A stretch of DNA of 64,000 nt, from NCBI RefSeq assembly GCF_003967175.1, contig NZ_AP018553.1, positions 372,001 to 436,000 of the forward strand, read 5' to 3'. This DNA is from Sulfodiicoccus acidiphilus (GTDB lineage: Archaea; Thermoproteota; Thermoprotei_A; Sulfolobales; Sulfolobaceae). This document shows positions 1-64,000 of this stretch, piece by piece. The position numbers and the translations under genes were made by a program. How positions within the stretch are numbered: position 1 is the stretch's first letter; every line of letters starts with the position of its first letter. The notes beneath the pieces are model-generated. The model did no database searches. It saw only the letters and a list, made by a program, of their open reading frames with translations, and was not told the DNA's origin.

Positions 1-162
1 AGGATGTCGCTACAAGTCCACGGAGGGTACGGCTACTTTGAGTACACAGGAGTGGAGAAGTTCTACAGGGACTCCGCCGCCTTGGAATCGCTGACCACCC
101 ACTACCTCGGGGAAAGGGCCAGGTTAGCCAACTCGTTACTTGGGGTGGAGCCCAAGTACTGA
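1..162 (+). CDS. Acyl-CoA dehydrogenase, C-terminal end (partial)
   Basis: The gene enters from before the window; only its last 53 codons and a TGA are visible. The peptide contains QVHGGYGYFEYTGVEKFYRD, the conserved end of the acyl-CoA dehydrogenase C-terminal helical domain, where Q-(V)-HGG-x-GY lies near the FAD and the following (Y/F)RD packs against the subunit interface. This family oxidises acyl-CoA thioesters to trans-2-enoyl-CoA and passes electrons to an electron-transfer flavoprotein in the cytoplasm. Substrate chain length cannot be read from this fragment. The gene is followed by mobile-element debris rather than by an operon partner. Confidence 0.85.
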   Translation, partial: RMSLQVHGGYGYFEYTGVEKFYRDSAALESLTTHYLGERARLANSLLGVEPKY

Positions 163-428
163 CAAGGCTTAAATGCGAAGAGGTCGTCGTCAAGTTTTTC
201 CTGTTCGCTTTGGTTTTGGATAGCTGAGGGCCCGCTAAGGCAAAGACAATTACGTGACGAGATCCAGAGAAGATTTCCTCAAGTCGAGGGGAAACTTTGG
301 AAGTGACGTTTCTGGTCTCCATCCTATTTCCTAGCAACGAGCGGACAAGTAACGCTTGAGGTGTAAAAGAGTGGAGAGTCAATGAAAAGAATAACACCAT
401 TCCACTCCCATTCAAATACGAGATTTAC

Positions 429-769
429 AAAGTCGGGGGTTGAGGGGGCGGAAAGCCTCGCCCTTCACGGGGGTGAACAGCCCCCTTGTATTTAAATACT
501 TCTTTGTGAAATTTCTCTTAGTGGTACTAACGACGCTCCTCCCCAGCTCGAAAGAGGGCTTAACGGGACTGTGGGAGGAGCAACCATCGTCTCTCTTCTC
601 CTTAAGGGACTAGAGCTTTGCGATGAAAGTCCCCTCCTCTTCAAATGGGAGTGGACCTCTGATCCACTCGACTGCCCACCAAACGAGAGATGTAAACCCG
701 AACCGATGGTGGGAACGACGATCCCTCTGGGAGGGAACCATCGCCCTTCCAGGGCGGTGAGAAAGTCAG
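429..769 (+). mobile_element. MITE-like element A (IS200/IS605, TnpB-derived)
   Basis: A 341-bp block that begins directly after TTTAC (424-428) and ends with a hairpin and GTCAG (765-769). The left end holds a G-rich motif (about 434-485) whose GGGGGC and GCCCCC arms can pair around an inner hairpin. The right end (about 738-769) has CGCCCTT/AGGGCGG and closes with the same GTCAG as the intact tnpB element at 58895-60689. The block is very similar along its whole length to 58510-58853 on the other strand. The 73-codon open frame inside (571-792) is the translated remnant of a TnpB tail, not a gene. It has no transposase of its own, so it could only move if a TnpA acts in trans. Confidence 0.65.
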
Positions 770-849
770 CCAACGAGAGAAGTAGGAGATAAACTCCTCA
801 AAGTAATGCAAGTTGGAGCGAAAGTGTAAAACGCATTGCTGACGTTGAG

Positions 850-1517
850 AACAATGCGGAAAAGAAGGAAATAAAACAACACCTACGATACTCAACAAAT
901 GTTGAAAGATCTGAAAATAGACTGAAGGGACAAGTTTGCTCCAAAGTATTAACAAATTGTGAACAACTAGCTACGGTATAACATCAACGCCCTTCACGAA
1001 CTGAATAAGATGACGAAAGTGGGAAACTCAGTTATAAGAAGATCACAAAGATCATCAAAAACCAATGGGGTCTCGAAGTTGAGGAGATATACTAATTACT
1101 TTAAAAAAGAAAGGATAAAAGTACTCTTCATAGACCATTAGAAGGGGATATAAAAGGAGTGACAATAAAGAGAAATACTACTGGCTGGTACGCAATATTT
1201 CAGGTGAAGGTAGAAAAAGAAGCCTCTTGAAAAGACTGGGAAAGTGGTTGGAATAGACCTAGGGGTAGAGAAACTGATAACTACTTCTGACGGAACAGAC
1301 TAGAGAATTCGAAGTCCTTTGATAAGGTTGAGGAGAGGATAAAGGTTTTGCGAAAGTCATTATCTAGGAAGAAGAAAGGTTCGAGAAACTGTGAGAAGGT
1401 CGAGGAAAAACTATCCAAACATCACGAAAATGTGAAGAATTTGACGAATGATTACGTAAACAAGGTGACTTTGTAGCTAGCAGAGCAATACGATGAGATC
1501 TACGTTGAAGATTTAAC
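850..1517 (+). pseudogene. tnpB: Decayed tnpB (IS1341/IS605 type)
   Basis: No long open frame survives, but TnpB blocks follow one another in three frames. 1125-1230 encodes LHRPLEGDIKGVTIKR and TGWYAIFQVKVE. 1230-1306 encodes KTGKVVGIDLGVEKL, the RuvC-I motif with its catalytic Asp. 1307-1517 encodes the helical SFDKVEERIKVLRKSLSRKK stretch and then EQYDEIYVEDL, the RuvC-II motif. A stop codon after KVT and several frameshifts interrupt it. The frame is cut exactly at the EDL motif by element D. Weak TnpB-like traces reach back to about 850. The gene encoded the RNA-guided nuclease of an IS200/IS605 element and is clearly dead. Confidence 0.8.
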
Positions 1518-1813
1518 TTCAAGGGGGGTCAAGGGGACGGAAGTCCCCTTCAGCGAGGACGGATGCCCCCCTCGTAGAAACGTTTTGTGATAAAAACCCC
1601 AGTGTTTCCCAGACCTAACTGAAAGAGCTGGGTCGCACCCTAGGGGCTGGGGGAACTCACGCCCGTGGAGAGGAAACCCTCCGCGATCCCCCTTCCGTAC
1701 TGTTCACAGAAAGGTTCCACTGAACCTCCGCTACGGACGGGGATCGAGGTCCCTCCGGGAAGCAGGAAATCCCCACCGGGAGATGCCCCGTCCGCGAGGG
1801 CGGGGTAGTTCAC
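1518..1813 (+). mobile_element. MITE-like element D inserted in decayed tnpB
   Basis: About 296 bp lying directly after TTTAAC (1512-1517), inside the EDL codons of the older tnpB. The left end (1521-1570) carries the same motif as elements A, B and C, including ACGGAAG and GGACGGATGCCCCCC. The right end (about 1780-1813) has GCCCCGTCCGCGAGGGCGGGG followed by GTTCAC, like element C. The interior resembles the 3' end of a tnpB/omega RNA rather than coding sequence. Its exact boundaries are inferred from comparison with the other copies. Confidence 0.55.
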
Positions 1814-2350
1814 GGCTAGGTCAATCCTCTATTACCATCCCCGTGACGACCTTCATCGGACGTCAACTCTAAAACGATCGAAAATCCTTAGTTTTTGAAG
1901 GTCAGGAGGGGAAGTCAGGGGACTAAGAGGTTTCTGGGTAGAAGGCGACGGACCTATCTTGCGGATGTGCGTCACAGATCGAGGACCTCTCCTTCCATCC
2001 AGCGATCAGACCTGATTTGTGTGGGGGAACGGGTAAGTAACGAGCCAATATAGTTCTGTAAAATGGATCAATATTGTTGAAATGTATTTGCTTCAATAAG
2101 GTAGTAGTTAAATAGTAGCTATTTTCACTTGGGTTATATTGCTATATATTCGTAAATAGGGACTAAGTATCTGTCAAGATCTCTAGAAAGAATTACCAAT
2201 TGGCGCCACTCCTAGGAAGGAGACGAGTTTGAGCGAGGAGGTAGGCCACCATCGACCTGAGACATCCTCGGCCCCTCGAGCTACTGTGAACTGTTTACTT
2301 AGATTTACTCAGGGCTTCTGTAAGGAGCCGCTCCACAGGGACTTGCGCGT
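1814..2350. other. Intergenic, no gene seen
   Basis: No supportable coding region or RNA gene. 2040-2160 is distinctly AT-rich. The 3' part of the tnpB interrupted by element D would be expected here, but I could not recognise it. Confidence 0.5.
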
Positions 2351-3387
2351 TCACTTCTCGTCGACTACCTTGTTCCGCATCAGTCCTATTTTCTCTATCT
2401 CACACTCTAGGACGTCACCGTCCTTCAGGAAGAAGGGAGTGGGATCGGGCTTCCTGAAGGCGGCCACTCCAGATATGGTTCCTGTGGATATCATGTCTCC
2501 TGGGTTGAGGGTGACCCACGAATACCTGGACACTATCTCCTCTATTTTCACGCTGAGCCTTGAGGTCGACCCTACCTGTCTTGGGTCACCGTTCACTCTG
2601 AGCTCCATTGCCAAGTTGTGAACGTCTCCTATGTACTCCTTGGGGACTATTGCGGGCCCAAGGACCGTGAACGTGTCCAAATTCTTCCCGAAGTTGAGGA
2701 GACCGTTCTTCATTTCTTCCCTCTGGATGTCCCTGGCAGTGACGTCGTTGAATATCGTGAATCCGAATATGGCGCTGAAGGCCTTTCCAACCTCGACGTT
2801 CTTTACCTTCCTGCCGATCACTATCGCGAGCTCGAGCTCGTGGTCCAGCTGCTTGACGAAGTGGGGCTTCACTATGTTATCGTCGTGCCCTATCACCGCG
2901 TCCGGGTTCTTCAGGAACGAGATCCACTGAGGGATGGGGAACGGCCAGCCGGCCTCCTTACCTTCCTGGGCGTGCTCCCTGAAGTTGCCAGCCGTGTGAA
3001 TGAACTTGCCCGGCCTCAGGGGGGCCTTGATTTCCACCTGACCTAGGTCGAACACGAAGTTCTCCCCTCTGGTCCCCTCACTGACCTTCCCTCGCTCAGG
3101 ACGTCCACGAAGTACCTGAAGACCCTGTCCAGGTGTTTCACAGCGCCTTCTCCCCTCCTCACAAGGGTCAACATGTCGGTGGGGGCGTAGTAGGAGGAGA
3201 ACTCGTCCCTTTCCAGGTCCGGGCTGTCGTTCCACATGAAGAACCTGCTCGCAACGTTAACATCGACTACCTTGTTCCCAACAACGAAACCTGTCCTCCT
3301 GATCTTCAAGTTGGGCTCTGCGTACGTCACTAACCTAAGTATAGGTGGGGACTCCTTAGTGTATTTTCCATATATGGAGGAAGCCAT
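2351..3387 (-). pseudogene. Fumarylacetoacetate hydrolase-family protein, frameshifted
   Basis: Two overlapping frames together make one FAH-family protein of about 345 residues. The N-terminal lid region is read from 3387 and the catalytic domain continues in another frame after about 3090. The catalytic part has HELELAIVIG, which supplies metal-binding acidic residues, then FNDVTARD and GTISGVAAF, and ends in the beta-roll seen in acylpyruvate hydrolases and 2-keto-3-deoxy-acid dehydratases. The family cleaves or dehydrates 2-oxo acids with Mg2+ or Mn2+. Adding one G to the GGG (minus strand) at 3089-3091 restores a single frame, and the total length then divides by three. The ATG at 3387 sits 27 bases below a TATA box, supporting this start. 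Whether the break is real or a sequencing error cannot be told from the sequence. Confidence 0.8.
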
Positions 3388-3408
3388 GTGTTCACACTTT
3401 CCTTTGAC

Positions 3409-3420
3409 GTTTTTAAGGTT
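3409..3420 (-). promoter_or_regulatory. TATA box for the FAH-family gene
   Basis: On the minus strand CCTTAAAAACG is centred about 27 bases upstream of the ATG at 3387, the spacing for a leaderless archaeal transcript. It lies in the short gap after the M20 gene, so the FAH gene probably has its own promoter. Confidence 0.5.
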
Positions 3421-3423
3421 GTC

Positions 3424-4709
3424 TCACTTGCGTCTAACTTCTTCCCTTGTCTTCGACAGTATGTCGAGCGAGGTGAGGACGTAGACCTTGGTGCAGTTGT
3501 GGAGGTCCGACACACTTATGTACTCCCTATCCTTGTCTGATAGTCCTAGGGAGGGAAGTCTCTTCGCACCGGATGGCCCGTAGTTCACGGCCTTGGCTCC
3601 CAACGCGTTGAAGTTGGGCGCGTTCGAGTACCAGAGTTCGTACGTGAGTTCGGGTTCCGTCCCGAAAACCTTCTTGTGGGACTGAACCAGGGACCTCACA
3701 ATGTACTCGTCCTCAGAAACTTCGGTGGGTACGTTTATGGCGTACGGGGTTGACTCTAACTTAAGTCTCGGGTCCTCTGCGTTGAGTTTGGTCACAAGCT
3801 GGTCCACCTCCTCCTTCACGTCGAGGGGAGTCCAGTTGGGAGGGAACCTGATGTCCAAGTAGAGTGAGACCGAGTCTGGGGTCCTCGCCGCCTTCCACGG
3901 CCTACCTCCTTTCACCGCCGCAACGTTGACTATCCCCTTGTATCCCTTGTAGTTAGTCTTCTCCTCGAACTCTTTCCTCCACTTCTTCAGAGTCTCGATC
4001 ACTTTAGGGAGTTGCTCTATCTTGTTCTCCACGTCCCTCGACCACGCGGTGTGGATCACCGTACCGCCCGTGAGGCTGAGCTTCACCCAGAAGGACCCGA
4101 AGTGCCCTATCATTATCTTCAGGCCCGTGGGTTCGCCGAGTACGACGAAGTCTGAAAGTAGTCCGTGGGAGGACGCGTACCTCGCCCCAGTTCCGTATCC
4201 CCTGTACTCCCTCCCCACGAACTCGTCCACCTGGGACGACTCTATCTCCCCGCTTGTCGCGGATATCACTAGGTCTCCCTCAATCTCCTTCCTGAGTCGA
4301 CCAGGGCTTTCGCCGTGATCAAGTAGGCCGCCAGGGCGCTCTTCATGTTGAAGCTCCCGGCCCCAAAAATCCATTGGTCGTTTTCGATCTCCTCTACCCT
4401 CGCCTTTGAGGTGGTTGCGCCACCCCTCATGAACTCCTCCGCTCCAGTGAAGGAGACGTCCAAGTGTCCGTCGAACTGGAGAGTGGGTCCTCCCCCCTCA
4501 CCCTTCAGTATCCCAATCACGTTCGGCCTCCCCTCCTCCACTTCCTGCCATATCACTTTCAAACCCAACTCCCTCATCTTGTCTGCAACGTACTCGCCCA
4601 TCTCCTTCTCGTGTCCCGTGGGGCTGGGTATGTTGACCATCTCCGTCGTGACCTTTACTAGTTCCTGGCGATCTATTCTATTGATTACGTCCTCTAGCTC
4701 TACTTTCAT
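3424..4709 (-). pseudogene. M20-family peptidase/deacylase (ArgE/DapE type), frameshifted
   Basis: Two overlapping frames give one protein of about 428 residues. The N-terminal part has NIPSPTGHEKEMGEYV and then QFDGHLDV, where H and D bind the zinc ions. Next comes GAGSFNMKSALAAY, matching the GxGxxDMKG region but with N in place of the usual bridging Asp. The second frame carries the dimerisation lid and the C-terminal catalytic half. Members hydrolyse N-acyl amino acids or dipeptides. Adding one C at 4291-4292 (plus strand) joins the halves and makes the length divisible by three. Start: ATG at 4709 rather than TTG at 4715. The D-to-N change at the bridging ligand is worth noting, because it would weaken a two-zinc site even if the frame were intact. 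Confidence 0.8.
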
Positions 4710-4763
4710 TTCCAAAGACCAAGGAGAATGATGAAGGAGGCCTATTAAAGGGTGATCCTTTTC

Positions 4764-5576
4764 TCAGCCTATCGCTATCGGCCTGACGAGAGAGGCCTCC
4801 CCCCCAACTATCTTGAGGGGGAGAATGAAGACCGTGGTGACCCACTTCTCGTCCTTAGAGAGCTCCTCCAAGTTTATGCTCTTCATCATGAGTCTCCCGT
4901 TATCTGAGAGAACTATGTTGTGAACCTCGAAGGGCTTCGGAACTCCTGCAGCTAGATTGTCTACGGCTACCACTTTCGCCCCCCTGTCCACCAACCACTT
5001 GGCGGCCGCCGCTCCTAGCCCTGCGAAGTCGTGGAGGTACTTTTCCCTGTCCGTCCTAAAGAACCTCGAGTAGCCCGTTCTAACGAGAACGCAGTCCCCA
5101 CCCTTCAGTTCCGCACCCTCCTTGGACAGAGCCTCCTCCAGGTCAGTAGGTGTTATCTCGTACCTCTCTGGAAGGATGTCGAGCTTCTTGGCCTTGGGGA
5201 CGTCGAATAGAACACCTCTCAGGACCAGTGGGGGTAGCGCATCCATTGTGAGCAACCCTTCAGGGAGGTTGGAGTAACCTTTGTCGGTCTCGTACTTGGT
5301 CACGTCGTGACCCATCACCTTAAGGTTCCTGGACATGTGGATCGGTAGATCTATGTGCGTGCCGGCATGCATTGACGTGACTATGAGGCTAATGGAATCG
5401 GCGAACCCCGGCGCGACACTTTGGAAAAGGTCCTTCGTGTGTTCGTGGTACCTGTAGAGGAAGAAGAGAAACGGAGGGTCAGCCGGGTGAACTGGCATCC
5501 CCCACCAGTAGGGTTGTCCGAGGTCGTACACTTTAGCTTTACTCACAATTGAGAAAACCTCTTCTCCGAGCCCCAT
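4764..5576 (-). CDS. Cyclase-family metal hydrolase (kynurenine formamidase-like)
   Basis: A protein of about 270 residues with the family hallmark HAGTHIDLPIH (His, His and Asp metal ligands) near the middle of the N-terminal half and a conserved C-terminal core (VDNLAAG and FILPLKIVGG). The cyclase/KynB family hydrolyses formamides, lactams or related C-N bonds using a divalent metal in the cytoplasm; the substrate here is not evident. The ATG at 5576 is preferred over the TTG at 5591 because a TATA-like CTTAAAAAG lies 22-30 bases upstream of it. It lies head-to-tail with the M20 and FAH genes, suggesting that an amide or acyl-amino acid is opened and processed. A second member of the family is at 16976. 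Confidence 0.8.
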   Translation of the reverse strand: MGLGEEVFSIVSKAKVYDLGQPYWWGMPVHPADPPFLFFLYRYHEHTKDLFQSVAPGFADSISLIVTSMHAGTHIDLPIHMSRNLKVMGHDVTKYETDKGYSNLPEGLLTMDALPPLVLRGVLFDVPKAKKLDILPERYEITPTDLEEALSKEGAELKGGDCVLVRTGYSRFFRTDREKYLHDFAGLGAAAAKWLVDRGAKVVAVDNLAAGVPKPFEVHNIVLSDNGRLMMKSINLEELSKDEKWVTTVFILPLKIVGGEASLVRPIAIG

Positions 5577-5597
5577 GCGAGGTGATTGCACCTTTCC

Positions 5598-5606
5598 CTT
5601 AAAAAG
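5598..5606 (-). promoter_or_regulatory. TATA box for the cyclase gene
   Basis: CTTTTTAAG on the minus strand, about 26 bases upstream of the ATG at 5576. It decides the start in favour of that ATG. Confidence 0.45.
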
Positions 5607-5733
5607 AGAGGGGTCTAGCGGAGTTTAGTGTCTTTCTATAACTAACTTCTACTCCTCTACTCCTCGAGTGTAAGATGAAAAGTGAAGTCTCGCAACTATT
5701 GGTGTCCCATAAGATGTGAAGAATCCGGCAAAA

Positions 5734-5745
5734 AGTTATTTAACC
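5734..5745 (+). promoter_or_regulatory. TATA box for the MFS gene
   Basis: A-rich BRE-like bases followed by TTATTTAA, centred about 28 bases before the ATG at 5768, consistent with a leaderless transcript. Confidence 0.55.
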
Positions 5746-5767
5746 TTGAAACAGTGTTATTAATACG

Positions 5768-7183
5768 ATGAAGAAGGGGGAAGAAAATAAGGACCCTCTA
5801 AGTAAAGCAGGAAATCCAGGTGCTGAGAGTTCACCTACTGGTTCTCCCGAAAAGACCGGAGAGAAGACCGCTCCATCCAAGGAGACGACCGGTTATGTAG
5901 TGTTAGCGGCCCTCCTCATTTATTTAGGGTGGGGACTCATCAACACCGACGGGAACCTCATTCTAATATTGTCAGGACCCATAACATCAACACTTCATCT
6001 TTCTCTTCAGCAGTACTCCTATGTGATATCTGGAGGTTTCTTCGCTAGCTTCGTCGTCAGCCTCATCCTAGGTCCCTTAGGGGATAGACTCGGAAGAAGG
6101 TTCATTCTCCAGTTCACCCTGGTGGGAACGGCCTTCTTCTCTATGCTGCAGTATTTCATAAATGGATTTCTAAGCTGGTTCGGAATACGTTTAGCTGCGG
6201 GGGCTTTCACGGGAGGAGAGTGGGGTGCGGGTTCAACCTTATTGAGCGAGGTGGTAGGCAAGAGGCTGAGGGGACTCGCACTCTCCATAATGCAGTCAGG
6301 GTGGGTCTTCGGCTATGGACTAGCTAGCGCTATAGCCCTCTTCACCATTTCTACCTTCGGTCCGACCTACGGTTGGAGGGTGGCGTTCCTTTTTGCCTTT
6401 CTTCCGGCGCTCCTAGTCCTTCTCCTACGAGGACTTAAACTTAAGGACTCTACGAGGTTCGAGCACCTCAAGGCAGTCAGAGAGGCCAAGAAGAGAGGCG
6501 ATACAGAGACCTTGAATAGGCTACTTCAACAATATAGCGTGAACGTTAACCAACTCGGTCGCGGACAGTATGGGCAGTTATTGGCCAAGGACCTACGCAG
6601 GACCACTTTAGTCTTAGCCTTCTGGAACTTCCTAACCACTGGTATAGCTATAACTGCCAACAGCTTCCAACCTATATACTTCCAGGACGTCAAAGGGTTT
6701 CCGTATGTAGAGCTAGCTACGATGTTCACCGTGGTCTCTTTCGCTGGGATCATAGGTTACATTATAAACGGTGTTCTTAACGATTGGATAGGCGCCAAGT
6801 ACTCAATTATAATCTTCGCATTGATAGAGTCCATAGGGATTTACCTCCTTACCTTTGACGTTGCTCACAGTTTGTTGACCCTTTACGCTTACTACATACT
6901 GTTCTTCTTTACAGAGAACGGCCAATTCTCAGCCTTGGTGAGGTTGAACTCAGAGGCATTCCCCACTAGGGTTAGGGCAACAGGTGCTATATGGGGAGGA
7001 GCGTTCTGGAGTCTAGGACAAGCAGTATGGCCTCTTCTCTTCGCAGCATTAATACCGGCCCTCTCCTTTAACGGAGCCTGGCTATGGGTAGAGGTGGTGC
7101 CAGAACTGTTGGGGCTTGTGATTTTGGGAGTAGTAATGAAGAATATACCGCCTAGGAAGGAACTAGAGGAGATAGCTATCTGA
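5768..7183 (+). CDS. MFS transporter
   Basis: A 471-residue protein with a hydrophilic, Pro/Ser/Lys-rich N-terminal tail of about 45 residues, then about 12 hydrophobic segments. The loop after the second segment has GPLGDRLGRR, the MFS signature, and its second-half counterpart is NGVLNDWIGAKY. The central loop (about residues 215-275) is charged. EAFPTRVRATG near segment 10 is common in the sugar/metabolite-proton symporter branch. It sits in the cytoplasmic membrane; the solute is unknown. It is followed by an enoyl-CoA hydratase, so uptake of an organic acid is a reasonable guess. Confidence 0.88.
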   Translation: MKKGEENKDPLSKAGNPGAESSPTGSPEKTGEKTAPSKETTGYVVLAALLIYLGWGLINTDGNLILILSGPITSTLHLSLQQYSYVISGGFFASFVVSLILGPLGDRLGRRFILQFTLVGTAFFSMLQYFINGFLSWFGIRLAAGAFTGGEWGAGSTLLSEVVGKRLRGLALSIMQSGWVFGYGLASAIALFTISTFGPTYGWRVAFLFAFLPALLVLLLRGLKLKDSTRFEHLKAVREAKKRGDTETLNRLLQQYSVNVNQLGRGQYGQLLAKDLRRTTLVLAFWNFLTTGIAITANSFQPIYFQDVKGFPYVELATMFTVVSFAGIIGYIINGVLNDWIGAKYSIIIFALIESIGIYLLTFDVAHSLLTLYAYYILFFFTENGQFSALVRLNSEAFPTRVRATGAIWGGAFWSLGQAVWPLLFAALIPALSFNGAWLWVEVVPELLGLVILGVVMKNIPPRKELEEIAI

Positions 7184-7206
7184 ATCTAATTTTTTAAGGA
7201 ACTTGT

Positions 7207-7214
7207 TTTTTATC
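7207..7214 (+). promoter_or_regulatory. T-rich terminator / promoter of the crotonase gene
   Basis: Two T runs (7190-7195 and 7207-7212) follow the MFS stop and would serve as an archaeal T-rich terminator. The second, TTTTTTAT, is also about 28 bases before the ATG at 7239 and may act as its TATA box. Confidence 0.4.
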
Positions 7215-7238
7215 TCTCTTCCTCCATCTCACTAACTC

Positions 7239-7994
7239 ATGTCTCAAACCGTGTTATCGGAGAAAAGGGGTAACACCCTCGTTCTAATTCTAAATAGACC
7301 TGAGACCCTCAATGCCATGAACCTAGAAATGCGTAGGGCGCTCTTAGGTCTCTTGAGGGACGCCGAGGCAAATCCAGAGATCAGAGCCGTCATTATAACT
7401 GGGGCAGGAAAGGCCTTTAGCGCGGGTGCCGACGTGAACTATCTGCTCTCTCTAGATGAGACTAATGTAAGAGAGTATGTAACGTTCGTCCACAGTCTGC
7501 TCGACTATGTGGAGTCCTATCCCAAGCTTACGATCGGAGCAGTCAATGGGGTGGCAGTAGGTGGTGGATTGGAACTCTTGCTGACCCTGGATTTAGTAGT
7601 GGCGAGCAGCGAGGCCAAGTTTGGACAAACCGAGCTCAACCTAGGCTTGATTCCTGGAGGAGGAGGAACGCAGAGACTTCCTAGGTTAGTGGGACTCAGG
7701 AAAGCCAAGGAAATGATCTTTACAGGTGGACTAATCGACGCTGATGAAGCTCTCAGATTGGGGCTTGTTAATAAGGTAGTTCCACGAGATCGGTTAATGG
7801 AGGAGTCGCTTCTTTTGGCTGGTAAAGTAGCTGAGAAAGACGTCAAGTCCCTAGCCGCAGCTAAAGCCAGTCTAAACAACTGGGGTAAGATGACCATCCA
7901 GGACGGATTGAAATATGAAGCCTCCCAGTACGCTCAGACTCTCCTCAGACCTGAAGTGAAAGGGAAGCTAGCAGAATTCCTCCATAGGAAGTGA
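7239..7994 (+). CDS. Enoyl-CoA hydratase (crotonase family)
   Basis: A 251-residue crotonase. It hydrates trans-2-enoyl-CoA to 3-hydroxyacyl-CoA in beta-oxidation. The oxyanion-hole and catalytic segments are intact: AFSAGADV near residue 62, then AVNGVAVGGGLELLLT with the first catalytic Glu, and QTELNLGLIPGGGGTQRL with the second. Both glutamates present argues for true hydratase activity rather than an isomerase-only or degenerate crotonase. Length is normal for the family. It follows the MFS gene on the same strand but probably has its own promoter. Confidence 0.92.
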   Translation: MSQTVLSEKRGNTLVLILNRPETLNAMNLEMRRALLGLLRDAEANPEIRAVIITGAGKAFSAGADVNYLLSLDETNVREYVTFVHSLLDYVESYPKLTIGAVNGVAVGGGLELLLTLDLVVASSEAKFGQTELNLGLIPGGGGTQRLPRLVGLRKAKEMIFTGGLIDADEALRLGLVNKVVPRDRLMEESLLLAGKVAEKDVKSLAAAKASLNNWGKMTIQDGLKYEASQYAQTLLRPEVKGKLAEFLHRK

Positions 7995-8470
7995 GTTGCG
8001 AAAATAGCTAGGATATAGGTCTAGTTTAGATCTCACGCGAAAAAGTCACCGCTGAATTATTCTCTTTTATTATTTTTAAAATTTTAGTATATTAAACATT
8101 CTTGGAGTGGAACGTTTAAGCCTTGATGCAATTAGACTGCTGGTCGTGGGTGGACGTTCGAAAGCTGATATCGTTCTATATCTTCAGCGAATCGACTGTC
8201 TAGCTTTCACATGAACTGAATTTCAGGCTGCCATTAATCTTAGCTTCAGTAGATCTTTACCTAAATGTTGGACTAATTTTTGTAAAGCGGGACTGTCTAG
8301 AAGACACTCATCACTAAACTTTTGAAAGTAATGAGACCCTCCTCTTTATGTCTTATGTAATTCTTTATCTGAGCGGAGTAGAGTTAAGGAGGTGGAAGTC
8401 GCCACCCATGAGGAACGGATGGAGCGTCTTAATTAGAGTCGAGGTTTTTATCACGATATCGTCTTAATAT
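7995..8470. other. Intergenic, no gene seen
   Basis: AT-rich around 8055-8100, including runs of T and A that could end the upstream transcript. No coding frame or RNA gene could be supported. Confidence 0.4.
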
Positions 8471-9260
8471 CACACGTAGAGTTCAGCCCTATACCCACAA
8501 ACGATCAGTTGTTGGAGGTGTTGAAGGCCCAGCTGAAGTTGTTGTCAGAAATACATGATACCGGCGTGGCAGAATTCTGCTCTTGCAGGTAGATAGAGAG
8601 GTTTACATGGAACTAACTGGGGTAGTTCTATCTTAAGGAAACGAACCTTAGAATCCATTACTTCACTCACGAATTGTACAACAGGTCTCCCTTCACGAAG
8701 CCGAAGGAGATGTCCTTAAACTGCCTAGCGCGGATTCCTAGTAGAGAACAAACGCAATTATTTCTCTATGCTCATGAAGTGTGGAAGATACTTAAGGTTC
8801 AGAAGCGATAAAGAAGAAGCTACCAAGTTGAGGTCGTTCAGTTCGAGCGAGATAGTTGGTATGGGGACTTCCTCCTCGATCAGGTATAATAGAAACTAGT
8901 TCCTCACGAAAACATACATTCGCATTGGAGGGTTACGAGTTTCCTCAAACTACTCAACACGAACTAGATCTTAGAGATAAGTGTTAGGATCGAGAGGCCC
9001 TTCCCAGCTTCGAACCAAGAGTTCCCAACCCGAGACCTCACGAGAAGGCACCTAAGAACGTGGAGAAGTTCAAGACCCACTCGAGGGAGGAGTCCCTAAG
9101 GATCAGTTCGCTGAGATACACTAGACACTACGCCCTCGAAGACCTCATGCAGAGTGTCGGTCTAGGGAAGGATTTCTATGGAATTCCTATTTACTTACCT
9201 GCTAGGTTTCTGTTGCTGTGGCAGGTACTGCCCTTATATATCTGGACCGTTTCTAGTTAA
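8470..9260 (+). pseudogene. Decayed coding region, possibly a transposase
   Basis: Short stretches in different frames look protein-like but are cut by stops. About 8480-8590 encodes TNDQLLEVLKAQLKLLSEI. 9060-9260 is an open frame of 66 codons with THSREESLRISSLRYTRHYA and LGKDFYGIPIYLPARF. The even spacing of protein-like pieces across some 800 bp suggests an old gene eroded by several frameshifts. A transposase is only a guess; I recognise no catalytic motif. The surrounding non-coding DNA fits a remnant. Confidence 0.3.
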
Positions 9261-9408
9261 CCTTGTTTAAATATACTTTTACAGTACTTCATGCATTCTA
9301 GACTTACGAAACCTTATTTCAGTAATGTAAAAGAGTAAGGAGTAAATACTTCTTTTCCAGTGAGATTATCATTCCGAGGAATTCAGTTTGAAACGAGTGT
9401 CAGACTAG

Positions 9409-9428
9409 TTTTCGATAATTATCGAAAA
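9409..9428. promoter_or_regulatory. Perfect 20-bp palindrome, possible operator
   Basis: TTTTCGATAATTATCGAAAA reads identically on both strands. It lies about 70 bases upstream of the TATA-like box of the aminotransferase gene at 9522, in a stretch without genes. A symmetrical site of this length would suit a dimeric helix-turn-helix regulator; no candidate regulator gene is in the window. Confidence 0.4.
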
Positions 9429-9487
9429 AGAACGACCTTGTCACAAGTAAAGAACTAACACGGTTTTCCTTATCTGAAGGGTTCCTA

Positions 9488-9496
9488 AACTTTAAA
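9488..9496 (+). promoter_or_regulatory. TATA-like box for the class V aminotransferase
   Basis: CTTTAAATC about 30 bases upstream of the ATG at 9522. Confidence 0.4.
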
Positions 9497-9521
9497 TCGT
9501 CTGGGAGTTGAGTTCAGAAGT

Positions 9522-10637
9522 ATGGACACCTCGCTCATCGACCTCATGACGAGGAACATACACCTCGCTGCATGCTCCCACGCTCCTCCATACAGGGAGA
9601 TGTTTGAGAGTCTTGAAAGATATAAGAACGACCTAATGGAGTTTGGTAACCCTTGGGACTTGTGGGTGGAGAGGGTGAAGGAAGCTAAGATCCTTTTCTC
9701 TCGCCTGATTGGGGCGTCTCCTGACGAAGTCGTACCCCATTTCTCCGTATCTTCAGCGCTAGGGGCTCTCCTCAGTTCCTTTGAGTACGGAACAAGGGAT
9801 CAGATCGTCGTTAGTGACATGGAGTATCCGACCACTAACTTCATCGCCTTGGCTCAAACGAAGTATGGGGCAAAGGTGATCACTCTTCACCATGCGAACT
9901 ACAAACTGAGCATTGAGGACTACAGCAAAGCCTTAACAGAGAGAACGCTGTTAGTGAGTGCTATACACGTGAGCTCGCTTAACGGCTTCAAACAAGACGT
10001 AAAGGCCATTATCGAGGAGGCGCACAAGGTCGGTGCGTACGTCTACGTCGACGCCTATCAGTCTGCTGGAAACACTTCGATAGACGTGAGGAAGTTGGAT
10101 GTCGACTTCCTTGCGTCAGGAACTCTCAAGTACCTCCTAGGGCTCCCTGGCTTGGCTTTTCTCTACGTAAGGGGAGACATAGTGGACCGTCTGCGTCCGA
10201 CGTATATAGGGTGGTTCTCGCAGAGGGATCCGTTCAAGTTCGGGGCTGAAGAGTTGGATTATGCCGATGGAGCGGACAGGTTCCAGTCGGGAACGTGGTC
10301 AGTACCCGCCATTTACGCGTCCATAGCTGGGATGAAAAAGATACTCGATGTTGGAGTTCAAAGAATAGAAGAGAAGGTGAAGGTACTGACTACTTCTGCT
10401 ATTGAGTTGGGGAAGGAGAGGGGCTTGAAAACGATCACTCCAGAGGAGGCGAGGGAAAGGGGGGCGATCGTATCCTTCGTTGTAGACGATCCCCACGGTC
10501 TAGAAAACGAGTTACGAAGGAAGGGAGTTGTTACCTCCAGTAGGGGCATTGGTCTGCGACTTGCACCTCACTTCTACAACACTAAAGACGACCTACTGAG
10601 GGCCGTGGAGCTAATCTCCGAGCGAAGTGTTAAATGA
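9522..10637 (+). CDS. Aminotransferase class V family PLP enzyme
   Basis: A 371-residue fold-type I PLP enzyme of the cysteine desulfurase / isopenicillin N epimerase / kynureninase group. VDAYQSAGNTSIDV supplies the Asp that contacts the pyridine nitrogen and a Gln, and LASGTLKYLLGLPG contains the lysine that binds PLP. DMEYPTTNF lies in the N-terminal cofactor region. The active-site cysteine loop expected of an IscS-type desulfurase is not evident, so a C-N or C-C lyase or epimerase role is more likely. It stands alone, about 260 bases before a molybdenum hydroxylase gene with its own promoter. Confidence 0.82.
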   Translation: MDTSLIDLMTRNIHLAACSHAPPYREMFESLERYKNDLMEFGNPWDLWVERVKEAKILFSRLIGASPDEVVPHFSVSSALGALLSSFEYGTRDQIVVSDMEYPTTNFIALAQTKYGAKVITLHHANYKLSIEDYSKALTERTLLVSAIHVSSLNGFKQDVKAIIEEAHKVGAYVYVDAYQSAGNTSIDVRKLDVDFLASGTLKYLLGLPGLAFLYVRGDIVDRLRPTYIGWFSQRDPFKFGAEELDYADGADRFQSGTWSVPAIYASIAGMKKILDVGVQRIEEKVKVLTTSAIELGKERGLKTITPEEARERGAIVSFVVDDPHGLENELRRKGVVTSSRGIGLRLAPHFYNTKDDLLRAVELISERSVK

Positions 10638-10861
10638 GCCACACTCTCGGGTCACCGCTTAGTTACAGACCTAGATGCGGAATCGAAACTTTGACTACAG
10701 AGTTAGTATAGGAGGAAGAAGCCGGCATTCACGCAACTCTTATCGTCCAATACCAACTCTTAAGGATCTAGGGCCAGTTGTGCGCACTCGCGAAGTTTAT
10801 GTAACTCTTGGGCTTACGAGACGACTTAGCCCCAAGATTTCAAATGAGTAATTGCCGTTTG

Positions 10862-10878
10862 AGATAAAAAGTTTATAG
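10862..10878 (+). promoter_or_regulatory. TATA box for the molybdenum hydroxylase gene
   Basis: AAAAAGTTTATAGG is centred about 28 bases upstream of the ATG at 10902, which favours that ATG over the TTG at 10887. Confidence 0.5.
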
Positions 10879-10901
10879 GCAGTACATTGCAATCCTCCTC
10901 C

Positions 10902-13277
10902 ATGTCTCTAACCACGTCGGTTGAAGTCAAGGAGGCACAGAGGTACGTCGGAAAGCCGATCTTAAGGAAAGAGGCCCCATTACTCCTTCAAGGGAAGGGC
11001 GTCTTCACGGACGATGTGACCTTGCCTGTTAAGGTTTATCACGTGGCGTTCGTGAGGTCCACCTACGCTCATGCGAGAATAAGGGCGATCAACGTAAGCA
11101 GGGCCTTAACGTCACCTGGGGTAGTTGCAGTCTTCACTGGGGAGGACTTCAAGGACTTTCCCATGGGCTACTGGATGCACCATCCAGGGATGGCTGAACC
11201 TAGGAGAACCCCCCTGGCCTATTCCAAGGTGAGGTATCAAGGCGAACCAGTTGCTATGGTTGTCGCTGAGAACCAATATCAGGCTGAGGACGCGGCGGAG
11301 CTTGTTGACGTGGAGTACGATCCCCTTCCCGCACTGGTAGATCCTCTAAAGTCCTCAGAGAGCGACGTGAAGATCTTTGAGGAACTTAAGGACAACGTCC
11401 TTTTCAGGGACTCCTACACTTCGAGCGAGAGAGTCCGGGAAGTGGTGGACTCGGCCCCAGTGGTTATCGAGGAAGTCCTTAAGAACACTAGGACGTCACC
11501 TGTCTCTTTGGAGACTAGAGCCGCGATGGCGTGGTACGACGGCGAGCGGTTGAACATCTGGGCCTCGACTCAGTTCCCCCACGTAGTGAGGACCTACGTC
11601 GCTGAGACGTTGAACTTCCCTGAAAACAGGATAAAGGTCATGGTTGAAAACGTGGGCGGTGGTTTCGGACCTAAGTCGTCCGTCTTCGGAGACGAGATGG
11701 CCGTTTACGCCGCCGCCCTGAAGCTGAAGGTTCCTATAAAGTGGGTGGAAACTAGAACGGAGCACATGCTTATCACGGGGCACGAAAGGGATCAGTACCA
11801 TTTCGTTAAGGCCGGCTTCACCTCCGACGGTAGACTCCTCGGCCTCGTAGACAGGATCGTCGCTGACTTAGGAGCTGGGACTGCGTTCTGGACCGAGGTT
11901 CAACCTGTCATGGTGGCCTCGGTCTCAGTTCCAGGGCCCTACAAGTTCGACAACTACTCCTTCGAAGTCTTGGGAGTGGCGACCAATAAGGCCCCCGTTT
12001 CCCCAAATATAGGTTTCGGGAGGCCGGTGGCTGCATTCGTCATGGAGAGAGTGATGGATATTGCAGCCAGGAAACTAGGGCTTAACGTTTTCGACATCAG
12101 GATGAGGAACCTGATCGATAAGGAAGACTTCCCTTACGTCAGCCCGGCGAAAGTTGTGTATGATAGTGGAGACTACAAGCGGGGACTCGAACTTCTTCGC
12201 TCCATGTTGGACGTACAGAAGTTGGAGGAGGAGCGAAAGGAGTTGAGAAAGAAGGGAAAGCTTTTGGGGGTGGGGATCTCAGTTTACTCCGAGTACACTG
12301 CTCCACCATCCTCTAGATTGAGCGGGGTTCTAGGATGGGAAGTGGGAGGATACGAGAAAGCAACTGTTAGGGTGGACCCCACAGGGAAAGTCCAAGTTCT
12401 ATTGGGCGTAATGGACATGGGTCAGGGACACAGGACTGTCTTCGCCCAAATAGCGGCCGACTCCCTGGGAGTCAAGATGGATGACGTCTACGTCGTAGAA
12501 GGAAACACAGATGTAGATCCCTACGGTTTCGGGAGCTGGGCCAGTAGGGCGACTGTAACGGCTGGAAACGCAGTCATGTTGGCCTGCGAGAAACTCAAGC
12601 GAAAGATCCTCAGGATAGCAGCTCACCTGCTGAACTCGAAACCGGAGAACTTGACGATCGCGGAGGGGATAGTGAGGGACCAGAACAGTGGAAGGGAGAT
12701 CAAACTAGCCGAGGTCGCAAAGATCTCGTATAGGAAAGTGAATCTGCTACCTCCTGGAGAGGAGCCGGAGCTAGAGGAGTCCGCGGTTTACGAACCCCCA
12801 CAAGACATGACGGTCGTCAGTTACGCTTGGCACGGAGCTGTAGTGGAAGTGGATCCTGAAACCTTGGAAGTCAAGGTGGACAGGTACTACGTCGTTCACG
12901 ATTCAGGAAAATTGGTGAACCCAGCTTTGGCTGAGGCGCAAGTGGTAGGTACAGTTATAGGCAACGGATTCCTTCAGACATTCAACGAACTCGTCTACGA
13001 CTCTGACGGGAATCTAAGGACGACTTCCTTCTGGGACTACGTCCCTCCCACTGCTCAGGACGTCCCAGAGATCTTCGAACAAGAGCACTTGGTGAGTCCC
13101 TCGCCTACTCCAGGCGGGTTCAAGGGAATGGGAGAGGGAGGGGCGATCGGCGCACCTGCCGCGCTCGTAAACGCTCTTGACGACGCGTTATCGGAGTTCG
13201 GAGTGAAGATCACGAAGGTGCCCATATCTTGGAACGAGCTCTATGCCCTGGCTCTAAGAACTGGCGTACCAAAATGA
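10902..13277 (+). CDS. Xanthine dehydrogenase-family molybdopterin-binding large subunit (orphan)
   Basis: A 791-residue large subunit of the molybdenum hydroxylase family. The N-terminal small domain starts at RYVGKPILRKEAPLLLQG. The molybdopterin domain contains NVGGGFGPKSS, DMGQGHRTVFAQIAADSLG and the C-terminal GMGEGGAIGAP, whose Glu is the conserved base. The loop over the metal reads SPNIGFGRPVAAF, so the AYxCSFR motif with the Cu-binding Cys of form I CO dehydrogenase is absent, and the form II AYRGAGR is only loosely matched. The enzyme probably hydroxylates an aldehyde or heterocycle. It needs FAD and 2Fe-2S partner subunits, but none is adjacent; the nearest pair without a large subunit is at 29478-30840. 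The following gene is a PqqC/TenA-like protein. Confidence 0.85.
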   Translation: MSLTTSVEVKEAQRYVGKPILRKEAPLLLQGKGVFTDDVTLPVKVYHVAFVRSTYAHARIRAINVSRALTSPGVVAVFTGEDFKDFPMGYWMHHPGMAEPRRTPLAYSKVRYQGEPVAMVVAENQYQAEDAAELVDVEYDPLPALVDPLKSSESDVKIFEELKDNVLFRDSYTSSERVREVVDSAPVVIEEVLKNTRTSPVSLETRAAMAWYDGERLNIWASTQFPHVVRTYVAETLNFPENRIKVMVENVGGGFGPKSSVFGDEMAVYAAALKLKVPIKWVETRTEHMLITGHERDQYHFVKAGFTSDGRLLGLVDRIVADLGAGTAFWTEVQPVMVASVSVPGPYKFDNYSFEVLGVATNKAPVSPNIGFGRPVAAFVMERVMDIAARKLGLNVFDIRMRNLIDKEDFPYVSPAKVVYDSGDYKRGLELLRSMLDVQKLEEERKELRKKGKLLGVGISVYSEYTAPPSSRLSGVLGWEVGGYEKATVRVDPTGKVQVLLGVMDMGQGHRTVFAQIAADSLGVKMDDVYVVEGNTDVDPYGFGSWASRATVTAGNAVMLACEKLKRKILRIAAHLLNSKPENLTIAEGIVRDQNSGREIKLAEVAKISYRKVNLLPPGEEPELEESAVYEPPQDMTVVSYAWHGAVVEVDPETLEVKVDRYYVVHDSGKLVNPALAEAQVVGTVIGNGFLQTFNELVYDSDGNLRTTSFWDYVPPTAQDVPEIFEQEHLVSPSPTPGGFKGMGEGGAIGAPAALVNALDDALSEFGVKITKVPISWNELYALALRTGVPK

Positions 13278-13344
13278 TTTAGAAACACCATTACCACAAT
13301 ATTTTTATCTTGATTTCTCGATCGAATTTAGGAAGGTGTAGTTT

Positions 13345-14193
13345 ATGTCCGTTTCCTTCCTTTCATATAGGGAAATCCAGGAGAAGTACGGTTTCGATCT
13401 GAGGAGGAGGGAGCCGTACGATCCAAGGGAATTCGTGGACATGTTAACAAGGATATCCAGAGACTACTGGGCGGGCATCCATCATCCCCTTGTCAAAAAG
13501 TTCCTGAACGGTGAACTTTCCAAGGAACAGCTGAGGGTTTGGGCAGTGGAGGAGTACTGGTTTTACAGAGGTCCTAACTATTGGTCAGCTGCAGAGATAG
13601 CCAACTCGCCAGAGTTGGAGGATCAGGAGATCCTGATGGAACCTATAGCTACAGAGATCGGAACGGCGGAGAAGGAGGGCCACGTGAAACTATACCTCAG
13701 GTACCTCAAGGCGTTGGGAGTGAGTTACGAGGACTTAATTAATACGCCTCTCCTTCCAACCACAATAGTTGCCGTGAGCGAGTTCTACAACATCTGCAAA
13801 TATCTATCCCTAGGCGAGGCCATAGCAGCGGAGAAAATAGCTGGAGAGAACATCAACAAGGAAAGACATGCCCTCTACGTCGAGGCTTTCAGGAAACACT
13901 ACAAGTGGATACCGGAAGATGCAATAGAGTTCCATAAGGAACACGTGACGGAGGACGTGAAGCACACCCAGATCGGGATTTACCTGGCGGAGAAGTACGC
14001 CTCCACTAAGGAGGCCCAGAACAGGATGTGGGACGCGGCAATGAGGTTCCTAGCCCTCCTTTGGACCCTCTACGAAGGCGTGTACCAGGTCGCCGTCAAC
14101 GGCGTGAACATGCCGCGGTTCGCGGTCAATAGCACGTTCCCCATTCCCTACAGCGAAGTGAGCCAGATTCCTTTGAGGAGACCGGAGCTCTAA
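13345..14193 (+). CDS. PqqC/TenA-like heme-oxygenase-fold protein
   Basis: A 282-residue, all-helical protein of the heme-oxygenase-like group (TenA, PqqC, iron-containing redox enzymes). Features include YWAGIHHPLVKKFLNGELS near residue 55, AVEEYWFYRGPNYWSAAEI, IATEIGTAEKEGH and FHKEHVTEDVKHTQIG near residue 205. The spaced Glu and His residues (EEY, E...EGH, E/H in the late helix) are what a di-iron site would need, but binding cannot be proven by reading. GGAAGGTG lies 7 bases before the ATG. No other pyrroloquinoline quinone genes are nearby, so a PQQ role is unlikely. It follows the molybdenum hydroxylase and precedes an SDR gene by 14 bases, so all three may form one catabolic unit. Confidence 0.7.
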   Translation: MSVSFLSYREIQEKYGFDLRRREPYDPREFVDMLTRISRDYWAGIHHPLVKKFLNGELSKEQLRVWAVEEYWFYRGPNYWSAAEIANSPELEDQEILMEPIATEIGTAEKEGHVKLYLRYLKALGVSYEDLINTPLLPTTIVAVSEFYNICKYLSLGEAIAAEKIAGENINKERHALYVEAFRKHYKWIPEDAIEFHKEHVTEDVKHTQIGIYLAEKYASTKEAQNRMWDAAMRFLALLWTLYEGVYQVAVNGVNMPRFAVNSTFPIPYSEVSQIPLRRPEL

Positions 14194-14207
14194 AGGAGCT
14201 GAATTTC

Positions 14208-14984
14208 TTGAGGCTCAAGGACAAGGTCGCAGTAGTCACCGGAGGTAGTTCGGGGATAGGCAGGGCGATAGCCCTCAGGTTCGCGGAGGAGGGAGCTAAG
14301 GTAGTAGTCGGTGACGTCCGTGAGGAACCACGGGAGGGAGGCAAGCCAACAGTTGAGGAGATCAACACCACCTCCCCTGGAGCTGGACTCTTCGTGAAGT
14401 GTGACGTCAGTAAGGAGGAGGACGTGAAACGATTGGTCGACGAGGCCGTTAGGAACTACGGCAAGTTGGACGTAATGGCGAACATAGCGGGAGTAATGAT
14501 CAAGCGAAAAGCCATAGAGATAAGTGCGGAGGAGTTGTTGAGGGCCTTGTCGGTGAATGTGGCTGGAGTCTTTTACGGCTGTAAGTGGAGTATAAGGCAG
14601 ATGTTGAAACAAGGGGAGGGAGGTAAGGTGATAAACATGTCCTCCAACTTGGCCGACGTGAGCCTCCCGGAGGTCTCGGTTTACTCAGCCTCCAAGGCGG
14701 CAGTGCTGGCGTTGACGAAGGGACTTGCGGTCGAGTACGGGCCTTACGGTATAAACGTTAATGCCCTGTGTCCGGGGGCTACCAAGACAGAGTTCACTAG
14801 GGCGTTCTGGGAGACTGAGGAAGGTTTGAGGGACTTGAGGAGCAGAACGCCTCTAGTCAAGCGAGGTGAGTTCCTTCTTCAACCTCGGGACATAGCTAAC
14901 GCTGCGCTTTTCCTAGCGTCGGAGGAGTCTGACAGAGTGACAGGGGAGTGCGTTCTGGTCGACGGCGGATGGAACGCTTGGTGA
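14208..14984 (+). CDS. SDR-family NAD(P)-dependent oxidoreductase
   Basis: A 258-residue classical short-chain dehydrogenase. VTGGSSGIGRAIAL near residue 12 is the TGxxxGxG dinucleotide loop. MANIAGVM stands for NNAG, with one N changed to A-N-I. The catalytic Ser and the Tyr-x-x-x-Lys pair are in NMSSNL and VYSASKAAV. The C-terminal end (GECVLVDGGW) closes the fold. The start is the TTG at 14208, 14 bases after the stop of the PqqC-like gene, so the two are probably cotranscribed. The substrate is unknown; the best general match is to glucose-1-dehydrogenase or 3-oxoacyl reductase type SDRs. Confidence 0.88.
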   Translation: MRLKDKVAVVTGGSSGIGRAIALRFAEEGAKVVVGDVREEPREGGKPTVEEINTTSPGAGLFVKCDVSKEEDVKRLVDEAVRNYGKLDVMANIAGVMIKRKAIEISAEELLRALSVNVAGVFYGCKWSIRQMLKQGEGGKVINMSSNLADVSLPEVSVYSASKAAVLALTKGLAVEYGPYGINVNALCPGATKTEFTRAFWETEEGLRDLRSRTPLVKRGEFLLQPRDIANAALFLASEESDRVTGECVLVDGGWNAW

Positions 14985-15019
14985 GTCCAAGCATGCGAGA
15001 AACCGGCGCTGAACGGAGC

Positions 15020-15028
15020 GCTTTTAAG
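15020..15028 (+). promoter_or_regulatory. TATA box for the APC permease operon
   Basis: GCTTTTAAG about 27 bases upstream of the ATG at 15052. Confidence 0.5.
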
Positions 15029-15051
15029 TCTAGTTTAGAGGGTAGGGGTTA

Positions 15052-16923
15052 ATGTCAAACTACACTAATCCAGAGGACAGGGCAGAGAGCAGAGATAGGG
15101 AACTCAAAAAGACTCTGGGGTTCTGGCAGGTCATGTTTTTCGCCTTCAGCTCGATCGTGGGAAGCGGTTGGCTCTTCTCCGCCCTATATGCCTCTAGTAC
15201 TGTGGGACCGGCCTCCATCATATCTTGGTTGCTGGGTTTCGTCCTCATCCTGTTCTTGACCCTAGTCTACGCTGAACTGAGCGGAATGCTACCGAAGTCT
15301 GGTGCGATAGTGAGGTACCCCCACTACACTCACGGTGGGTTGTCCTCGTTCCTGGTGGCCTGGGCATACATCCTCGGGGCAGCGACCACCCCAGCCATAG
15401 AGGGGGAAGCGATAACTCAGTACCTCTCGTCGATCTTCCCCTCCCTCACTTCAAACGGTTACCTGACGATCTGGGGCTTCCTTCTTGTCGCAGTGATGAC
15501 TGTGATCTTCTTCCTCATGAACTACTATAGTGTCTACTTGGTTGGGAAGTTCACCGAAGCCATAGGTTGGTTGAAGATAGTCATCCCCTTGACTACGGCG
15601 CTTCTCGTCTTCACACTGTATTTCCATACGTCTAACTTCACCAATCTTCCTGGCGGGTTCCTCCCATACGGAGCCTCTTCCGTGGTTTTGGCGCTTCCGA
15701 CTAGCGGAATAATATTCTCGTTCATAGGCTTCAGACAGGGCTTGGAGTACGGGGGAGAGGTTAAGCAGGCCCAGCGTAACGTACCGCTTGGGACCATAGC
15801 CGGCATGTTATTGGGCGCCTTCGTGTACATACTCCTCCAGCTAGCCTTCATAGGAGGAGTCGACTGGAAGGCGATCTCGACCTCTCCAGGCAATTGGGCC
15901 GCCCTGTCCAGCACCGTCCTATCTAATGGGCCGTTCTACGAGTTGCTTAAGTTGTCAAGCGTACCGGCGTTGGTCGCCTTTTCCGTGATACTGTTCGTCA
16001 TGGCAGTAGCCTCTCCCTTACCAAACGTCGCCGTATATATGGGTACCACGGCTAGGGCCTTCTACGGTAGCGCAGCCGCAGGGAATTTACCGTCTTCCTT
16101 CCTCTCACTGAGCAAGCGTAAAATACCTTACGTGGGACTCATCGCCTCGCTTATCCTCGGCATAGTCTACACTATTCCCTACCCCACCTGGGTCTACATA
16201 GCCGAGTTCGGAACGCTGTCGGTTGTCATAACTTACATAGTGGCCGGACCCTCCCTCCTAACCTTGAGGCGGGTCGCTCCGGACGCGAGGAGGCCGTTCA
16301 GGTTACCTGGGGCCGTCCTAATATCCGCGCTCGCTTTCATAGGAGCTTACTTAATAGTCTATTGGGCGACGTTCTCGTTCCTGTGGGGTGTTTTCGCGGC
16401 AGTCATGTTGGGCTTCCCATTCTTCTTGATATACACCTCCTCCAACAGATATGGAGTCAGTAGGAGGTATGCCCTCACTATAGGGATACCCTACTGGGTG
16501 GTACTGATAGCGGCGACCTACTTCCTGGTGTATCAGAGGATAATCGTTCCTTATAATTCGACGAGTGGTGCAGGACTTCCAATCTCGCTGCAGTACGTTT
16601 GGCCGTTCGTGGTCTACATCGCTTTAATGGTGGCCCTTACCTTCGGAGGGATCTGGCTGATTCGAGGTCGAGCCAACGAGGAGGGCAGGATTCACATGAG
16701 GGCTGGCTTGTGGATGTTGGTTGTCTTGTTCTCTGCCGTAATTCTCTCTTACATAGGGCAGTTCGGGGTATTCAAGACTCCAATAGTGCCTTTCCCCTAC
16801 GACACTATATTGGCTGCCCTAGTGAGCTTAGGGCTCTTCGTGTGGAGCGTGAGGAGCGGATTTAAAACAAATGAGCTGGAGGTCGCCTTGAAGACGTCCT
16901 CAGCAGACCAGGCAGGAAGCTAG
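15052..16923 (+). CDS. APC-family amino acid/organic cation permease
   Basis: A 623-residue membrane protein. The N-terminal LGFWQVMFFAFSSIVGSGWL carries the unwound-helix G-S-G-W motif that binds the substrate backbone in APC transporters. FSFIGFRQGLEYGGEVKQAQR is the conserved segment around helix 6. About 12-14 hydrophobic helices follow, and the protein is about 100-150 residues longer than a minimal APC member because of extra C-terminal helices. It sits in the cytoplasmic membrane and most likely imports an amino acid or amine. It is followed by a cyclase-family hydrolase and a second, related permease, so the cluster seems built around one nitrogenous substrate. Confidence 0.85.
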   Translation: MSNYTNPEDRAESRDRELKKTLGFWQVMFFAFSSIVGSGWLFSALYASSTVGPASIISWLLGFVLILFLTLVYAELSGMLPKSGAIVRYPHYTHGGLSSFLVAWAYILGAATTPAIEGEAITQYLSSIFPSLTSNGYLTIWGFLLVAVMTVIFFLMNYYSVYLVGKFTEAIGWLKIVIPLTTALLVFTLYFHTSNFTNLPGGFLPYGASSVVLALPTSGIIFSFIGFRQGLEYGGEVKQAQRNVPLGTIAGMLLGAFVYILLQLAFIGGVDWKAISTSPGNWAALSSTVLSNGPFYELLKLSSVPALVAFSVILFVMAVASPLPNVAVYMGTTARAFYGSAAAGNLPSSFLSLSKRKIPYVGLIASLILGIVYTIPYPTWVYIAEFGTLSVVITYIVAGPSLLTLRRVAPDARRPFRLPGAVLISALAFIGAYLIVYWATFSFLWGVFAAVMLGFPFFLIYTSSNRYGVSRRYALTIGIPYWVVLIAATYFLVYQRIIVPYNSTSGAGLPISLQYVWPFVVYIALMVALTFGGIWLIRGRANEEGRIHMRAGLWMLVVLFSAVILSYIGQFGVFKTPIVPFPYDTILAALVSLGLFVWSVRSGFKTNELEVALKTSSADQAGS

Positions 16924-16975
16924 GGAAATAACTGCATTGAGTTTTATTACCCTCCAAAACTCGTTTTTCTATGGT

Positions 16976-17629
16976 ATGATATTAAAGGCCATACACGACT
17001 TGAGCGCCGAACTCAAGTCGTACATGCCTAGTTGGCCCACTAACCCTTTTCTTGTGGTGGAGCCGGTGGCTTTAGTTCCGAGGGACGGTTACTCCATGGA
17101 GAGATTAGCCGGTCTATCCCACACCGGTACCCACGTGGATTCCCCCGCCCACTTCTTCGAAGGTGGACAGAGCGTCGACGAGCTAGACCTGACTAGGTTA
17201 ATGGGAGAGGGTTACTGCCTGAGGCCCCCACTCAGAGGAAGGGAGATCGGGAGGGAAGAGCTCTCTGGGATCTGGAGACCCGAATACGACGGTAAGATAG
17301 TTCTCCTGTACACGGGTTGGAGCTCGAAGAGGTCATTCACGCGGGAGTTCATGTACAATTTCCCCGGCCTGACTAAGGACGCGGCGGAGTTCCTCGTGGA
17401 GAGAGGTGTGAGAGCTGTAGGGATAGACACATTGAGTGTCGACCCTTACGCTAACGAGAAGTTCGAGGCCCACAAAGTTCTTCTGTCCCACGGAGTTCCT
17501 ATAATTGAGGACTTGAGTAACCTCTCTGAGCTCCAGGAGGGGAAGAGTTACCTCGTTGCGGCCCTCCCCATCAAACTCAAAGGTGGGAGCGGAGCGATGG
17601 CGAGAGTAGTAGCCGTGGAGGTCGAGTGA
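16976..17629 (+). CDS. Cyclase-family metal hydrolase (kynurenine formamidase-like)
   Basis: A protein of about 217 residues with the signature SHTGTHVDSPAHF (His, His and Asp metal ligands), then GIDTLSVDP and the C-terminal ALPIKLKGGSGA. Length is typical for the family, whose members hydrolyse formamides or cyclic amides. The open frame extends upstream to 16937, but the ATG at 16976 starts directly before the conserved first strand (DLSAELKSYMPSWP), so it is preferred. Its stop overlaps the start of the next permease by four bases (GTGA), giving tight coupling. It is a shorter relative of the protein at 4764. Confidence 0.82.
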   Translation: MILKAIHDLSAELKSYMPSWPTNPFLVVEPVALVPRDGYSMERLAGLSHTGTHVDSPAHFFEGGQSVDELDLTRLMGEGYCLRPPLRGREIGREELSGIWRPEYDGKIVLLYTGWSSKRSFTREFMYNFPGLTKDAAEFLVERGVRAVGIDTLSVDPYANEKFEAHKVLLSHGVPIIEDLSNLSELQEGKSYLVAALPIKLKGGSGAMARVVAVEVE

Positions 17630-19233
17630 GCTTGGGCTCGTACAGGAAGGAGCTTACCGTCTGGCACGTGGTCTTCTTCGCGTTGGGATCAATCCTAGGA
17701 CCCGCGATCGCCTTCGCCCCCGTGTACGTTGTAGCTCTGGCGGGTCCAGGCGGGATAGTGGCCTGGTTCGTGGCGCTACTGATGATAATTCCTTTGGGTC
17801 TAGTCTACGCAGAGTTGGGGACCACTTGGCCACGGGCGGGGGGAGTGGCCTATTACCCTTCGAGGAGCAACGGACCGCTCACGGCATCTGTCAACGGTTG
17901 GGGTACGTTCGTGGGATACACGCTCACAGCTCCCCTAGTCATTTACACTGTGATAGAGTACCTCGCCTACTACTGGCCGACGCTATACACCAATGGTACC
18001 CTGACCTTCTTGGGGATTGGGGTGTCAGAGCTCTTCGTGGTCCTCTTCTTCCTCCTCAACACCGCCAGGGTCTCCAGAATGGGAGACGCGTTCAACGCTA
18101 TGACAATCGCTACAGTGGTGTCTCTCCTGGCCCTAACGTTGGTCCTCTTGGTGTACCTCAAACCGTCCAACTTCAACGATCCGTCCTACGGAGGATTTCT
18201 TCCAGCAGGAGCCGTAGGATTGTTCTCGGCCCTCTCCCTAACGATATTCGGGTTCGGTGGGTTTAGACAGCCCATAGACTACTCCGAGGAAGTTAAGAAC
18301 CCGGGCAAGGACATTCCAAGGGCGATCGTCATTTCCCTTGTACTCTCCGCGGTCATCTTTGCCCTCGAAAGCGTGGCCTTCGTGGGTGCCCTCTCCTGGA
18401 AGGCTATAGGGATATCCCCAGGTCAGTGGGGGGAGCTCTTCTCTCTCCCGTATCCATACGTATCTGAGGTCGTCGGTGTAGGGGCCCCCCTCCTAGTAAT
18501 CCTAGTACTCTTCGTCGCAATAGTGGGTTCCCTCAAGAACGGCGTCATCTACACCGGTTCGTCGGCCAGAGTTGCCTACACCATGGCGGCCAACGACGAA
18601 ATACTACCCGAGTTTCTCACGAAGTTGAACAGGAAGGGGATTCCCCTCAACGCCGTGATCCTCATGTTGGTCGTCACCGCCTTGATGATCGCCTTATCCC
18701 AGTCTCTCTCTTCCGTCATTTCAGTCGCCGTGGACGCTCTGTTGATCTCCTACGCTCCGAGCTGTGTGAGTTTAGCCGTGTTCAGGAGGTCTTTCCCTAG
18801 TCGGCCGAGGCCGTACAAGTTACCCGCTTACAAGGTACTCTCTCCCTTCGCGTTCGCAGTGGCCAGCCTTCTAGTGTACTGGACGGGGTGGTCGGCGGTG
18901 AGGTTGATAATACCCTTGAACTTGGCCGGACTTCTACTACTCGTCTTTTACAGTAGGAGGAAGGCCCTGACCCTGAGCGACGTTAAAGCCGGCATATGGT
19001 TCCCGCTGTTCCTCGCGGTGACGGCGCTGTTGTCGTTTTTGGGGAGCCAAATGTTCGGGGGCGTGGGAGTAATACCCTTCCCATTTGACAGTGTCCTCTA
19101 CGTTGCAGTGTCCCTAGTGTTCTATTGGTGGGGATACAGATCCGGCGTCAAATATACGAGCTTTCAAAGCACAATAGGTTCTGAGGAGGCGGAGGGCGGT
19201 GAGCCTACTAGAGGAATTGAAGCGAGAACTTGA
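17626..19233 (+). CDS. APC-family permease
   Basis: A 535-residue APC transporter, similar in plan to the one at 15052. The first helix has VFFALGSILGPAIAFAPV, and FGFGGFRQPIDYSEEVKNP is the conserved helix-6 region with its following loop. About 12 or more hydrophobic segments are visible. It starts with GTG overlapping the cyclase stop. The helix-1 motif is G-S-I-L-G-P-A instead of G-S-G-W, so its substrate pocket probably differs from that of its neighbour. It overlaps the following flavin oxidase start by 35 bases. Confidence 0.84.
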   Translation: MSLGSYRKELTVWHVVFFALGSILGPAIAFAPVYVVALAGPGGIVAWFVALLMIIPLGLVYAELGTTWPRAGGVAYYPSRSNGPLTASVNGWGTFVGYTLTAPLVIYTVIEYLAYYWPTLYTNGTLTFLGIGVSELFVVLFFLLNTARVSRMGDAFNAMTIATVVSLLALTLVLLVYLKPSNFNDPSYGGFLPAGAVGLFSALSLTIFGFGGFRQPIDYSEEVKNPGKDIPRAIVISLVLSAVIFALESVAFVGALSWKAIGISPGQWGELFSLPYPYVSEVVGVGAPLLVILVLFVAIVGSLKNGVIYTGSSARVAYTMAANDEILPEFLTKLNRKGIPLNAVILMLVVTALMIALSQSLSSVISVAVDALLISYAPSCVSLAVFRRSFPSRPRPYKLPAYKVLSPFAFAVASLLVYWTGWSAVRLIIPLNLAGLLLLVFYSRRKALTLSDVKAGIWFPLFLAVTALLSFLGSQMFGGVGVIPFPFDSVLYVAVSLVFYWWGYRSGVKYTSFQSTIGSEEAEGGEPTRGIEART

Positions 19234-20526
19234 TGGAATTGACGTTTCCATTGAGGAAAGGACAGACTTCTCGGGTTACGGGGTTAGTCCGCTAGCGGTG
19301 GTTTTCGCGGAGTCGGAGGACCACGTCGTCAGGACCCTGATTTTCGCCAATCGAAAGGGCCTAAAGGTAGTCCCGTGGGGAGGGGGCACTAGCGTGACTG
19401 GGGCTCTAAAGTGCGAAGGTTGCGTCCTACTCGACTTATCGAGAATGAGGAAAATAGTGGAGATCAACGACGTGGATTGGTACGTGAGGGTCCAGCCTGG
19501 GGTAGTGTTAGATGAATTGAATAGAGAACTGGAGAGGAGGGGTTTCTTCCTCCCTCCAGATCCCTCCAGCTCCTTCATGTGCACCGTCGGGGGGCAATTG
19601 TCGAGAACGCCGGAGGCATGAGGGCGTTTAAGTACGGGCCATTCAGGGAGTGGGTACTGGCCCTAAGGCTCGCATTGGCAGACGGAACCGTTATCAAGGT
19701 GGGGGAACCCCTCAGGAAGAACAGGGCCGGATACGATCTAGTGAGCCTGGTTGTGGGCAGCGAGGGCACGTTGGGAGTAGTAACAGAGGCTTGGTTACGG
19801 ATTCGTCCCCTACCCAAACACGAAGAGGTGACTCTGGCGATCTACCCAAAGGACATCTTCGCCGTTGGAGAGATCGTGAAGGTGGTGAGGAAGTCCGGAT
19901 TGGAGCCAGACCTCATGGAGTACATGGACGCCTTCGTCGTGAGGTCGGTGAACAAACAGATCGAGCCCATCTACTGGGAAGGAGAAGGGGGAGTCGTTCT
20001 CGTTCGGGGCGATAACTCCACATTAAGCGAAGTGGAGAGGTTAAGTTCTCCCTTCCTAGCTAGGTCCGAGGTTGTGGACGGAGAGGTGGGAAGGAAAATG
20101 TTGAACGGAAGGTCACTAGTAGCGATAGCTGTGAAGTCGGAGATTGGCAACATATACGCAGAGGACATAGTCGTCCCTCCATCCAAGCTCTCTGAGGCCA
20201 TCCTCCAAATAAAGAGGATAGAAGTGGAGAATGACACGAAGATACCTGTGGCTGGTCACGTAGGTGACGGCAACCTCCACCCCATGTTAAGAGAGGCAGA
20301 CCTGGTCTCTAAGCCCGAACTGTTCGATGAGGTCGGCGGCGTCGCCCTCAGATTAGGGGGTTCGATTTCAGGTGAACACGGAATAGGAATTCAGAAGGTT
20401 AACCTGCTGAGGTCTCAACTCCTTAATAGGAACGGAGAGGTGGTGGTAAAGCTAATGAAGGAGATCAAGGGGCTCTTCGACCCGAAGGACACCCTGAACC
20501 AGGGTAAGTTCGTTGATCCCCTATGA
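19199..20526 (+). pseudogene. GlcD-type FAD-linked oxidase, frameshifted
   Basis: Two frames make one protein of about 442 residues of the VAO/PCMH flavoprotein family (glycolate oxidase GlcD / D-lactate dehydrogenase). The FAD domain shows VVPWGGGTSVTGA and VQPGVVLDELN, then after the break ENAGGMRAFKYG and VGSEGTLGVVTEAW. The C-terminal cap ends with AGHVGDGNLHP, which provides substrate and flavin contacts, and GEHGIGIQKVNLL. It oxidises a 2-hydroxy acid in the cytoplasm or at the membrane. The frame breaks at a run of six G at 19589-19594; one more G restores C-T-V-G-G-A-I-V-E-N and a length divisible by three. It is the last gene of the permease/cyclase cluster. Confidence 0.85.
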
Positions 20527-20589
20527 ATAGTGGTAGGACATTTAGCGAACTCGGACCTGGAATCCGTGGAAAGCCCTCTAACACCGACG

Positions 20590-20616
20590 GAAACCGACAG
20601 GATGGAGGTTGGTTTC
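20590..20616. repeat. Imperfect inverted repeat between convergent genes
   Basis: GAAACCGAC and GTTGGTTTC can form a nine-pair stem with one G-T pair and a nine-base loop. It lies between the ends of the GlcD-like gene and the CoA ligase gene. It might help end transcription, but archaeal terminators are usually simple T runs, so this is only a description. Confidence 0.3.
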
Positions 20617-20733
20617 GGAAAGTGCGAAATCCGCAGCCCTTAGGGCCGAGCCTGTGAAGGTATCGCAACTAGGACGGAAGCTCGTTCGAACTACGTTCTG
20701 TTGCACCTGTTCTAGTTCAGCTTCTGAGGTCCC

Positions 20734-22697
20734 TCAGCTCTCGAGTACTTTCTTCCCCACTTCGACTATTTCCTCGAACGCCTTCGGGTCGCTAATCGTT
20801 TTTAAGTCGACGACCGATTCCATCGGCGCTCCCATTAGGGCCCTCTTAACCGGAACCTCGACTTTCTTTCCGTTCGTAGTACGAGGTATAGCCTTCACCT
20901 GAACTATGTAGTCTGGAACGTGCCTCGGCGATAACCTGGCTTTTATCTCCGCCCTTATTTTCTCTTTAGTCTCTTGGGTCAATTCTCCTTCCCTCGTCAC
21001 TACGAACAGAATATAGATCGTTTCTCCATCCTTGTTCTCCGTCCCTACTGCGAGGCTGTCAGCGACTTCCTGAAGGGACTCCACAACTTCGTATATTTCC
21101 CCTGTCCCGATCCTCACTCCTTTCCTTTTAATTGTGGAGTCCGATCTCCCGTAGATTACACACCCTCCTCCCCTTCTAATCTCTATAAGGTCACCGTGGC
21201 TCCACACGCCGTTGAACCTGGAGAAGTAGGTTTCCATGTACCTTTCGTAGCTTGGATCGTTTAGGAAGTGGAGGGGCATTGAGGGAAACGGTATCGTTAT
21301 CACAAGCTCTCCCGGCTCGTCCCTCACTGGTTTGCCCTTTTCGTCAAACGCCTCGACGCTCATACCGAGACACCTCCTCTGGATCTCGCCAGCGTAGACA
21401 GGCAAAGTAGGGACTCCACCTACGAGGTCCGTAAAGACCTCAGTTCCGCCGCTCATGGAAGCGACCCACACGTCTTCCTTTACGTTGGTGTAAAGCCAGC
21501 TGAATCCCTTGGCGGGGAGAGGTGCGGCTGTCACACCTACGCTCCTAAGTTCTCTAAATTTGAAAAAGTCCTTTGGTGAGAAGTTTCTTCTCATGCTATC
21601 TAGCACTAGGGGAGAGGACAACCCGAGGTAACTCACATTCCTCTGATCCACGATCTCCCAGAAGAAAGTGGGAGACGGGTAAAGGGGATTCCCATCGTAC
21701 ATCAATATCGAGCCTCCAGTACTTAACGTCGCGATTAGCCTATTCCAAGCTACCCACCCCGTCGACGAGAAGAAGAAGACTCGGTCGGTCGGTTTAACGT
21801 CCATGTGGATGGCCGAGACCTTCTTCGCCTCTATCGCGATCCCACCGTGCCCATGTACTATACCCTTTGGCCTTCCCGTAGTGCCTGAGGTGAAGAGGAC
21901 CCAGAGAGGGTGGTCAGCTGCTACCTGAACGAACCTAGGTTTTCCTCTACGTCCTAGGCCGTCCTCCATGTCGATCGCCCTCAGATCCCCGGTCGAAGAT
22001 TTATCATCAACGTAGTTCAGCACGGCCACTCGTCTTACGCTCTTAACGTTTTCAACAACTTTCTTCAGCTCTGCCCCTTTGGAGAAGGTCTTCCCCCCAT
22101 AGACGTACCCGTTGACGGCTAGGATTACTTTCGGATTCAGTTCCTGAAGCCGTTTCCACATTCCGTCCACGCCGAGCTCGGGCGGGACTGCGCTCCACAC
22201 CGCACCGAGGGAGGCAGTGGCTAAGAGTGCCACCAGAGTTTCTGGAATGTTAGGCATCACAGCCGTGACCACGTCGCCGCTCTTCACGTCAAGAGACTCC
22301 AAGAACTCCTGAAACCCTCCCACCCTATCCTTTAACTCCCCCAGCTCAGCTTCCTGTCTTTCCTGGACTCGGACAGGGCCACCACCGCTTCCTCCTGAGT
22401 AGACTGGGAGGACAACAGGTTTTCGGCGAAGTTCAGTTTGGCCCCAATGAACCACCTAGTCCTTGGCATCTCGCCGCTGCTCACGATGTCGTACCGTCTA
22501 GAACATCTAATGTCGAAGAATTGCCACAACTTCCTCCAAAACTCATCGGCGTCCCTTACAGACCACTCCCACAGTTCGTCGTAGTCTACGAACTCTCGGC
22601 CACCCTCTCTCAACCACTTCATAAATCGAGACAAGTTGCTTTCCTCCTTCCTCTTATCGCCAGGTACCCAGAGTGGAGTCTGTTTCTCTTCACTCAT
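20734..22697 (-). pseudogene. Acetoacetyl-CoA synthetase-type acyl-CoA ligase, frameshifted
   Basis: Two frames give one ANL-family enzyme of about 654 residues, the usual length of acetoacetyl-CoA synthetase. The N-terminal part (WLREGGREFVDYDELWEWSV, then PRTRWFIGAKLNFAENLL) is typical of that subgroup. The core has LFTSGTTGRPKGIVHGHGG, the AMP-binding loop, and SGGTEVFTDLVGG, and the C-terminal domain has GRSDSTIKRKGVRIGTGEIY and PRTTNGKKVEVPVK with the catalytic Lys. It activates acetoacetate or a short 3-oxo acid with ATP and CoA. The frame breaks at five C at 22338-22342 (plus strand); a sixth C gives L-S-W-G-E-L-K and a consistent length. A TATA box at 22720-22729 is correctly placed for the ATG at 22697. 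Confidence 0.85.
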
Positions 22698-22719
22698 GTT
22701 CTCACAATCTGCTCTACTC

Positions 22720-22729
22720 GTTTAATTAG
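22720..22729 (-). promoter_or_regulatory. TATA box for the acetoacetyl-CoA synthetase gene
   Basis: CTAATTAAAC on the minus strand, about 27 bases upstream of the ATG at 22697. Confidence 0.5.
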
Positions 22730-22756
22730 CTTTGTATACGAATTCCTTTTCAGTAG

Positions 22757-22767
22757 AACATATTAAG
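22757..22767 (+). promoter_or_regulatory. TATA box for the crotonase gene
   Basis: ACATATTAAGG, centred about 27 bases before the ATG at 22789. It supports this ATG and not the upstream TTG at 22732. Confidence 0.45.
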
Positions 22768-22788
22768 GTAAAGAAGTCAGAACCAACT

Positions 22789-23559
22789 ATGGAATCTAAG
22801 AACCTAGAGGTTTCGAAACAGGATGGGAAACTCGTCGTGACCTTCAACAGGCCCAACAAGTTGAACGCTTGGAGTGAACAATTGGTAGACGAACTGACTA
22901 CCCTCCTGGAGGAAGCTTCTTTCGACAACGAAATTAAGGTTATTGTATTGACAGGGAAGGGGAAGGCATTCAGCGCAGGAGGGGACCTCGACGAGTTCCT
23001 AGCGTCCACTCCTCAACAGGTAGAGAAGTACAACAGGAAGGTCATTGATCTCTTCAGACTGATGGAGAAAATGAGGAAACCAATCATCGCTGCTGTGAAT
23101 GGTTACTGTAACTTGGAGACTATACAAGCGGTAGATTACGTGTTGGCCTCTACAACTGCTAAGTTCGGACTTCCTGAAATAAACGTGGCGATCAGCCCAG
23201 GCGCAGGGATTCTGGTTCGCCTACCTAGGTTGGTGGGACACCTTAAGACCAAGGAAATAGCGCTATTTGGGGAGTGGATTGACGCTGAAACTGCTGTTAA
23301 GATGGGCCTAGTCAATCGGGTCGTTTCCCCAGAGGAATTGATGAGGGTTGCTGACGAACTCGCCACTAAGCTGGCCTCCAAAGCCCCCCTCACTTTAGGG
23401 GCGATAAAGGCAGTTATAAATAATTCACAGGGTATGGGAAAGGACGAGGCAATGGAGTACCAGCTGAAGGAGAATTCCTCTCTCTTCAATACCGAGGACC
23501 TAAGGGAGGGAATCAAGGCTTTTCTAGAAAAAAGGAAACCCGTCTACAAGGGAAAGTGA
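22789..23559 (+). CDS. Enoyl-CoA hydratase/isomerase family protein
   Basis: A 256-residue crotonase. FNRPNKLNAWSEQL opens the fold and GKAFSAGGDLDEF is the first oxyanion-hole segment. The second segment reads AVNGYCNLETIQAVDYV, which is three residues shorter than the usual NGxAxGGGLEL loop. The Gly-Gly-Gly that supplies the backbone NH of the oxyanion hole is missing. The second Glu position is kept (LPEINVAISPGAGILVRLPR). Activity may therefore differ from a standard hydratase. It is followed 6 bases later by an acyl-CoA dehydrogenase and faces away from the CoA ligase, so the three look like one acyl-CoA degradation module. Confidence 0.85.
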   Translation: MESKNLEVSKQDGKLVVTFNRPNKLNAWSEQLVDELTTLLEEASFDNEIKVIVLTGKGKAFSAGGDLDEFLASTPQQVEKYNRKVIDLFRLMEKMRKPIIAAVNGYCNLETIQAVDYVLASTTAKFGLPEINVAISPGAGILVRLPRLVGHLKTKEIALFGEWIDAETAVKMGLVNRVVSPEELMRVADELATKLASKAPLTLGAIKAVINNSQGMGKDEAMEYQLKENSSLFNTEDLREGIKAFLEKRKPVYKGK

Positions 23560-23565
23560 AATTCG

Positions 23566-24686
23566 TTGAAGAAGGAAACTCTCGAGTTAATAACGGATGC
23601 TGTGGGATCCTTCGACCTAGATTACTTCGCCCTTAACCACGCGAGATTTCCGGAAGAAATGTGGTGGACTCTAGGGAAGAGGAGGCTCTTTGGTTTGTTG
23701 ATCCCAGAAGAAAAGGGTGGATTGGGGTTAGGCGTAGGTGACTTCGTCAAGAGCTGCATCGAGATGTCGGAGAGAGTTCTCACTTTCACTTACCTTTTCA
23801 TCGCCCAGAACCTCATTGCGTTACTTCTCTACTCGTCTTATCGAGGTAGTCGAGAAGAACTGCTAGAGGATGTGATAACTGGAAGGAGAAGGGTCAGTAT
23901 GGCCCTGTACGAGAGGGGGCAGGAGTAGATGCGTTTGGGATAGAAGCTGTAGGTCAGGAAAGGGGTGAGCGATATGTCTTAAGGGGGAAGAAGGATTTCG
24001 TCACCAATGCTGAGCTGAATCACTACCTAGTGACCGTAGTGAGGACAGGAGAACGAACCAAAAAGTCGGGCGGTCTGACAGCGTTTGTTGTGGAAAAAGG
24101 CTCGCCTGGCCTCGAAATAGGAAGAGTGAAAAAGATGGGCCTAGACTTCTTAACCTTGAATAACGTTGAGTTAAACGGCGTTGAGGTAGAGAAGACGGAA
24201 ACTGTGGGTGAAATCGGCAACGCGTGGAGGAGTCTGATAGGAGCCTTTAACGTAGACAGGCTGGCCTTGGCGGGAATGTTGGTAGGTTCTGGGAGGAGGG
24301 CGTTATGGTTGGCGGTTCAACACGCGAAGGAGAGAAGGACCTTTGGGAGAGTTCTAGGTTCGAACCAAGCAATCCAGTTTCCATTGGCTAGGGCCCACGT
24401 GAAGCTGGACGCTGCGGAGGCCCTCGTTTTCAGGTCGCTCAATGAAGGGGATCCCGGTTCCATAGAATTTGGGCTTGCTGCCATAGAGTCCCTCTATCAG
24501 TCGGTTGAGGCCTCGAGCGAGGCAGTAGACGTGGCGCTCCAAACTCTGGGTGGGCAAGGATACGTAGAAGGTCCCATAGAGATGCTCTACAGGGATGTGA
24601 GGTACTATAAACTAGGTCCCATATCGGAGGAGATGAGTCTTTCCGCCATAGCGGAGAGGACCCTCGGGCTTCCAAGATCCTTCTAA
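23566..24686 (+). pseudogene. Acyl-CoA dehydrogenase, frameshifted
   Basis: Two frames combine to about 373 residues, normal for the family. The N-terminal helical domain is in the first frame (PEEMWWTLGKRRLFGLLIPE and EEKGGLGLGVGDFV). The FAD-binding region is split by the break and continues with FVTNAELNHYLVTVVRTG, and the C-terminal domain has RRTFGRVLGSNQAIQFPLA and TLGGQGYVEG. The break is at five G at 23915-23919; a sixth G gives M-A-L-Y-E-R-G-A-G-V-D-A-F, the family's substrate/FAD loop. The conserved catalytic Glu position near the end should be checked by alignment. It is tightly linked to the crotonase upstream. Confidence 0.83.
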
Positions 24687-24971
24687 TGCCCCAGGGCCTC
24701 GAAACTGTGAGAGTGTCCCAGGTACTTGCGCTTAGTAGGAAGGCCCTTCTCACTGGCGATAAAGGTTGAGGGGGACGTTTCTCTAGGAAACCCAGCTTAG
24801 CGCAGGGCCCACTACCTACGTTGTTAGACCCTTACGGCGAGTCCCCACTCCTTTCACGTGATGTAACGTTAGCTTCACGGAGGTCAGCGAGGAAGTCGGA
24901 AACGTAAACTATAGGCAAACTAGGTTCTATGTTCGCAATACTAAAATAGACGGCTAAGACTAAAGCGAACC

Positions 24972-26474
24972 ATGAGAGCAGCGGAGTACGTATTCGCTTT
25001 CGTTAGACTCGCTCGTGCAAAGAAAGTGTTTGGAAATCCCGGGACCACCGAACTTCCCCTACTTAGGCGAATACCAGGAGATATTCAATACGTTCTATCC
25101 CTTCACGACGGACTTGCTGTTGGGATGGCGGAGGGCGCTTTTCTCATATCTGGGAGGCCCCAGTTCGTTAGTCTCCACGGTGCCATTGGGTTATCTAACG
25201 CGATAGGTTACATTCGGAGCGCACTCATGGACAGGGCACCACTTCTGGTGCTTGTAGGTCAACAGCACTCCGAGTTCTTGTCGGACGAGCCTCTTATTTG
25301 GGGGGATATCCTCAAGATAGCAAGGCCGGTCGTTAAGGATGCGTTCGAGGTAAGGACTCCCATTGACGTTCCAAAACTCCTTACCAGGGCGCTAAAAGTC
25401 GCCGTGGCACCTCCATGGGGACCGGCAGTGGTGAGTTTGCCCTTCGATATAGTGGATGAGGACGTGAAGGAGTCCCCTGCCATTCCCACTTTCTCCTTCT
25501 CGATTTTGTGCGAAGACTCTTCAGTTCAGGAGGTCGCTTCTTGGCTCACAGGGGGAAGTAAGGTGGCGATCGTTGCTGGATACGAGGTAGACGTCTACAT
25601 GGCCCACGAGGAGCTTAGGACGCTGGCCGAAAGGATCAGTGCCACTGTTTTCGCTGAACCTAACGCACATCGTTCCCCCTTTTACTCCTCTCACCCCCTC
25701 TTTGAAGGAGATCTACCGTGGGAGGCTGACGAGATGTTGAAGAAACTGTCAGTTTACGATAGAATATTGATTGTGGGGGGGACTCTCAACTTCTTAACAC
25801 CTCCTACTGAAAAGGATTTTAAATTAAACATATTTCAAGTTACGTCTGACCCCGAGGAAGCTGAGAAGAGAAAATGGAACACAATTTGCTGTAACGTTAA
25901 AGAATTCCTCACTAAACTGAATTCTGCTCTCCCAAGAAGTAGCATCAGTCTTAAGATAGAAACGGAGAGACCAAAGCCAGTTGGCACCACAATCATCAAT
26001 TTCCTCGAGGAGTTAGCCTCAAACTCCCAGGATAGGGAGAAGTTCGCCGAAGCCTCGTCTCTAATGGGAGAGATAAGGAGGACCATGGGATATTTTCCGT
26101 CTAGGTTCTTTGGACTGAAGTCGGGTTTATTGGGGTGGAGTCTAACAGCTGCTGTCGGGGCTGCATTGGAGGGGGCAAGGCCTCTAGTACTTATAGGTGA
26201 TGGGGGATTCCATTACAGCTGTCAGTCACTATGGACCGCGTCTAACTACGGCGCCACGGAGCTGAGAGCGGTGGTGTTTAATAACAGAGGTTACGAGATT
26301 CTAAGGAGACATTTTAGGGACGAACCTTGGCTCTCCCCCTTAACTTCACCTTACAAGGTGGCCGAGGCCTATGGGGTGGAAGCGAAGAAGGTTGGACTCA
26401 AAGAGGCGAGTAAGGAAATCAGTTGGTTAGTTAGAGGAAAGGGTCCTAAGCTGCTCCAAGTAGACTTTGCGTGA
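24972..26474 (+). CDS. Thiamine diphosphate-dependent enzyme (benzoylformate decarboxylase/acetolactate synthase type)
   Basis: A 500-residue ThDP enzyme with the usual pyrimidine-, central and pyrophosphate-binding domains. The N-terminus (VFGNPGTTELPLLR) closely resembles benzoylformate decarboxylase, and FVSLHGAIGLSNAIGY holds the corresponding active-site His. The catalytic Glu that activates the cofactor is expected in LHE; here the sequence is VLSLHDGLAVGMAEG, with Asp. The C-terminal domain has LIGDGGFHYSCQSLW and VFNNRGYE, the GDG-N metal/diphosphate motif. It would decarboxylate or ligate a 2-oxo acid. It stands alone, about 285 bases after the acyl-CoA dehydrogenase. Confidence 0.85.
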   Translation: MRAAEYVFAFVRLARAKKVFGNPGTTELPLLRRIPGDIQYVLSLHDGLAVGMAEGAFLISGRPQFVSLHGAIGLSNAIGYIRSALMDRAPLLVLVGQQHSEFLSDEPLIWGDILKIARPVVKDAFEVRTPIDVPKLLTRALKVAVAPPWGPAVVSLPFDIVDEDVKESPAIPTFSFSILCEDSSVQEVASWLTGGSKVAIVAGYEVDVYMAHEELRTLAERISATVFAEPNAHRSPFYSSHPLFEGDLPWEADEMLKKLSVYDRILIVGGTLNFLTPPTEKDFKLNIFQVTSDPEEAEKRKWNTICCNVKEFLTKLNSALPRSSISLKIETERPKPVGTTIINFLEELASNSQDREKFAEASSLMGEIRRTMGYFPSRFFGLKSGLLGWSLTAAVGAALEGARPLVLIGDGGFHYSCQSLWTASNYGATELRAVVFNNRGYEILRRHFRDEPWLSPLTSPYKVAEAYGVEAKKVGLKEASKEISWLVRGKGPKLLQVDFA

Positions 26475-26742
26475 TTTGTGTCAGGTCGAGGATAAAAGGT
26501 GAGATATCGAAAGTGGACGAAAATCATCCAACGAGCGTTTTTCCATAACTCCAATTGTTGTGAGATTCGAATCGTGAACTCTAGTGATCTCCGTTACTTC
26601 TGGACTCTTAAGACTTCGCAACTTTCAGCCAAGGGTAGGGTAAAACCGAGGATTGTGCTGGGAGTAATCGTGTTCGACACCATCTTGCTCCTCTTACCTC
26701 GATTAAGGTTGGGCGAATGTAACTAGAGTATAATTTAAATCA

Positions 26743-27882
26743 TTAAATTGCGCTAAAGTAGTCGACAAGGGCGTAGAGCCCTTTCTTTAATTCTTCCTCA
26801 CTCTGGCAGAACGAAATCCTTATTCTCCCTTCTCCTCCTGGCCCGAAACCGACTCCAGGTACTGTGGCAACCCTCTTCACCTTCAAGAGTTCCTCCGCTA
26901 TTTCCCTCGATGAGCCTTCTTTGACATATTTGGGAAAGGCGTAGAAGGTACCTTCTACCTCGTTTAGCTTTAACGACTCCACTGGACCTAAGATTTGGTA
27001 CAACAGATTTCTTCTTCTGAGGTATTCCGGTTTTACAGAACTTACTAGCTTCTCCTGATGGTCGAGGGCGAAGGAGCAGGCTTCCTGGATAAATGGTGGG
27101 AAACAGGTTATCGTGTTTTCTATTAGGGACTTAATTCTGTCGACTAACCGTGAGTTGGCAACAACGTAACCCGCTCTCCAACCCGTCATGGAGAAGCTCT
27201 TCGAGAGGCTGTAGACAGAAACCACTCTCGTAGGTCTTTCCTCTAGGGAACCGATCGAGAAGTGGTCACCTTCGAATACAATGTCCTCGTAGGCCTCATC
27301 GCTTATGATGTAGAGGTTCCTTCTGTCCGCGAACTCGAAAAGTTCCCTGAGCGACTTTTCTGGAAAGACCCTTCCCGTAGGGTTTGAGGGGGTATTCACC
27401 ACTATAGCGACGGTCTTCTCAGTAACAGCCTTCTCTACTTCCTCTATATCTAGGTTGAAAGACGGTTCGCGAAGTGTGTATCTTCTAGCTTCTCCTCCAG
27501 CTAGTTTGATCGCTCCTGAGTAGAGGTAACCTGGATCCGGCACAAGGATCTCCCCGCCGTTGTTCACTAACGCGAAGAATGTGGCATAAAGAGCAAATTT
27601 ACTTGGGATGAAGACTACCTCCTCTGGCGTGGCATTTATGTTGTTTATGCGTCTAACCTTCTCTGACGCGGCCGATCTCACCGTTCTCAGTCCTCTAGAG
27701 TCAGTGTAATGGGTTAGTCCCCTCACCATGGCCTCTTTGGCGACCTCAACTATTTCCAATGGAGTAGGAAAGTACGGATCTCCTGCCGCTAGGGAGTAGA
27801 CCTCCTCTCCTCGTGATTTCATTTCAATGGCTTTATACATCAGTTCGAGGGTGAGGGATTCCTCGAGTTCTACTTTGTCCAT
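26743..27882 (-). CDS. Aminotransferase class I/II (aspartate aminotransferase family)
   Basis: A 379-residue fold-type I aminotransferase. AAGDPYFPTPLEIVE and GLTHYTDSRGLRTVR form the N-terminal arm. NTPSNPTGRVF, ISDEAYEDIVF and SLSKSFSMTGWRAGYVV give the Asn, Asp-x-x-Tyr and PLP-lysine motifs. The final Arg that binds the substrate carboxylate is in GRIRISFCQ. The closest types are aspartate or aromatic aminotransferases of thermophilic archaea. A TATA-like A/T-rich element at 27906-27916 is about 29 bases upstream of the ATG at 27882. No operon partner. Confidence 0.87.
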   Translation of the reverse strand: MDKVELEESLTLELMYKAIEMKSRGEEVYSLAAGDPYFPTPLEIVEVAKEAMVRGLTHYTDSRGLRTVRSAASEKVRRINNINATPEEVVFIPSKFALYATFFALVNNGGEILVPDPGYLYSGAIKLAGGEARRYTLREPSFNLDIEEVEKAVTEKTVAIVVNTPSNPTGRVFPEKSLRELFEFADRRNLYIISDEAYEDIVFEGDHFSIGSLEERPTRVVSVYSLSKSFSMTGWRAGYVVANSRLVDRIKSLIENTITCFPPFIQEACSFALDHQEKLVSSVKPEYLRRRNLLYQILGPVESLKLNEVEGTFYAFPKYVKEGSSREIAEELLKVKRVATVPGVGFGPGGEGRIRISFCQSEEELKKGLYALVDYFSAI

Positions 27883-27905
27883 TAATTGAGCTATGGACTA
27901 TCCAT

Positions 27906-27916
27906 TTTTACTTTTT
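27906..27916 (-). promoter_or_regulatory. TATA-like box for the aminotransferase
   Basis: AAAAGTAAAAA on the minus strand, about 29 bases before the ATG at 27882. Confidence 0.35.
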
Positions 27917-27917
27917 C

Positions 27918-28271
27918 CATATGTATACTACGGAGTAGAAAAGTTGCGGTCTCCTGTGGATTCTATCTCCCGGATAAAGGATAGTTCTCCTACTCGAGGA
28001 CTCAAGGGTAAGGGAGATCCTCCTCAGCAGGATGACCCTCTGAAGGTTTGAAACTTTCATTTCTGATCAGCCCAATCGAGAAGAACTACCCCACTGCTTA
28101 GGCCTTAATTCAAGTGACCGTATAACGGTTCAAGTCTACCTAGCTCACCTCGGCTAAAGCCGTCCCAGCTAATCAACCGTTCGCCACGAGCCTACGTCCG
28201 GAGAAACCAAACTCTGCTCAAGTCCCTCAGCCGCAAGCGGTATGCTTGTTCAATTGGAGGGTCACGCCCTT
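27918..28271. other. Intergenic, no gene seen
   Basis: A gap between the divergent aminotransferase and GNAT genes. No coding frame, RNA gene or repeat could be supported beyond the flanking promoters. Confidence 0.4.
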
Positions 28272-28272
28272 A

Positions 28273-28281
28273 GGCTTTTAG
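28273..28281 (+). promoter_or_regulatory. TATA-like box for the GNAT gene
   Basis: GCTTTTAGA, about 27 bases upstream of the ATG at 28305. It argues for this start over the upstream in-frame ATG at 28242. Confidence 0.4.
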
Positions 28282-28304
28282 ATCCCTTTCGAAACAGGAT
28301 TGTT

Positions 28305-29060
28305 ATGATACGGAGAGCCACTTTGGAGAACGTTCTCAGGATGGCGGAGGTTTTCTCGAAGGCCATGGGCCTAAAGGATGCCGAGGGAGCTACTGAGGCC
28401 TTCAGGACTGCTATTAGGTTCGGAATGTGCCTCGTGGCCGAAGATGGGGAGATTATGGGTACTGCCTGTCTGACTCCCTACACCAAGGTGGCATGGGTGG
28501 GTGGGGTAGCGGTTAGGCCTGAACTTCAGGGAAGGGGAATAGGTAGGGCACTCGTGATCCGACTACTGAACCTAGTCCGATTTCCCACGGTGAGGCTGGA
28601 CGCCACGGAGGTGGGGAAGCACTTGTACAGGAAACTGGGCTTCTCAGAGGAATATCGTACCGTCACCTATGACCTATCTTGGGTTCACCCGACTCACGTG
28701 GAGACGGTGGAGGGACTTGAGGATTGGATGTTAGAGTTGGACAAGGAGGCCTTCGGGGACGACAGGTCAGCCCTCCTAGAGACCTCAGGCGGGATCGCGT
28801 TGAAGGCCGAAAGGGGGTTCGGGGTCCTGAGCCGCGGTCTATTGGGTCAGGTAGTGGCTGAAGACGAGGGGTCTGCCGAGGCCGTGATAAGGGGGGCCGT
28901 GGCGTTAGGAGCGAGGTACCTAGTGGCCCCGAGTTATAGGTCTGGATTTTTGGAGAGCATTGGAGCTAGGGAGGTATACAGGTGCACCAGGATGAGCTTG
29001 GGGCGCCACAGGGAAGCTAGTGGACTGCTATACGGTATCTACGGATACATGTTCGGATAA
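28305..29060 (+). CDS. GNAT-family N-acetyltransferase
   Basis: A protein of about 251 residues. It begins with MIRRATLENVLRMAEVFSKA, the first strand and helix of a GNAT domain. VAVRPELQGRGIGRALV is motif A with the acetyl-CoA pyrophosphate loop (Q-G-R-G-I-G), and LYRKLGFSEEYRT is motif B. Residues after about 135 form a second, diverged domain like those of two-domain acetyltransferases. It transfers an acetyl group from acetyl-CoA to an amine in the cytoplasm; the acceptor is unknown. The open frame starts at 28242, but the ATG at 28305 has the better-placed promoter. Confidence 0.8.
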   Translation: MIRRATLENVLRMAEVFSKAMGLKDAEGATEAFRTAIRFGMCLVAEDGEIMGTACLTPYTKVAWVGGVAVRPELQGRGIGRALVIRLLNLVRFPTVRLDATEVGKHLYRKLGFSEEYRTVTYDLSWVHPTHVETVEGLEDWMLELDKEAFGDDRSALLETSGGIALKAERGFGVLSRGLLGQVVAEDEGSAEAVIRGAVALGARYLVAPSYRSGFLESIGAREVYRCTRMSLGRHREASGLLYGIYGYMFG

Positions 29061-29445
29061 CACCTCGGGCTTGAGGTAGATGTATGAACAAGGTTGTCTC
29101 CACATACCCTGTTCCTTGGACATAATACTCTCCCCTTTTCGTGATTTAGAGAAAGGGGGGCTTTCACGCTCCGAAAGGTATAAGTTGGTTCTCTCAAATT
29201 CTGTTCGTGCCTACCTTGAGGGCTGATCGCTTCGTCCACGTTATCGACTCACTTCTCTGGCCTCTTCGCCATAAAGGGCTATCTCGTTTTCCTAGACTAA
29301 GTGATACATGTAAGGGTGGAGACTACAAAATCAGCACCCCCGGTTTTCTGAGAAAGGTCTAAGTCTCTTCTCCTTGCTGCTAAGCGGCGCCTAGCAATGT
29401 ACTGCATGTGGCATAAACAGGGTTCCAAACATTAGCACCAGCAGG
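29061..29445. other. Intergenic, no gene seen
   Basis: No supportable gene. There is a run of A/G with poly-G at 29148-29160 but no identifiable repeat or RNA structure. Confidence 0.4.
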
Positions 29446-29458
29446 CATATTTAAAAAG
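29446..29458 (+). promoter_or_regulatory. TATA box for the coxM-like gene
   Basis: CATATTTAAAAAG, centred about 26 bases upstream of the GTG at 29478 and 29 upstream of the ATG at 29481. It favours a leaderless start at one of these two codons. Confidence 0.55.
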
Positions 29459-29477
29459 CAGTTAAATGCAGGACTAA

Positions 29478-30326
29478 GTGATGCCCGTAATCAAGACGAG
29501 GAATTACGTAAGGCCCACCAGTGTATCGGAAGCCTCTCAACTACTCGCCGACGAAAACACGTTGGCTGTAGCGGGCGGAACTCTGGTGTACATACTGTCC
29601 GCTAAGGGACTGCTTGGCGAGGTAGATACCATCGTCGACCTAGAAACGCTAGGGTTGTCGTTCGTACGGGTTTGTGAGGAAAAAGGAGAGCTCGGTGCGA
29701 CTACCAAGATCCAGGCTTTAGTGGATCGAACGGACCTACCAGCCGTTCTGAGGGAAGCGTCACTTTACGTTCCTAAAGAGGTTCGCAATATGGGGACAAT
29801 AGGAGGAGAAGTTTCCGCAGCATATCCTTATTTCGACGTGGCCTGCGCGCTCATGAGTCTAGACACCGTAGTTAAGTTGACAGATGGAAGTAAGACGACT
29901 TCACGTTCCCTAGACGGGTTCTACAGGGGAATCCTAGAACCAGACGTGGATAAGGGGAGGATCGTGAAGTCCCTCGAGTTTCCTGTCAATAAGTTCGATT
30001 TCACGAAGTACAAGAGGAAGTCTCTCACTGCGCACGGTTACGGTATCGCATCCTTAGCTCTTTCTCTAAGGAGGCTGCAAGGAGTGGTGGAGGATATTAG
30101 AGTTGTAGCGGGAGGAGCCCTCAGTACGCCACCGACCAGGTTGTTGGATGTAGAGGGGAAACTCAAAGGAAGGGAACTAAACGAGGAGCTCCTCAGCGTA
30201 GCTAGGGAGGCCGTCATGTCTTCTTCTTACCTTAAGCCAACTGACGACATCAAAGCCTCCTCTAACTATAAGAGGAGGCTGTTTTCCATCCTATTGGGGG
30301 AAATACTGGACGAGGTGGCGAGGTGA
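29478..30326 (+). CDS. FAD-binding medium subunit of a molybdenum hydroxylase (CoxM-like)
   Basis: A 282-residue FAD subunit. The dinucleotide-binding parts are AVAGGTLVYI near residue 33, and NMGTIGGEVSAAYPYFDV near residue 107, where TIGG contacts the FAD pyrophosphate. The C-terminal CO-dehydrogenase flavoprotein domain follows. The standard first motif AGGQSLIP is here AGGTLVYI, unlike the M subunit at 52713. It passes electrons from 2Fe-2S clusters to an acceptor. The 2Fe-2S subunit follows 4 bases later. A large subunit is missing locally, so the partner may be the orphan at 10902 or 37004. Confidence 0.85.
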   Translation: MMPVIKTRNYVRPTSVSEASQLLADENTLAVAGGTLVYILSAKGLLGEVDTIVDLETLGLSFVRVCEEKGELGATTKIQALVDRTDLPAVLREASLYVPKEVRNMGTIGGEVSAAYPYFDVACALMSLDTVVKLTDGSKTTSRSLDGFYRGILEPDVDKGRIVKSLEFPVNKFDFTKYKRKSLTAHGYGIASLALSLRRLQGVVEDIRVVAGGALSTPPTRLLDVEGKLKGRELNEELLSVAREAVMSSSYLKPTDDIKASSNYKRRLFSILLGEILDEVAR

Positions 30327-30330
30327 AACT

Positions 30331-30840
30331 ATGCGACTCAAACTAAAAGTGAACGGTGAGGAAGTGAACGTTGAATACGCTCCAGGAGAGTCCCTATTGG
30401 ACGTGTTGAGAGGAAGACTCGATCTGAAGGGAGCGAAGAGGGGATGTGATGGGGACGGATGTGGAGCTTGTGCCGTGCTATTGGACGGGAGACCGATCTA
30501 CTCCTGCATGCTCTTGGCTCCTAAGGCCGAAGGGAAGGAAATAATGACCATAGAGGGCATCACTAACGACGATCAGTTGAACGTAATTCAAAGGCTCTTT
30601 GTAGAGAGGTGGGCGACTCAATGCGGTTACTGTACCCCTGGCTTCATTGTAGCGATAGAGGCCTTAAGGAGAGAGCTCGAAAGCAATCCAGCAAGAATCC
30701 GGACGAACTTCAAGAACGATCTCGAGAAGTTTGTGCTGGACGGGCTGACTAGTCACATCTGTAGATGCACCGGATATTTACCCATAAGGCAAGTAGCTAA
30801 GGAAGTTGTTGAAACAAAAGCAAGGGAAATCAAGGGCTAA
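30331..30840 (+). CDS. 2Fe-2S small subunit of a molybdenum hydroxylase (CoxS-like)
   Basis: A 169-residue protein with two [2Fe-2S] domains. The N-terminal ferredoxin-like fold has KRGCDGDGCGACAVL plus a later Cys in YSCML. The C-terminal four-helix domain has CGYCTPGF and CRCTGY. Relative to the S subunit at 53573 it has about 15 extra residues between those two cysteine pairs (LESNPARIRTNFKNDLEKFV). It overlaps the end of the convergent threonine synthase gene by four bases. Cotranscribed with the FAD subunit. Confidence 0.9.
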   Translation: MRLKLKVNGEEVNVEYAPGESLLDVLRGRLDLKGAKRGCDGDGCGACAVLLDGRPIYSCMLLAPKAEGKEIMTIEGITNDDQLNVIQRLFVERWATQCGYCTPGFIVAIEALRRELESNPARIRTNFKNDLEKFVLDGLTSHICRCTGYLPIRQVAKEVVETKAREIKG

Positions 30841-32054
30841 CTACCGTGGGTAACGCGTTTCAAGGCAGCAATCACTTCTTCCAATTCAGCTAGAGGTACT
30901 TGTGTCCTTTCCACACGATAATCCTTAAATCCAATACCTGTGGTCACAACCACGACGACGTCGTCCTTCCCTATCTTCCCTACTTCACTCAATTCTCTGA
31001 CTGCCTCGAAGGCCGTGGCGGAAGTCAATTCACAGAAAATTCCCTCGCTTGTAGCCACCTCGATCTGAGAGGGTGAGATCATTTCCTCCTTCACGCCCAC
31101 GGCCACCCCGCGGGAATCGTAAATTGCCTCAAGGGCATGTTCGGCCCCGAAGCTGACGTCGATAGCCTTTGCCAGAGTACCTTTACTTGGAGTTTCAGGC
31201 ACGAATTCTAACTTCTGTTCAACAGCCCTCACTAAAGGTGCAGCTCGCTCACTTTGTACCGCAACCATCCTAGGGAGTTGATCGATATCACCCCCCTCGA
31301 GTATTTCCTTGAACCCCTTGTAAACTCCGTAGAGCAAATCTCCACCGGCTACAGGTACCACTACGAAGTCCGGCCGACCTACACTTAAGAAGATCTCGTA
31401 GGCTATTGTCTTGTAAGCGTCAGGTAGTAACGGGTTGACTGGAGCCCACATGAACAGATTTCTCCACCCTGGAACGCTAAGAGAAATTTTCTTCAATCCC
31501 TCCAGGAGCTTCGAGGTACTGCTGAAGAGATCCTTCACTTTGAATACCTCTGGCGAGAAAAGGAGGAGATGAAGCAGTTTCTGTTCTGCCACGTTCTCCC
31601 TGACTAATACAGCACACTTGGTACCAGCAATCGCCGAGTAGGCAGCTACGGACGTAGCAGCGTTACCGCTTGAGGCAGTGAACACTCCTCTGTAGTTCCA
31701 CTGTTTAGCCAATGAGACTCCGAGGCTAGCAGCCCTATCCTTGAACGAACCTGTAGGATTTACTGTTTCAAGTTTAGCGAAAAGATTCCTCAGACCGAGT
31801 TTAGCTCCAAATCTCTCTAACTTCCTTAAGGGAGTCCAACCCTCACCTGCCGTTACTATCTTAGAGATCTCTACAGGAGGTAACGCCTCAACGAAGTCCC
31901 ACATACTTTCTCTGGACAAGGATCTCTTCCTTATTTTGGTCGGAGAGTAGACTGTTGTCAGTATTCCCCCGCATTTGGGGCACCTAAATAAAGTGTCTAG
32001 GGGGTATTCACTTTTGCACTTCCAGCAGTGTAACTTGACAAAGCCCGTTTCCAT
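30837..32054 (-). CDS. thrC: Threonine synthase-like PLP enzyme
   Basis: A 405-residue fold-type II PLP enzyme. It starts with a zinc ribbon (HCWKCKSEYP and FRCPKCGG) found in archaeal threonine synthases. NPTGSFKDRAAS has the PLP lysine, TASSGNAATSVAAY is the phosphate-binding Ser-Gly-Asn loop and VVPVAGGDLLYG is the glycine loop. The reaction would convert O-phosphohomoserine to threonine. AAGGAGTGA lies directly before the ATG at 32054 as a ribosome-binding site. Diaminopropionate-lyase or cysteate-synthase-like activity is possible for this subfamily. Confidence 0.85.
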   Translation of the reverse strand: METGFVKLHCWKCKSEYPLDTLFRCPKCGGILTTVYSPTKIRKRSLSRESMWDFVEALPPVEISKIVTAGEGWTPLRKLERFGAKLGLRNLFAKLETVNPTGSFKDRAASLGVSLAKQWNYRGVFTASSGNAATSVAAYSAIAGTKCAVLVRENVAEQKLLHLLLFSPEVFKVKDLFSSTSKLLEGLKKISLSVPGWRNLFMWAPVNPLLPDAYKTIAYEIFLSVGRPDFVVVPVAGGDLLYGVYKGFKEILEGGDIDQLPRMVAVQSERAAPLVRAVEQKLEFVPETPSKGTLAKAIDVSFGAEHALEAIYDSRGVAVGVKEEMISPSQIEVATSEGIFCELTSATAFEAVRELSEVGKIGKDDVVVVVTTGIGFKDYRVERTQVPLAELEEVIAALKRVTHGS

Positions 32055-32206
32055 GTCACTCCTTCCTTCTCAGTCTTAAAAATTCTTCACATTCGAGTAA
32101 GGGAGTACGTCTCATCCGCAGCGTGAGGCCCTCCACCTTTATCTCAGTGGTGATGGTGATTTATTAGGAAGGATATTTACTTTTGAACAGATTAGGTCGA
32201 AAGGAA

Positions 32207-33607
32207 ATGAGTGGTGACAAGGGACTAGAGAAGGGATCTCTCGGTTTCAGATATTTGTTGGCAGAGAGTATAGCTCTCATATCTCCGATGGGTGCCGCCT
32301 TAGGGACTCTACTCGGTAGTGCACAGTACGCCCAAGGTGCATTTCCACTAGCTGTACTTGTGGCAATGCTGGTGACGGTCTTTTGGATCAACACGCCTTA
32401 TCAATTCTCTAAGAAGATCGCTGGAGCGGGGGGATTTTACCACTATGGAGCCGAGGCCGTGGGTCCTTCATTCGGAACATTAGTTGGATGGTTCTACTTA
32501 ATGAACTACTTCTTCTTCATAGCACCTGGAGGGATCTTCATTTTCGGGTTGATCCTCCCCACAATTTTGTCTCAATTCGGTGTTTCATCTTATCCTACTT
32601 GGATTGTTTTGCCCGCTAACGCCGTCTACCTCATGTTGATTTTCGTCCTAACGTACTTCGGGATAAGGCCCTCCTTAAAGTACAGCCTAGTTGCCTCTAT
32701 GTTGGAAGTAGCTTTCCTAGCATTTTTCGCTGGCTTTGTAATACTCCACTCGATCAACAGTCCTCTAGTTTTCACGCCAACCCTGTCTCCAACAGGCTGG
32801 AGCGGCGTCCTATTGGGAGCCGTCTACGGTTTCACGGCGGTCTCTGGAGTCTCTGGCACGGTCTACTTGGGTGAGGAAGCGAAGGCGCCCTTGAAGAACG
32901 TCAAGCGCGCCTTGGCCATAAGTTTTTCGATCACAGCGGCAACTTTCGTTTTGGTTTCGTACGCTATGACTGTTGGGTGGGGAATAAACGACATGAGTTC
33001 TTTCGCCTCTTCTGGAGTACCTGGTATAATCCTCAGCTACAAGTTCCTTGGCCTAGCTGGACTGGGAGTGATCTCAGCTTTAGTCCTTAACAGCGTGTTC
33101 GCTGGTGGGTTGGCTCCCCTTATCGCTTCGGCGAGACTGGTTTACTCCATGGGTAGGGATAGGCTGTTGCCAGAAAAACTAGGGAGAGTCAATAAACATA
33201 AAGTACCTGGCCTCGCTTCGCTCGTTTTAGCGATCGCAGCTGTGGTGATTTCGACTCTTAGTGTAATAGGGCTCGGGGTGGAGGGTGGTTTCATTTTCAT
33301 GCTGCTGTTGGCTGGTGTGGGATCTCTAGTGGCGCACGTCCTTGGTTCGATCGCCTTACCTCTTTATTATAGAAGAAGGAGTTTTAATCTTGTATTTCAT
33401 GGTCTATTTCCAGGAATATTTCTGGCCTCTGCCGTTCTAGTAGCCTATAGCCTACTCATCCCATTCACCTTCCCGGTATATTTAGGCCCTCTCGTCGCAG
33501 TTCTGTGGGGATTACTCTGTTGGCTATTAATTAGGAGGAGGAGAACCATGGGTGGATGGGAGCTAGTTGGAAGGGCCCCCATAAGGGAACATGAACAAGC
33601 TACGTAA
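32207..33607 (+). CDS. APC-family permease
   Basis: A membrane protein of about 466 residues. The first helix has LLAESIALISPMGAALGTLLG, and FTAVSGVSGTVYLGEEAKAP is the conserved helix-6 segment with the acidic E-E-A-K signature of APC members. About 12 hydrophobic helices can be counted. The start is taken as ATG at 32207; a TTG at 32183 is also in frame. It most likely imports an amino acid or amine and differs in sequence from the pair at 15052 and 17626. Confidence 0.83.
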   Translation: MSGDKGLEKGSLGFRYLLAESIALISPMGAALGTLLGSAQYAQGAFPLAVLVAMLVTVFWINTPYQFSKKIAGAGGFYHYGAEAVGPSFGTLVGWFYLMNYFFFIAPGGIFIFGLILPTILSQFGVSSYPTWIVLPANAVYLMLIFVLTYFGIRPSLKYSLVASMLEVAFLAFFAGFVILHSINSPLVFTPTLSPTGWSGVLLGAVYGFTAVSGVSGTVYLGEEAKAPLKNVKRALAISFSITAATFVLVSYAMTVGWGINDMSSFASSGVPGIILSYKFLGLAGLGVISALVLNSVFAGGLAPLIASARLVYSMGRDRLLPEKLGRVNKHKVPGLASLVLAIAAVVISTLSVIGLGVEGGFIFMLLLAGVGSLVAHVLGSIALPLYYRRRSFNLVFHGLFPGIFLASAVLVAYSLLIPFTFPVYLGPLVAVLWGLLCWLLIRRRRTMGGWELVGRAPIREHEQAT

Positions 33608-33644
33608 GTTCGAGTTCATATATAACTCTCGAAACTATTTTGGA

Positions 33645-35120
33645 TCATTCCTTTAGGTTGTTCCTCAACATGTACTCTGCTGCTATGTCTGCCAAGGCGT
33701 AAATGGTAAGCGACGGATTCACGTCTAGGACGCTGGGGATGGCGCTTCCGTCTGGAACGAACAGGTTCTTGACGTCGTGAGATTCTAGGTGAGAGTTGAC
33801 TACACTCTTCGAGGTGTCTTCTCCCATCCTACACGTTCCCTGAACGTGGTGTGAGAGGAGGATCGAATGAAACACCTCCTCAGCCCCAGCAAGCCTCAGT
33901 GCCTCTTCCGCCACTTCCCTAGCCCTTCTAATAATTCTTCTATCGCCTCTGGTCACCGGCTTGTAGAATACGGGATTTCCGTTGGAGTCGAGCCTCACCT
34001 CTCCGTTATTCGAATCGTGAATAGTGACAAATATTCCAGCCACCTTGCCGTAGTTCATTAACAACGATTTTAGTTTTCCTCCCACCAACGGCCTACCCTC
34101 AGGGTCCGTAACTACCTCCGCGAAGCCCAAGGGGCCCTCCATGCTCTCTGAGAACTGTAACAGGAAGCCTTCTCTCTCCGCGAAGTCAGGCACTTCGGCC
34201 GAAATGGGGTGTATGAGCCAATTTCTTAGTGTGTCCCTGAATCTCCCGAAGACAATGGTGCCCGTATTAGCCGCCAAGTTCTTTCCGATCTGCAGCGAGC
34301 TGTCGCTGTATTCTGAGAGCTCCCTTAGCTTGCTTCTTAATAGTATTTGAGGAGTTTCGAGCGCCCCAGCGGCTACCACTACCACCTTAGATTTGAGTTC
34401 CACGGCTCTCCCCTCACTATCGAGGAATTTAATTCCCTTAGCTACAAGTCCCTCCTGTGTTCTTTCAACGAGCACCTCTCTGACCGTAGAGTTGGGAAAC
34501 AGATCTGCTCCAGCGTAAAGGGAAGGAACGATGTAAGATACTAGGCTGCCCCTCTTGGCTTCTGTGGGGCAACCGAAGAGACAACCCGACTGATCACAGT
34601 TAACGTCGACGTAAGCATTGACAGCTTCCGCCTTAAGTCCCATCTTTTCGAAGCCTTTGGCGATCAATCTAGTTCCCGCGTCCCACTCAGTGTATCTCCT
34701 CACGCGGGTCTCCCTCTCTATTCTCTCGTAGCGAGGTTCCAGATCTTCGAGGGTTAAGGGTTCTCCACGTTCGTTAGTGACTTTGGTCTCCCTGTACCAC
34801 TCCTTCAAGTTCCACGCCGGTGCCCTGTGGGCTACTGCCGTAAATATGGTGGTGGAACCACCCACACATCTCCCCATTCCTAGGGAGATCTCGTCCATAT
34901 CGCCGAACAACTCACTGTTTGAAGTCCACCGCGGTTCCCACCACAGTTTCCTATAGGCGTCGAGTTCGAATCTGGTGAAATCGTTCGTCCCGTAATAGCC
35001 ACCACGTTCTATGATTGCTACCTTTTTCCCTGCCATGGATAGCCTATATGCTACCAGGCCTCCTGCTGCGCCAGAACCAACTATGATCGCGTGGTAGTCG
35101 TACACTTTATCTTCCTCCAC
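33645..35120 (-). CDS. GMC-family FAD oxidoreductase (gluconate-2-dehydrogenase large-subunit type)
   Basis: A 491-residue flavoprotein. IIVGSGAAGGLVAYRLSMAG near residue 13 is the FAD-binding GxGxxG, and GMGRCVGGSTTIF the second FAD contact. The C-terminal part has HHVQGTCRMGEDTSKSVV and VDVNPSLTIYALADIAAEY, which include the catalytic His and Asn of GMC enzymes. QSGCLFGCPTEAKRGSL resembles the Cys-rich loop of gluconate dehydrogenases. It oxidises a polyol or sugar acid. GTG start at 35120 overlaps the upstream subunit-3-like gene by 14 bases, so the two are translated together. No cytochrome subunit follows. Confidence 0.86.
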   Translation of the reverse strand: MEEDKVYDYHAIIVGSGAAGGLVAYRLSMAGKKVAIIERGGYYGTNDFTRFELDAYRKLWWEPRWTSNSELFGDMDEISLGMGRCVGGSTTIFTAVAHRAPAWNLKEWYRETKVTNERGEPLTLEDLEPRYERIERETRVRRYTEWDAGTRLIAKGFEKMGLKAEAVNAYVDVNCDQSGCLFGCPTEAKRGSLVSYIVPSLYAGADLFPNSTVREVLVERTQEGLVAKGIKFLDSEGRAVELKSKVVVVAAGALETPQILLRSKLRELSEYSDSSLQIGKNLAANTGTIVFGRFRDTLRNWLIHPISAEVPDFAEREGFLLQFSESMEGPLGFAEVVTDPEGRPLVGGKLKSLLMNYGKVAGIFVTIHDSNNGEVRLDSNGNPVFYKPVTRGDRRIIRRAREVAEEALRLAGAEEVFHSILLSHHVQGTCRMGEDTSKSVVNSHLESHDVKNLFVPDGSAIPSVLDVNPSLTIYALADIAAEYMLRNNLKE

Positions 35121-35580
35121 ACTCCTGATATATTTTTAGAAACGACCAATCCTTCTTCACTCCGTCTATTCTCTTTCCTCCAAAACCAACCTCGTCCCAC
35201 GCTGTCCTTCCCTGATACCAAGGATCTCTGTAATCCGAGTAGAATCCCTCCAATATTAGGGCCCTCAGGAGGAACACGTTCTTGAAAGTGGACTTCCTCC
35301 TCAGGAGAGTGTAAAGTACGTCCTCCCTTTGGCTTTGTTCGAGTGAGCAAAATCCCCTCCCGAAAAGTTCTCCAGACGCGCCTTCTACTTCTATTAAAGC
35401 TTCAATTACCTCGTCTCTCAGTGGAGTACCGTATATCCTAGAATCTACGTAGTTGGCGGAGCCAACTTCCTTAGCTCCCACCCCAGATGGGATCGAAGGT
35501 ATTAGGGCCTCTGCCACACACTTCAGTAACTGGTACTCCGACTCTGACAATGAGAATGGCGGTCTACACTCGTCCCCCAC
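35107..35580 (-). CDS. Gluconate 2-dehydrogenase subunit 3-family protein
   Basis: About 157 residues, matching the small subunit that accompanies GMC gluconate dehydrogenases: PPFSLSESEYQLLKCVAEAL, LIPSIPSGVGAKEVGSANYV, then GFYSDYRDPWYQGRTAW, the conserved G-x-Y-(S/G)-D-P-(x)-Y-G-G-N region in a variant form. In bacteria this subunit carries a Tat signal, which is absent here, so the complex is probably cytoplasmic. The GTG at 35580 is chosen because a clear TATA box lies 28-37 bases upstream; the open frame itself extends to 35652. Confidence 0.75.
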   Translation of the reverse strand: MGDECRPPFSLSESEYQLLKCVAEALIPSIPSGVGAKEVGSANYVDSRIYGTPLRDEVIEALIEVEGASGELFGRGFCSLEQSQREDVLYTLLRRKSTFKNVFLLRALILEGFYSDYRDPWYQGRTAWDEVGFGGKRIDGVKKDWSFLKIYQECGGR

Positions 35581-35607
35581 TTTCCGTCGATATTTATTTA
35601 TTAGAGA

Positions 35608-35617
35608 GATATATAAG
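35608..35617 (-). promoter_or_regulatory. TATA box for the subunit 3/GMC operon
   Basis: TTATATATCT on the minus strand, 28-37 bases before the GTG at 35580. It decides that start. Confidence 0.55.
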
Positions 35618-35840
35618 CCAAGATCATGAGCCCTACGGTTCCTTCGACCCAACCTATTACAAAAGACGGCAACAGCTATGGAGGGGAAGGTAGTAAATCA
35701 TGGACCTGTGATCTTCCCTGAGGGATCCCCTTCAGGGGATGGAGTTCAGAAAAGATTGTGAAGGTGGAGGTCAAGTTAGCCTCACTTAGCTTACTACGTC
35801 CCCTTCTTTCCAATTGTAGGCCCGTTCCCTCCTTCCTCGC

Positions 35841-37007
35841 TTAGAAAGATCTTGGCAATCCTAATACGTTGTGGGAGACGTAGGCTAGGGTCATCTGTTC
35901 TGGAACAGGACCTACTCTCAAAAGCCTAGCGTTTCGCCAATGCATCTCAACTCCTGTATCCGAGCCGAATGCCATACCTCCGAACGCCTGCATTGCGGCG
36001 TCAGCTGCTAAGAACGCTGCTTTGGCGGTTATGAAGGCCGCGCTATTTGCCTCGAAGGCGGCGTTTTCACCTAAGTCTAACTTCATGGCTGCCTCTTGAG
36101 CCATTCTCCAACCTGCCTCACTTAACATCTTGGCCTCAGCGAGAGGAAACTGAATGGCCTGGTTTGCCCCTATTGGTTTCCCGAACGTCTTTCTCACTTT
36201 CGTATATTCTACAGTTTTATTTATAACGAGTTCCGCAAGTCCGACCCCCAAAGTAGCAGTAGACACCCTCTCAGCGTTTAGAATGCGTGCGAGATTCCTC
36301 CACCCCTCGTTGGGCTTTCCAAGAACCGCTTCCTCTGGGACACTCACATTATCGAAGACTACCTCATATGATCCCAACGACTTCAGAGCAATGTCGTCTA
36401 TCCTAGTACATTTCAACCCCCTGTGAGAGGAAGGATCTAAGAGGAAAAGTGTAAGGGAGTTGGGATCTCTACGATTATTCTCTCCAGTCCTCGCGAGGAG
36501 TATCATCATCCTGGAAACTCCCGCCATGGTTGTCCAGACCTTTCTCCCCGTAATTATGTACTCTCCCGCCTTGTATTCAGCTCTAGTCGTTATGCTCAAA
36601 GTGTCCACTCCCGCCCCTGGTTCCGTAATGGCTACACACGGGTTCGCCGAACCATTCATGATCGTCGGTAAGAACTTCTCCAATTGCTCACTATTTCCCA
36701 GTAGGCGTAGGGGTAAGACGCCGAAGACGTTGTAGGCCATAACTAGGTCTCCAGCATCCATGCTGGTGGAAGTTGTCAGGGTCCTGAGAACTTTTAGATA
36801 GTCCTTCAGTTCCAGTCCCAAACCACCCAACTCCTTCGGTAGCAGGAGGTAGTTGAGGCCGGCGTTCCTAACAGCCTCCATGAACTCGCTGGGGAAGAGG
36901 GCTTGTTTATCGTGTTTAACCCAGTAAGATTCTGGGAAAGATTTCGACAATTCCCTCGTGGCGTCCAACATCAGTTCAAGTGTCTCACTGTCGTACAAGT
37001 CTCTCAC
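35841..37007 (-). CDS. Acyl-CoA dehydrogenase
   Basis: A 388-residue acyl-CoA dehydrogenase, intact. AITEPGAGVDTLSITTRAEY and VWTTMAGVSRMMILLARTGE are the FAD/substrate loops of the middle beta-domain. The C-terminal helical domain has RKTFGKPIGANQAIQFPLAE and QAFGGMAFGSDTGVEMHWR. It oxidises an acyl-CoA to the 2-enoyl-CoA. It starts with a GTG whose bases overlap the TGA of the molybdenum hydroxylase gene, so the two are translationally coupled. This combination is unusual, because the hydroxylase normally couples to FAD and 2Fe-2S subunits. A small adapter gene is not present. Confidence 0.9.
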   Translation of the reverse strand: MRDLYDSETLELMLDATRELSKSFPESYWVKHDKQALFPSEFMEAVRNAGLNYLLLPKELGGLGLELKDYLKVLRTLTTSTSMDAGDLVMAYNVFGVLPLRLLGNSEQLEKFLPTIMNGSANPCVAITEPGAGVDTLSITTRAEYKAGEYIITGRKVWTTMAGVSRMMILLARTGENNRRDPNSLTLFLLDPSSHRGLKCTRIDDIALKSLGSYEVVFDNVSVPEEAVLGKPNEGWRNLARILNAERVSTATLGVGLAELVINKTVEYTKVRKTFGKPIGANQAIQFPLAEAKMLSEAGWRMAQEAAMKLDLGENAAFEANSAAFITAKAAFLAADAAMQAFGGMAFGSDTGVEMHWRNARLLRVGPVPEQMTLAYVSHNVLGLPRSF

Positions 37008-39286
37008 TTCTTTTCAATCGCTACCAGAACGTCTTCGGCTCTGAAGGGCATCTTATACAACCTGACTCCCACCGCGTCGTATATCGCGTTGCCTATGGCC
37101 GCGGCTATGGGTATTATTCCATTCTCTGCGATTCCCATCGCCCCGAAAGGCCCTTCCGCGTTTTCGCTGTCGACGAACTCTACTACCACATCAGGTGCCT
37201 CTGTGGCGCTCGGTACTTCGTAATCTCCGAAACCGACATTGATGACTCTACCCTCCTTCAGCTCCAACTCCTCGAAAAGAGCGTGTCCTAATCCCTGGAC
37301 GATCCCGCCAATTACCTGCCCCTCAGCCGCTAGGGGATTTATCACGCGACCCACGTTGTGAACGCTGAACACCTTGAGCACCTTCACCTCCCCAGTTAAA
37401 GTGTCCACCTCGACTTCGGCGATCTGAGCGGCCTGGGCATATCCAGCAGATATATTCCCCTTGTTCTCCTCGTTAGCCATCTCCGTAGGGGGATCGTAGT
37501 AGAAGTACTCGTATAGCAACCTTCCTCTCTGAAAGTGCAATCTTCTCACTACCTTTCCCAGGTCCAACTCCTCTGTACTTTTACCGACGATCTCTACCTT
37601 TCCTCCAGACAACGTCACCTCGGACGGCGTCACGTTAAAGAGTGATGCTGTCTCAACTATCATCCTTTCCCTGAGTCTCTTGGCGGCCTCAAACGCAGCC
37701 CTCCCACACACGAAGGTGGCCCTGCTCGCGTGTGTAGCGGTGTCCCAAGGCCTCATGTCGGCGTCGTCTTTGTAGATCACTTCGACCTTCTCGAGGGGGA
37801 GGTCGAGTACAGAAGCTACAATCTGCGCTATTCCGTTCGCGCTCCCTTGGCCCATTTCCGTCATACCAGTGAAGACAGTTACCTTTCCACCATCGTCGAC
37901 CTTCACTGCGGCTCCACAACCGTCTGTACGGTAGACCCTAGCTCCGCCTCCTACGTGAAATAACGCCGCGATCCCCATCCCCCTCCTAAACCTTCCTGAC
38001 CTTCTCTCTCTCGTCCTCCACCTCGCCAACTCCCCCACTCTACTTAGCACCGTCCTAAGCCTGGCGTTGTCCACTCTCATACCTTGCGGGGTCACGTACT
38101 GACCCTCGTAGGCGTTAAGTAGCCTGAAATCTAGCCTGTCCATTTCGAGCTCCTCGGCTAACATGTCCATGTGGGACTCTATAGCGAACGTCACCTGCGG
38201 GTTCCCCGCACCCCTCATGTTGATTGTGTACGGGTTATTGGTATAGACTGCCGTGGCTACGAATTCGACGTTGGGTACAGCGTAGAGCCCTGTTGTGGTC
38301 GATGCCATCACTCTTGCGTCGAAAACTCCCCAAGATACGTAGGCCCCGCTGTCCAACAACACCTCCACTCTCCTCGCGGTGAGCCTTCCATTTCTATCCA
38401 CGCCTGACGTGACTTCGATCTCTGCTCCCTGGCGCGTCGGAGAACACATGAAGTCCTCCGTTCTGCTGTAGACTAACTTCACAGGCCTCTTCGTTTTTAG
38501 GGCCAGGAGAGACACGATAACTTCGAACGGATAGACGTCCATCCCCCGTCCAAAGTTTCCACCTATGTAAGGTTGAACGATTTTGACTCTATCCATCGTC
38601 AGTCCCAAGATCTTCGACAACTCCGCCTTTAGTTGGTACGGCTCTTGGGTGTTTGAAATTAGCGTTAGGTTATTTCTCTCGTCCAAGAAAGCGAGGGCAC
38701 CCAAAGTCCCCATGGGAGCGAACGCGACCCTAGGAACCGAGAAGGCGTCTTTCCTCACTAGGTGGCTCTTGCGGAGAGCCTCCTCTACGTTCCCAGCTCT
38801 GACGTTAAAGTTCAGTTTCACGATATTTGAACCGTTCTCTTCGTGTACTAGAGGTGCTCCCGGTTTCAAGGCCTCCTTTGGATCGAAGACTGGAGGAAGT
38901 TCCTCCATTTCCATGTCCACTTCTTGGACGTACTTCTTGGCCTTATCCTCGTCCGTAGAGGCGATGGCCACCACCTCGTCGCAAACTGACCTAACCTTGG
39001 GGAACTTAAGGGGAGGGTTGTCTCTTAGAATGCCTATGTTACCCAGCTTAGATTCCCTTCCGTCGACGACGGCCTTAACGGAATCTAGTCGTTGGATCTT
39101 CTCGTAGTCTATTCTCCTTATCTTCCCGTGAGGTATGGGACTTCTTGCGATTGCCGCGTAGAGCATCCCGGGAAGCTCAACGTCAATTAAATACTTAGCT
39201 CTCCCACTGGTCTTCTCAGGTCCGTCCACAAACCTCGGGATCTTCTCACCTATGTAACGTCCCCTTATGGTATCACCGGAACTCAT
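37004..39286 (-). CDS. Xanthine dehydrogenase-family molybdopterin-binding large subunit (orphan)
   Basis: A 760-residue large subunit. The N-terminal small domain is at RFVDGPEKTSGRAKYLIDVE. The molybdopterin part has YIGGNFGRGMDVYPFE, TEMGQGSANGIAQIVASVLD and the Glu-containing GAMGIAENGIIPIAAAIG at the end. The loop over the molybdenum is INMRGAGNPQ, so the form I CO dehydrogenase motif is absent. It probably hydroxylates an organic substrate. It is directly coupled to the following acyl-CoA dehydrogenase. A TATA box at 39306-39316 is about 25 bases before the ATG at 39286. FAD and 2Fe-2S partners are not adjacent. Confidence 0.86.
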   Translation of the reverse strand: MSSGDTIRGRYIGEKIPRFVDGPEKTSGRAKYLIDVELPGMLYAAIARSPIPHGKIRRIDYEKIQRLDSVKAVVDGRESKLGNIGILRDNPPLKFPKVRSVCDEVVAIASTDEDKAKKYVQEVDMEMEELPPVFDPKEALKPGAPLVHEENGSNIVKLNFNVRAGNVEEALRKSHLVRKDAFSVPRVAFAPMGTLGALAFLDERNNLTLISNTQEPYQLKAELSKILGLTMDRVKIVQPYIGGNFGRGMDVYPFEVIVSLLALKTKRPVKLVYSRTEDFMCSPTRQGAEIEVTSGVDRNGRLTARRVEVLLDSGAYVSWGVFDARVMASTTTGLYAVPNVEFVATAVYTNNPYTINMRGAGNPQVTFAIESHMDMLAEELEMDRLDFRLLNAYEGQYVTPQGMRVDNARLRTVLSRVGELARWRTRERRSGRFRRGMGIAALFHVGGGARVYRTDGCGAAVKVDDGGKVTVFTGMTEMGQGSANGIAQIVASVLDLPLEKVEVIYKDDADMRPWDTATHASRATFVCGRAAFEAAKRLRERMIVETASLFNVTPSEVTLSGGKVEIVGKSTEELDLGKVVRRLHFQRGRLLYEYFYYDPPTEMANEENKGNISAGYAQAAQIAEVEVDTLTGEVKVLKVFSVHNVGRVINPLAAEGQVIGGIVQGLGHALFEELELKEGRVINVGFGDYEVPSATEAPDVVVEFVDSENAEGPFGAMGIAENGIIPIAAAIGNAIYDAVGVRLYKMPFRAEDVLVAIEKK

Positions 39287-39305
39287 TTCGATAACAACCT
39301 AACTA

Positions 39306-39316
39306 TCTTATTATAA
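39306..39316 (-). promoter_or_regulatory. TATA box for the large subunit/acyl-CoA dehydrogenase operon
   Basis: CTTATAATAAG on the minus strand, about 25 bases upstream of the ATG at 39286. Confidence 0.5.
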
Positions 39317-39950
39317 GCCTTCCCCTCAAATCTCCACAACGGAAAGTCTTGAGTCAGGCGATCGATCAGTGGGTACCGTACGTAATACGTTGGCCTAACC
39401 GTGCTCCATTCATCTCAACTTGGCCTTTAACCTTACATCCAGCCGACCTCAACTTCCTGCCCTTGGAACAGAAGAATCCCACCCGACCTCAGGCCGGAGT
39501 TTAGGTCGTCGTTCGCCAGTGGGGAAGAGTGTTCGCACAAACGAACTACAACCTGTGTGTAGCCTCGAGGGCCGTTCGGAAAATCACTGAGAGAGTCAAC
39601 GAGAGTTAAGTTTGAACTCAAAGGGAAATAGTCTCCTACTGTGAATTTTCTTTGAGCTCCGAGCATAAGGTATTTAACGGCGACCAGATCGGCTTCAGGC
39701 AGGAGGTTCTAGATTTGATAACGCTGGGAGTTCGTAATACGTAGGCGTTGCGCCGAATGTCTCCAATCACCTTTCAAAGGTTAAATACTAATCAAGGAGA
39801 ACTTCACTATCTCGGAAGGCCTAAGGAGTGTAATGGTTCCTCATTTACAGTAGCTAGTACGGTAATTTTCTTAGCACAGTGACGCTCTTCCTCGAGGATC
39901 TTCCTCGAATATATTGTATTAGCTCACACATAATTTATGGTGGTCGTCGT
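39317..39950. other. Intergenic, no gene seen
   Basis: A gap between divergent genes. Two similar short strings, TACGTAATACGTTGGC (39377-39392) and TTCGTAATACGTAGGCG (39730-39746), recur but with no further context. No gene or RNA supported. Confidence 0.4.
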
Positions 39951-39954
39951 AAAG

Positions 39955-39964
39955 ATTATATTAG
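39955..39964 (+). promoter_or_regulatory. TATA-like box for the CoA ligase
   Basis: GATTATATTA, about 30-35 bases before the ATG at 39992. Confidence 0.35.
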
Positions 39965-39991
39965 TAAATTACCAACCTAACAGAGAAGGTT

Positions 39992-41317
39992 ATGTCGCGG
40001 GAAGACACAAGGTTTTGGAACGAATCGATAGAGAGAATGAATAGATCGAAACTGGAGGAGATTCAAGGGGAGAGACTCAGAGAGTTGGTGAAGAGGCTTT
40101 ACGAGAGTGTCCCTTTCTATCGTAGGAAATTGAAGGGCGCGGGCATAGATCCAAGCGACGTAAGAGGACTCCCAGATCTTAGAAAGCTCCCTTTTACCTC
40201 TAAAGACGAGCTGAGGGAGAATTACCCATTTGGCCTATTGGCCGTTCCCAAGAGCGAGCTGGTGGAAGTGCACATGACATCTGGAACGACTGGGATTCCA
40301 ACTCCCAACTTCCTGACCCTGAAAGACGTGGAAACGTGGGGGGAACTCATAGCCAGATCCCTTTATATGGGAGGGCTCCGTAAAGGAGACGTCTTTCAGA
40401 TCACGCCGAGCTTCAGTCTCTTTACAGGAGGGTTCTCTTTCTTCTATGGAGCGAGGAAGATAGGTTCTTTCATAGTGCCTACCGGCCCGGGTAACTCTAA
40501 GAGACAGATAGAGCTGATGAAAGAACTAGGTACGACCTCCTTCGCCTCAATAGTTTCTTACGCGGTGAGGCTAACTGAGGTCGCTAGGGAGATGGGAATA
40601 GATCCTTCAAGAGATCTAGGTGTTAGGAGGATATTTATGGGTTCTGAAATGTCTACTCCTCAACTTAAAAGGAGGCTTATGGAAGCCTGGTCCGCAGATG
40701 TCTTTGACGCTTACGGACAGACTGAGACCTACGGTGGACCCAGCGTGGGACTGGATTGTCACCTTCACGATGGCATCCACGTGTGGGAGGATCACTTCCT
40801 AGTGGAGATCGTGGATCCCAAGACAGGTGAGCCCGTGGGGAACGAGGAAAAGGGCGAATTGGTCGTGACCACGCTCACAAAAGACGCGATGCCCTTGCTT
40901 AGATACAGGACTAGAGACATAACTTTCATTTATGATGCTGTGGAGCACGATTGCGGTAGAACACACAGAAGAATAGGGTGGATTGAGGGTAGAACAGATG
41001 ACATGATAAAGTATAGAGGAGTTAACTTCTGGCCTTCCTTCATCGAATCAATCATACTCAAGTACGACGAACTTAGTGAACACTACCAAGTAGAGCTTTT
41101 CTCAGAGAGGGGGAGTGAGTACATGGTAATTAAGATAGAAGCAAAGAACGTCCTACAAGAAGGAGAAAGGAGGAGACTTTCCCATCTCATTGAAGACGAG
41201 CTGAGAAGAAGGTTCATGTTCGAGGCTAAGGTCGAAATTACTGAACCACACGTTCTACCCAGGTTTGAGACTGGTAAAGCGAAAAGGGTGATAGACAATA
41301 GGGAGAGGAAGATTTAA
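39992..41317 (+). CDS. Phenylacetate-CoA ligase-like adenylate-forming enzyme (PaaK family)
   Basis: A 441-residue member of the PaaK branch of the ANL superfamily, shorter than acetyl-CoA synthetases as expected. It begins with the family's LYESVPFYRRKLKGAGIDP. HMTSGTTGIPTPNF is the ATP loop and FDAYGQTETYGGPSVG the adenine/acyl-binding motif. YRTRDIT is A7-like. The C-terminal domain starts near GRTDDMIKYRGVNFWPS and ends PRFETGKAKRVID with the catalytic Lys. It activates an aromatic acid with ATP and CoA. It is alone but in a region rich in aromatic/acyl-CoA type enzymes. Confidence 0.87.
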   Translation: MSREDTRFWNESIERMNRSKLEEIQGERLRELVKRLYESVPFYRRKLKGAGIDPSDVRGLPDLRKLPFTSKDELRENYPFGLLAVPKSELVEVHMTSGTTGIPTPNFLTLKDVETWGELIARSLYMGGLRKGDVFQITPSFSLFTGGFSFFYGARKIGSFIVPTGPGNSKRQIELMKELGTTSFASIVSYAVRLTEVAREMGIDPSRDLGVRRIFMGSEMSTPQLKRRLMEAWSADVFDAYGQTETYGGPSVGLDCHLHDGIHVWEDHFLVEIVDPKTGEPVGNEEKGELVVTTLTKDAMPLLRYRTRDITFIYDAVEHDCGRTHRRIGWIEGRTDDMIKYRGVNFWPSFIESIILKYDELSEHYQVELFSERGSEYMVIKIEAKNVLQEGERRRLSHLIEDELRRRFMFEAKVEITEPHVLPRFETGKAKRVIDNRERKI

Positions 41318-41905
41318 CACTTTCGACCTCCTTCTCACCCTGAAGGGCGGAGTCCTTCAGCATCTAGTGACAATCTGAAAGCGCATTCGATTTCGGCCTC
41401 CTCGAGGTCTGAGGACTCGAGAGACCGTTAGTTCGGAGCGACGAATAGAACGCTTCTCCTGCTCCATGAATTGGCCTAGTTAACCTCCTACTTCTCTCAT
41501 CTTCAGCAACATCGACTGGGGAACGTAATGGAAGTTTCACTCTTTTCTATATGAACTTAATCCAATTTGTAATGATTTAAATCAGATGTACAACAACAGC
41601 CTTTAATCTATATATTTAAATCACTACTTTGGAGGTTTAGAAGGTCGCTACCTTTAATCGGAAGTCTGGAGCAGCGAGGGTTCTTGGCCCGCTTTCGTTC
41701 TAAATACAGTGTCCGAATGCACGCGAGCTAATATTCCGTCACTGAAACGGTCTTCATTAATACCTAAATATATTAGAGATTATAAATTTTAATTCCTCTA
41801 TTACTTAGAATCTGGTTTGTGAGTTCCCCAGCGATGTAGAAGAAGGTTCCCCTTATACGTAGCCTCAGCAATCTTTAAAGAACAATATCCTAACTAGCCT
41901 TAGAA
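41318..41905. other. Intergenic, no gene seen
   Basis: Partly AT-rich (41550-41630 and 41755-41810). No supportable gene, RNA or repeat. Confidence 0.4.
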
Positions 41906-41907
41906 AG

Positions 41908-41919
41908 GTTTAAAATATA
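41908..41919 (+). promoter_or_regulatory. TATA box for the MFS gene
   Basis: GTTTAAAATATA, about 26 bases upstream of the ATG at 41940. Confidence 0.55.
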
Positions 41920-41939
41920 GATTCTCGAACAGAAAACCG

Positions 41940-43316
41940 ATGGTTCTCAAAGGAGACCCTAAGAGTGTATGGCCTAATCTGAAGCCTAAAGCCTACGCAG
42001 AACTAACGGACGAAGAGAGAAGGAAGTTAAGGCGCAGGCAAACTCTCATAGCCGTCTGGTTGGTTTTCGTGGGGTGGGCGTTCGCAGGGGTCTGGTACTT
42101 CCCTACAGCATTCGTACCGTTCATAGCGAAGTCGTTCATGTTAACTACACCAGAAATCGGCCTTCTGATTTCCTCTTTCGCCATAACCTACGCACTCTTC
42201 AACCTCGTGTGGGGAAACGTCACTGACCTCTACTGGCCTCACAGAACCCTCACGGCTGGATTCATTGCCGCTGGCGTACTTACTATCCTTTTTCCCTTCG
42301 CTACTACGTTTGGAGCGTCGCTAGCCCTCAGGCTTTTAACTGGGATAGCAAACGCAGTCTCCTGGCCGGGGATTCTCAAGCTCGTTGCACTGTGGTTCCC
42401 CGTAGAGAGGAGAGGGAGATATATGGGATTGTTCATAGGAGTTTACTCCCTAGCGATATCTCTCAATTTCCTAATTGGAATTCCAGTGGCACTCACAGTA
42501 GGATGGCCCGTCTGGACCTACTTCTTGGGAGCCATGAGCCTAGCGTCTGGAGTAGCAGCTTACTGGATCGCCAGGCCCTACGGACCTTTAGTGGGGCTAC
42601 CCCTCATAGACTGGGGAGACGTTTCTCCTTCTAAGAACATTAGTTACTTAACCGCGGTGAAAACACTCTTTAGGTACAGATGGCTAGTTCTTACCGCGCT
42701 CGGTGCCTTCATAGCTCCTGGTACTGCCAGTGTTGTGGCGTCTTTCTGGGTATCTCAGTTGGTGCCTCAGCTCGACCACATCTCAGTGAGTACAGCAAGT
42801 TTCCTAGGAACGGCGGCCGGTCTGTCGCAGGTAGTGTTCGTCTTTCTCGGAGGGTTTCTCACGGATAGAACGCTGAAGAGAGTACTTATAACTAAAGTGG
42901 GGGCGGGACTAGCTTTCTTCTCCATGCTGGCAGTTGTGGCTACTACGGTCTTCCACCCTCTCCCCTTCATTGTGCTACTCTTAGTCTCGATATTCACAGG
43001 GGGAGTGTTCATCCTGGGTGGTTCAGTGTTTCCTCTCTTAGCCGACGTATATGGGACAGACATAGTAGGAACTGCCCTCAGTTACTTCGAAGCGTTGGGA
43101 GCGGGTTTGGGGACCTTCGTTATGCCCTTGACCCTCGGCTTCACTTTAGGGCCTTTAGGTCCCACCTACAGTTGGCTCATTATATCGCTTTACACCCTTC
43201 TCGTGTTTGCTCTCTGGTTACCTCAACGAGAGTTCAAGGCCATAAAGTCCATGGTCAGCCCAGAGGAACTCAAGCAAGAGGAGGAGAGAAGGAAAAGAGA
43301 GTTGGGATTGGAGTGA
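41940..43316 (+). CDS. MFS transporter
   Basis: A 458-residue transporter with about 12 hydrophobic helices. After helix 2 it has LVWGNVTDLYWPHRTL, a degraded form of the MFS signature, and after helix 4-5 VERRGRYMGLFIGVYSL. The second half repeats the signature as GGFLTDRTLKRVL. The N- and C-termini are charged and cytoplasmic. It belongs with anion/organic acid symporters of the MFS, and the substrate is unknown. It stands 255 bases before a CoxG-like gene. Confidence 0.86.
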   Translation: MVLKGDPKSVWPNLKPKAYAELTDEERRKLRRRQTLIAVWLVFVGWAFAGVWYFPTAFVPFIAKSFMLTTPEIGLLISSFAITYALFNLVWGNVTDLYWPHRTLTAGFIAAGVLTILFPFATTFGASLALRLLTGIANAVSWPGILKLVALWFPVERRGRYMGLFIGVYSLAISLNFLIGIPVALTVGWPVWTYFLGAMSLASGVAAYWIARPYGPLVGLPLIDWGDVSPSKNISYLTAVKTLFRYRWLVLTALGAFIAPGTASVVASFWVSQLVPQLDHISVSTASFLGTAAGLSQVVFVFLGGFLTDRTLKRVLITKVGAGLAFFSMLAVVATTVFHPLPFIVLLLVSIFTGGVFILGGSVFPLLADVYGTDIVGTALSYFEALGAGLGTFVMPLTLGFTLGPLGPTYSWLIISLYTLLVFALWLPQREFKAIKSMVSPEELKQEEERRKRELGLE

Positions 43317-43570
43317 GACTTAATCAGATCCTGAATTCATCTATATATTTTTTGAAGATTTTACTATTTCTTGACCTCCTCGACGGATAGTTGCAGGGTC
43401 CGACTTAAAGAGGAGTTGTGTAGGCGCAGAGAATCTTTTCCCGTTCTGATCGTAAGACAGTTAGGAGACCGTTGAGGTTAGGAGTTCTACCTGTTGAGCC
43501 TCAAACGAGACATGTCCTTCCACCTCAATACTTATTTTCTAGTCTTTCCTTCACTTGTGTTTGATCAAAG

Positions 43571-44005
43571 ATGTTGTTCGAAGGTAACCTATCCGTAAAT
43601 TCCACTAGGGACAAGGTTTGGAATTTCCTCTACACACCTGAGAAAGCCGTAAGCTGTTTGCCGGGATTTAAGGACGTGAGGAAAGAGGGGGACAGCTACA
43701 GGGTCACTGGTAAGACGGGCATAGGATTCCTAAAGGGAGACTACAAGGCTAACTTCCGTTACTCCGAAGTTCAGCAGCCTTCGAAAGTGACACTCTTGGC
43801 TACTGGAAGTGGAATGGGAGGCACCATGGAACTTAAGGCTGAGGTCAACCTTGAAGGGGATGGACCGGTGAACCTAAGGTGGAGTTCTGAAGTCAAGGTT
43901 GGCGGGTCGTTGGCTTCTGTGGGCGCCAGAGTAGTCCAGGGTGCTGCACAAAGGATCATTGAGGACCTTTTCCAATGTGTGAAAGAGAAGGTTGAGAGGA
44001 CTTGA
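43571..44005 (+). CDS. CoxG-like SRPBCC protein
   Basis: A 144-residue SRPBCC/START-fold protein. MLFEGNLSVNSTRDKVWNFL and then TPEKAVSCLPGFKDVRKEGD are hallmarks of the carbon monoxide dehydrogenase subunit G family, and IGFLKGDYKANFRY and GMGGTMELKAEVNL follow. The C-terminal helix is amphipathic (VVQGAAQRIIEDLFQCVKEK). CoxG recruits the hydroxylase to the membrane in CO oxidisers. Here no large subunit has the CO dehydrogenase motif, so it may serve one of the three hydroxylases or bind a small hydrophobic compound. It is read alone or together with the next gene. Confidence 0.8.
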   Translation: MLFEGNLSVNSTRDKVWNFLYTPEKAVSCLPGFKDVRKEGDSYRVTGKTGIGFLKGDYKANFRYSEVQQPSKVTLLATGSGMGGTMELKAEVNLEGDGPVNLRWSSEVKVGGSLASVGARVVQGAAQRIIEDLFQCVKEKVERT

Positions 44006-44048
44006 ATCACTTAATTCCCGAGTTTAACGGGAGACGTTTTCCCTTAGA

Positions 44049-44058
44049 ATAATTTAAT
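44049..44058 (+). promoter_or_regulatory. TATA-like box for the ornithine-cyclodeaminase-like gene
   Basis: ATAATTTAATAG, 25-34 bases upstream of the GTG at 44083. It supports the GTG start and a leaderless transcript. Confidence 0.45.
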
Positions 44059-44082
44059 AGCCAGAGGTACGAAGGTTGAGGT

Positions 44083-45027
44083 GTGTTAGGTGAAGTTCCT
44101 ATCTACCAATTTGCGGACATCGACAAAACAGTTAATTTTAAAGAATTTATATATTTCCTAAGAGAATACATTCTATCCCTAGACGAATCTAGCGTCAAAA
44201 TCCCACCGCGGACAGTGATCTCTCTCCCCAACGACGCGGTGTGGCTAGTGATGCCAGTAACCGATCTGAAAAACGATGTGTTCGTTACTAAAATTGTCAA
44301 TGAATACAAACATAATCCTGAACGTGGACTTCCGAAATCAGCTGGCTTGACTCTCGTATCAAGGGCCTCAAACGGACAGCTGCTCTGTCTATTGGACTCA
44401 AACTACGTAACTGGGCTTAGGACAGCTGCCTTAGCAGCCCTCTCCCTAGAGCTAAGGCCAGATAAGGTTTGGAGGAAGGTCGGAATGATAGGCTCGGGAC
44501 TTGAAGCCTCTTTCTTGGCCAGGGCCGTCCTCTCCCTAACCAGCCCAGAGGAGGTCAGAGTTTTCAGCAGGAACCCAGAAAACGTCAGAAATTTCGTAGA
44601 GAGAATGGGTAAATACGGATACACAGTATCTGCCGCCCCCAGTCCAGATAACGCAGTGAAAGACGCCGATCTAGTGGTTCTGGCCACCGACTCAAAACAA
44701 CCCGTCATATCTGCGAACTGGCTCAGGTCTGACGCTCACGTGATAAGCATCGACACCCTCCCCGACAGGAGGGAACTGGATCCAGAGACGTTGAGGAGGG
44801 CGTCTATGATCGTCGTCGACGACTTAGACGAAGTGATGAGTGCTGCGGGAGACGTGATCCACGCAGTCGAGAGCGGCCTTATCGGCAAGGAAAGGATAGT
44901 CCCTCTAAAAGAAGTACTAAGAGAAAGGAAAAGAGTAACAGGCTCCTTAACAGTCTACAAGTCGGTCGGTTTCGCTTTGCTAGATTGCGCTGCATCGCTT
45001 TATATTCACCAGAGACTGAGCTCCTGA
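44083..45027 (+). CDS. Ornithine cyclodeaminase/mu-crystallin family protein
   Basis: A 314-residue NAD(P)-binding protein. LLDSNYVTGLRTAALAALSL is the family's substrate segment (the conserved Asp-x-x-x-x-T-x-x-R-T-A-A), followed by VGMIGSGLEASFLARAV, the Rossmann GxGxxA loop. The C-terminal NAD domain continues with VVLATDSKQPV and VDDLDEVMSAAG. Members are ornithine cyclodeaminase, alanine dehydrogenase (archaeal) or ketimine reductases; the residues that distinguish them were not resolved. The start is GTG at 44083. Confidence 0.82.
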   Translation: MLGEVPIYQFADIDKTVNFKEFIYFLREYILSLDESSVKIPPRTVISLPNDAVWLVMPVTDLKNDVFVTKIVNEYKHNPERGLPKSAGLTLVSRASNGQLLCLLDSNYVTGLRTAALAALSLELRPDKVWRKVGMIGSGLEASFLARAVLSLTSPEEVRVFSRNPENVRNFVERMGKYGYTVSAAPSPDNAVKDADLVVLATDSKQPVISANWLRSDAHVISIDTLPDRRELDPETLRRASMIVVDDLDEVMSAAGDVIHAVESGLIGKERIVPLKEVLRERKRVTGSLTVYKSVGFALLDCAASLYIHQRLSS

Positions 45028-45403
45028 ATTAAGTTCTCCCTCAATTGCTACTTTGTAATAAGAGAACTAACTAATAGAGGACATAACAACTCCACTTCGC
45101 TGGGAAATTCGGGATCCGACTTAACTATGCTCTTTATGGATTCGACTTCCTACATCAATCTAGGATCTGGGAACAGTGAATTGCTCTACTGGGTAACAGT
45201 TTGGTTTTTGGTGGACTTGGAGAACTCAAGAGGACCACCTTCCCCCCTCACGTGGCGCGCTGACGTAAGGAACTCTCCCCGCGGGCGACGTGTTTAGACA
45301 GTTAGGAGCGACCAGAAATTAAGATGAGCACCTCAGCGGCGACGGTAGGGAAGGGCTATGATATATTTGCGATTTACTTGGCATTAGTGTGAGGAACGAA
45401 AAA
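45028..45403. other. Intergenic, no gene seen
   Basis: No gene, RNA or repeat could be supported before the promoter of the next gene. Confidence 0.4.
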
Positions 45404-45413
45404 GATATATAAC
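45404..45413 (+). promoter_or_regulatory. TATA box for the MFS gene
   Basis: GATATATAAC, about 27 bases upstream of the ATG at 45436. Confidence 0.6.
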
Positions 45414-45435
45414 ACTTTCTAAGTTAGAAAATTAC

Positions 45436-46800
45436 ATGTCAGATGTAAGCGGAGAAACAGAAGTTCTACTCCGTATGGAAAGGTTCAAGACGTGGCCTTG
45501 GCCGTTTTCCTACCTAGCCATGGTCGGTCTGGCTTACTTTTTCGGGCTCATGGACGTCTTAACTATAGGGATTGCCGCCCCAGCCATAGCTGCCACTTTC
45601 GGCGTGAGCGCAGCGCCCCTAGCGGCGCTAGGTGGTACGCTCAGTCTAGTGGGTTACGTCATTGGCGCACTTGGCTTCTCCCACATAAGCGACGCCTACG
45701 GGAGGAGAGCGGGCCTGACGATCACGCTCATTTCCTACTCAGTTGGCTCGCTGTGGACGGCCCTTTCCCCTAACGTTATTAACGTCTATGCGTCTAGGCT
45801 CTTAACGGGGGTGGGAATAGGGGCAGACCTGGCTATAGCGGCTGCCTACCTGGGAGAACTCTCCCCACACGGCGTTCGAGGAAGATTTCAGAGTTTCGGA
45901 ACTTTCCTAGGTTTCGTAGGAGCCGGAGTAACCCCCTTCATAGGCCTCCTCATAATACCCGCCTTCTCTTGGGGGTGGAGACTTTTCTTCGTGATAGGCT
46001 CCTTAGGGGCGTTAAGTCTCCTTTACATAAGGAGGGTATTGCCAGAGAGTCCGCGTTGGCTGATTTCTAAAGGCAGAGTGGAGGACGCCAGCCGGATTGT
46101 CTCGAAAGCCGAAGAATTCTACAAGAAGAAATATGGTGTTCTCCCACCCGTGGAACAGTCTGCCTCGAAATTGGCTATTGTGAAGGGGGGTAAAGTTCCC
46201 ACGTTGTCGTTGGTGACCGATAGGAGGTACTTGACGAGGCTTGCCATACTCCTTCCAGTCTTCGTTCTCTACTACATTTACACTTACCCTTACCTAGTCC
46301 TTACCACCTCGTTTCTCTCTGCCGCCGGTTACACAATTGCGAGCAGTCTCCTGATTCCTGGAATAGGGGGGTTCGGCTTCGCGCTAGGTGCTTTCCTCTC
46401 CTACGTTTTCTCGGATTACATTGAAAGGAAATACCTGATCTCGCTTCTCCTCTTCATTCAGGGATTAGCCATGTTCGCCATAGGGATAAAGGGACCAGTC
46501 CCAGAGGAGGTAGGAGCTTACTTCCTCGCGGCGTTCTCTAACACGTTCCTGGCTACGGCCCTTTACATATATGCGGTAGAGAACTTCCCGACCAGAGCGA
46601 GAAGCACAGGTGTGGCCTTCACTGACGGGCTTGGGCACATCGGTGGTATATTCTCGCTTCCCTTTGCCCTCTCACTGTTCCTCTCTCTTGGCTTTTCACC
46701 GACTTACTACATCCTCGGCGCGTTTGCCTTGGTGGCAGCAGCGGTAGTCCTGCCTGGTATACTGTCTACAAGGAGAAAATTAGAGGAACTCACGGATTAG
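45436..46800 (+). CDS. MFS transporter (metabolite:proton symporter type)
   Basis: A 454-residue MFS protein with about 12 helices. After helix 2 it has SHISDAYGRRAGL, the MFS signature. The end of the first half carries VLPESPRWLISKGR, the PESPRWL motif of sugar- and aromatic-acid-proton symporters. LSYVFSDYIERKYL is the second-half counterpart, and ENFPTRARSTGVAF lies before helix 11. It is placed in the cytoplasmic membrane. The substrate is unknown; an aromatic acid or other metabolite would fit the genes around it. Followed by mobile-element sequence. Confidence 0.88.
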   Translation: MSDVSGETEVLLRMERFKTWPWPFSYLAMVGLAYFFGLMDVLTIGIAAPAIAATFGVSAAPLAALGGTLSLVGYVIGALGFSHISDAYGRRAGLTITLISYSVGSLWTALSPNVINVYASRLLTGVGIGADLAIAAAYLGELSPHGVRGRFQSFGTFLGFVGAGVTPFIGLLIIPAFSWGWRLFFVIGSLGALSLLYIRRVLPESPRWLISKGRVEDASRIVSKAEEFYKKKYGVLPPVEQSASKLAIVKGGKVPTLSLVTDRRYLTRLAILLPVFVLYYIYTYPYLVLTTSFLSAAGYTIASSLLIPGIGGFGFALGAFLSYVFSDYIERKYLISLLLFIQGLAMFAIGIKGPVPEEVGAYFLAAFSNTFLATALYIYAVENFPTRARSTGVAFTDGLGHIGGIFSLPFALSLFLSLGFSPTYYILGAFALVAAAVVLPGILSTRRKLEELTD

Positions 46801-46893
46801 CTTAATTTTAAAGTTTTTATCCTGTCCTCCTGGAGGAGATTTTCATTCCCTTGAACCCTCAGGAGGATAGCTACTTTGGAAGTTTAACTTTAT

Positions 46894-47239
46894 AAAGTGG
46901 GGGTTCAAAGGGGGCGGAAAACCTCGCCTCTCTGAGGCGGGGATGGATAGCCCCCCTTTGTATAAGTTTAAATATCTATTCGCAGTCAATATATTGATGA
47001 CAGTCATAGACGGAGTAAGTGTCACCGAGACGCCTTGGTTAAAGCGAGGGTCCGTGTGGTACGCCTCTGCTCCACCCGAAGGCCCTTCATGGGCACCAGC
47101 TGGATTAGAGCAGGAAGATAGATCGGGGTCGGTGCGACCCTCAGTGCCTGTGGAGTTCCGCCCTCTACCAGTACTTCGGTACTGGCAAGGTGGAGCTGGG
47201 AAGCAGGAAGCTCCGCCCTTTAGGGCGGGGTGAGTTCAC
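46894..47239 (+). mobile_element. MITE-like element C (IS200/IS605, TnpB-derived)
   Basis: A 346-bp block. The left end follows TTTAT (46889-46893) and holds the structured motif: GGGGGCGGAA, an inner stem CCTCGCCTC/GAGGCGGGG with a three-base loop, then GGATAGCCCCCC. The right end (about 47213-47239) has CGCCCTTTAGGGCGGGG and GTTCAC. The translated interior ends with GAGKQEAPPFRAG, the typical C-terminal tail of archaeal TnpB, so the block keeps the left end and the 3' end of a tnpB with the catalytic body deleted. It is laid out like elements A, B and D. It could be mobilised by a TnpA in trans and could still yield an omega-like RNA. Confidence 0.68.
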
Positions 47240-47254
47240 TAGTGCCAAATATTC

Positions 47255-47464
47255 TTCCATAAATTGTCCTTATTGTTGTAAAAGGATGAGGGAAGTTAGT
47301 TATAGGTGGTTTTAATGCTCGTATGGTTATGAGAACTATAGGGATGTTATTGATATCGTGAATCTTAACAGGAGGGGTTCTCCGACCCTCTCGACCATCC
47401 CTCTGGTGAGTGATGTAGTCTCAAACCGAGGAGGGGACCCTCGCCCTTGAGGGGAGGAAGTCAG
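47255..47464 (+). pseudogene. tnpB: tnpB 3' fragment with right-end hairpin
   Basis: Immediately after element C, the frame reads NCPYCCKRMREVSYRWF, a stop, then [20 protein letters not shown] and [18 protein letters not shown]. This is the zinc-ribbon and RuvC-III (Asp of NDRDV-A) end of an IS1341-type TnpB, here with Asp kept in YRDV. It ends with ACCCTCGCCCTTGAGGGGAGGAAGTCAG, the right-end hairpin and GTCAG shared with the intact element at 60689. The 5' part of the gene is missing. Element C may have inserted here or recombined with it. Confidence 0.7.
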
Positions 47465-47511
47465 TAATGCCGAACGAACTTCCCTGTAAAGAAAGACAAT
47501 CGCGGAAGCGT

Positions 47512-47520
47512 TTTATAGGA
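47512..47520 (+). promoter_or_regulatory. TATA box for the thiolase-fold gene
   Basis: GTTTTATAGG, about 26 bases upstream of the GTG at 47542. Confidence 0.5.
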
Positions 47521-47541
47521 GGGGAACCGACTTAACTTCCC

Positions 47542-48753
47542 GTGCCGGCGAGTAGAGCAGCAATAGTTGGGTACTCGATAATTAAACCTTCTAGGGCGAG
47601 GAAGGACAGGGGAGAGGAAGTCCTCTCTACCGAGCAGTACCAAGCCCTTGCCCTAACGTCAATTCTAGGGAGCCTAGGTTTGGCTAAGAGAGAGTTGAAC
47701 TCCATGAGATTTCTCCTAGGATTGAACCACCCTCTTTGGCCTCACGCCTTGATATATTCCTCTGAGGTCGCAAGTAATTTGGGGTTGAGTCCGTCTCTCT
47801 CGATAGTCTCAGATCACGGAGGAATGTCGGCTCTCCACCTATTAGTGGAGGCCAGTTTGGCCGTGTCTCTAGGAGAGGTTGAGATAGCTGTCCTAATAGG
47901 TGCGGACTCCCCCCTCACACCTGCCACACCCATGGGTAAATGGAGACTCGATCGTACTTGGAGGTACGAGTTGAACTACGAAATACCCCTGGGAATGATA
48001 GGCCCCATTAGTGAAGGAGGTCTCCTTGCAACCAGGTACATGAGCCTCACTGACCTCAAACAGGAGCACTTGGGAACATTCGCTGTGGCCCTGAGGAGAA
48101 ACGCTCAACAAAATCCCTTCGCCTATTTAAGGGAGCCGTTGAGTTTGGACGAGTACATGAAGAGCCCATACATAGCTTACCCCCTCAGACTATTGGATGC
48201 CGTCATTCCGGTAAACGGAGCTTTCGCACTCGCGGTAACTTCCGAGGAACTGGCCAAGAGGTACACGCCCAATCCAGTCTACGTAAGAGGACACGCCATA
48301 AGGGTTAACGCCGAACCGGAGAACGAACTAAGGGAGGTCACCGACCTCAAAATGAGAGACGTCGCTGAAGAGGCGCTAAGGAGGGCTGGCCTGAGAATGA
48401 GGGAAATAGACCTCTTTCAACTTTACGACGACTTCACCGTAGTCCCGTTACTACAGATGGATTCTCTAGGTCTCTTAGGGGAAAGCTCCATAGGAAAGTT
48501 CGTGGAAAACACGGACTTCACGTACGCTGGGAACCTTCCAGTGAACACTGGGGGAGGCCAACTCTCCGGAGGACAGGCAGGAACTGCTGGAGGCTTCGGG
48601 TTGATAGTGGAAGCTGTGAAGCAGTTAAGGGGGGAAGCGGAAGGACGACAAGTGAAGGGGGCTAGGAACGCGTTGATCACGGGATTGGGGGGCCTGGGTT
48701 ACAATAACAACTTACTAAACAAGGGAGTTCTCGTTATCTCGAACGAGAAATGA
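47542..48753 (+). CDS. Thiolase-fold protein without the catalytic cysteine (Ltp2/SCP2-like)
   Basis: A 403-residue protein of the nonspecific lipid-transfer/SCP2-thiolase branch. The loop that holds the nucleophilic Cys in thiolases reads VSDHGGMSALHLLVEA, with no Cys, and the GHP motif near the C-terminus is GGGQLSGGQAGTAGG, with no His. A Tyr is present in LFQLYDDFTVVPLLQMD where thiolases have His or Asn. Together with the DUF35 gene downstream this resembles the Ltp2-type aldolases, which use tyrosine and form a complex with a DUF35 protein to split CoA thioesters. I infer a retro-aldolase or other lyase, not a thiolase. GTG start. Confidence 0.8.
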   Translation: MPASRAAIVGYSIIKPSRARKDRGEEVLSTEQYQALALTSILGSLGLAKRELNSMRFLLGLNHPLWPHALIYSSEVASNLGLSPSLSIVSDHGGMSALHLLVEASLAVSLGEVEIAVLIGADSPLTPATPMGKWRLDRTWRYELNYEIPLGMIGPISEGGLLATRYMSLTDLKQEHLGTFAVALRRNAQQNPFAYLREPLSLDEYMKSPYIAYPLRLLDAVIPVNGAFALAVTSEELAKRYTPNPVYVRGHAIRVNAEPENELREVTDLKMRDVAEEALRRAGLRMREIDLFQLYDDFTVVPLLQMDSLGLLGESSIGKFVENTDFTYAGNLPVNTGGGQLSGGQAGTAGGFGLIVEAVKQLRGEAEGRQVKGARNALITGLGGLGYNNNLLNKGVLVISNEK

Positions 48754-48762
48754 ACTTTTATA
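48754..48762 (+). promoter_or_regulatory. TATA box for the DUF35 gene
   Basis: CTTTTATAC is centred 26 bases before the ATG at 48784, directly after the stop of the thiolase-fold gene. The DUF35 gene can therefore be transcribed on its own as well as with its neighbour. Confidence 0.45.
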
Positions 48763-48783
48763 CCCGAAGGATGTCAAAGCTGT

Positions 48784-49194
48784 ATGGCGAGCCAGGAACT
48801 ACCCTATCCGGAACTCGATCCTATAAATCAAAAGTACTTCGATGGGCTGAAAGATGGTGCCTTGCTCGTTCAAAGGTGCGGCGAATGCGGAAACTTCCAA
48901 TTTTATCCTAGGCCCATTTGTGTTAGATGTGGCAGTTTAAATTTGGAATATAAAAAAGTGTCTGGGAAGGGAAAGGTCTACTCGTACGTGATAATCCACA
49001 GGGTGATATCGAATTCTGAGTACTTCAAGAAGATGGTTCCCTACGCTGTGGTCTCTGTCGAACTAGAAGAGGGAATTCGGGTTTACGGACTCTACGTCGG
49101 AGAGGTCAGTTCCCTTAGCGTTGGCAAGGAGGTGAAATTCAAACCATACTCCATACCGTGGGGTGTGATTCCAGCCTTTGAGTCGCTCGCCTGA
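48784..49194 (+). CDS. OB-fold/zinc-ribbon DUF35 protein
   Basis: A 136-residue Zn-ribbon-OB-fold protein. RCGECGNFQFYPRPICVRC gives the CxxC...CxxC zinc site near residue 40, and the following GKVYSYVIIHRV and PYAVVSVELEEGI form the OB fold. Such proteins bind thiolase-fold partners and channel acyl-CoA substrates. It is 30 bases after the cysteine-less thiolase-fold gene, supporting a complex. Confidence 0.87.
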   Translation: MASQELPYPELDPINQKYFDGLKDGALLVQRCGECGNFQFYPRPICVRCGSLNLEYKKVSGKGKVYSYVIIHRVISNSEYFKKMVPYAVVSVELEEGIRVYGLYVGEVSSLSVGKEVKFKPYSIPWGVIPAFESLA

Positions 49195-49492
49195 ATGTAT
49201 AGGCTAAGTGAAACGGATCTTTCCCAATCAACTGAGTTGACGTTTACTCTGGACGACATTGTTTTCCTTAACTTAAAGTACTATAGTTTAGAGGATGTTG
49301 AATTACCTTAGTCCTTAGGGATCCAGGTATCTTATCCCTTATGCGAGTTTGGGTGGTGGCCTTTTCATAGGGAGAAATACTCTTTATTTTTAATGTATTT
49401 TTCCTTACTTCAGATTTAGAGCTTGACTTCCTTCTAAACAAGGAGAGAAAATGAAGAATGAATTTCTTAATAAAAAGTATTTTTGTTACGGT
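49195..49492. other. Intergenic between convergent genes
   Basis: T-rich at 49375-49410, which could terminate both the DUF35 gene and the convergent SDR gene. No other feature seen. Confidence 0.35.
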
Positions 49493-50338
49493 TCAAATAG
49501 CGGCCATGGTAAATCCACCGTCACAGAATATGGTCTCTCCTGTGATGTGAAGTGAGTCTTGCGAGGCTAAGAACACTACAACGTAGGCGATGTTCTCTGG
49601 TTTGCCCAGGGAACGAAGGGGCGTGTGTTGAATAATCCATTTCTTTCTCTCTTCAGTCCAATCCTTCCTGGCCCTGAGGGAGGGAGTGTCCATATATCCC
49701 GGAGCCACAGCGTTGACTCTCACGAAAGGAGCTAAGGCAAGTGCGAACGTCTTAGTAAGTCCTATGATGCCGTATTTCGCGGCTGCATATATGGGCGATC
49801 TAGGACTTCCAGTTGTGATCACGTTGGAGGCTATGTTAACTATAGTGCCGCTCCTCTGGAGGTCGAGCATCCTACTCCCAAACTCGTAGAGACAGTAGTA
49901 AGTCCCCTTAAGGTCCAAGTCTAGGGTCTCGTTGACTACCTCGTCCGAGAGCTCCCTCCAAGACGTCTGTCTCGGGGCAGTGGTACCCGCGTTATTTATG
50001 AGGACGTCTAGCCTGCCCCACGTTTCCCAGATTTCTTCAGCCATCCTCTTTACTTCCTGATATTTACTAACGTCGGCCTGTATGGCCACCGCATCCTGGC
50101 CTATGTCCTTGATCTCCTTTACTACCCTCTTTGCGTCGTCCTCACTTTTTATGTAGTTGACTATCACGTCGGCTCCTTCGTTAGCGAGGGCTAACGCTAT
50201 GGCCCTTCCGAATCCTCTGGAGGCACCCGTAACTAGGGCCCTGGCTCCGCTCAATCTCTTCCCAGGAGGAGTAGGTTTCCTGACCCAGTTTATTTCCTCC
50301 TCTACGTCTATACTTCCAGGAGGCTTTCCCCACGCCAT
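49493..50338 (-). CDS. SDR-family oxidoreductase
   Basis: A 281-residue classical short-chain dehydrogenase with an N-terminal extension of about 30 residues. ALVTGASRGFGRAIALALAN has the TGxxxGxG loop, VLINNAGTTAPRQ the NNAG motif, and NIASNVITTGSPRSPIYAAAK the catalytic Ser, Tyr and Lys. The C-terminal ITGETIFCDGGF closes the fold. The substrate is unknown; the type is close to 3-oxoacyl-ACP or sugar reductases. Confidence 0.88.
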   Translation of the reverse strand: MAWGKPPGSIDVEEEINWVRKPTPPGKRLSGARALVTGASRGFGRAIALALANEGADVIVNYIKSEDDAKRVVKEIKDIGQDAVAIQADVSKYQEVKRMAEEIWETWGRLDVLINNAGTTAPRQTSWRELSDEVVNETLDLDLKGTYYCLYEFGSRMLDLQRSGTIVNIASNVITTGSPRSPIYAAAKYGIIGLTKTFALALAPFVRVNAVAPGYMDTPSLRARKDWTEERKKWIIQHTPLRSLGKPENIAYVVVFLASQDSLHITGETIFCDGGFTMAAI

Positions 50339-50374
50339 GTTTTCACGAACTATTTAATTGTCGTATCCTAATTA

Positions 50375-50608
50375 ATGTTAACTCCCGGTCCTTTAAGTGA
50401 GCTGGTTACCGATTTTCATCTTTCCTTAATATACAATAGGCTCCCAGTAAGTATCTCCACAAGTCGAAGAGTCGTGTCTGGAACTAAAGGTAAGGTATTA
50501 GTACTCGTTCAATATGATAAAACGCGTGAGGAACCTTCTAGCTTCGTAACCCACTTATGTAGTAAGGAGATTCAAAAGGAGCTGAAGATTTTGTTGACGA
50601 AGACGTAA
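50375..50608 (+). CDS. Small hypothetical protein
   Basis: A 77-codon frame on the plus strand from an ATG about 25 bases after the A/T-rich TATTTAATT, a position consistent with a leaderless start. The peptide (start MLTPGPLSELVTDFHLSLIY) shows no recognised motif. It could be a short real gene or chance; the T/A-rich box may instead belong to the divergent SDR. I do not assign a function. Confidence 0.25.
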   Translation: MLTPGPLSELVTDFHLSLIYNRLPVSISTSRRVVSGTKGKVLVLVQYDKTREEPSSFVTHLCSKEIQKELKILLTKT

Positions 50609-50874
50609 AGGTCCTTTGCACAACTTAATCGAGCTTAGTAGGCCGCATCTTTATGCTAGTTTGGGAGTCAGCGCTCACACCTAGGCGAGGGTTCTTGAGA
50701 TAGTCCTCCGTCCCTACTAACCGAGGTTCACTAAGTACGAGCACCTGATGCCGCTCTGATCGTAGGAGTTCCACTCTTTAGGGCCGTACCGTAGTCCTTC
50801 AGGGGTAGAACTAGACCAGCTCTCACCGCAATCCTTTATTACTTACTCGACCCTTGGAACGTGGGTGAAGTCGC

Positions 50875-52086
50875 TTGAGCGAGAAGTACCGAGGGGAAAC
50901 GTGGTGGGTCAGCCCATTCAATTTTATACCAGAAGTAACAGGAAAACTTAAGATACCAGAGAGAGTAGTAATCCATGATGTCACCCTTCGCGATGGGGAA
51001 CAGACGCCTGGGATAGTATTTAGAAAGGAGGACAAGGTCTCTATTGCACAAGCTCTCAATGACGCGGGGGTGGACAGGATAGAGGTGGGAATGCCTGTCA
51101 TATCGGAGGAGGAGAAAGACGCTATCAAAACCGTCGCAAGAGCCGGCCTCAACTCGAAGGTTTTCACTCTCGCTAGGCTGGTGAGGAAGGACTTGGACGA
51201 GTCTGTGGACTGTGATGTAGATGGAGTCATCTTGGAGGCTCCAGTGGGCGTCCCCAAGCTTAAACAGTTCGGGTGGAGTCTAGAACAGTCGAAGGCCAGC
51301 GCTCTAGAGCACATAGATTACGCCAAGTCCCACGGGCTTTACGTGACCTTCTTCGGAGTGGACACGACCCGCGCTGAGCCTGAGGCATACTTTGAGATGA
51401 TCAAGGAGATCTCCAGATCAAGGGCTGATGCTGTTGCAGTGGTGGACACGTTCGGATGCATAACCGTTGAAGCAATGGGATTCCTAGTTAGGACGCTCTC
51501 TAGTTTGTTGACAAAACCCCTTGAGGTCCACACCCACAACGACTTTGGACTATCCACCGCGACTACCTTGGCCGCCGTGGCAAATGGGGCGACTGTAGCA
51601 CATGTGGCGATTAATGGCCTCGGGGAGAGGACTGGAAACGCACCATTGGACGAAGTTGTGATGGGTCTGAATCTCCTCTATGGTGTGAAGACCTCGGTGA
51701 GGCCTGAGCTCCTGCATAAGCTCTCTAAGCTAGTTGAAGAGAGATCCGGGGTGAGGATTCCAGCGGGTAAGCCATTTGTGGGGGAAAACGCTTTTGGTAG
51801 GGAGAGCGGAATTTCAGTTGCGGGGTGGGCAAAGTACTACTTGGGCTCGGAACCCGTCCTCCCGGAGTTCGTGGGTAACGTTCACAGAGTTCTCGTGGGG
51901 AAGAAGAGCGGCAGACATTCGATAGAGTACAAGTTGAGGGAGTTAGGCTATGATCCATCGAAACTAGGAGAGGAGGGTGTCGCTAAATTGCTGACTAAAG
52001 TAAAAGAGGAGGCACAACTCAAGAAGAGGGCCCTGACTGACGGGGAGTTCGTTGAGTTAGTGAAGGAAGTAATGAACTCTCACTAG
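50875..52086 (+). CDS. Homocitrate/isopropylmalate synthase-like enzyme (DRE-TIM)
   Basis: A 403-residue member of the DRE-TIM metallolyase family. DVTLRDGEQTPGI is the metal-binding/acetyl-CoA motif near residue 35, GVDRIEVGMPVIS comes next and EVHTHNDFGLSTATTLAA and INGLGERTGNAPLDEVV provide the metal-binding histidines. It lacks the long LeuA regulatory domain, so it is closer to homocitrate or citramalate synthases. It condenses acetyl-CoA with a 2-oxo acid such as 2-oxoglutarate. The TTG start is 8 bases after a purine-rich GGTGAAG. Confidence 0.87.
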   Translation: MSEKYRGETWWVSPFNFIPEVTGKLKIPERVVIHDVTLRDGEQTPGIVFRKEDKVSIAQALNDAGVDRIEVGMPVISEEEKDAIKTVARAGLNSKVFTLARLVRKDLDESVDCDVDGVILEAPVGVPKLKQFGWSLEQSKASALEHIDYAKSHGLYVTFFGVDTTRAEPEAYFEMIKEISRSRADAVAVVDTFGCITVEAMGFLVRTLSSLLTKPLEVHTHNDFGLSTATTLAAVANGATVAHVAINGLGERTGNAPLDEVVMGLNLLYGVKTSVRPELLHKLSKLVEERSGVRIPAGKPFVGENAFGRESGISVAGWAKYYLGSEPVLPEFVGNVHRVLVGKKSGRHSIEYKLRELGYDPSKLGEEGVAKLLTKVKEEAQLKKRALTDGEFVELVKEVMNSH

Positions 52087-52680
52087 GTAATCCGTGACGA
52101 GCTCCCTACCTCAACATCTCAGGCACCTCGTAACTCCAGAGAGATTGATGGCCTCAACATTCTAGGGCGGCAAATATGGTCAATCATAGAAAATTTTTAG
52201 ATATCTCTTTAAACATCAATTTTTCAGTTGGCACCAGGTAGCGAGTCTCCCCTCCAAACTTCACGCGGGACTCAGCGAGAGAGAGGAGCGTCATCGAATT
52301 CACTTCTTAACTCTTTGGATCCGGAGTCCGTAGACGAACGATCACACTTCGAATTAGGTTCTCCGACCCTCACTGATCCACACGAATGGCCAAGAGGCTA
52401 ACCTGAATTCGGAGAGGAACCCATTTACGATGGAAAGGAAGTCTGAAAATGAGAAGAGCAGCACGTGGACGACGAGCTAAATAATTCCTCACCAAGTCAC
52501 CCTCAGTGAGCCTAGTGACTATCTAGCTCTCCTGAAGGTTAAAAGAGGCCGAGAACCGACATTCTCAAACTCACGGGATCTACGGTCCAATAGGGATATC
52601 CCAAACTTCATTGGGGTCTTAACATCAATGTTTAGAAGTAAGGAAAGCCAGCAGGGTGAGATACCTAGGTCGAAAATAAA
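52087..52680. other. Intergenic, no gene seen
   Basis: No gene, RNA or repeat could be supported. A short AT-rich patch lies at 52170-52220. Confidence 0.4.
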
Positions 52681-52689
52681 CATTTATAG
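52681..52689 (+). promoter_or_regulatory. TATA box for the molybdenum hydroxylase operon
   Basis: CATTTATAGG, about 28 bases upstream of the ATG at 52713, starting the M-S-L operon. Confidence 0.55.
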
Positions 52690-52712
52690 GAGCTTCAATA
52701 ATACAAATCGAG

Positions 52713-53576
52713 ATGAGACCTAGACCTTTCTCGTATCGTGCTCCAACCACCCTGAAAGAAGCAGTGGAGATACTTTCGAAGGACGAGGACTCAAAAGCGA
52801 TGGCTGGAGGGCAAAGCCTACTGCCCATGATGAAATTGAGAATCATAGGACCGTCCACGATCGTATCTCTCTCCAAGGTGGCGGAGCTGAAACCCCACGT
52901 AACCGTGTCGGGAGAGACCGTTAAGATTGGAGCCCTGACCACACACGACGCAGTGAACAGGAGCCCAGACCTGAAGAGGTATGCTCCGTTATTGAGCGAA
53001 GCGGCCGGCCACATAGCTGACCAGCAAATAAGGAACCGTGGTACAATAGGTGGTAACATTTCCCACGGCGATCCAGCCTGCAACATGGCGACCGCCCTAA
53101 CCGCCCTCGACGCCACTGTTCACGTAACTGGGCCTGAGGGTAAGAGGACGATCCCAATAAGGGACTTCTTCGTCGATACACTAGTTACCTCTCTAAGACA
53201 GGGCGAGGTGGTGACGGATGTAGAGGTGCCTGTAGCTAGGCCAGGCACGAAGCAGAAGTTCGTGAAGATTTCCAAGACCGCTACGTCTTGGCCCATGGCC
53301 ATGGTTGGAGTGAGTGTAGAGCTCTCGCCCGAGAGGAAGGTTGAGAGAGTCTCGATAGCACTGGGAGTGGCCGCCAACACACCCGTTAGGGCCACCAAGG
53401 CCGAGGAATACCTTATCGGAAAGGTGTTGACTGAGGAAGTCGTTAAAGTGGCAGGAGACGTGGCTACCGATGGACTTACTCCTCCCTCTGACCTGCACGC
53501 CTCTTCCGAGTATAGGAGGCAACTCTTGAGGGTGCTAGTGCGGAGGGCCCTTTCGACGGTAGGTGAGGTGAGTTGA
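52713..53576 (+). CDS. FAD-binding medium subunit of a molybdenum hydroxylase (CoxM-like)
   Basis: A 287-residue FAD subunit. [16 protein letters not shown] is the first FAD motif (standard form), and [18 protein letters not shown] the second, with TIGG at the pyrophosphate. The C-terminal flavoprotein domain continues to the end. It overlaps the start of the 2Fe-2S gene by four bases, giving a tightly coupled operon. Confidence 0.92.
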
Positions 53577-54079
53577 GCTTGGAGAAAGCGAGGATAGTGG
53601 AGAAAGTGAAGGTCTCCGTGAAAATAAACGGTAAAACCTACGAGGGACTCGTCGAGCCGCGTATGTTGCTGGTGGACTTCATAAGAGACGTGGCCGGACT
53701 TAAGGGAACTCACATAGGCTGCGACACCACCAGCTGTGGCGCATGCACCGTGCTGGTGGACGGAGTGTCAGTGAAGTCCTGCACAATGCTGGCGGTGGAG
53801 GCAGACGGTAGGGAGGTGACCACAGTCGAGGGTCTCAGTAGGGACGGGAAGCTCCACCCACTCCAGGAGGCCTTCTGGAGGAATCATGCTCTCCAGTGCG
53901 GCTACTGCACTCCTGGAATGCTTATGTCGGCCTACTTCCTCCTCTCAAGGAATCCAGACCCCACTGAGGAGGAAATAAAGGAGGCGATAGCAGGGAACAT
54001 ATGCAGGTGCACTGGTTACATTCCAATCATAAGGGCCATAAAGGAGGCTTCGGTAGAGATGAAGGGGGGGAGGAAGTGA
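53573..54079 (+). CDS. 2Fe-2S small subunit of a molybdenum hydroxylase (CoxS-like)
   Basis: A 168-residue protein with two [2Fe-2S] domains: [16 protein letters not shown] (plant-type ferredoxin cysteines), KSCTML, then CGYCTPGML and ICRCTGY. The fold and length match CoxS. Overlaps both the upstream M gene and the downstream L gene by four bases (GTGA). Confidence 0.93.
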
Positions 54080-56495
54080 GCACCGAGGCTACCTCCGAAA
54101 CACAGGAGTTTAAGTGGATAGGAAAGCCGGTGAGAATCAGGGAGGATCTCCTATCACTGACGGGAAAAGGTAAGTACATAGACGATTTGGACTTTCCAGG
54201 GGCACTCTACTTAGCCTATGTTAGATCTCCTTACGGCCACGCGAAGATAAAGAGGATCGACGCTTCTAACGCCATGGCGCAGGAGGGCGTGGTAGCCGTA
54301 TTTACTGGAGAAGACGTCAGGAGGGAACTTAACCCGTTCCCACAGATCCCTAAACCTCCTGCTGGAAACCTCCTCGATTACCCCCTCGCCGTAGATAAGG
54401 TAAGGTATTATGGCGAGCCGGTTGCGGCCGTTGTGGCCAGCAGCAAATATGTGGCCGAGGATGCAGCCGAGTTGGTTGACGTGGAGTACGAGAAGCTCCC
54501 AGCAGTAGTGGACCCAGAGGAGGCCCTTGAGGGAAAGGTGTTAGTGCATGAGGAGGTGGGCTCCAACGTGGTGTGGGAGGGCCTCTGGGACCTAGGAGAG
54601 GTAGATAAGGCCTTTCGGGACGCCGAGGTCAAATTTGAGGAGAAAATAACCTTCCACAGGTACGCCTCGGTTCCCCTGGAGACGAGTGGAGTAGTGGCCA
54701 CGTACGACGAGGCGACCGATTCGTTTGTTATATACAGCAACAACATAATGCCCGTATTCACCGTGCCTTTAGTGGCCACCGCTTTGAAGACTCCCCCTTC
54801 CAAGATAAGGTTCGTCGTGCCCCCAACGTTGGCGGCTCGTTCGGAGGGAAAATAATAAACTACACTCACATGACCCTCCTCGCCTTCATAGCCAAGAAAC
54901 TCAAGGCCACCGTGAAGTACGTGGAAACTAGGTCCGAGAATATAGCATCTGGTACCCACAACAACGAGAGAGTGTTTTACGTCAAGGTGGCAGCAAACAA
55001 GGAGGGTGTAGTAAAGGCAATAGACGTAAAGGCCATAGACAACTGCGGCGCATATCCCAGGTATGAGCCCGCGGGCGCTGTAATATGGAGCCAAGTCACC
55101 CCAGGAATATACGGGGTGAAGAACGTTAGGGTGAGATTCGTACAGGTGACAACGAACAAGGGACCGACAGGGCCTGTGAGGGGATACTCTAGACTGCAGC
55201 ATAATTTCATGTGGGAGAGGGTTATGGATATGCTCGCGAGGAGGCTCGGTCTAGATCCGGCTGAAGTTAGGTTAAGGAACTTCATACGAAAGGAAGAGAT
55301 GCCTTACAAGGGGCCTTCCTACGCCATTTATGATGGAGGGGATTACGTTGGGGCCTTCCGCAAACTCTTGGACGCCCTCGACTACGCTAAGTGGAGGAAG
55401 GAGCAGGAGGAGGCTAGAAAGACTGGAAGGTACATCGGAATTGGGTTTAGTTCCGTGATCGATTCCGGAGCTAATAACTTCGGTCAGGTGAAAATAATTA
55501 ACAGGGACTTCCCGGTCTCAGGCAATTCTGAGGCCGCAATGGTGATGGTAGATCAGGTAGGAAATATAGTGGCCAGGATAGGGGCCACCGACACTGGACA
55601 GTCTCACGCCACCACCATGGCACAGATAGTTGCCGAAGTGTTCGACGTAGATCCGTCAGAAGTGCAGGTAGAGATGGGATTTGACACTCTGTCAGGTGTG
55701 TGGGCACAGCACTCGGGAGCCTACGCTAGCAGGAGCGCAGTTCTAGCAGGGAGCGCAATCTACATGGCCGCAGTCAGATTGCGCGACAAAATGATCAAGA
55801 TAGCCTCCCATCTCTTGAACGAAAGTCCCTCCAACCTCGAGGTAAGGGGTAAGAGAATAGTCTCGAAGTCCTCTGGAAAGGAGGTGTCCTTCGACAGGAT
55901 AGCTACCGTGGCTTGGTCAGACGTGATGTTCCTTCCAGAAGGTATGGAACCAGGATTAGTTAGTCATTACGTCTATAGGCCAGACTTCATTTACAACCTA
56001 CCCGACGAGAAGAACAGGATCAACAATACCCTCACTTACTCTTACACAATGCACGGTACGGTTGTGGAGGTAGACCCCGAAACCATGACCGTAAAGATCC
56101 TTAAGCACGTTGTCGTGTCGGACCCTGGCGTAATGATAAATCCGTTAGTGGTGGAGGGACAAGAGCTCGGGGCCACAATGCACGGAATAAGTGCCGCCCT
56201 GTATGAGGATCTGGTCTACGACGCTGAAGGGGTGTTACTTTCCTCTACGTTTTACGACTACATGCCTATAGGGGCCAAGGAAATGCCCACTGTCGAGCTC
56301 CTTCACTCTGTCACTCGCTCTACAAGCTCTATGTTGGGTGTAAGAGGTATAGGAGAGGGTGGAGGAGGTCCGATAGGATCCATAGTCAACGCGGTTGAAG
56401 ACGCCCTCACTCCTCTCGGGCTGAGATTAAGGAGGTCTCACATAAACTCAGCGGAGCTGTACGGCATGCTGTCCTCTCACCCTGGGGGTTCGTAG
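54076..56495 (+). pseudogene. Molybdopterin-binding large subunit, M-S-L operon, frameshifted
   Basis: The frame from 54076 stops at 54855 and resumes from about 54826 in the next frame; together about 806 residues. The small domain has WIGKPVRIREDLLSLTGKGK. Restoring one C at the run of five C at 54820-54824 gives PPNVGGSFGGKIINYTHM, the family's GGSFG. The core has TDTGQSHATTMAQIVAEVF and the C-terminal VRGIGEGGGGPIGS with the conserved Glu. The loop over molybdenum reads GPTGPVRGYSRLQHNF, so neither the form I AYxCSFR nor a clear form II motif is present; CO oxidation is therefore unlikely. It is the only complete M-S-L set in the window. Confidence 0.88.
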
Positions 56496-57107
56496 ATAAT
56501 CTTTCCAGATCTTAAAGCAATTCTTTTAATTATATCTAATATACGCTAGAGACTTCATTCTTTGTGATCATATAAGAAAGGGTTGGCATTAGAAAGTCTC
56601 CATGTCCTCTCCCTATTAATACTCTTTTATCTAATAATAATTTAAATAGACTATTTATAAAATAATTAAAGCCTCCCTTCGAGACTATAGCTCAAATGTA
56701 GTTTGCTTAAACACTTACTCGACAACGCTACTCCTCAGCCCTAGTGAGAGAGAGGAGAAATCAACGACGCATCTTAATCCGTGGGAACCAGAAGTCATCT
56801 ATTAATGATCGGGTAGCAATAATTAGAGGGCAGAGAGGAAGACCTCAGGGGATTGAGGTTAACAGTGAGGAGGAGGAAAACGCCTTTACGCTATGGTTTC
56901 ATCAAACACACAAAACGAATAGTTACCGAGTGAAATACTTGGGGAGTAAGTCGGGGGACATGGTTTGGTAATGGCAGCCATTGGATCTGGACTGAAAGTG
57001 AAGAGGAAAGCTCCCTTAAGCTCCTCAGGGCGATACCGATCAACTAGGTGTCTGAACTTGTTGTTACTTATCTAAACGGACTAGTTAGGTTAGCTCTCGA
57101 GATCCTT
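56496..57107. other. Intergenic, no gene seen
   Basis: Very AT-rich at 56505-56690 after the operon. A 75-codon frame at 56744-56971 has no features of a real protein. No RNA found. Confidence 0.4.
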
Positions 57108-58294
57108 TCACCTAATGTTTAAGTTGTATAACTTCCTCATGACCTGCCTCACCACTATCATCCTCTGGATGAGGTTAGTACCCTCGTATATAGTCGTGGT
57201 TTTGGCGTCCCTCAGCAACCTCTCCACCGGCGTGGAGACCCCGTACCCCCGTGCACCTCGATCGCCCTGCTCGCCGCCCTCTCCGCGACCTCCGTGGCGT
57301 AGAACTTCGCCATGGACGCCGCCACCACCCCGTCCTGGAGGTTCCCCCTGTCGAGGAGGGAGGCGGCGAAGTAGGTGAGCAGCCTCGCCGCGGCCACCTC
57401 CGCCATCGCGTCGGCCAACCTCTCCTGGACCATCTGGAAGGAGGCCACGGGCTGGCCGAAGGCCTCCCTCTGGGAGGAGTAGGAGAGGGAGGCCTCCAGG
57501 GCCGCCTGGGCGAGGCCCACCCCCTGGGCGGCCACCGAGACCCTGCTGTAGTCGAACGCGAGCATGGTCTGCTTGAAGCCGTTCCCCTCCTCCCCCACCA
57601 GGTTCCCCTCCGGGACCCGCACGTCCTCGAAGAGGAGCTGGGCCGTGTTTGACGCCCTGACGCCTGAAGTCTCTATCCTCCCCTCCACCTTGAAACCGTG
57701 CTCCCTCGAGGCGAGGAACATGGATATCCCCATCCACCTCCTCTCCCCCTGGGAGGTCCTGGCTGTGACGAGGAGCCTGTCCGCAATCCCCCCGTTCGTG
57801 ACGAAGGTCTTCCTCCCGTTTATCACGTAGTGCGACCCGACCTTCCTGGCGGTGGTCCTCATCCCCGCGACGTCGGAGCCCCCGGAGGGCTCGGTGTTGG
57901 CGAAGGCCACCACCGCCCTCCCGGAGGCGACCTCGGGCAAGTGCTCGGAGCGAAGCCTCTCGGAGGCGAACCTAACCATGGGAACGTTGAAGAGCCAATA
58001 ACCGAAGACGTGGGTCGAGAGCGACGGCCATACTCTGGAGATCTCCTCTATTGTTATGGCCTGCGACAATAGATCGGCCTCCTGTCCTCCATATTCCCTA
58101 GGGACGTTCATTCCATATATCCCGGCCCGAGCCAACTCACCTCTCACCTCCGGCGGTATCGCCATCTCCCTCTCCCCCTTTTCCACGTAGGGCCTGACCC
58201 TGCTCTCGCACAGTTCCCTGACCGACTGCCTGAGTAACTCGTGCTCCTCCCTCAACTCCACCTTGAAGTCCTGAGGAGAAAACGGTAAGGTCAT
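57108..58294 (-). pseudogene. Acyl-CoA dehydrogenase, frameshifted and GC-mosaic
   Basis: Two frames combine to about 395 residues. The N-terminal domain (GELARAGIYGMNVPREYGGQ) leads to ANTEPSGGSDVAGMRTTARK and FVTNGGIADRLLVTARTSQG, the FAD/substrate region. QREAFGQPVASFQMVQERLA and AIEVHGG(Y)GVSTPVERLLRD form the C-terminal domain, and TTTIYEGTNLIQRMIV the end. The break is at five C at 57246-57250 (plus strand); one more restores the length. The codons from about 57245 to 57965 are far richer in G and C than the ends of the same gene. Confidence 0.88.
57245..57965. other. GC-rich island inside the acyl-CoA dehydrogenase gene
   Basis: Counting 60-base lines, G+C is about 68-78% over much of 57301-57540 and 57841-57960, against about 53-57% just upstream in the same gene (57961-58140) and less in its last 120 bases. 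The edges are abrupt and inside the coding frame. The sense strand is nearly all G or C at third positions. This suggests replacement by a high-G+C relative, or extreme codon bias. Confidence 0.7.
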
Positions 58295-58509
58295 ATCATA
58301 ATTTCTTTGGTTTACAATAATAAATCTACCATACCCGAGGGTATCAAAGCGTGGGTGTCTAAGTAATCATCGAGTAGAGGCGCCGATGTTGGAGCTTTGA
58401 GAGCTCAAAAGGAGGGAAGAACCCCCTGCCCCAATGAAAGGTCTTCTCCTCGTTCTCGTTGGCCGAGGCTTTCGTTCTACTGCAGTTGAGGACTAGCTCC
58501 GCGTATTAA

Positions 58510-58853
58510 CTGACTTTCTCACCGCCCTGGAAGGGACGAGGGTTCCCTCCCAGGGGGCTCGTCGTTCCCACCATCGGTTCGGGATTACATGTCTCGTTTG
58601 GTGGGCAGTCGAGTGGATCAGAGATCCACTCCCATTTGAAGAGGAGGGGACTTTCACCCATTACGTCTAGTCCCTTAAAGGAAATCGAAGCCGCTGCTCG
58701 CTCCTCCCTCAGTCCCATTAAACCTTAGATCGAGCTGGGGAGGAGCGTCGTTAGTACCACTAAGAGAAATTTTAACAAAGAAGTATAAATATGAGGGGGC
58801 TGTCCGTCCCGCCGTGAAGGGCGAGGCTTTCCGCCCCCTCAACCCCCGACTTT
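58510..58853 (-). mobile_element. MITE-like element B (IS200/IS605, TnpB-derived)
   Basis: A 344-bp block on the minus strand that starts after TTAC (58854-58857) and ends with the hairpin and GTCAG. It has the G-rich left motif with GGGGGC/GCCCCC arms around a CTCGCC/GGCGGG hairpin. It is nearly identical along its length to element A, which lies on the opposite strand 58 kb away. The translated tail ends in GGNPRPFQGGEKVS, similar to the ends of TnpB proteins of this type. It sits just left of the intact insertion sequence. Confidence 0.65.
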
Positions 58854-58908
58854 GTAACAGTGAGGAGGCGGTTGAGATCTAAGGGCGTAGTGACAAAAGA
58901 TTGGCAAG

Positions 58909-58931
58909 CCTCGCCCCTTCTAGGGGCGGGG
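58909..58931 (+). repeat. Left-end hairpin of the insertion sequence
   Basis: CCTCGCCCCT and AGGGGCGGGG pair across a three-base loop (TCT), with one T-G pair. It is the expected TnpA recognition structure and resembles the right-end hairpin. Confidence 0.6.
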
Positions 58932-58965
58932 TAAAGTTTTTAAAATCCGAATACTTTAAAGTATT

Positions 58966-59376
58966 GTGGAATATAAGTCAACGAGGCATGTGAAATACCT
59001 ATGCAACTATCATTTCGTATGGGTTCCTAAGTATCGTAGAGGCATATTAATCGACGAAGTAGCTGAATACACTAAAGAGGTCTTGAAATCGATTGCTGAA
59101 GAGTTAGGTTGTGAAATAATGGCCCTAGAAGTAATGCCAGATCATGTACACCTCTTCGTAAAATGCCCACCCAGATACTCACCATCATACCTAGCAAACT
59201 ACTTCAAGGGGAAGTCAGCCAGACTAGTTTTGAAGAAGTTCCCAGATTTGAGAAAATACACGGGAGGAAAACTCTGGACTAGAAGCTACTTCGTATCGAC
59301 AGCCGGAAACGTATCAAGCGAGACAATAAGGAAGTACATTGAGGAACGATGGGTGAAAGAAGGTGAAGAGGACTAA
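58966..59376 (+). CDS. tnpA: IS200/IS605-family transposase TnpA (Y1-HUH)
   Basis: A 136-residue single-strand transposase. PDHVHLFVKCPP near residue 64 is the HUH metal-binding motif, and STAGNVSSETIRKYIEERW near residue 115 carries the catalytic Tyr. NYHFVWVPKYRRGIL opens the fold. It cuts and rejoins single-stranded DNA at the hairpin ends, acting as a dimer. It starts with GTG at 58966 and overlaps tnpB by 14 bases. It appears intact and could also act on the short elements that have similar terminal hairpins. Confidence 0.95.
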   Translation: MEYKSTRHVKYLCNYHFVWVPKYRRGILIDEVAEYTKEVLKSIAEELGCEIMALEVMPDHVHLFVKCPPRYSPSYLANYFKGKSARLVLKKFPDLRKYTGGKLWTRSYFVSTAGNVSSETIRKYIEERWVKEGEED

Positions 59377-60672
59377 CGTGGTTAAACTCGTTATAGACAA
59401 GGACACCCACGAGAAGCTCAAGGAACTAGCTATAGTGACTGCCAAATGCTGGAACGAGGTAAACTGGTTAAGAATGCAACAGTTCAAGAAAGGGGAGAGA
59501 GTAGATTTTGCTAAAACTAAAAAGAGGTTTACGAGAAATATAAGCATGTGTTAAAGGTTAATGCACAGCAAGTGGCTAGGAAGAACGCTGAGGACTGGAG
59601 GAGCTTCTTCTCGCTAATTGAGGAAAAGAAGGAGGGTAAACTACCAAAGTGGTTCAGACCAAGACCTCCAGGCTATTGGAAGGACGAAAATGGGAAATAT
59701 AAGCTGATTTTCATCATTAGGAACGACCGTTACGAGGTGAACGAAAGCGAGAGGACCATCTATTTGAAGGACTTTAAACTCTCTCTGAGGTTTAAGGGGA
59801 AACTTAAGTGGTGTGGAAAGCTAGGTAGGCTTGAGATTCACTACGACGATGCCAGGAAAGCTCGGTATGCACATATACCTGTTGAGGTGGAGAGCACTGT
59901 GGAGAGCAGGGGGAGCTTAAGGGCTTCAGTGGACTTGGGAATTGTTAATTTAGCCACCGTTTATGTTGAGGATGGTAAGTGGTATATTTTCAAGGGTGGT
60001 GGTGTTCTCTCTCGATACGAGTATTATGGTAAGAGGACAAGTGAGGTTCAGAAAGTTTTGGCTAGGCATGGGCAAAGGAGGGGTAGGAAGCTTAAATTGC
60101 TTTACGATAAGAGGAGGGGGTTCTTAAAACACGCGTTAAATAGCATGGTTAGGAAGATAATGGAGGAGTTAGGACAAAAGGGGGTAAGTGAAGTTGTTAT
60201 AGGTTATCCTAGAGAGATTAGTAGGAACCACGGCAACAAACTCACTGTAAACTTCTGGAACTATAGTTATGTCGTTAAGCGTTTTGAGGAGATTGGGGAG
60301 GAATTAGGGATTAAGATTGTTAGGGTGAACGAGTCTTACACTTCTAAGTCTTGTTCCCTGTGCGGGGAAGCCCACGAAAGTGGGCGTATTAAGCGTGGTT
60401 TGTTCAGGTGTCCCCGCATGGGGAAAGTTATAAATGCGGATTTGAATGGGGCGATAAATATTCTACACATCCCCGAGTCTCTAGGATCTGGGAGTGGAGG
60501 GCAACTCCCAGTGAGGGATAGGGGTAACGGACCGAAGGCCCGGCCCGTGGTCCACCTCTGGACGAACGGAGCGGGGTGGGTGCTATTAGCACCCACCAGC
60601 TATGAAGCGATGAAAATGAAGGCGGTAAACCACGAACCTATGATCCGCCCTAAGGGGACCCTCGCCCTTTAG
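59363..60672 (+). pseudogene. tnpB: TnpB RNA-guided nuclease, frameshifted
   Basis: Two frames combine to about 436 residues. The N-terminal frame has KRTNVVKLVIDKDTHEKLKE; the main frame then gives the RuvC-I motif ASVDLGIVNLATVYV, VVIGYPREISRNHGNKLTVN at the RuvC-II position, the zinc ribbon SCSLCGEAHES and FRCPRMGKVINADLNGAINI with the RuvC-III Asp. The tail RPKGTLAL overlaps the right-end hairpin. Only three of four zinc cysteines are present, as is usual in this subfamily. Adding one T to TTT at 59528-59530 restores F-Y-E-K-Y-K-H-V-L-K and a length divisible by three. It may still be active if this is a sequencing error. Confidence 0.9.
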
Positions 60673-60700
60673 GGCGGGGAGGAGGTCAGTATTGAAGTGC
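60480..60700 (+). ncRNA. Predicted omega RNA from the tnpB 3' end
   Basis: In IS200/IS605 elements the guide RNA overlaps the 3' end of tnpB and the right-end hairpin. Here a structured GC-rich segment (pairs around 60495-60610) leads into the hairpin at 60660-60679 and GTCAG, and the guide would begin at 60690. The extent is inferred from known TnpB systems. Confidence 0.4.
60660..60679 (+). repeat. Right-end hairpin of the insertion sequence
   Basis: CCTCGCCC and GGGCGGGG pair with a short loop and cover the tnpB stop codon. It is followed by GAGGAGGTCAG, the presumed cleavage boundary. Confidence 0.6.
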
Positions 60701-60766
60701 CTGTCCTCTTTAGTTTTCCACTTTGATGAAAATTTATAGAGAGCGTTTAGGCTAAACTACTGCAGA

Positions 60767-61177
60767 TTGAGAGAGATCTACAGCTTTCCTACGAAACAAG
60801 AGGCAAGCCCAATTAAGGTTATATGCGCAGATCCAAAGTTTCTACTTCCTAAGGTCATTAGAGCTCTGAAGGACGTCACAATAAAGGAAGAAGGATATGT
60901 CGGATGGGGTTTTTATTTTGGAACAAATTTCACAATAAGAGGCCATGTATACTCTCCTGAGGATGGAGTTGTTTACCCTTTCGAGTTAGAGGGAAGGGGT
61001 AAAGGAGGTGGTAAAGTGACCCTTCTAGTTCATGAGAATCAAGTTACTGTAGAGTTCCAATACGAAGGATGGAAATTCACACCGTTAATGGGAACTGTAA
61101 TCAGGGGCTGGTTGAAAAAATTCGGAGAGGAATTTGATGAACAGGTAACATTGGAGAGAATTAAGAGAAAAATTTAG
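60767..61177 (+). CDS. SRPBCC-like small protein (possibly DUF3211)
   Basis: A 136-residue protein that I recognise only loosely. DPKFLLPKVIRALKDV followed by antiparallel-strand-like repeats (GWGFYFGTNFTIRGHVYS, PFELEGRGKGGGKVTLLVHE) and a C-terminal helix (TVIRGWLKKFGEEFDEQVT) fits the Bet v1/SRPBCC fold. Sulfolobales have a small family of this kind (DUF3211, as in STK_08120). The TTG start at 60767 is 28-38 bases downstream of AAAATTTATAG. It lies between the insertion sequence and a copy of the short element. Function unknown. Confidence 0.5.
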   Translation: MREIYSFPTKQEASPIKVICADPKFLLPKVIRALKDVTIKEEGYVGWGFYFGTNFTIRGHVYSPEDGVVYPFELEGRGKGGGKVTLLVHENQVTVEFQYEGWKFTPLMGTVIRGWLKKFGEEFDEQVTLERIKRKI

Positions 61178-61190
61178 TTTTCACATTTAC

Positions 61191-61257
61191 TCTTAGCGGG
61201 GTTGAGGGGGCGGAAGACCCCTCATGTGAGGATGGATAGATCCCTCGTTTAAATATC
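61191..61257 (+). mobile_element. MITE-like element E, left end only
   Basis: Begins after TTTAC (61186-61190), 13 bases after the stop of the SRPBCC-like gene. It carries GGGGGCGGAAG, a hairpin CCTCA/TGAGG and GGATAGATCCCTC, followed by TTTAAATATC. The stems are the same as in A-D but with different bases. No right-end hairpin could be found in the next 350 bases. Confidence 0.45.
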
Positions 61258-61678
61258 GGTCTTCAAGAAACTACCCCAACGACACTCAACGACGGGGCGT
61301 CGCGGATAAGGTGAAGTTAAGGGGAAAGTCCCTTGTAAGGAGATGAAGTCGTCTTATCTCCACCTGTGAACTCGAAGCCGGAACTAGGCCGCTGGGCCTA
61401 CTTCTGCACTCTCTTGGTTCGGGTCTTGTCAGTGGAGAGCGAACAATTATGACATTACTTTATTTCTCCTTATTAATAAAACTAAAGACAAACGACCTCC
61501 TTATTGGACTTCTATACTCCAGTATGTAGGGTCGTTCCACCGATGGGGTGGAGGAGGGTTAGCCTCTTCAGAGACTCCTGTGAAGTGCGAGGATTTCAGG
61601 ATCGATTATGAAATAATACGGGATCCCGAGAAGCCCAAACCTCCCTGTAATAGTCAACTAACAGAAACTAGGAAACTA
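61258..61678. other. Intergenic, probably eroded element
   Basis: Contains AAGGGGAAAGTCCC and GGTCTTGTCAG, which faintly recall the interior and end of elements A and B. No coding frame could be supported. Confidence 0.3.
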
Positions 61679-61722
61679 AACTTTTTACCATTTCCTTCTA
61701 CGCCATTGCCGAGGTGAATTCC

Positions 61723-62823
61723 ATGAGGGTCGGATTGGTATCTTATGGCTTCTCAGGGTTCGCTCCTTCTGTCTCAGACAAGAGCTTCAGGGAGATGACC
61801 TTCGAGGCGGCCTCTAAGGCCTACGCGAAGGTCGGACTCAATCCGAGGACTGACGTCGATGCTTTCGTGTCCTGCAAGGAGGACTTCTGGGAGGGAATAT
61901 CAATAACAGACGAGTTCGCCCCGGACCAACTGGGAGGTGCACTTAAACCAGTCTTCACCGTTACCGGGGACGGTCTGTTGGGCATCGTAAACGCATATAT
62001 GATGATAAGGACAGGCGCCTTCGACGTTGTGGTGGTGGAGGCTCACGGGAAGCCCTCGGAAGTGAAGTCCTACGGGGACGTGGAGCGTATGTCCCAGGAC
62101 CCCATATATGTCAGGCCCCTTAACTTCCCAAACTATCACAGCGTCAAGGCCGTGGAGGCCAAGGCGTTCATGCGATCGGCCAAACTAACGAGGGAGGACT
62201 TGGGGCTGTACGTCTCCCAGACTAAGAGGAACGGGCTCTTAAGCTCAAGGGCTCCTCACGCCTCTGACCTTTCCGTAGACGCTTACCTGCACGAAGAGCA
62301 GGTGCTCGGTCCCTTATCAGAGAGCGATCTCGCTCCCAGGACAGATGCCTCGTTGGTGTTCGTGGTAGCCTCTGAGGCCAAGGCCAGGGAACTCTCTGGC
62401 TCGCCGGTTTGGTTAATGGGCGTGGGGTGGGCGTCGGACTACCACACTCCATCGTACAGGAACCTAGAGATCGACATGTCAGCTAGGAACGCGGCGAGGA
62501 TGGCCTTCAAGCTCGCTGGGATAGAGGACCCCAAGAGGAAGCTAGGGTTCGCGGAAGTCGACGAAAGGTATAGCTTCGTGGCCCTTCGGGATCTGGTCTC
62601 AATGGGACTGGTAGACGACGTTAGGAGTGCGTTGAATGGAGGAGATCTGTCTAGAGAGGGCAGTCTCCCCGTGAACAGGAGGGGAGGTGCCCTCAGCGAG
62701 GGCCTTCCTCTGGAGGCCCATGGGTTAGCGAGGCTCGCTGCGGCGTGCGACCTCTTAGATGGTGTAGGAGTGGTGGTTAGTGGCACGGGGAACACGACCG
62801 CAGTAGTGGTGGTGACGCCTTGA
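61723..62823 (+). CDS. Thiolase-fold protein without the catalytic cysteine
   Basis: A protein of about 366 residues of the SCP2/Ltp thiolase branch. MRVGLVSYGFSGFAP opens the first half. The nucleophile loop is FTVTGDGLLGIVNAYMM, with no Cys, and the C-terminal loop is RRGGALSEGLPLEAHGLARL, where GHP is absent. The ATG at 61723 is preferred over the GTG at 61714 because GAGGTGAATT, a ribosome-binding sequence, lies just before it. Probably a structural or lyase partner in a heteromer with the next gene, which overlaps it by four bases. Confidence 0.78.
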   Translation: MRVGLVSYGFSGFAPSVSDKSFREMTFEAASKAYAKVGLNPRTDVDAFVSCKEDFWEGISITDEFAPDQLGGALKPVFTVTGDGLLGIVNAYMMIRTGAFDVVVVEAHGKPSEVKSYGDVERMSQDPIYVRPLNFPNYHSVKAVEAKAFMRSAKLTREDLGLYVSQTKRNGLLSSRAPHASDLSVDAYLHEEQVLGPLSESDLAPRTDASLVFVVASEAKARELSGSPVWLMGVGWASDYHTPSYRNLEIDMSARNAARMAFKLAGIEDPKRKLGFAEVDERYSFVALRDLVSMGLVDDVRSALNGGDLSREGSLPVNRRGGALSEGLPLEAHGLARLAAACDLLDGVGVVVSGTGNTTAVVVVTP

Positions 62824-63998
62824 GGCCAAACGTAAATGTGAAGAATAGAGTTGCTGTCGTAGGGGCTGGGCTCACCCTATTCAGGAGGAGGCTCCTGGAA
62901 ACTCCACAGGAACTAGCTTGGATCGCCGCCAAGCAGGCCCTGCAGGAGGCTGGTCTGGACTTCAAGGACGTGGACTGCGTTGTTAGCGGGAGCGCTCCAG
63001 ACGCCTTCGACGGCGTCCACATGAAAGGTGAATACTACGTCGAGGGTGTGGCCGACGGGAAGCCTCACGTCAGGGTCTACGTGGGCGGGGGGACTGGTGT
63101 GTTCGTTCCCGTTGCAGCCTGGTGGCACGTAGCGTCTGGACTGTGTAAGAGGGTGCTGGTCCTAGCGGAGGAGAAGATGAGCTCTGCCGCTCAGCCCCAC
63201 CCTCAAGCGGTGTTCAAACACATATGGGATCCTCTAATCGAGAAACCACTCAACCCGAACTTGATATGGATCTTCGCCATGGAGATGCACAGGTACATGT
63301 ATAGGTGTGGCGTCAAAAAAGAGGACATAGCGCTAGTGTCCGTGAAAAACAAAAGAAATGCCCTAGACCACCCCTCGGCTCAGGCTGCGGGCAGGATCAC
63401 TGTTGAGGACGTGCTTAACAGTGAAATGTTAGTGTACCCAGTTAACAGGCTCGACGTATCTCCTGTGTCAGATGGGGCGGCGGCCCTAGTCATGGTATCC
63501 GAAGAGTGGGCCAACAGGCTCACAGACAACCCGGTTTGGGTCGAGGGTATCGGGTTCAACTTGGATTCCACCAACTGGACCAATAGGGACCTCTCTTTCC
63601 CAGTTTACGTGAGAAGGGCCGCGGAGATGGCCTATAGGTTAGCCGGAGTAACTAACCCAGCGAAAGAGATAGACGTGGTTGAACCCTACGACCCCTTTGA
63701 CTACAAGGAGCTCCACCACATGGAGGGACTTGGGCTCTGTGCTCCTTGCGGGGCCGCCAAGTTGACGAGAGAAGGACTGACACAGAGGGACGGCGAGCTT
63801 CCCACCAGCCCTAGCGGCGGATTACTTGGAGTAGGGAATCCTATAGCGGCAGCGGGACTGATGAAGGTGGCCGAGATCTTCTGGCAACTGCGAGGTGAGG
63901 CCGGGGCAAGACAGGTAAAAAAGGACGCGGTGACTGGACTGGCCCAGGCCTGGGGGGACCTTATGCAAGTTGGGACAGTGGTGGTGATGAGGAGGTGA
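62820..63998 (+). CDS. Thiolase-fold protein without the catalytic cysteine (Ltp2/SCP2-like)
   Basis: A 392-residue thiolase-fold protein. KNRVAVVGAGLTLFRRRLLE starts the fold and CVVSGSAPDAFDG follows. At the position of the nucleophilic Cys it has VGGGTGVFVPVAAWWHV, without Cys. VDVVEPYDPFDYKELHHMEG has Tyr in the place of the usual catalytic His/Asn. The C-terminal loop is SPSGGLLGVGNPIAAAG, with N instead of H in GHP. The TTG start overlaps the stop of the preceding gene. It ends two bases before the window ends; a DUF35 gene may follow. Confidence 0.82.
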   Translation: MRPNVNVKNRVAVVGAGLTLFRRRLLETPQELAWIAAKQALQEAGLDFKDVDCVVSGSAPDAFDGVHMKGEYYVEGVADGKPHVRVYVGGGTGVFVPVAAWWHVASGLCKRVLVLAEEKMSSAAQPHPQAVFKHIWDPLIEKPLNPNLIWIFAMEMHRYMYRCGVKKEDIALVSVKNKRNALDHPSAQAAGRITVEDVLNSEMLVYPVNRLDVSPVSDGAAALVMVSEEWANRLTDNPVWVEGIGFNLDSTNWTNRDLSFPVYVRRAAEMAYRLAGVTNPAKEIDVVEPYDPFDYKELHHMEGLGLCAPCGAAKLTREGLTQRDGELPTSPSGGLLGVGNPIAAAGLMKVAEIFWQLRGEAGARQVKKDAVTGLAQAWGDLMQVGTVVVMRR

Positions 63999-64000
63999 AT

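Follow-up and report, generated by a model that had tools for sequence, protein, structure and literature searches.

The cysteine-free thiolase-fold gene and its DUF35 partner

The window (the whole stretch of Sulfodiicoccus acidiphilus DNA analysed here, 64,000 nucleotides long) carries the gene of a 403-residue protein of the thiolase fold, followed after 30 bases by the gene of a DUF35 protein (Table 1). Coordinates and gap agree with the preliminary description of the locus. Pfam detected Thiolase_C_1 (PF22691, E 1e-34) in the 403-residue protein. In its partner, a separate protein with a standard C4 zinc motif, zf-ChsH2 (PF12172) and OB_ChsH2_C (PF01796) were both above cut-off. The 403-residue protein contains six histidines, none of them at a thiolase position, and not a single cysteine. 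Therefore, it has no thiolase nucleophile.

A TATA-like box is found 21 to 24 bases 5′ of both starts, so that each gene may be transcribed alone and without a leader. For the 403-residue protein, the position of the box suggests a leaderless transcript; the DUF35 gene may have a promoter of its own. A scan for bacterial-type promoters and terminators gave nothing above shuffled sequences.

Table 1. Features of the locus and of the surrounding window (positions in the window).
Feature	Position	Strand	Basis
Crotonase, second in window	7239-7994
Crotonase (enoyl-CoA hydratase), 65% identical to crotonase in L048 YDD cluster	22732..23559	+	sequence comparison
Acyl-CoA dehydrogenase, 40% identical to that of archaeal YDD cluster L044	35841..37007	-	sequence comparison
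MFS transporter, 59% identical to transporter beside L048 YDD cluster	45436..46800	+	sequence comparison
TATA-like box TTTATA, 24 bases 5′ of GTG start of 403-aa protein	47512..47517	+	sequence
Thiolase-fold protein without cysteine (candidate 'YDD' aldolase), 403 aa, GTG start	47542..48753	+	ORF, Pfam
Gly94 codon, site of thiolase nucleophile Cys (CtSal Gly89); DHGGMSA	47821..47823	+	alignment
Asn256 codon; 30/30 YDD rows, absent from other groups compared	48307..48309	+	alignment columns
Tyr295-Asp296-Asp297 codons (YDDF; [H/Y]D-x-F motif)	48424..48432	+	alignment with CtSal and canonical thiolases
Gln340 codon (CtSal Gln347)	48559..48561	+	alignment
Gln345 codon (CtSal Gln352; Ltp2 Tyr344; thiolase GHP His); SGGQAGTAGG	48574..48576	+	alignment
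TATA-like box TTTATA, 21 bases 5′ of DUF35 start	48757..48762	+	sequence
DUF35 partner protein, 136 aa, zinc ribbon C32-x2-C-x10-C-x2-C49 and OB fold	48784..49194	+	Pfam
FAD and [2Fe-2S] subunits, CoxMSL/xanthine-oxidase-type molybdenum enzyme	52713..54079	+	Pfam
Molybdenum-cofactor subunit, two frames (frameshift)	54001..56495	+	Pfam
Acyl-CoA dehydrogenase, second in window	57212-58294

Fold and closest structural relatives

An AlphaFold2 model of the 403-residue protein was built from 60 sequences (pLDDT 89.4, pTM 0.92; residues 130-151 poorly defined). By sequence, the best PDB match was CtSal, the Sal side-chain aldolase of Comamonas testosteroni (9myr, E 1.7e-37). The same protein came first with Foldseek and with VIA-align (Z 49.8, rmsd 2.8, 381 aligned), and the best match of the DUF35 protein was the DUF35 partner of CtSal. 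These matches, together with the lack of cysteine, support the probable aldolase with a DUF35 partner that had been proposed for this locus. The next VIA-align rows were 6esq (48.6), 7yvy (48.0), 7pyt (47.2) and TbSLP (46.9), with Ltp2 (6ok1, 45.6) lower. The first 27 rows (Z 42.8-49.8) all belong to the SCP-2/DUF35 branch of the thiolase-fold superfamily, and the C-terminal domain and overall fold place the 403-residue protein in it. Because the differences in Z are small, fold alone cannot choose the chemistry.

Active-site residues

The SCP-2/DUF35-type thiolases (6esq, 7pxp, 7yvy) share this overall fold, and several of them have a DUF35 partner. However, thiolases of this branch carry the nucleophile cysteine, an H-D-x-F motif and a GH motif, as seen in the own and archaeal canonical rows of our alignment. 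In the 403-residue protein, Gly94 stands at the nucleophile site, Tyr295 replaces the H/N of the canonical [HN]D-x-F motif and Gln345 the GHP histidine. The missing cysteine and histidine and the tyrosine of YDDF had already been noticed, and the alignment assigns them to these residues. In many bacterial proteins with the Tyr-Asp-Asp motif (YDD), a cysteine is found one residue past the nucleophile position (GGCSA), as would be expected of an ordinary thiolase with a displaced cysteine. Such an enzyme is hardly conceivable here, since the 403-residue protein has neither a cysteine nor the GHP histidine, and the residue in question is Met, Ala or Thr in 16 archaeal rows.

In CtSal, a glycine occupies the site of the thiolase nucleophile, Tyr302 is the base and Cys304 the acid, and Gln347 and Gln352 are proposed to support Cys304, and Gln161 and Gly391 to form the oxyanion hole (PMC12329534, in excerpt). 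Tyr302 is essential in Sal and the equivalent tyrosine is essential in Ltp2 (PMC12329534, in excerpt). Besides the fold, the DUF35 partner and the glycine, the 403-residue protein shares with CtSal Tyr302, Gln347 and Gln352 (here Tyr295, Gln340 and Gln345) and the GQ-x-G-T-A-G-G loop. Tyr302 and Gln352 are kept in 30/30 YDD rows. In contrast, Cys304 (YDCY) is replaced by Asp297, and Pro155 occupies the place of Gln161, the proposed oxyanion-hole residue. The C304A, C304S and C304H variants of CtSal showed no detectable activity and the authors deem the thiol specifically required; aspartate is not among the Cys304 variants given in the excerpts used (PMC12329534). These dead variants argue against an aldolase, as do the loss of Gln161 and the leucine found at the Gln340 position in 3 of 8 archaeal members.

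The preliminary description had likened the protein to Ltp2-type enzymes and asked whether their pair of catalytic tyrosines, Tyr294 and Tyr344 in TcLtp2 (PMC12329534, in excerpt), is conserved. TcLtp2-ChsH2 (6ok1, Z 45.6) indeed resembles the window pair by its fold, its DUF35 partner and its first catalytic tyrosine, Tyr294 being aligned with Tyr295 and with CtSal Tyr302. However, only this tyrosine is kept: Tyr344 corresponds to Gln345, and His296 (YDHF) to Asp297, the residue that also aligns with CtSal Cys304. Moreover, no MaoC hydratase fusion is found here, and Ltp2, IpfD and 4u4e fall, with two related rows, into a group of their own (92/81), the 403-residue protein lying on the Sal side of the tree. 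A tyrosine-pair aldolase of the Ltp2 type is thus very unlikely and, judging from these comparisons, a better label would be 'Sal-side YDD clade with Asp for Cys'. Overall, the thiolase set of residues is gone, the Ltp2 tyrosine pair is broken, and the Sal set is kept except for Cys to Asp and Gln161 to Pro.

Another pair made of a thiolase-fold protein and an OB-fold (DUF35-type) partner is IpfD-IpfE (ibuprofen-CoA cleavage, pIBU218), which has a genetic tie to the cleavage of a hydroxylated aryl-CoA. Mutants and biochemistry link IpfDE to removal of the ibuprofen side chain, described as a retro-aldol cleavage (PMC9195938, PMC6063337, both in excerpt). IpfD differs from the window protein in its YDAF motif and its Ltp2-like second tyrosine (GFYLQ), and it groups with Ltp2. 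It was therefore rejected as a precedent of the same type and retained as a functional parallel only. TbSLP and a YDSF group of Sulfolobaceae also have a Tyr-Asp motif and no thiolase nucleophile cysteine. At the position of Asp297, they differ by a cysteine in TbSLP (YDCF; PMC12329534, in excerpt) and a serine in the YDSF group.

Tyr295, Asp296, Asp297, Gln345 and Asn256 do not vary over 30 diverse YDD rows. Among the conserved columns, only Asn256 and Asp297 combine invariance in these rows with absence from 24 rows of outside groups (pl_L122, own_L005 and own_L007 left out), Asp297 being there partly by selection because 22 of the 30 rows stem from a 72-locus scan whose patterns included YDD[YF].

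Distribution and phylogeny

At a threshold of E 1e-60, no orthologue of the 403-residue protein was found in 59 other related genomes. Among 398 Thermoproteota genomes, seven others hold relatives at 40-45% identity, all with YDD[FY], GG and GQAG; the next rows drop to E 4e-46. The pattern scan, performed on 84,980 species genomes, returned 72 loci, 16 archaeal and 56 bacterial. The nearest are those of 'archaeon isolate B26' (58%), Marsarchaeota G2 (57%) and a Thermoplasmatales MAG fragment (52%). Further loci come from Caldarchaeum, Pelearchaeum, Calditenuis, Nitrososphaerales, Thaumarchaeota MAGs, a Ferroglobus MAG and many Proteobacteria. The genomes of at least six of the seven Thermoproteota relatives recur among the 72 loci.

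Rows unbiased by the YDD pattern are those of the window protein, of the seven Thermoproteota relatives (7/7 YDD) and of 11 plasmid relatives, chosen regardless of motif among 30 matches listed of 521 records. Seven of these 11 have YDD, two YDC and two YDA. All seven annotated plasmid YDD copies examined are named 'thiolase family protein', and such names would explain how an aldolase type of this kind, if it is one, could have gone unrecognised. Viral contigs held no relative of the 403-residue protein.

In a tree of 55 rows, the 30 YDD rows, from archaea and bacteria, lie on one side of a branch supported at 100/99. With three motif regions removed (57 rows), support for the YDD clade was 99/97. 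In the 57-row tree, this clade has the YDSF group (Sulfolobaceae and two other archaea; 98/92) as its sister, with Sal next (99/94). A separate group (92/81) comprises Ltp2, IpfD, a pIBU218 lipid-transfer protein, 4u4e and a Polaromonas protein. The three Sal rows make a clade of their own (100/99), distinct from that of the window protein. The row own_L007, too divergent, was left out of the trees.

Gene neighbourhoods of the relatives

In all seven Thermoproteota relatives, the gene immediately upstream of the YDD gene encodes a molybdenum-cofactor subunit (793-809 aa). This subunit gene is itself preceded by an acyl-CoA dehydrogenase gene in six (not L041), and DUF35 directly follows the YDD gene in six (not L047). 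A 4HBT-type thioesterase gene comes next in three. These gene calls were made with Pfam on the L044 genes and by BLASTP to L044 for the others. A molybdenum subunit was found within 2, 3 or 5 kb of 7/7 YDD genes as compared to 1/38 other thiolase-fold genes of the same seven genomes (Fisher p 1.8e-7, uncorrected for kinship; the seven genomes fall into two families and are not independent). At 8 kb the control count is 3/38 and includes a control gene that lies 5.2 kb from a molybdenum subunit (G102, contig 28). The count used 51 of 52 thiolase-fold rows, one fragment of a split gene being dropped, and, with G102, 113 molybdenum-subunit rows. The adjacency in related archaea may reflect one ancestral event.

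L048 and L049, which are closest to the window protein, have genes in the order FAD subunit, 2Fe-2S subunit, DUF35 and YDD (Pfam on L048). These are followed by genes for an FAD-linked oxidase (other strand), a CoA ligase, a cyclase, a permease and a crotonase.

Neighbours of the 72 loci were then counted with reference proteins that came partly from those loci; since 24 of the 72 have less than 6 kb of DNA on one side, the counts are lower bounds. A same-strand DUF35 gene is found at a distance of up to 1.5 kb in 69/72 loci (archaea 14/16, bacteria 55/56). A CoA ligase was found in 44/72 (3/16 and 41/56, respectively), a crotonase in 36/72 (4/16 and 32/56) and, within 6 kb, an acyl-CoA dehydrogenase in 30/72 (9/16 and 21/56) and any aldehyde-oxidising gene in 28/72 (12/16 and 16/56). 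With the reference proteins, no aldehyde-oxidising gene was detected within 6 kb in 40/56 bacterial loci; in L082, they missed a gene of the aldehyde dehydrogenase family located two positions ahead of the YDD gene. A single MaoC reference had no match within 6 kb in any of the 72 loci. One reference for 3-hydroxyacyl-CoA dehydrogenase matched in 1/72. This absence is not discriminating because, in the seven archaeal genomes, the enzyme is also missing around the remaining thiolase-fold genes, and it was dropped as an argument. Candidate fusions of YDD with DUF35 or crotonase were rejected as well: the long frame of L014 contains an internal start codon, and those of L093, L098, L103, L114 and L118 match none of the 23 reference proteins.

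Genes for UbiD and for TPP enzymes are found up to 6 kb from the YDD gene in 17/56 and 13/56 bacterial loci, respectively, and in no archaeal one, which indicates that substrates differ between clusters. They could also point to other CoA chemistry at the same site, that is a decarboxylase, a C-C hydrolase or a Claisen-type condensing enzyme with Asp297 as base. The thiolase superfamily covers several chemistries, and TbSLP weakly decarboxylates malonyl-CoA (PMC12329534, in excerpt). We consider such a function unlikely, though worth keeping in mind: the crotonase, acyl-CoA dehydrogenase and aldehyde-oxidising neighbours fit an aldol cleavage, and the closest relative of proven function, Sal, is an aldolase without malonyl-CoA decarboxylation (PMC12329534, in excerpt).

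The loss of the canonical thiolase residues, and the fact that other DUF35 proteins bridge enzymes (PMC12329534, in excerpt), would also suit a catalytically dead scaffold or a partner of another thiolase. This is improbable given the five residues invariant over the 30 YDD rows. Furthermore, a second thiolase-fold gene is present in the available DNA of only 5/72 loci, 4 to 7 kb away.

Catabolic genes in the window

The catabolic genes of relevance nearest to the 403-residue protein gene are those of the molybdenum oxidoreductase. The two pieces of its molybdenum-cofactor subunit are 44-50% identical to the corresponding subunit of the archaeal YDD clusters, and we infer a role in oxidising the aldehyde after cleavage. 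Form I CO dehydrogenase carries the active-site cysteine loop AYxCSFR. This loop is absent from the window subunit (GPVRGYSR) and from seven archaeal relatives (GPNRGF[SA]R).

Most genes searched from the L048 and L044 clusters have scattered homologues in the window. In addition to those of Table 1, these are the 2Fe-2S subunits (52% and 42%), the FAD subunits (40% and 34%), the molybdenum subunit (44-45%), a cyclase (33%) and an FAD-linked oxidase in two pieces (39-50%); no match in the window was obtained for the L048 CoA ligase or the L044 thioesterase. The acyl-CoA dehydrogenases and crotonases, described earlier as next to the thiolase-fold gene, are indeed present but lie about 8 to 40 kb from it. 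Further points against the aldolase are that a hydratase and a dehydrogenase do not adjoin the gene in S. acidiphilus, that the L048 CoA ligase lacks a homologue in the window, that the molybdenum subunit is frameshifted, and that no aldehyde-oxidising gene was detected near 40/56 bacterial loci. Frame changes split three or more catabolic genes in the window, with breaks near 19600, 23900 and 54820, and the assembly of strain HS-1T is based on PacBio reads only (PMC6647314, in excerpt). Therefore, either the route has possibly decayed in this genome or the assembly may contain errors.

Proposed reaction and its consequences

Aldolase is, in our view, the best reading of the 403-residue protein, and a rather probable one. 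The protein would be the catalytic subunit of a DUF35-bound acyl-CoA retro-aldolase, and we think it probable that it works as follows. Acyl-CoA dehydrogenase and crotonase would make a 3-hydroxyacyl-CoA, whose CoA arm would occupy the thiolase-type tunnel upon binding. Tyr295 would remove the proton of the beta-hydroxyl group, the C-alpha/C-beta bond would break and an aldehyde (or ketone) would depart. Asp297, supported by Gln345 and Gln340, would then protonate the CoA enolate to give acetyl-CoA or propionyl-CoA. DUF35 would hold and stabilise the dimer, as in Sal and Ltp2. Finally, the aldehyde would be oxidised by the molybdenum aldehyde oxidoreductase, or by an aldehyde dehydrogenase in some bacteria. 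In open-licence PMC papers, we found no measured activity of any YDD protein.

The neighbours fit this order of dehydrogenation, hydration, cleavage and aldehyde oxidation. A route with an aldol cleavage, as suggested before, remains plausible; the neighbourhoods of the relatives suggest, however, that it does not end there but with oxidation of the aldehyde. In bile-acid degradation, the product of Sal is an aldehyde that is then oxidised, and Sal has been assayed by coupling with Sad, the steroid aldehyde dehydrogenase (PMC11321319, in excerpt). In CtSal, DUF35 has a C3H1 zinc site and is part of a fusion with a MaoC hydratase (Shy), whereas here it is a separate C4-zinc protein; and where CtSal has Shy and Sad, YDD clusters have a crotonase and a molybdenum enzyme. 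The archaeal clusters look like the Sal logic with the molybdenum enzyme in place of Sad and the crotonase in place of the MaoC hydratase.

More tentatively, YDD proteins could quite possibly be a third catalytic type of DUF35-bound acyl-CoA aldolase, defined by a Tyr-Asp pair with Asn256 and Gln345, present in archaea and Proteobacteria and associated in archaea with a molybdenum aldehyde oxidoreductase. If so, archaea would have an aldolytic beta-oxidation (hydrate, cleave, oxidise) without 3-hydroxyacyl-CoA dehydrogenase or thiolase, and some of the genes called 'CO dehydrogenase' in Caldarchaea would encode the aldehyde oxidases of this pathway. The presence of several CoxL copies in Caldarchaeales has been interpreted as possible CO oxidation (PMC10547907, in excerpt). 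The position of one copy beside the Caldarchaeales YDD gene suggests another role, at least for that copy.

Sal and Ltp2 are enzymes of steroid-degrading bacteria. Should YDD proteins prove to be aldolases, this type of reaction would extend to archaea and to many catabolic clusters that do not look steroid-related, and a large group of 'thiolase family proteins' would be misannotated. They would also provide a natural comparison for the claim of a strict thiol need in Sal, and aldehyde versus CO oxidation by several archaeal CoxL-type genes would become testable.

Sister group of the YDD clade and a thiolase-fold gene pair at the window end

In the tree, the sister of the YDD clade (thiolase-fold aldolase candidates with a Tyr-Asp-Asp motif) is a second thiolase-fold group devoid of the nucleophile cysteine, with the motifs YDSF and GQPA[YF]MSG. 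This YDSF group is present in the source genome and in 12 of the 18 sampled genomes of its family (E 1e-30; loci L002 and L015-L026). At the end of the window, the thiolase-fold gene pair carries the motifs DERY and YDPF, and is followed, just past the window end, by a DUF35-type match.

DUF35 partners and plasmid-borne YDD genes in bacteria

The C4 motif is kept in 18 of the 43 clustered DUF35 proteins. In bacteria, many of the DUF35 proteins that accompany YDD proteins lack the zinc cysteines, as exemplified by L062:9110-9565 and L073:9173-9589. Among Alphaproteobacteria, members of a YDDY-P subgroup seem to carry the DUF35 domain at the N-terminus of the following gene product, which in L040 and L126 is annotated as an SDR oxidoreductase. 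In L121, of the same subgroup, the domain (~7203-7550) lies in an unannotated gap that extends into the SDR gene.

About 5 kb from tfdA on a catabolic plasmid of Cupriavidus oxalaticus (L123), a CoA ligase, a ring-hydroxylating dioxygenase and DUF35 accompany a YDD protein. A 96% identical copy of the YDD protein was found on plasmid AY365053 of Cupriavidus pinatubonensis JMP134 (hit H33).

Gene context in the window

At least three catabolic genes of the window are split between frames. In the molybdenum-subunit gene (CoxMSL/xanthine-oxidase type), the frame changes at a short C run (~54819-54824), a region through which the molybdenum subunit of relatives is continuous. The genome report (PMC6647314) counts 244 pseudogenes in an assembly built with PacBio reads.

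The presence of the kynureninase-like aminotransferase, the TPP enzyme and the amino-acid permeases points to a wider catabolic island, the substrates of which are possibly amino-acid-derived or aromatic acids.

Coordinates of the features (in the window unless a locus or contig is named)
Feature	Coordinates	Remark
Kynureninase-like aminotransferase	9522-10637	
Amino-acid permeases	15052-16923; 17626-19233	
FAD-linked oxidase	19199-20526	split between frames
Acyl-CoA dehydrogenase	~23566-24686	split between frames
TPP enzyme	24972-26474	
Molybdenum subunit	54001-54855; 54870-56495	two frames
Y1 transposase	58966-59376	IS200/IS605-type pair
OrfB/TnpB-like gene	59548-60672	IS200/IS605-type pair
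Thiolase-fold gene pair	61714-62823; 62820-63998	without canonical residues
YDSF-group member, L002	G000:C1:1539435-1540469	source genome
Apparent DUF35-SDR fusion	L040:11074-12321	annotated SDR oxidoreductase
Apparent DUF35-SDR fusion	L126:4083-5183	annotated SDR oxidoreductase
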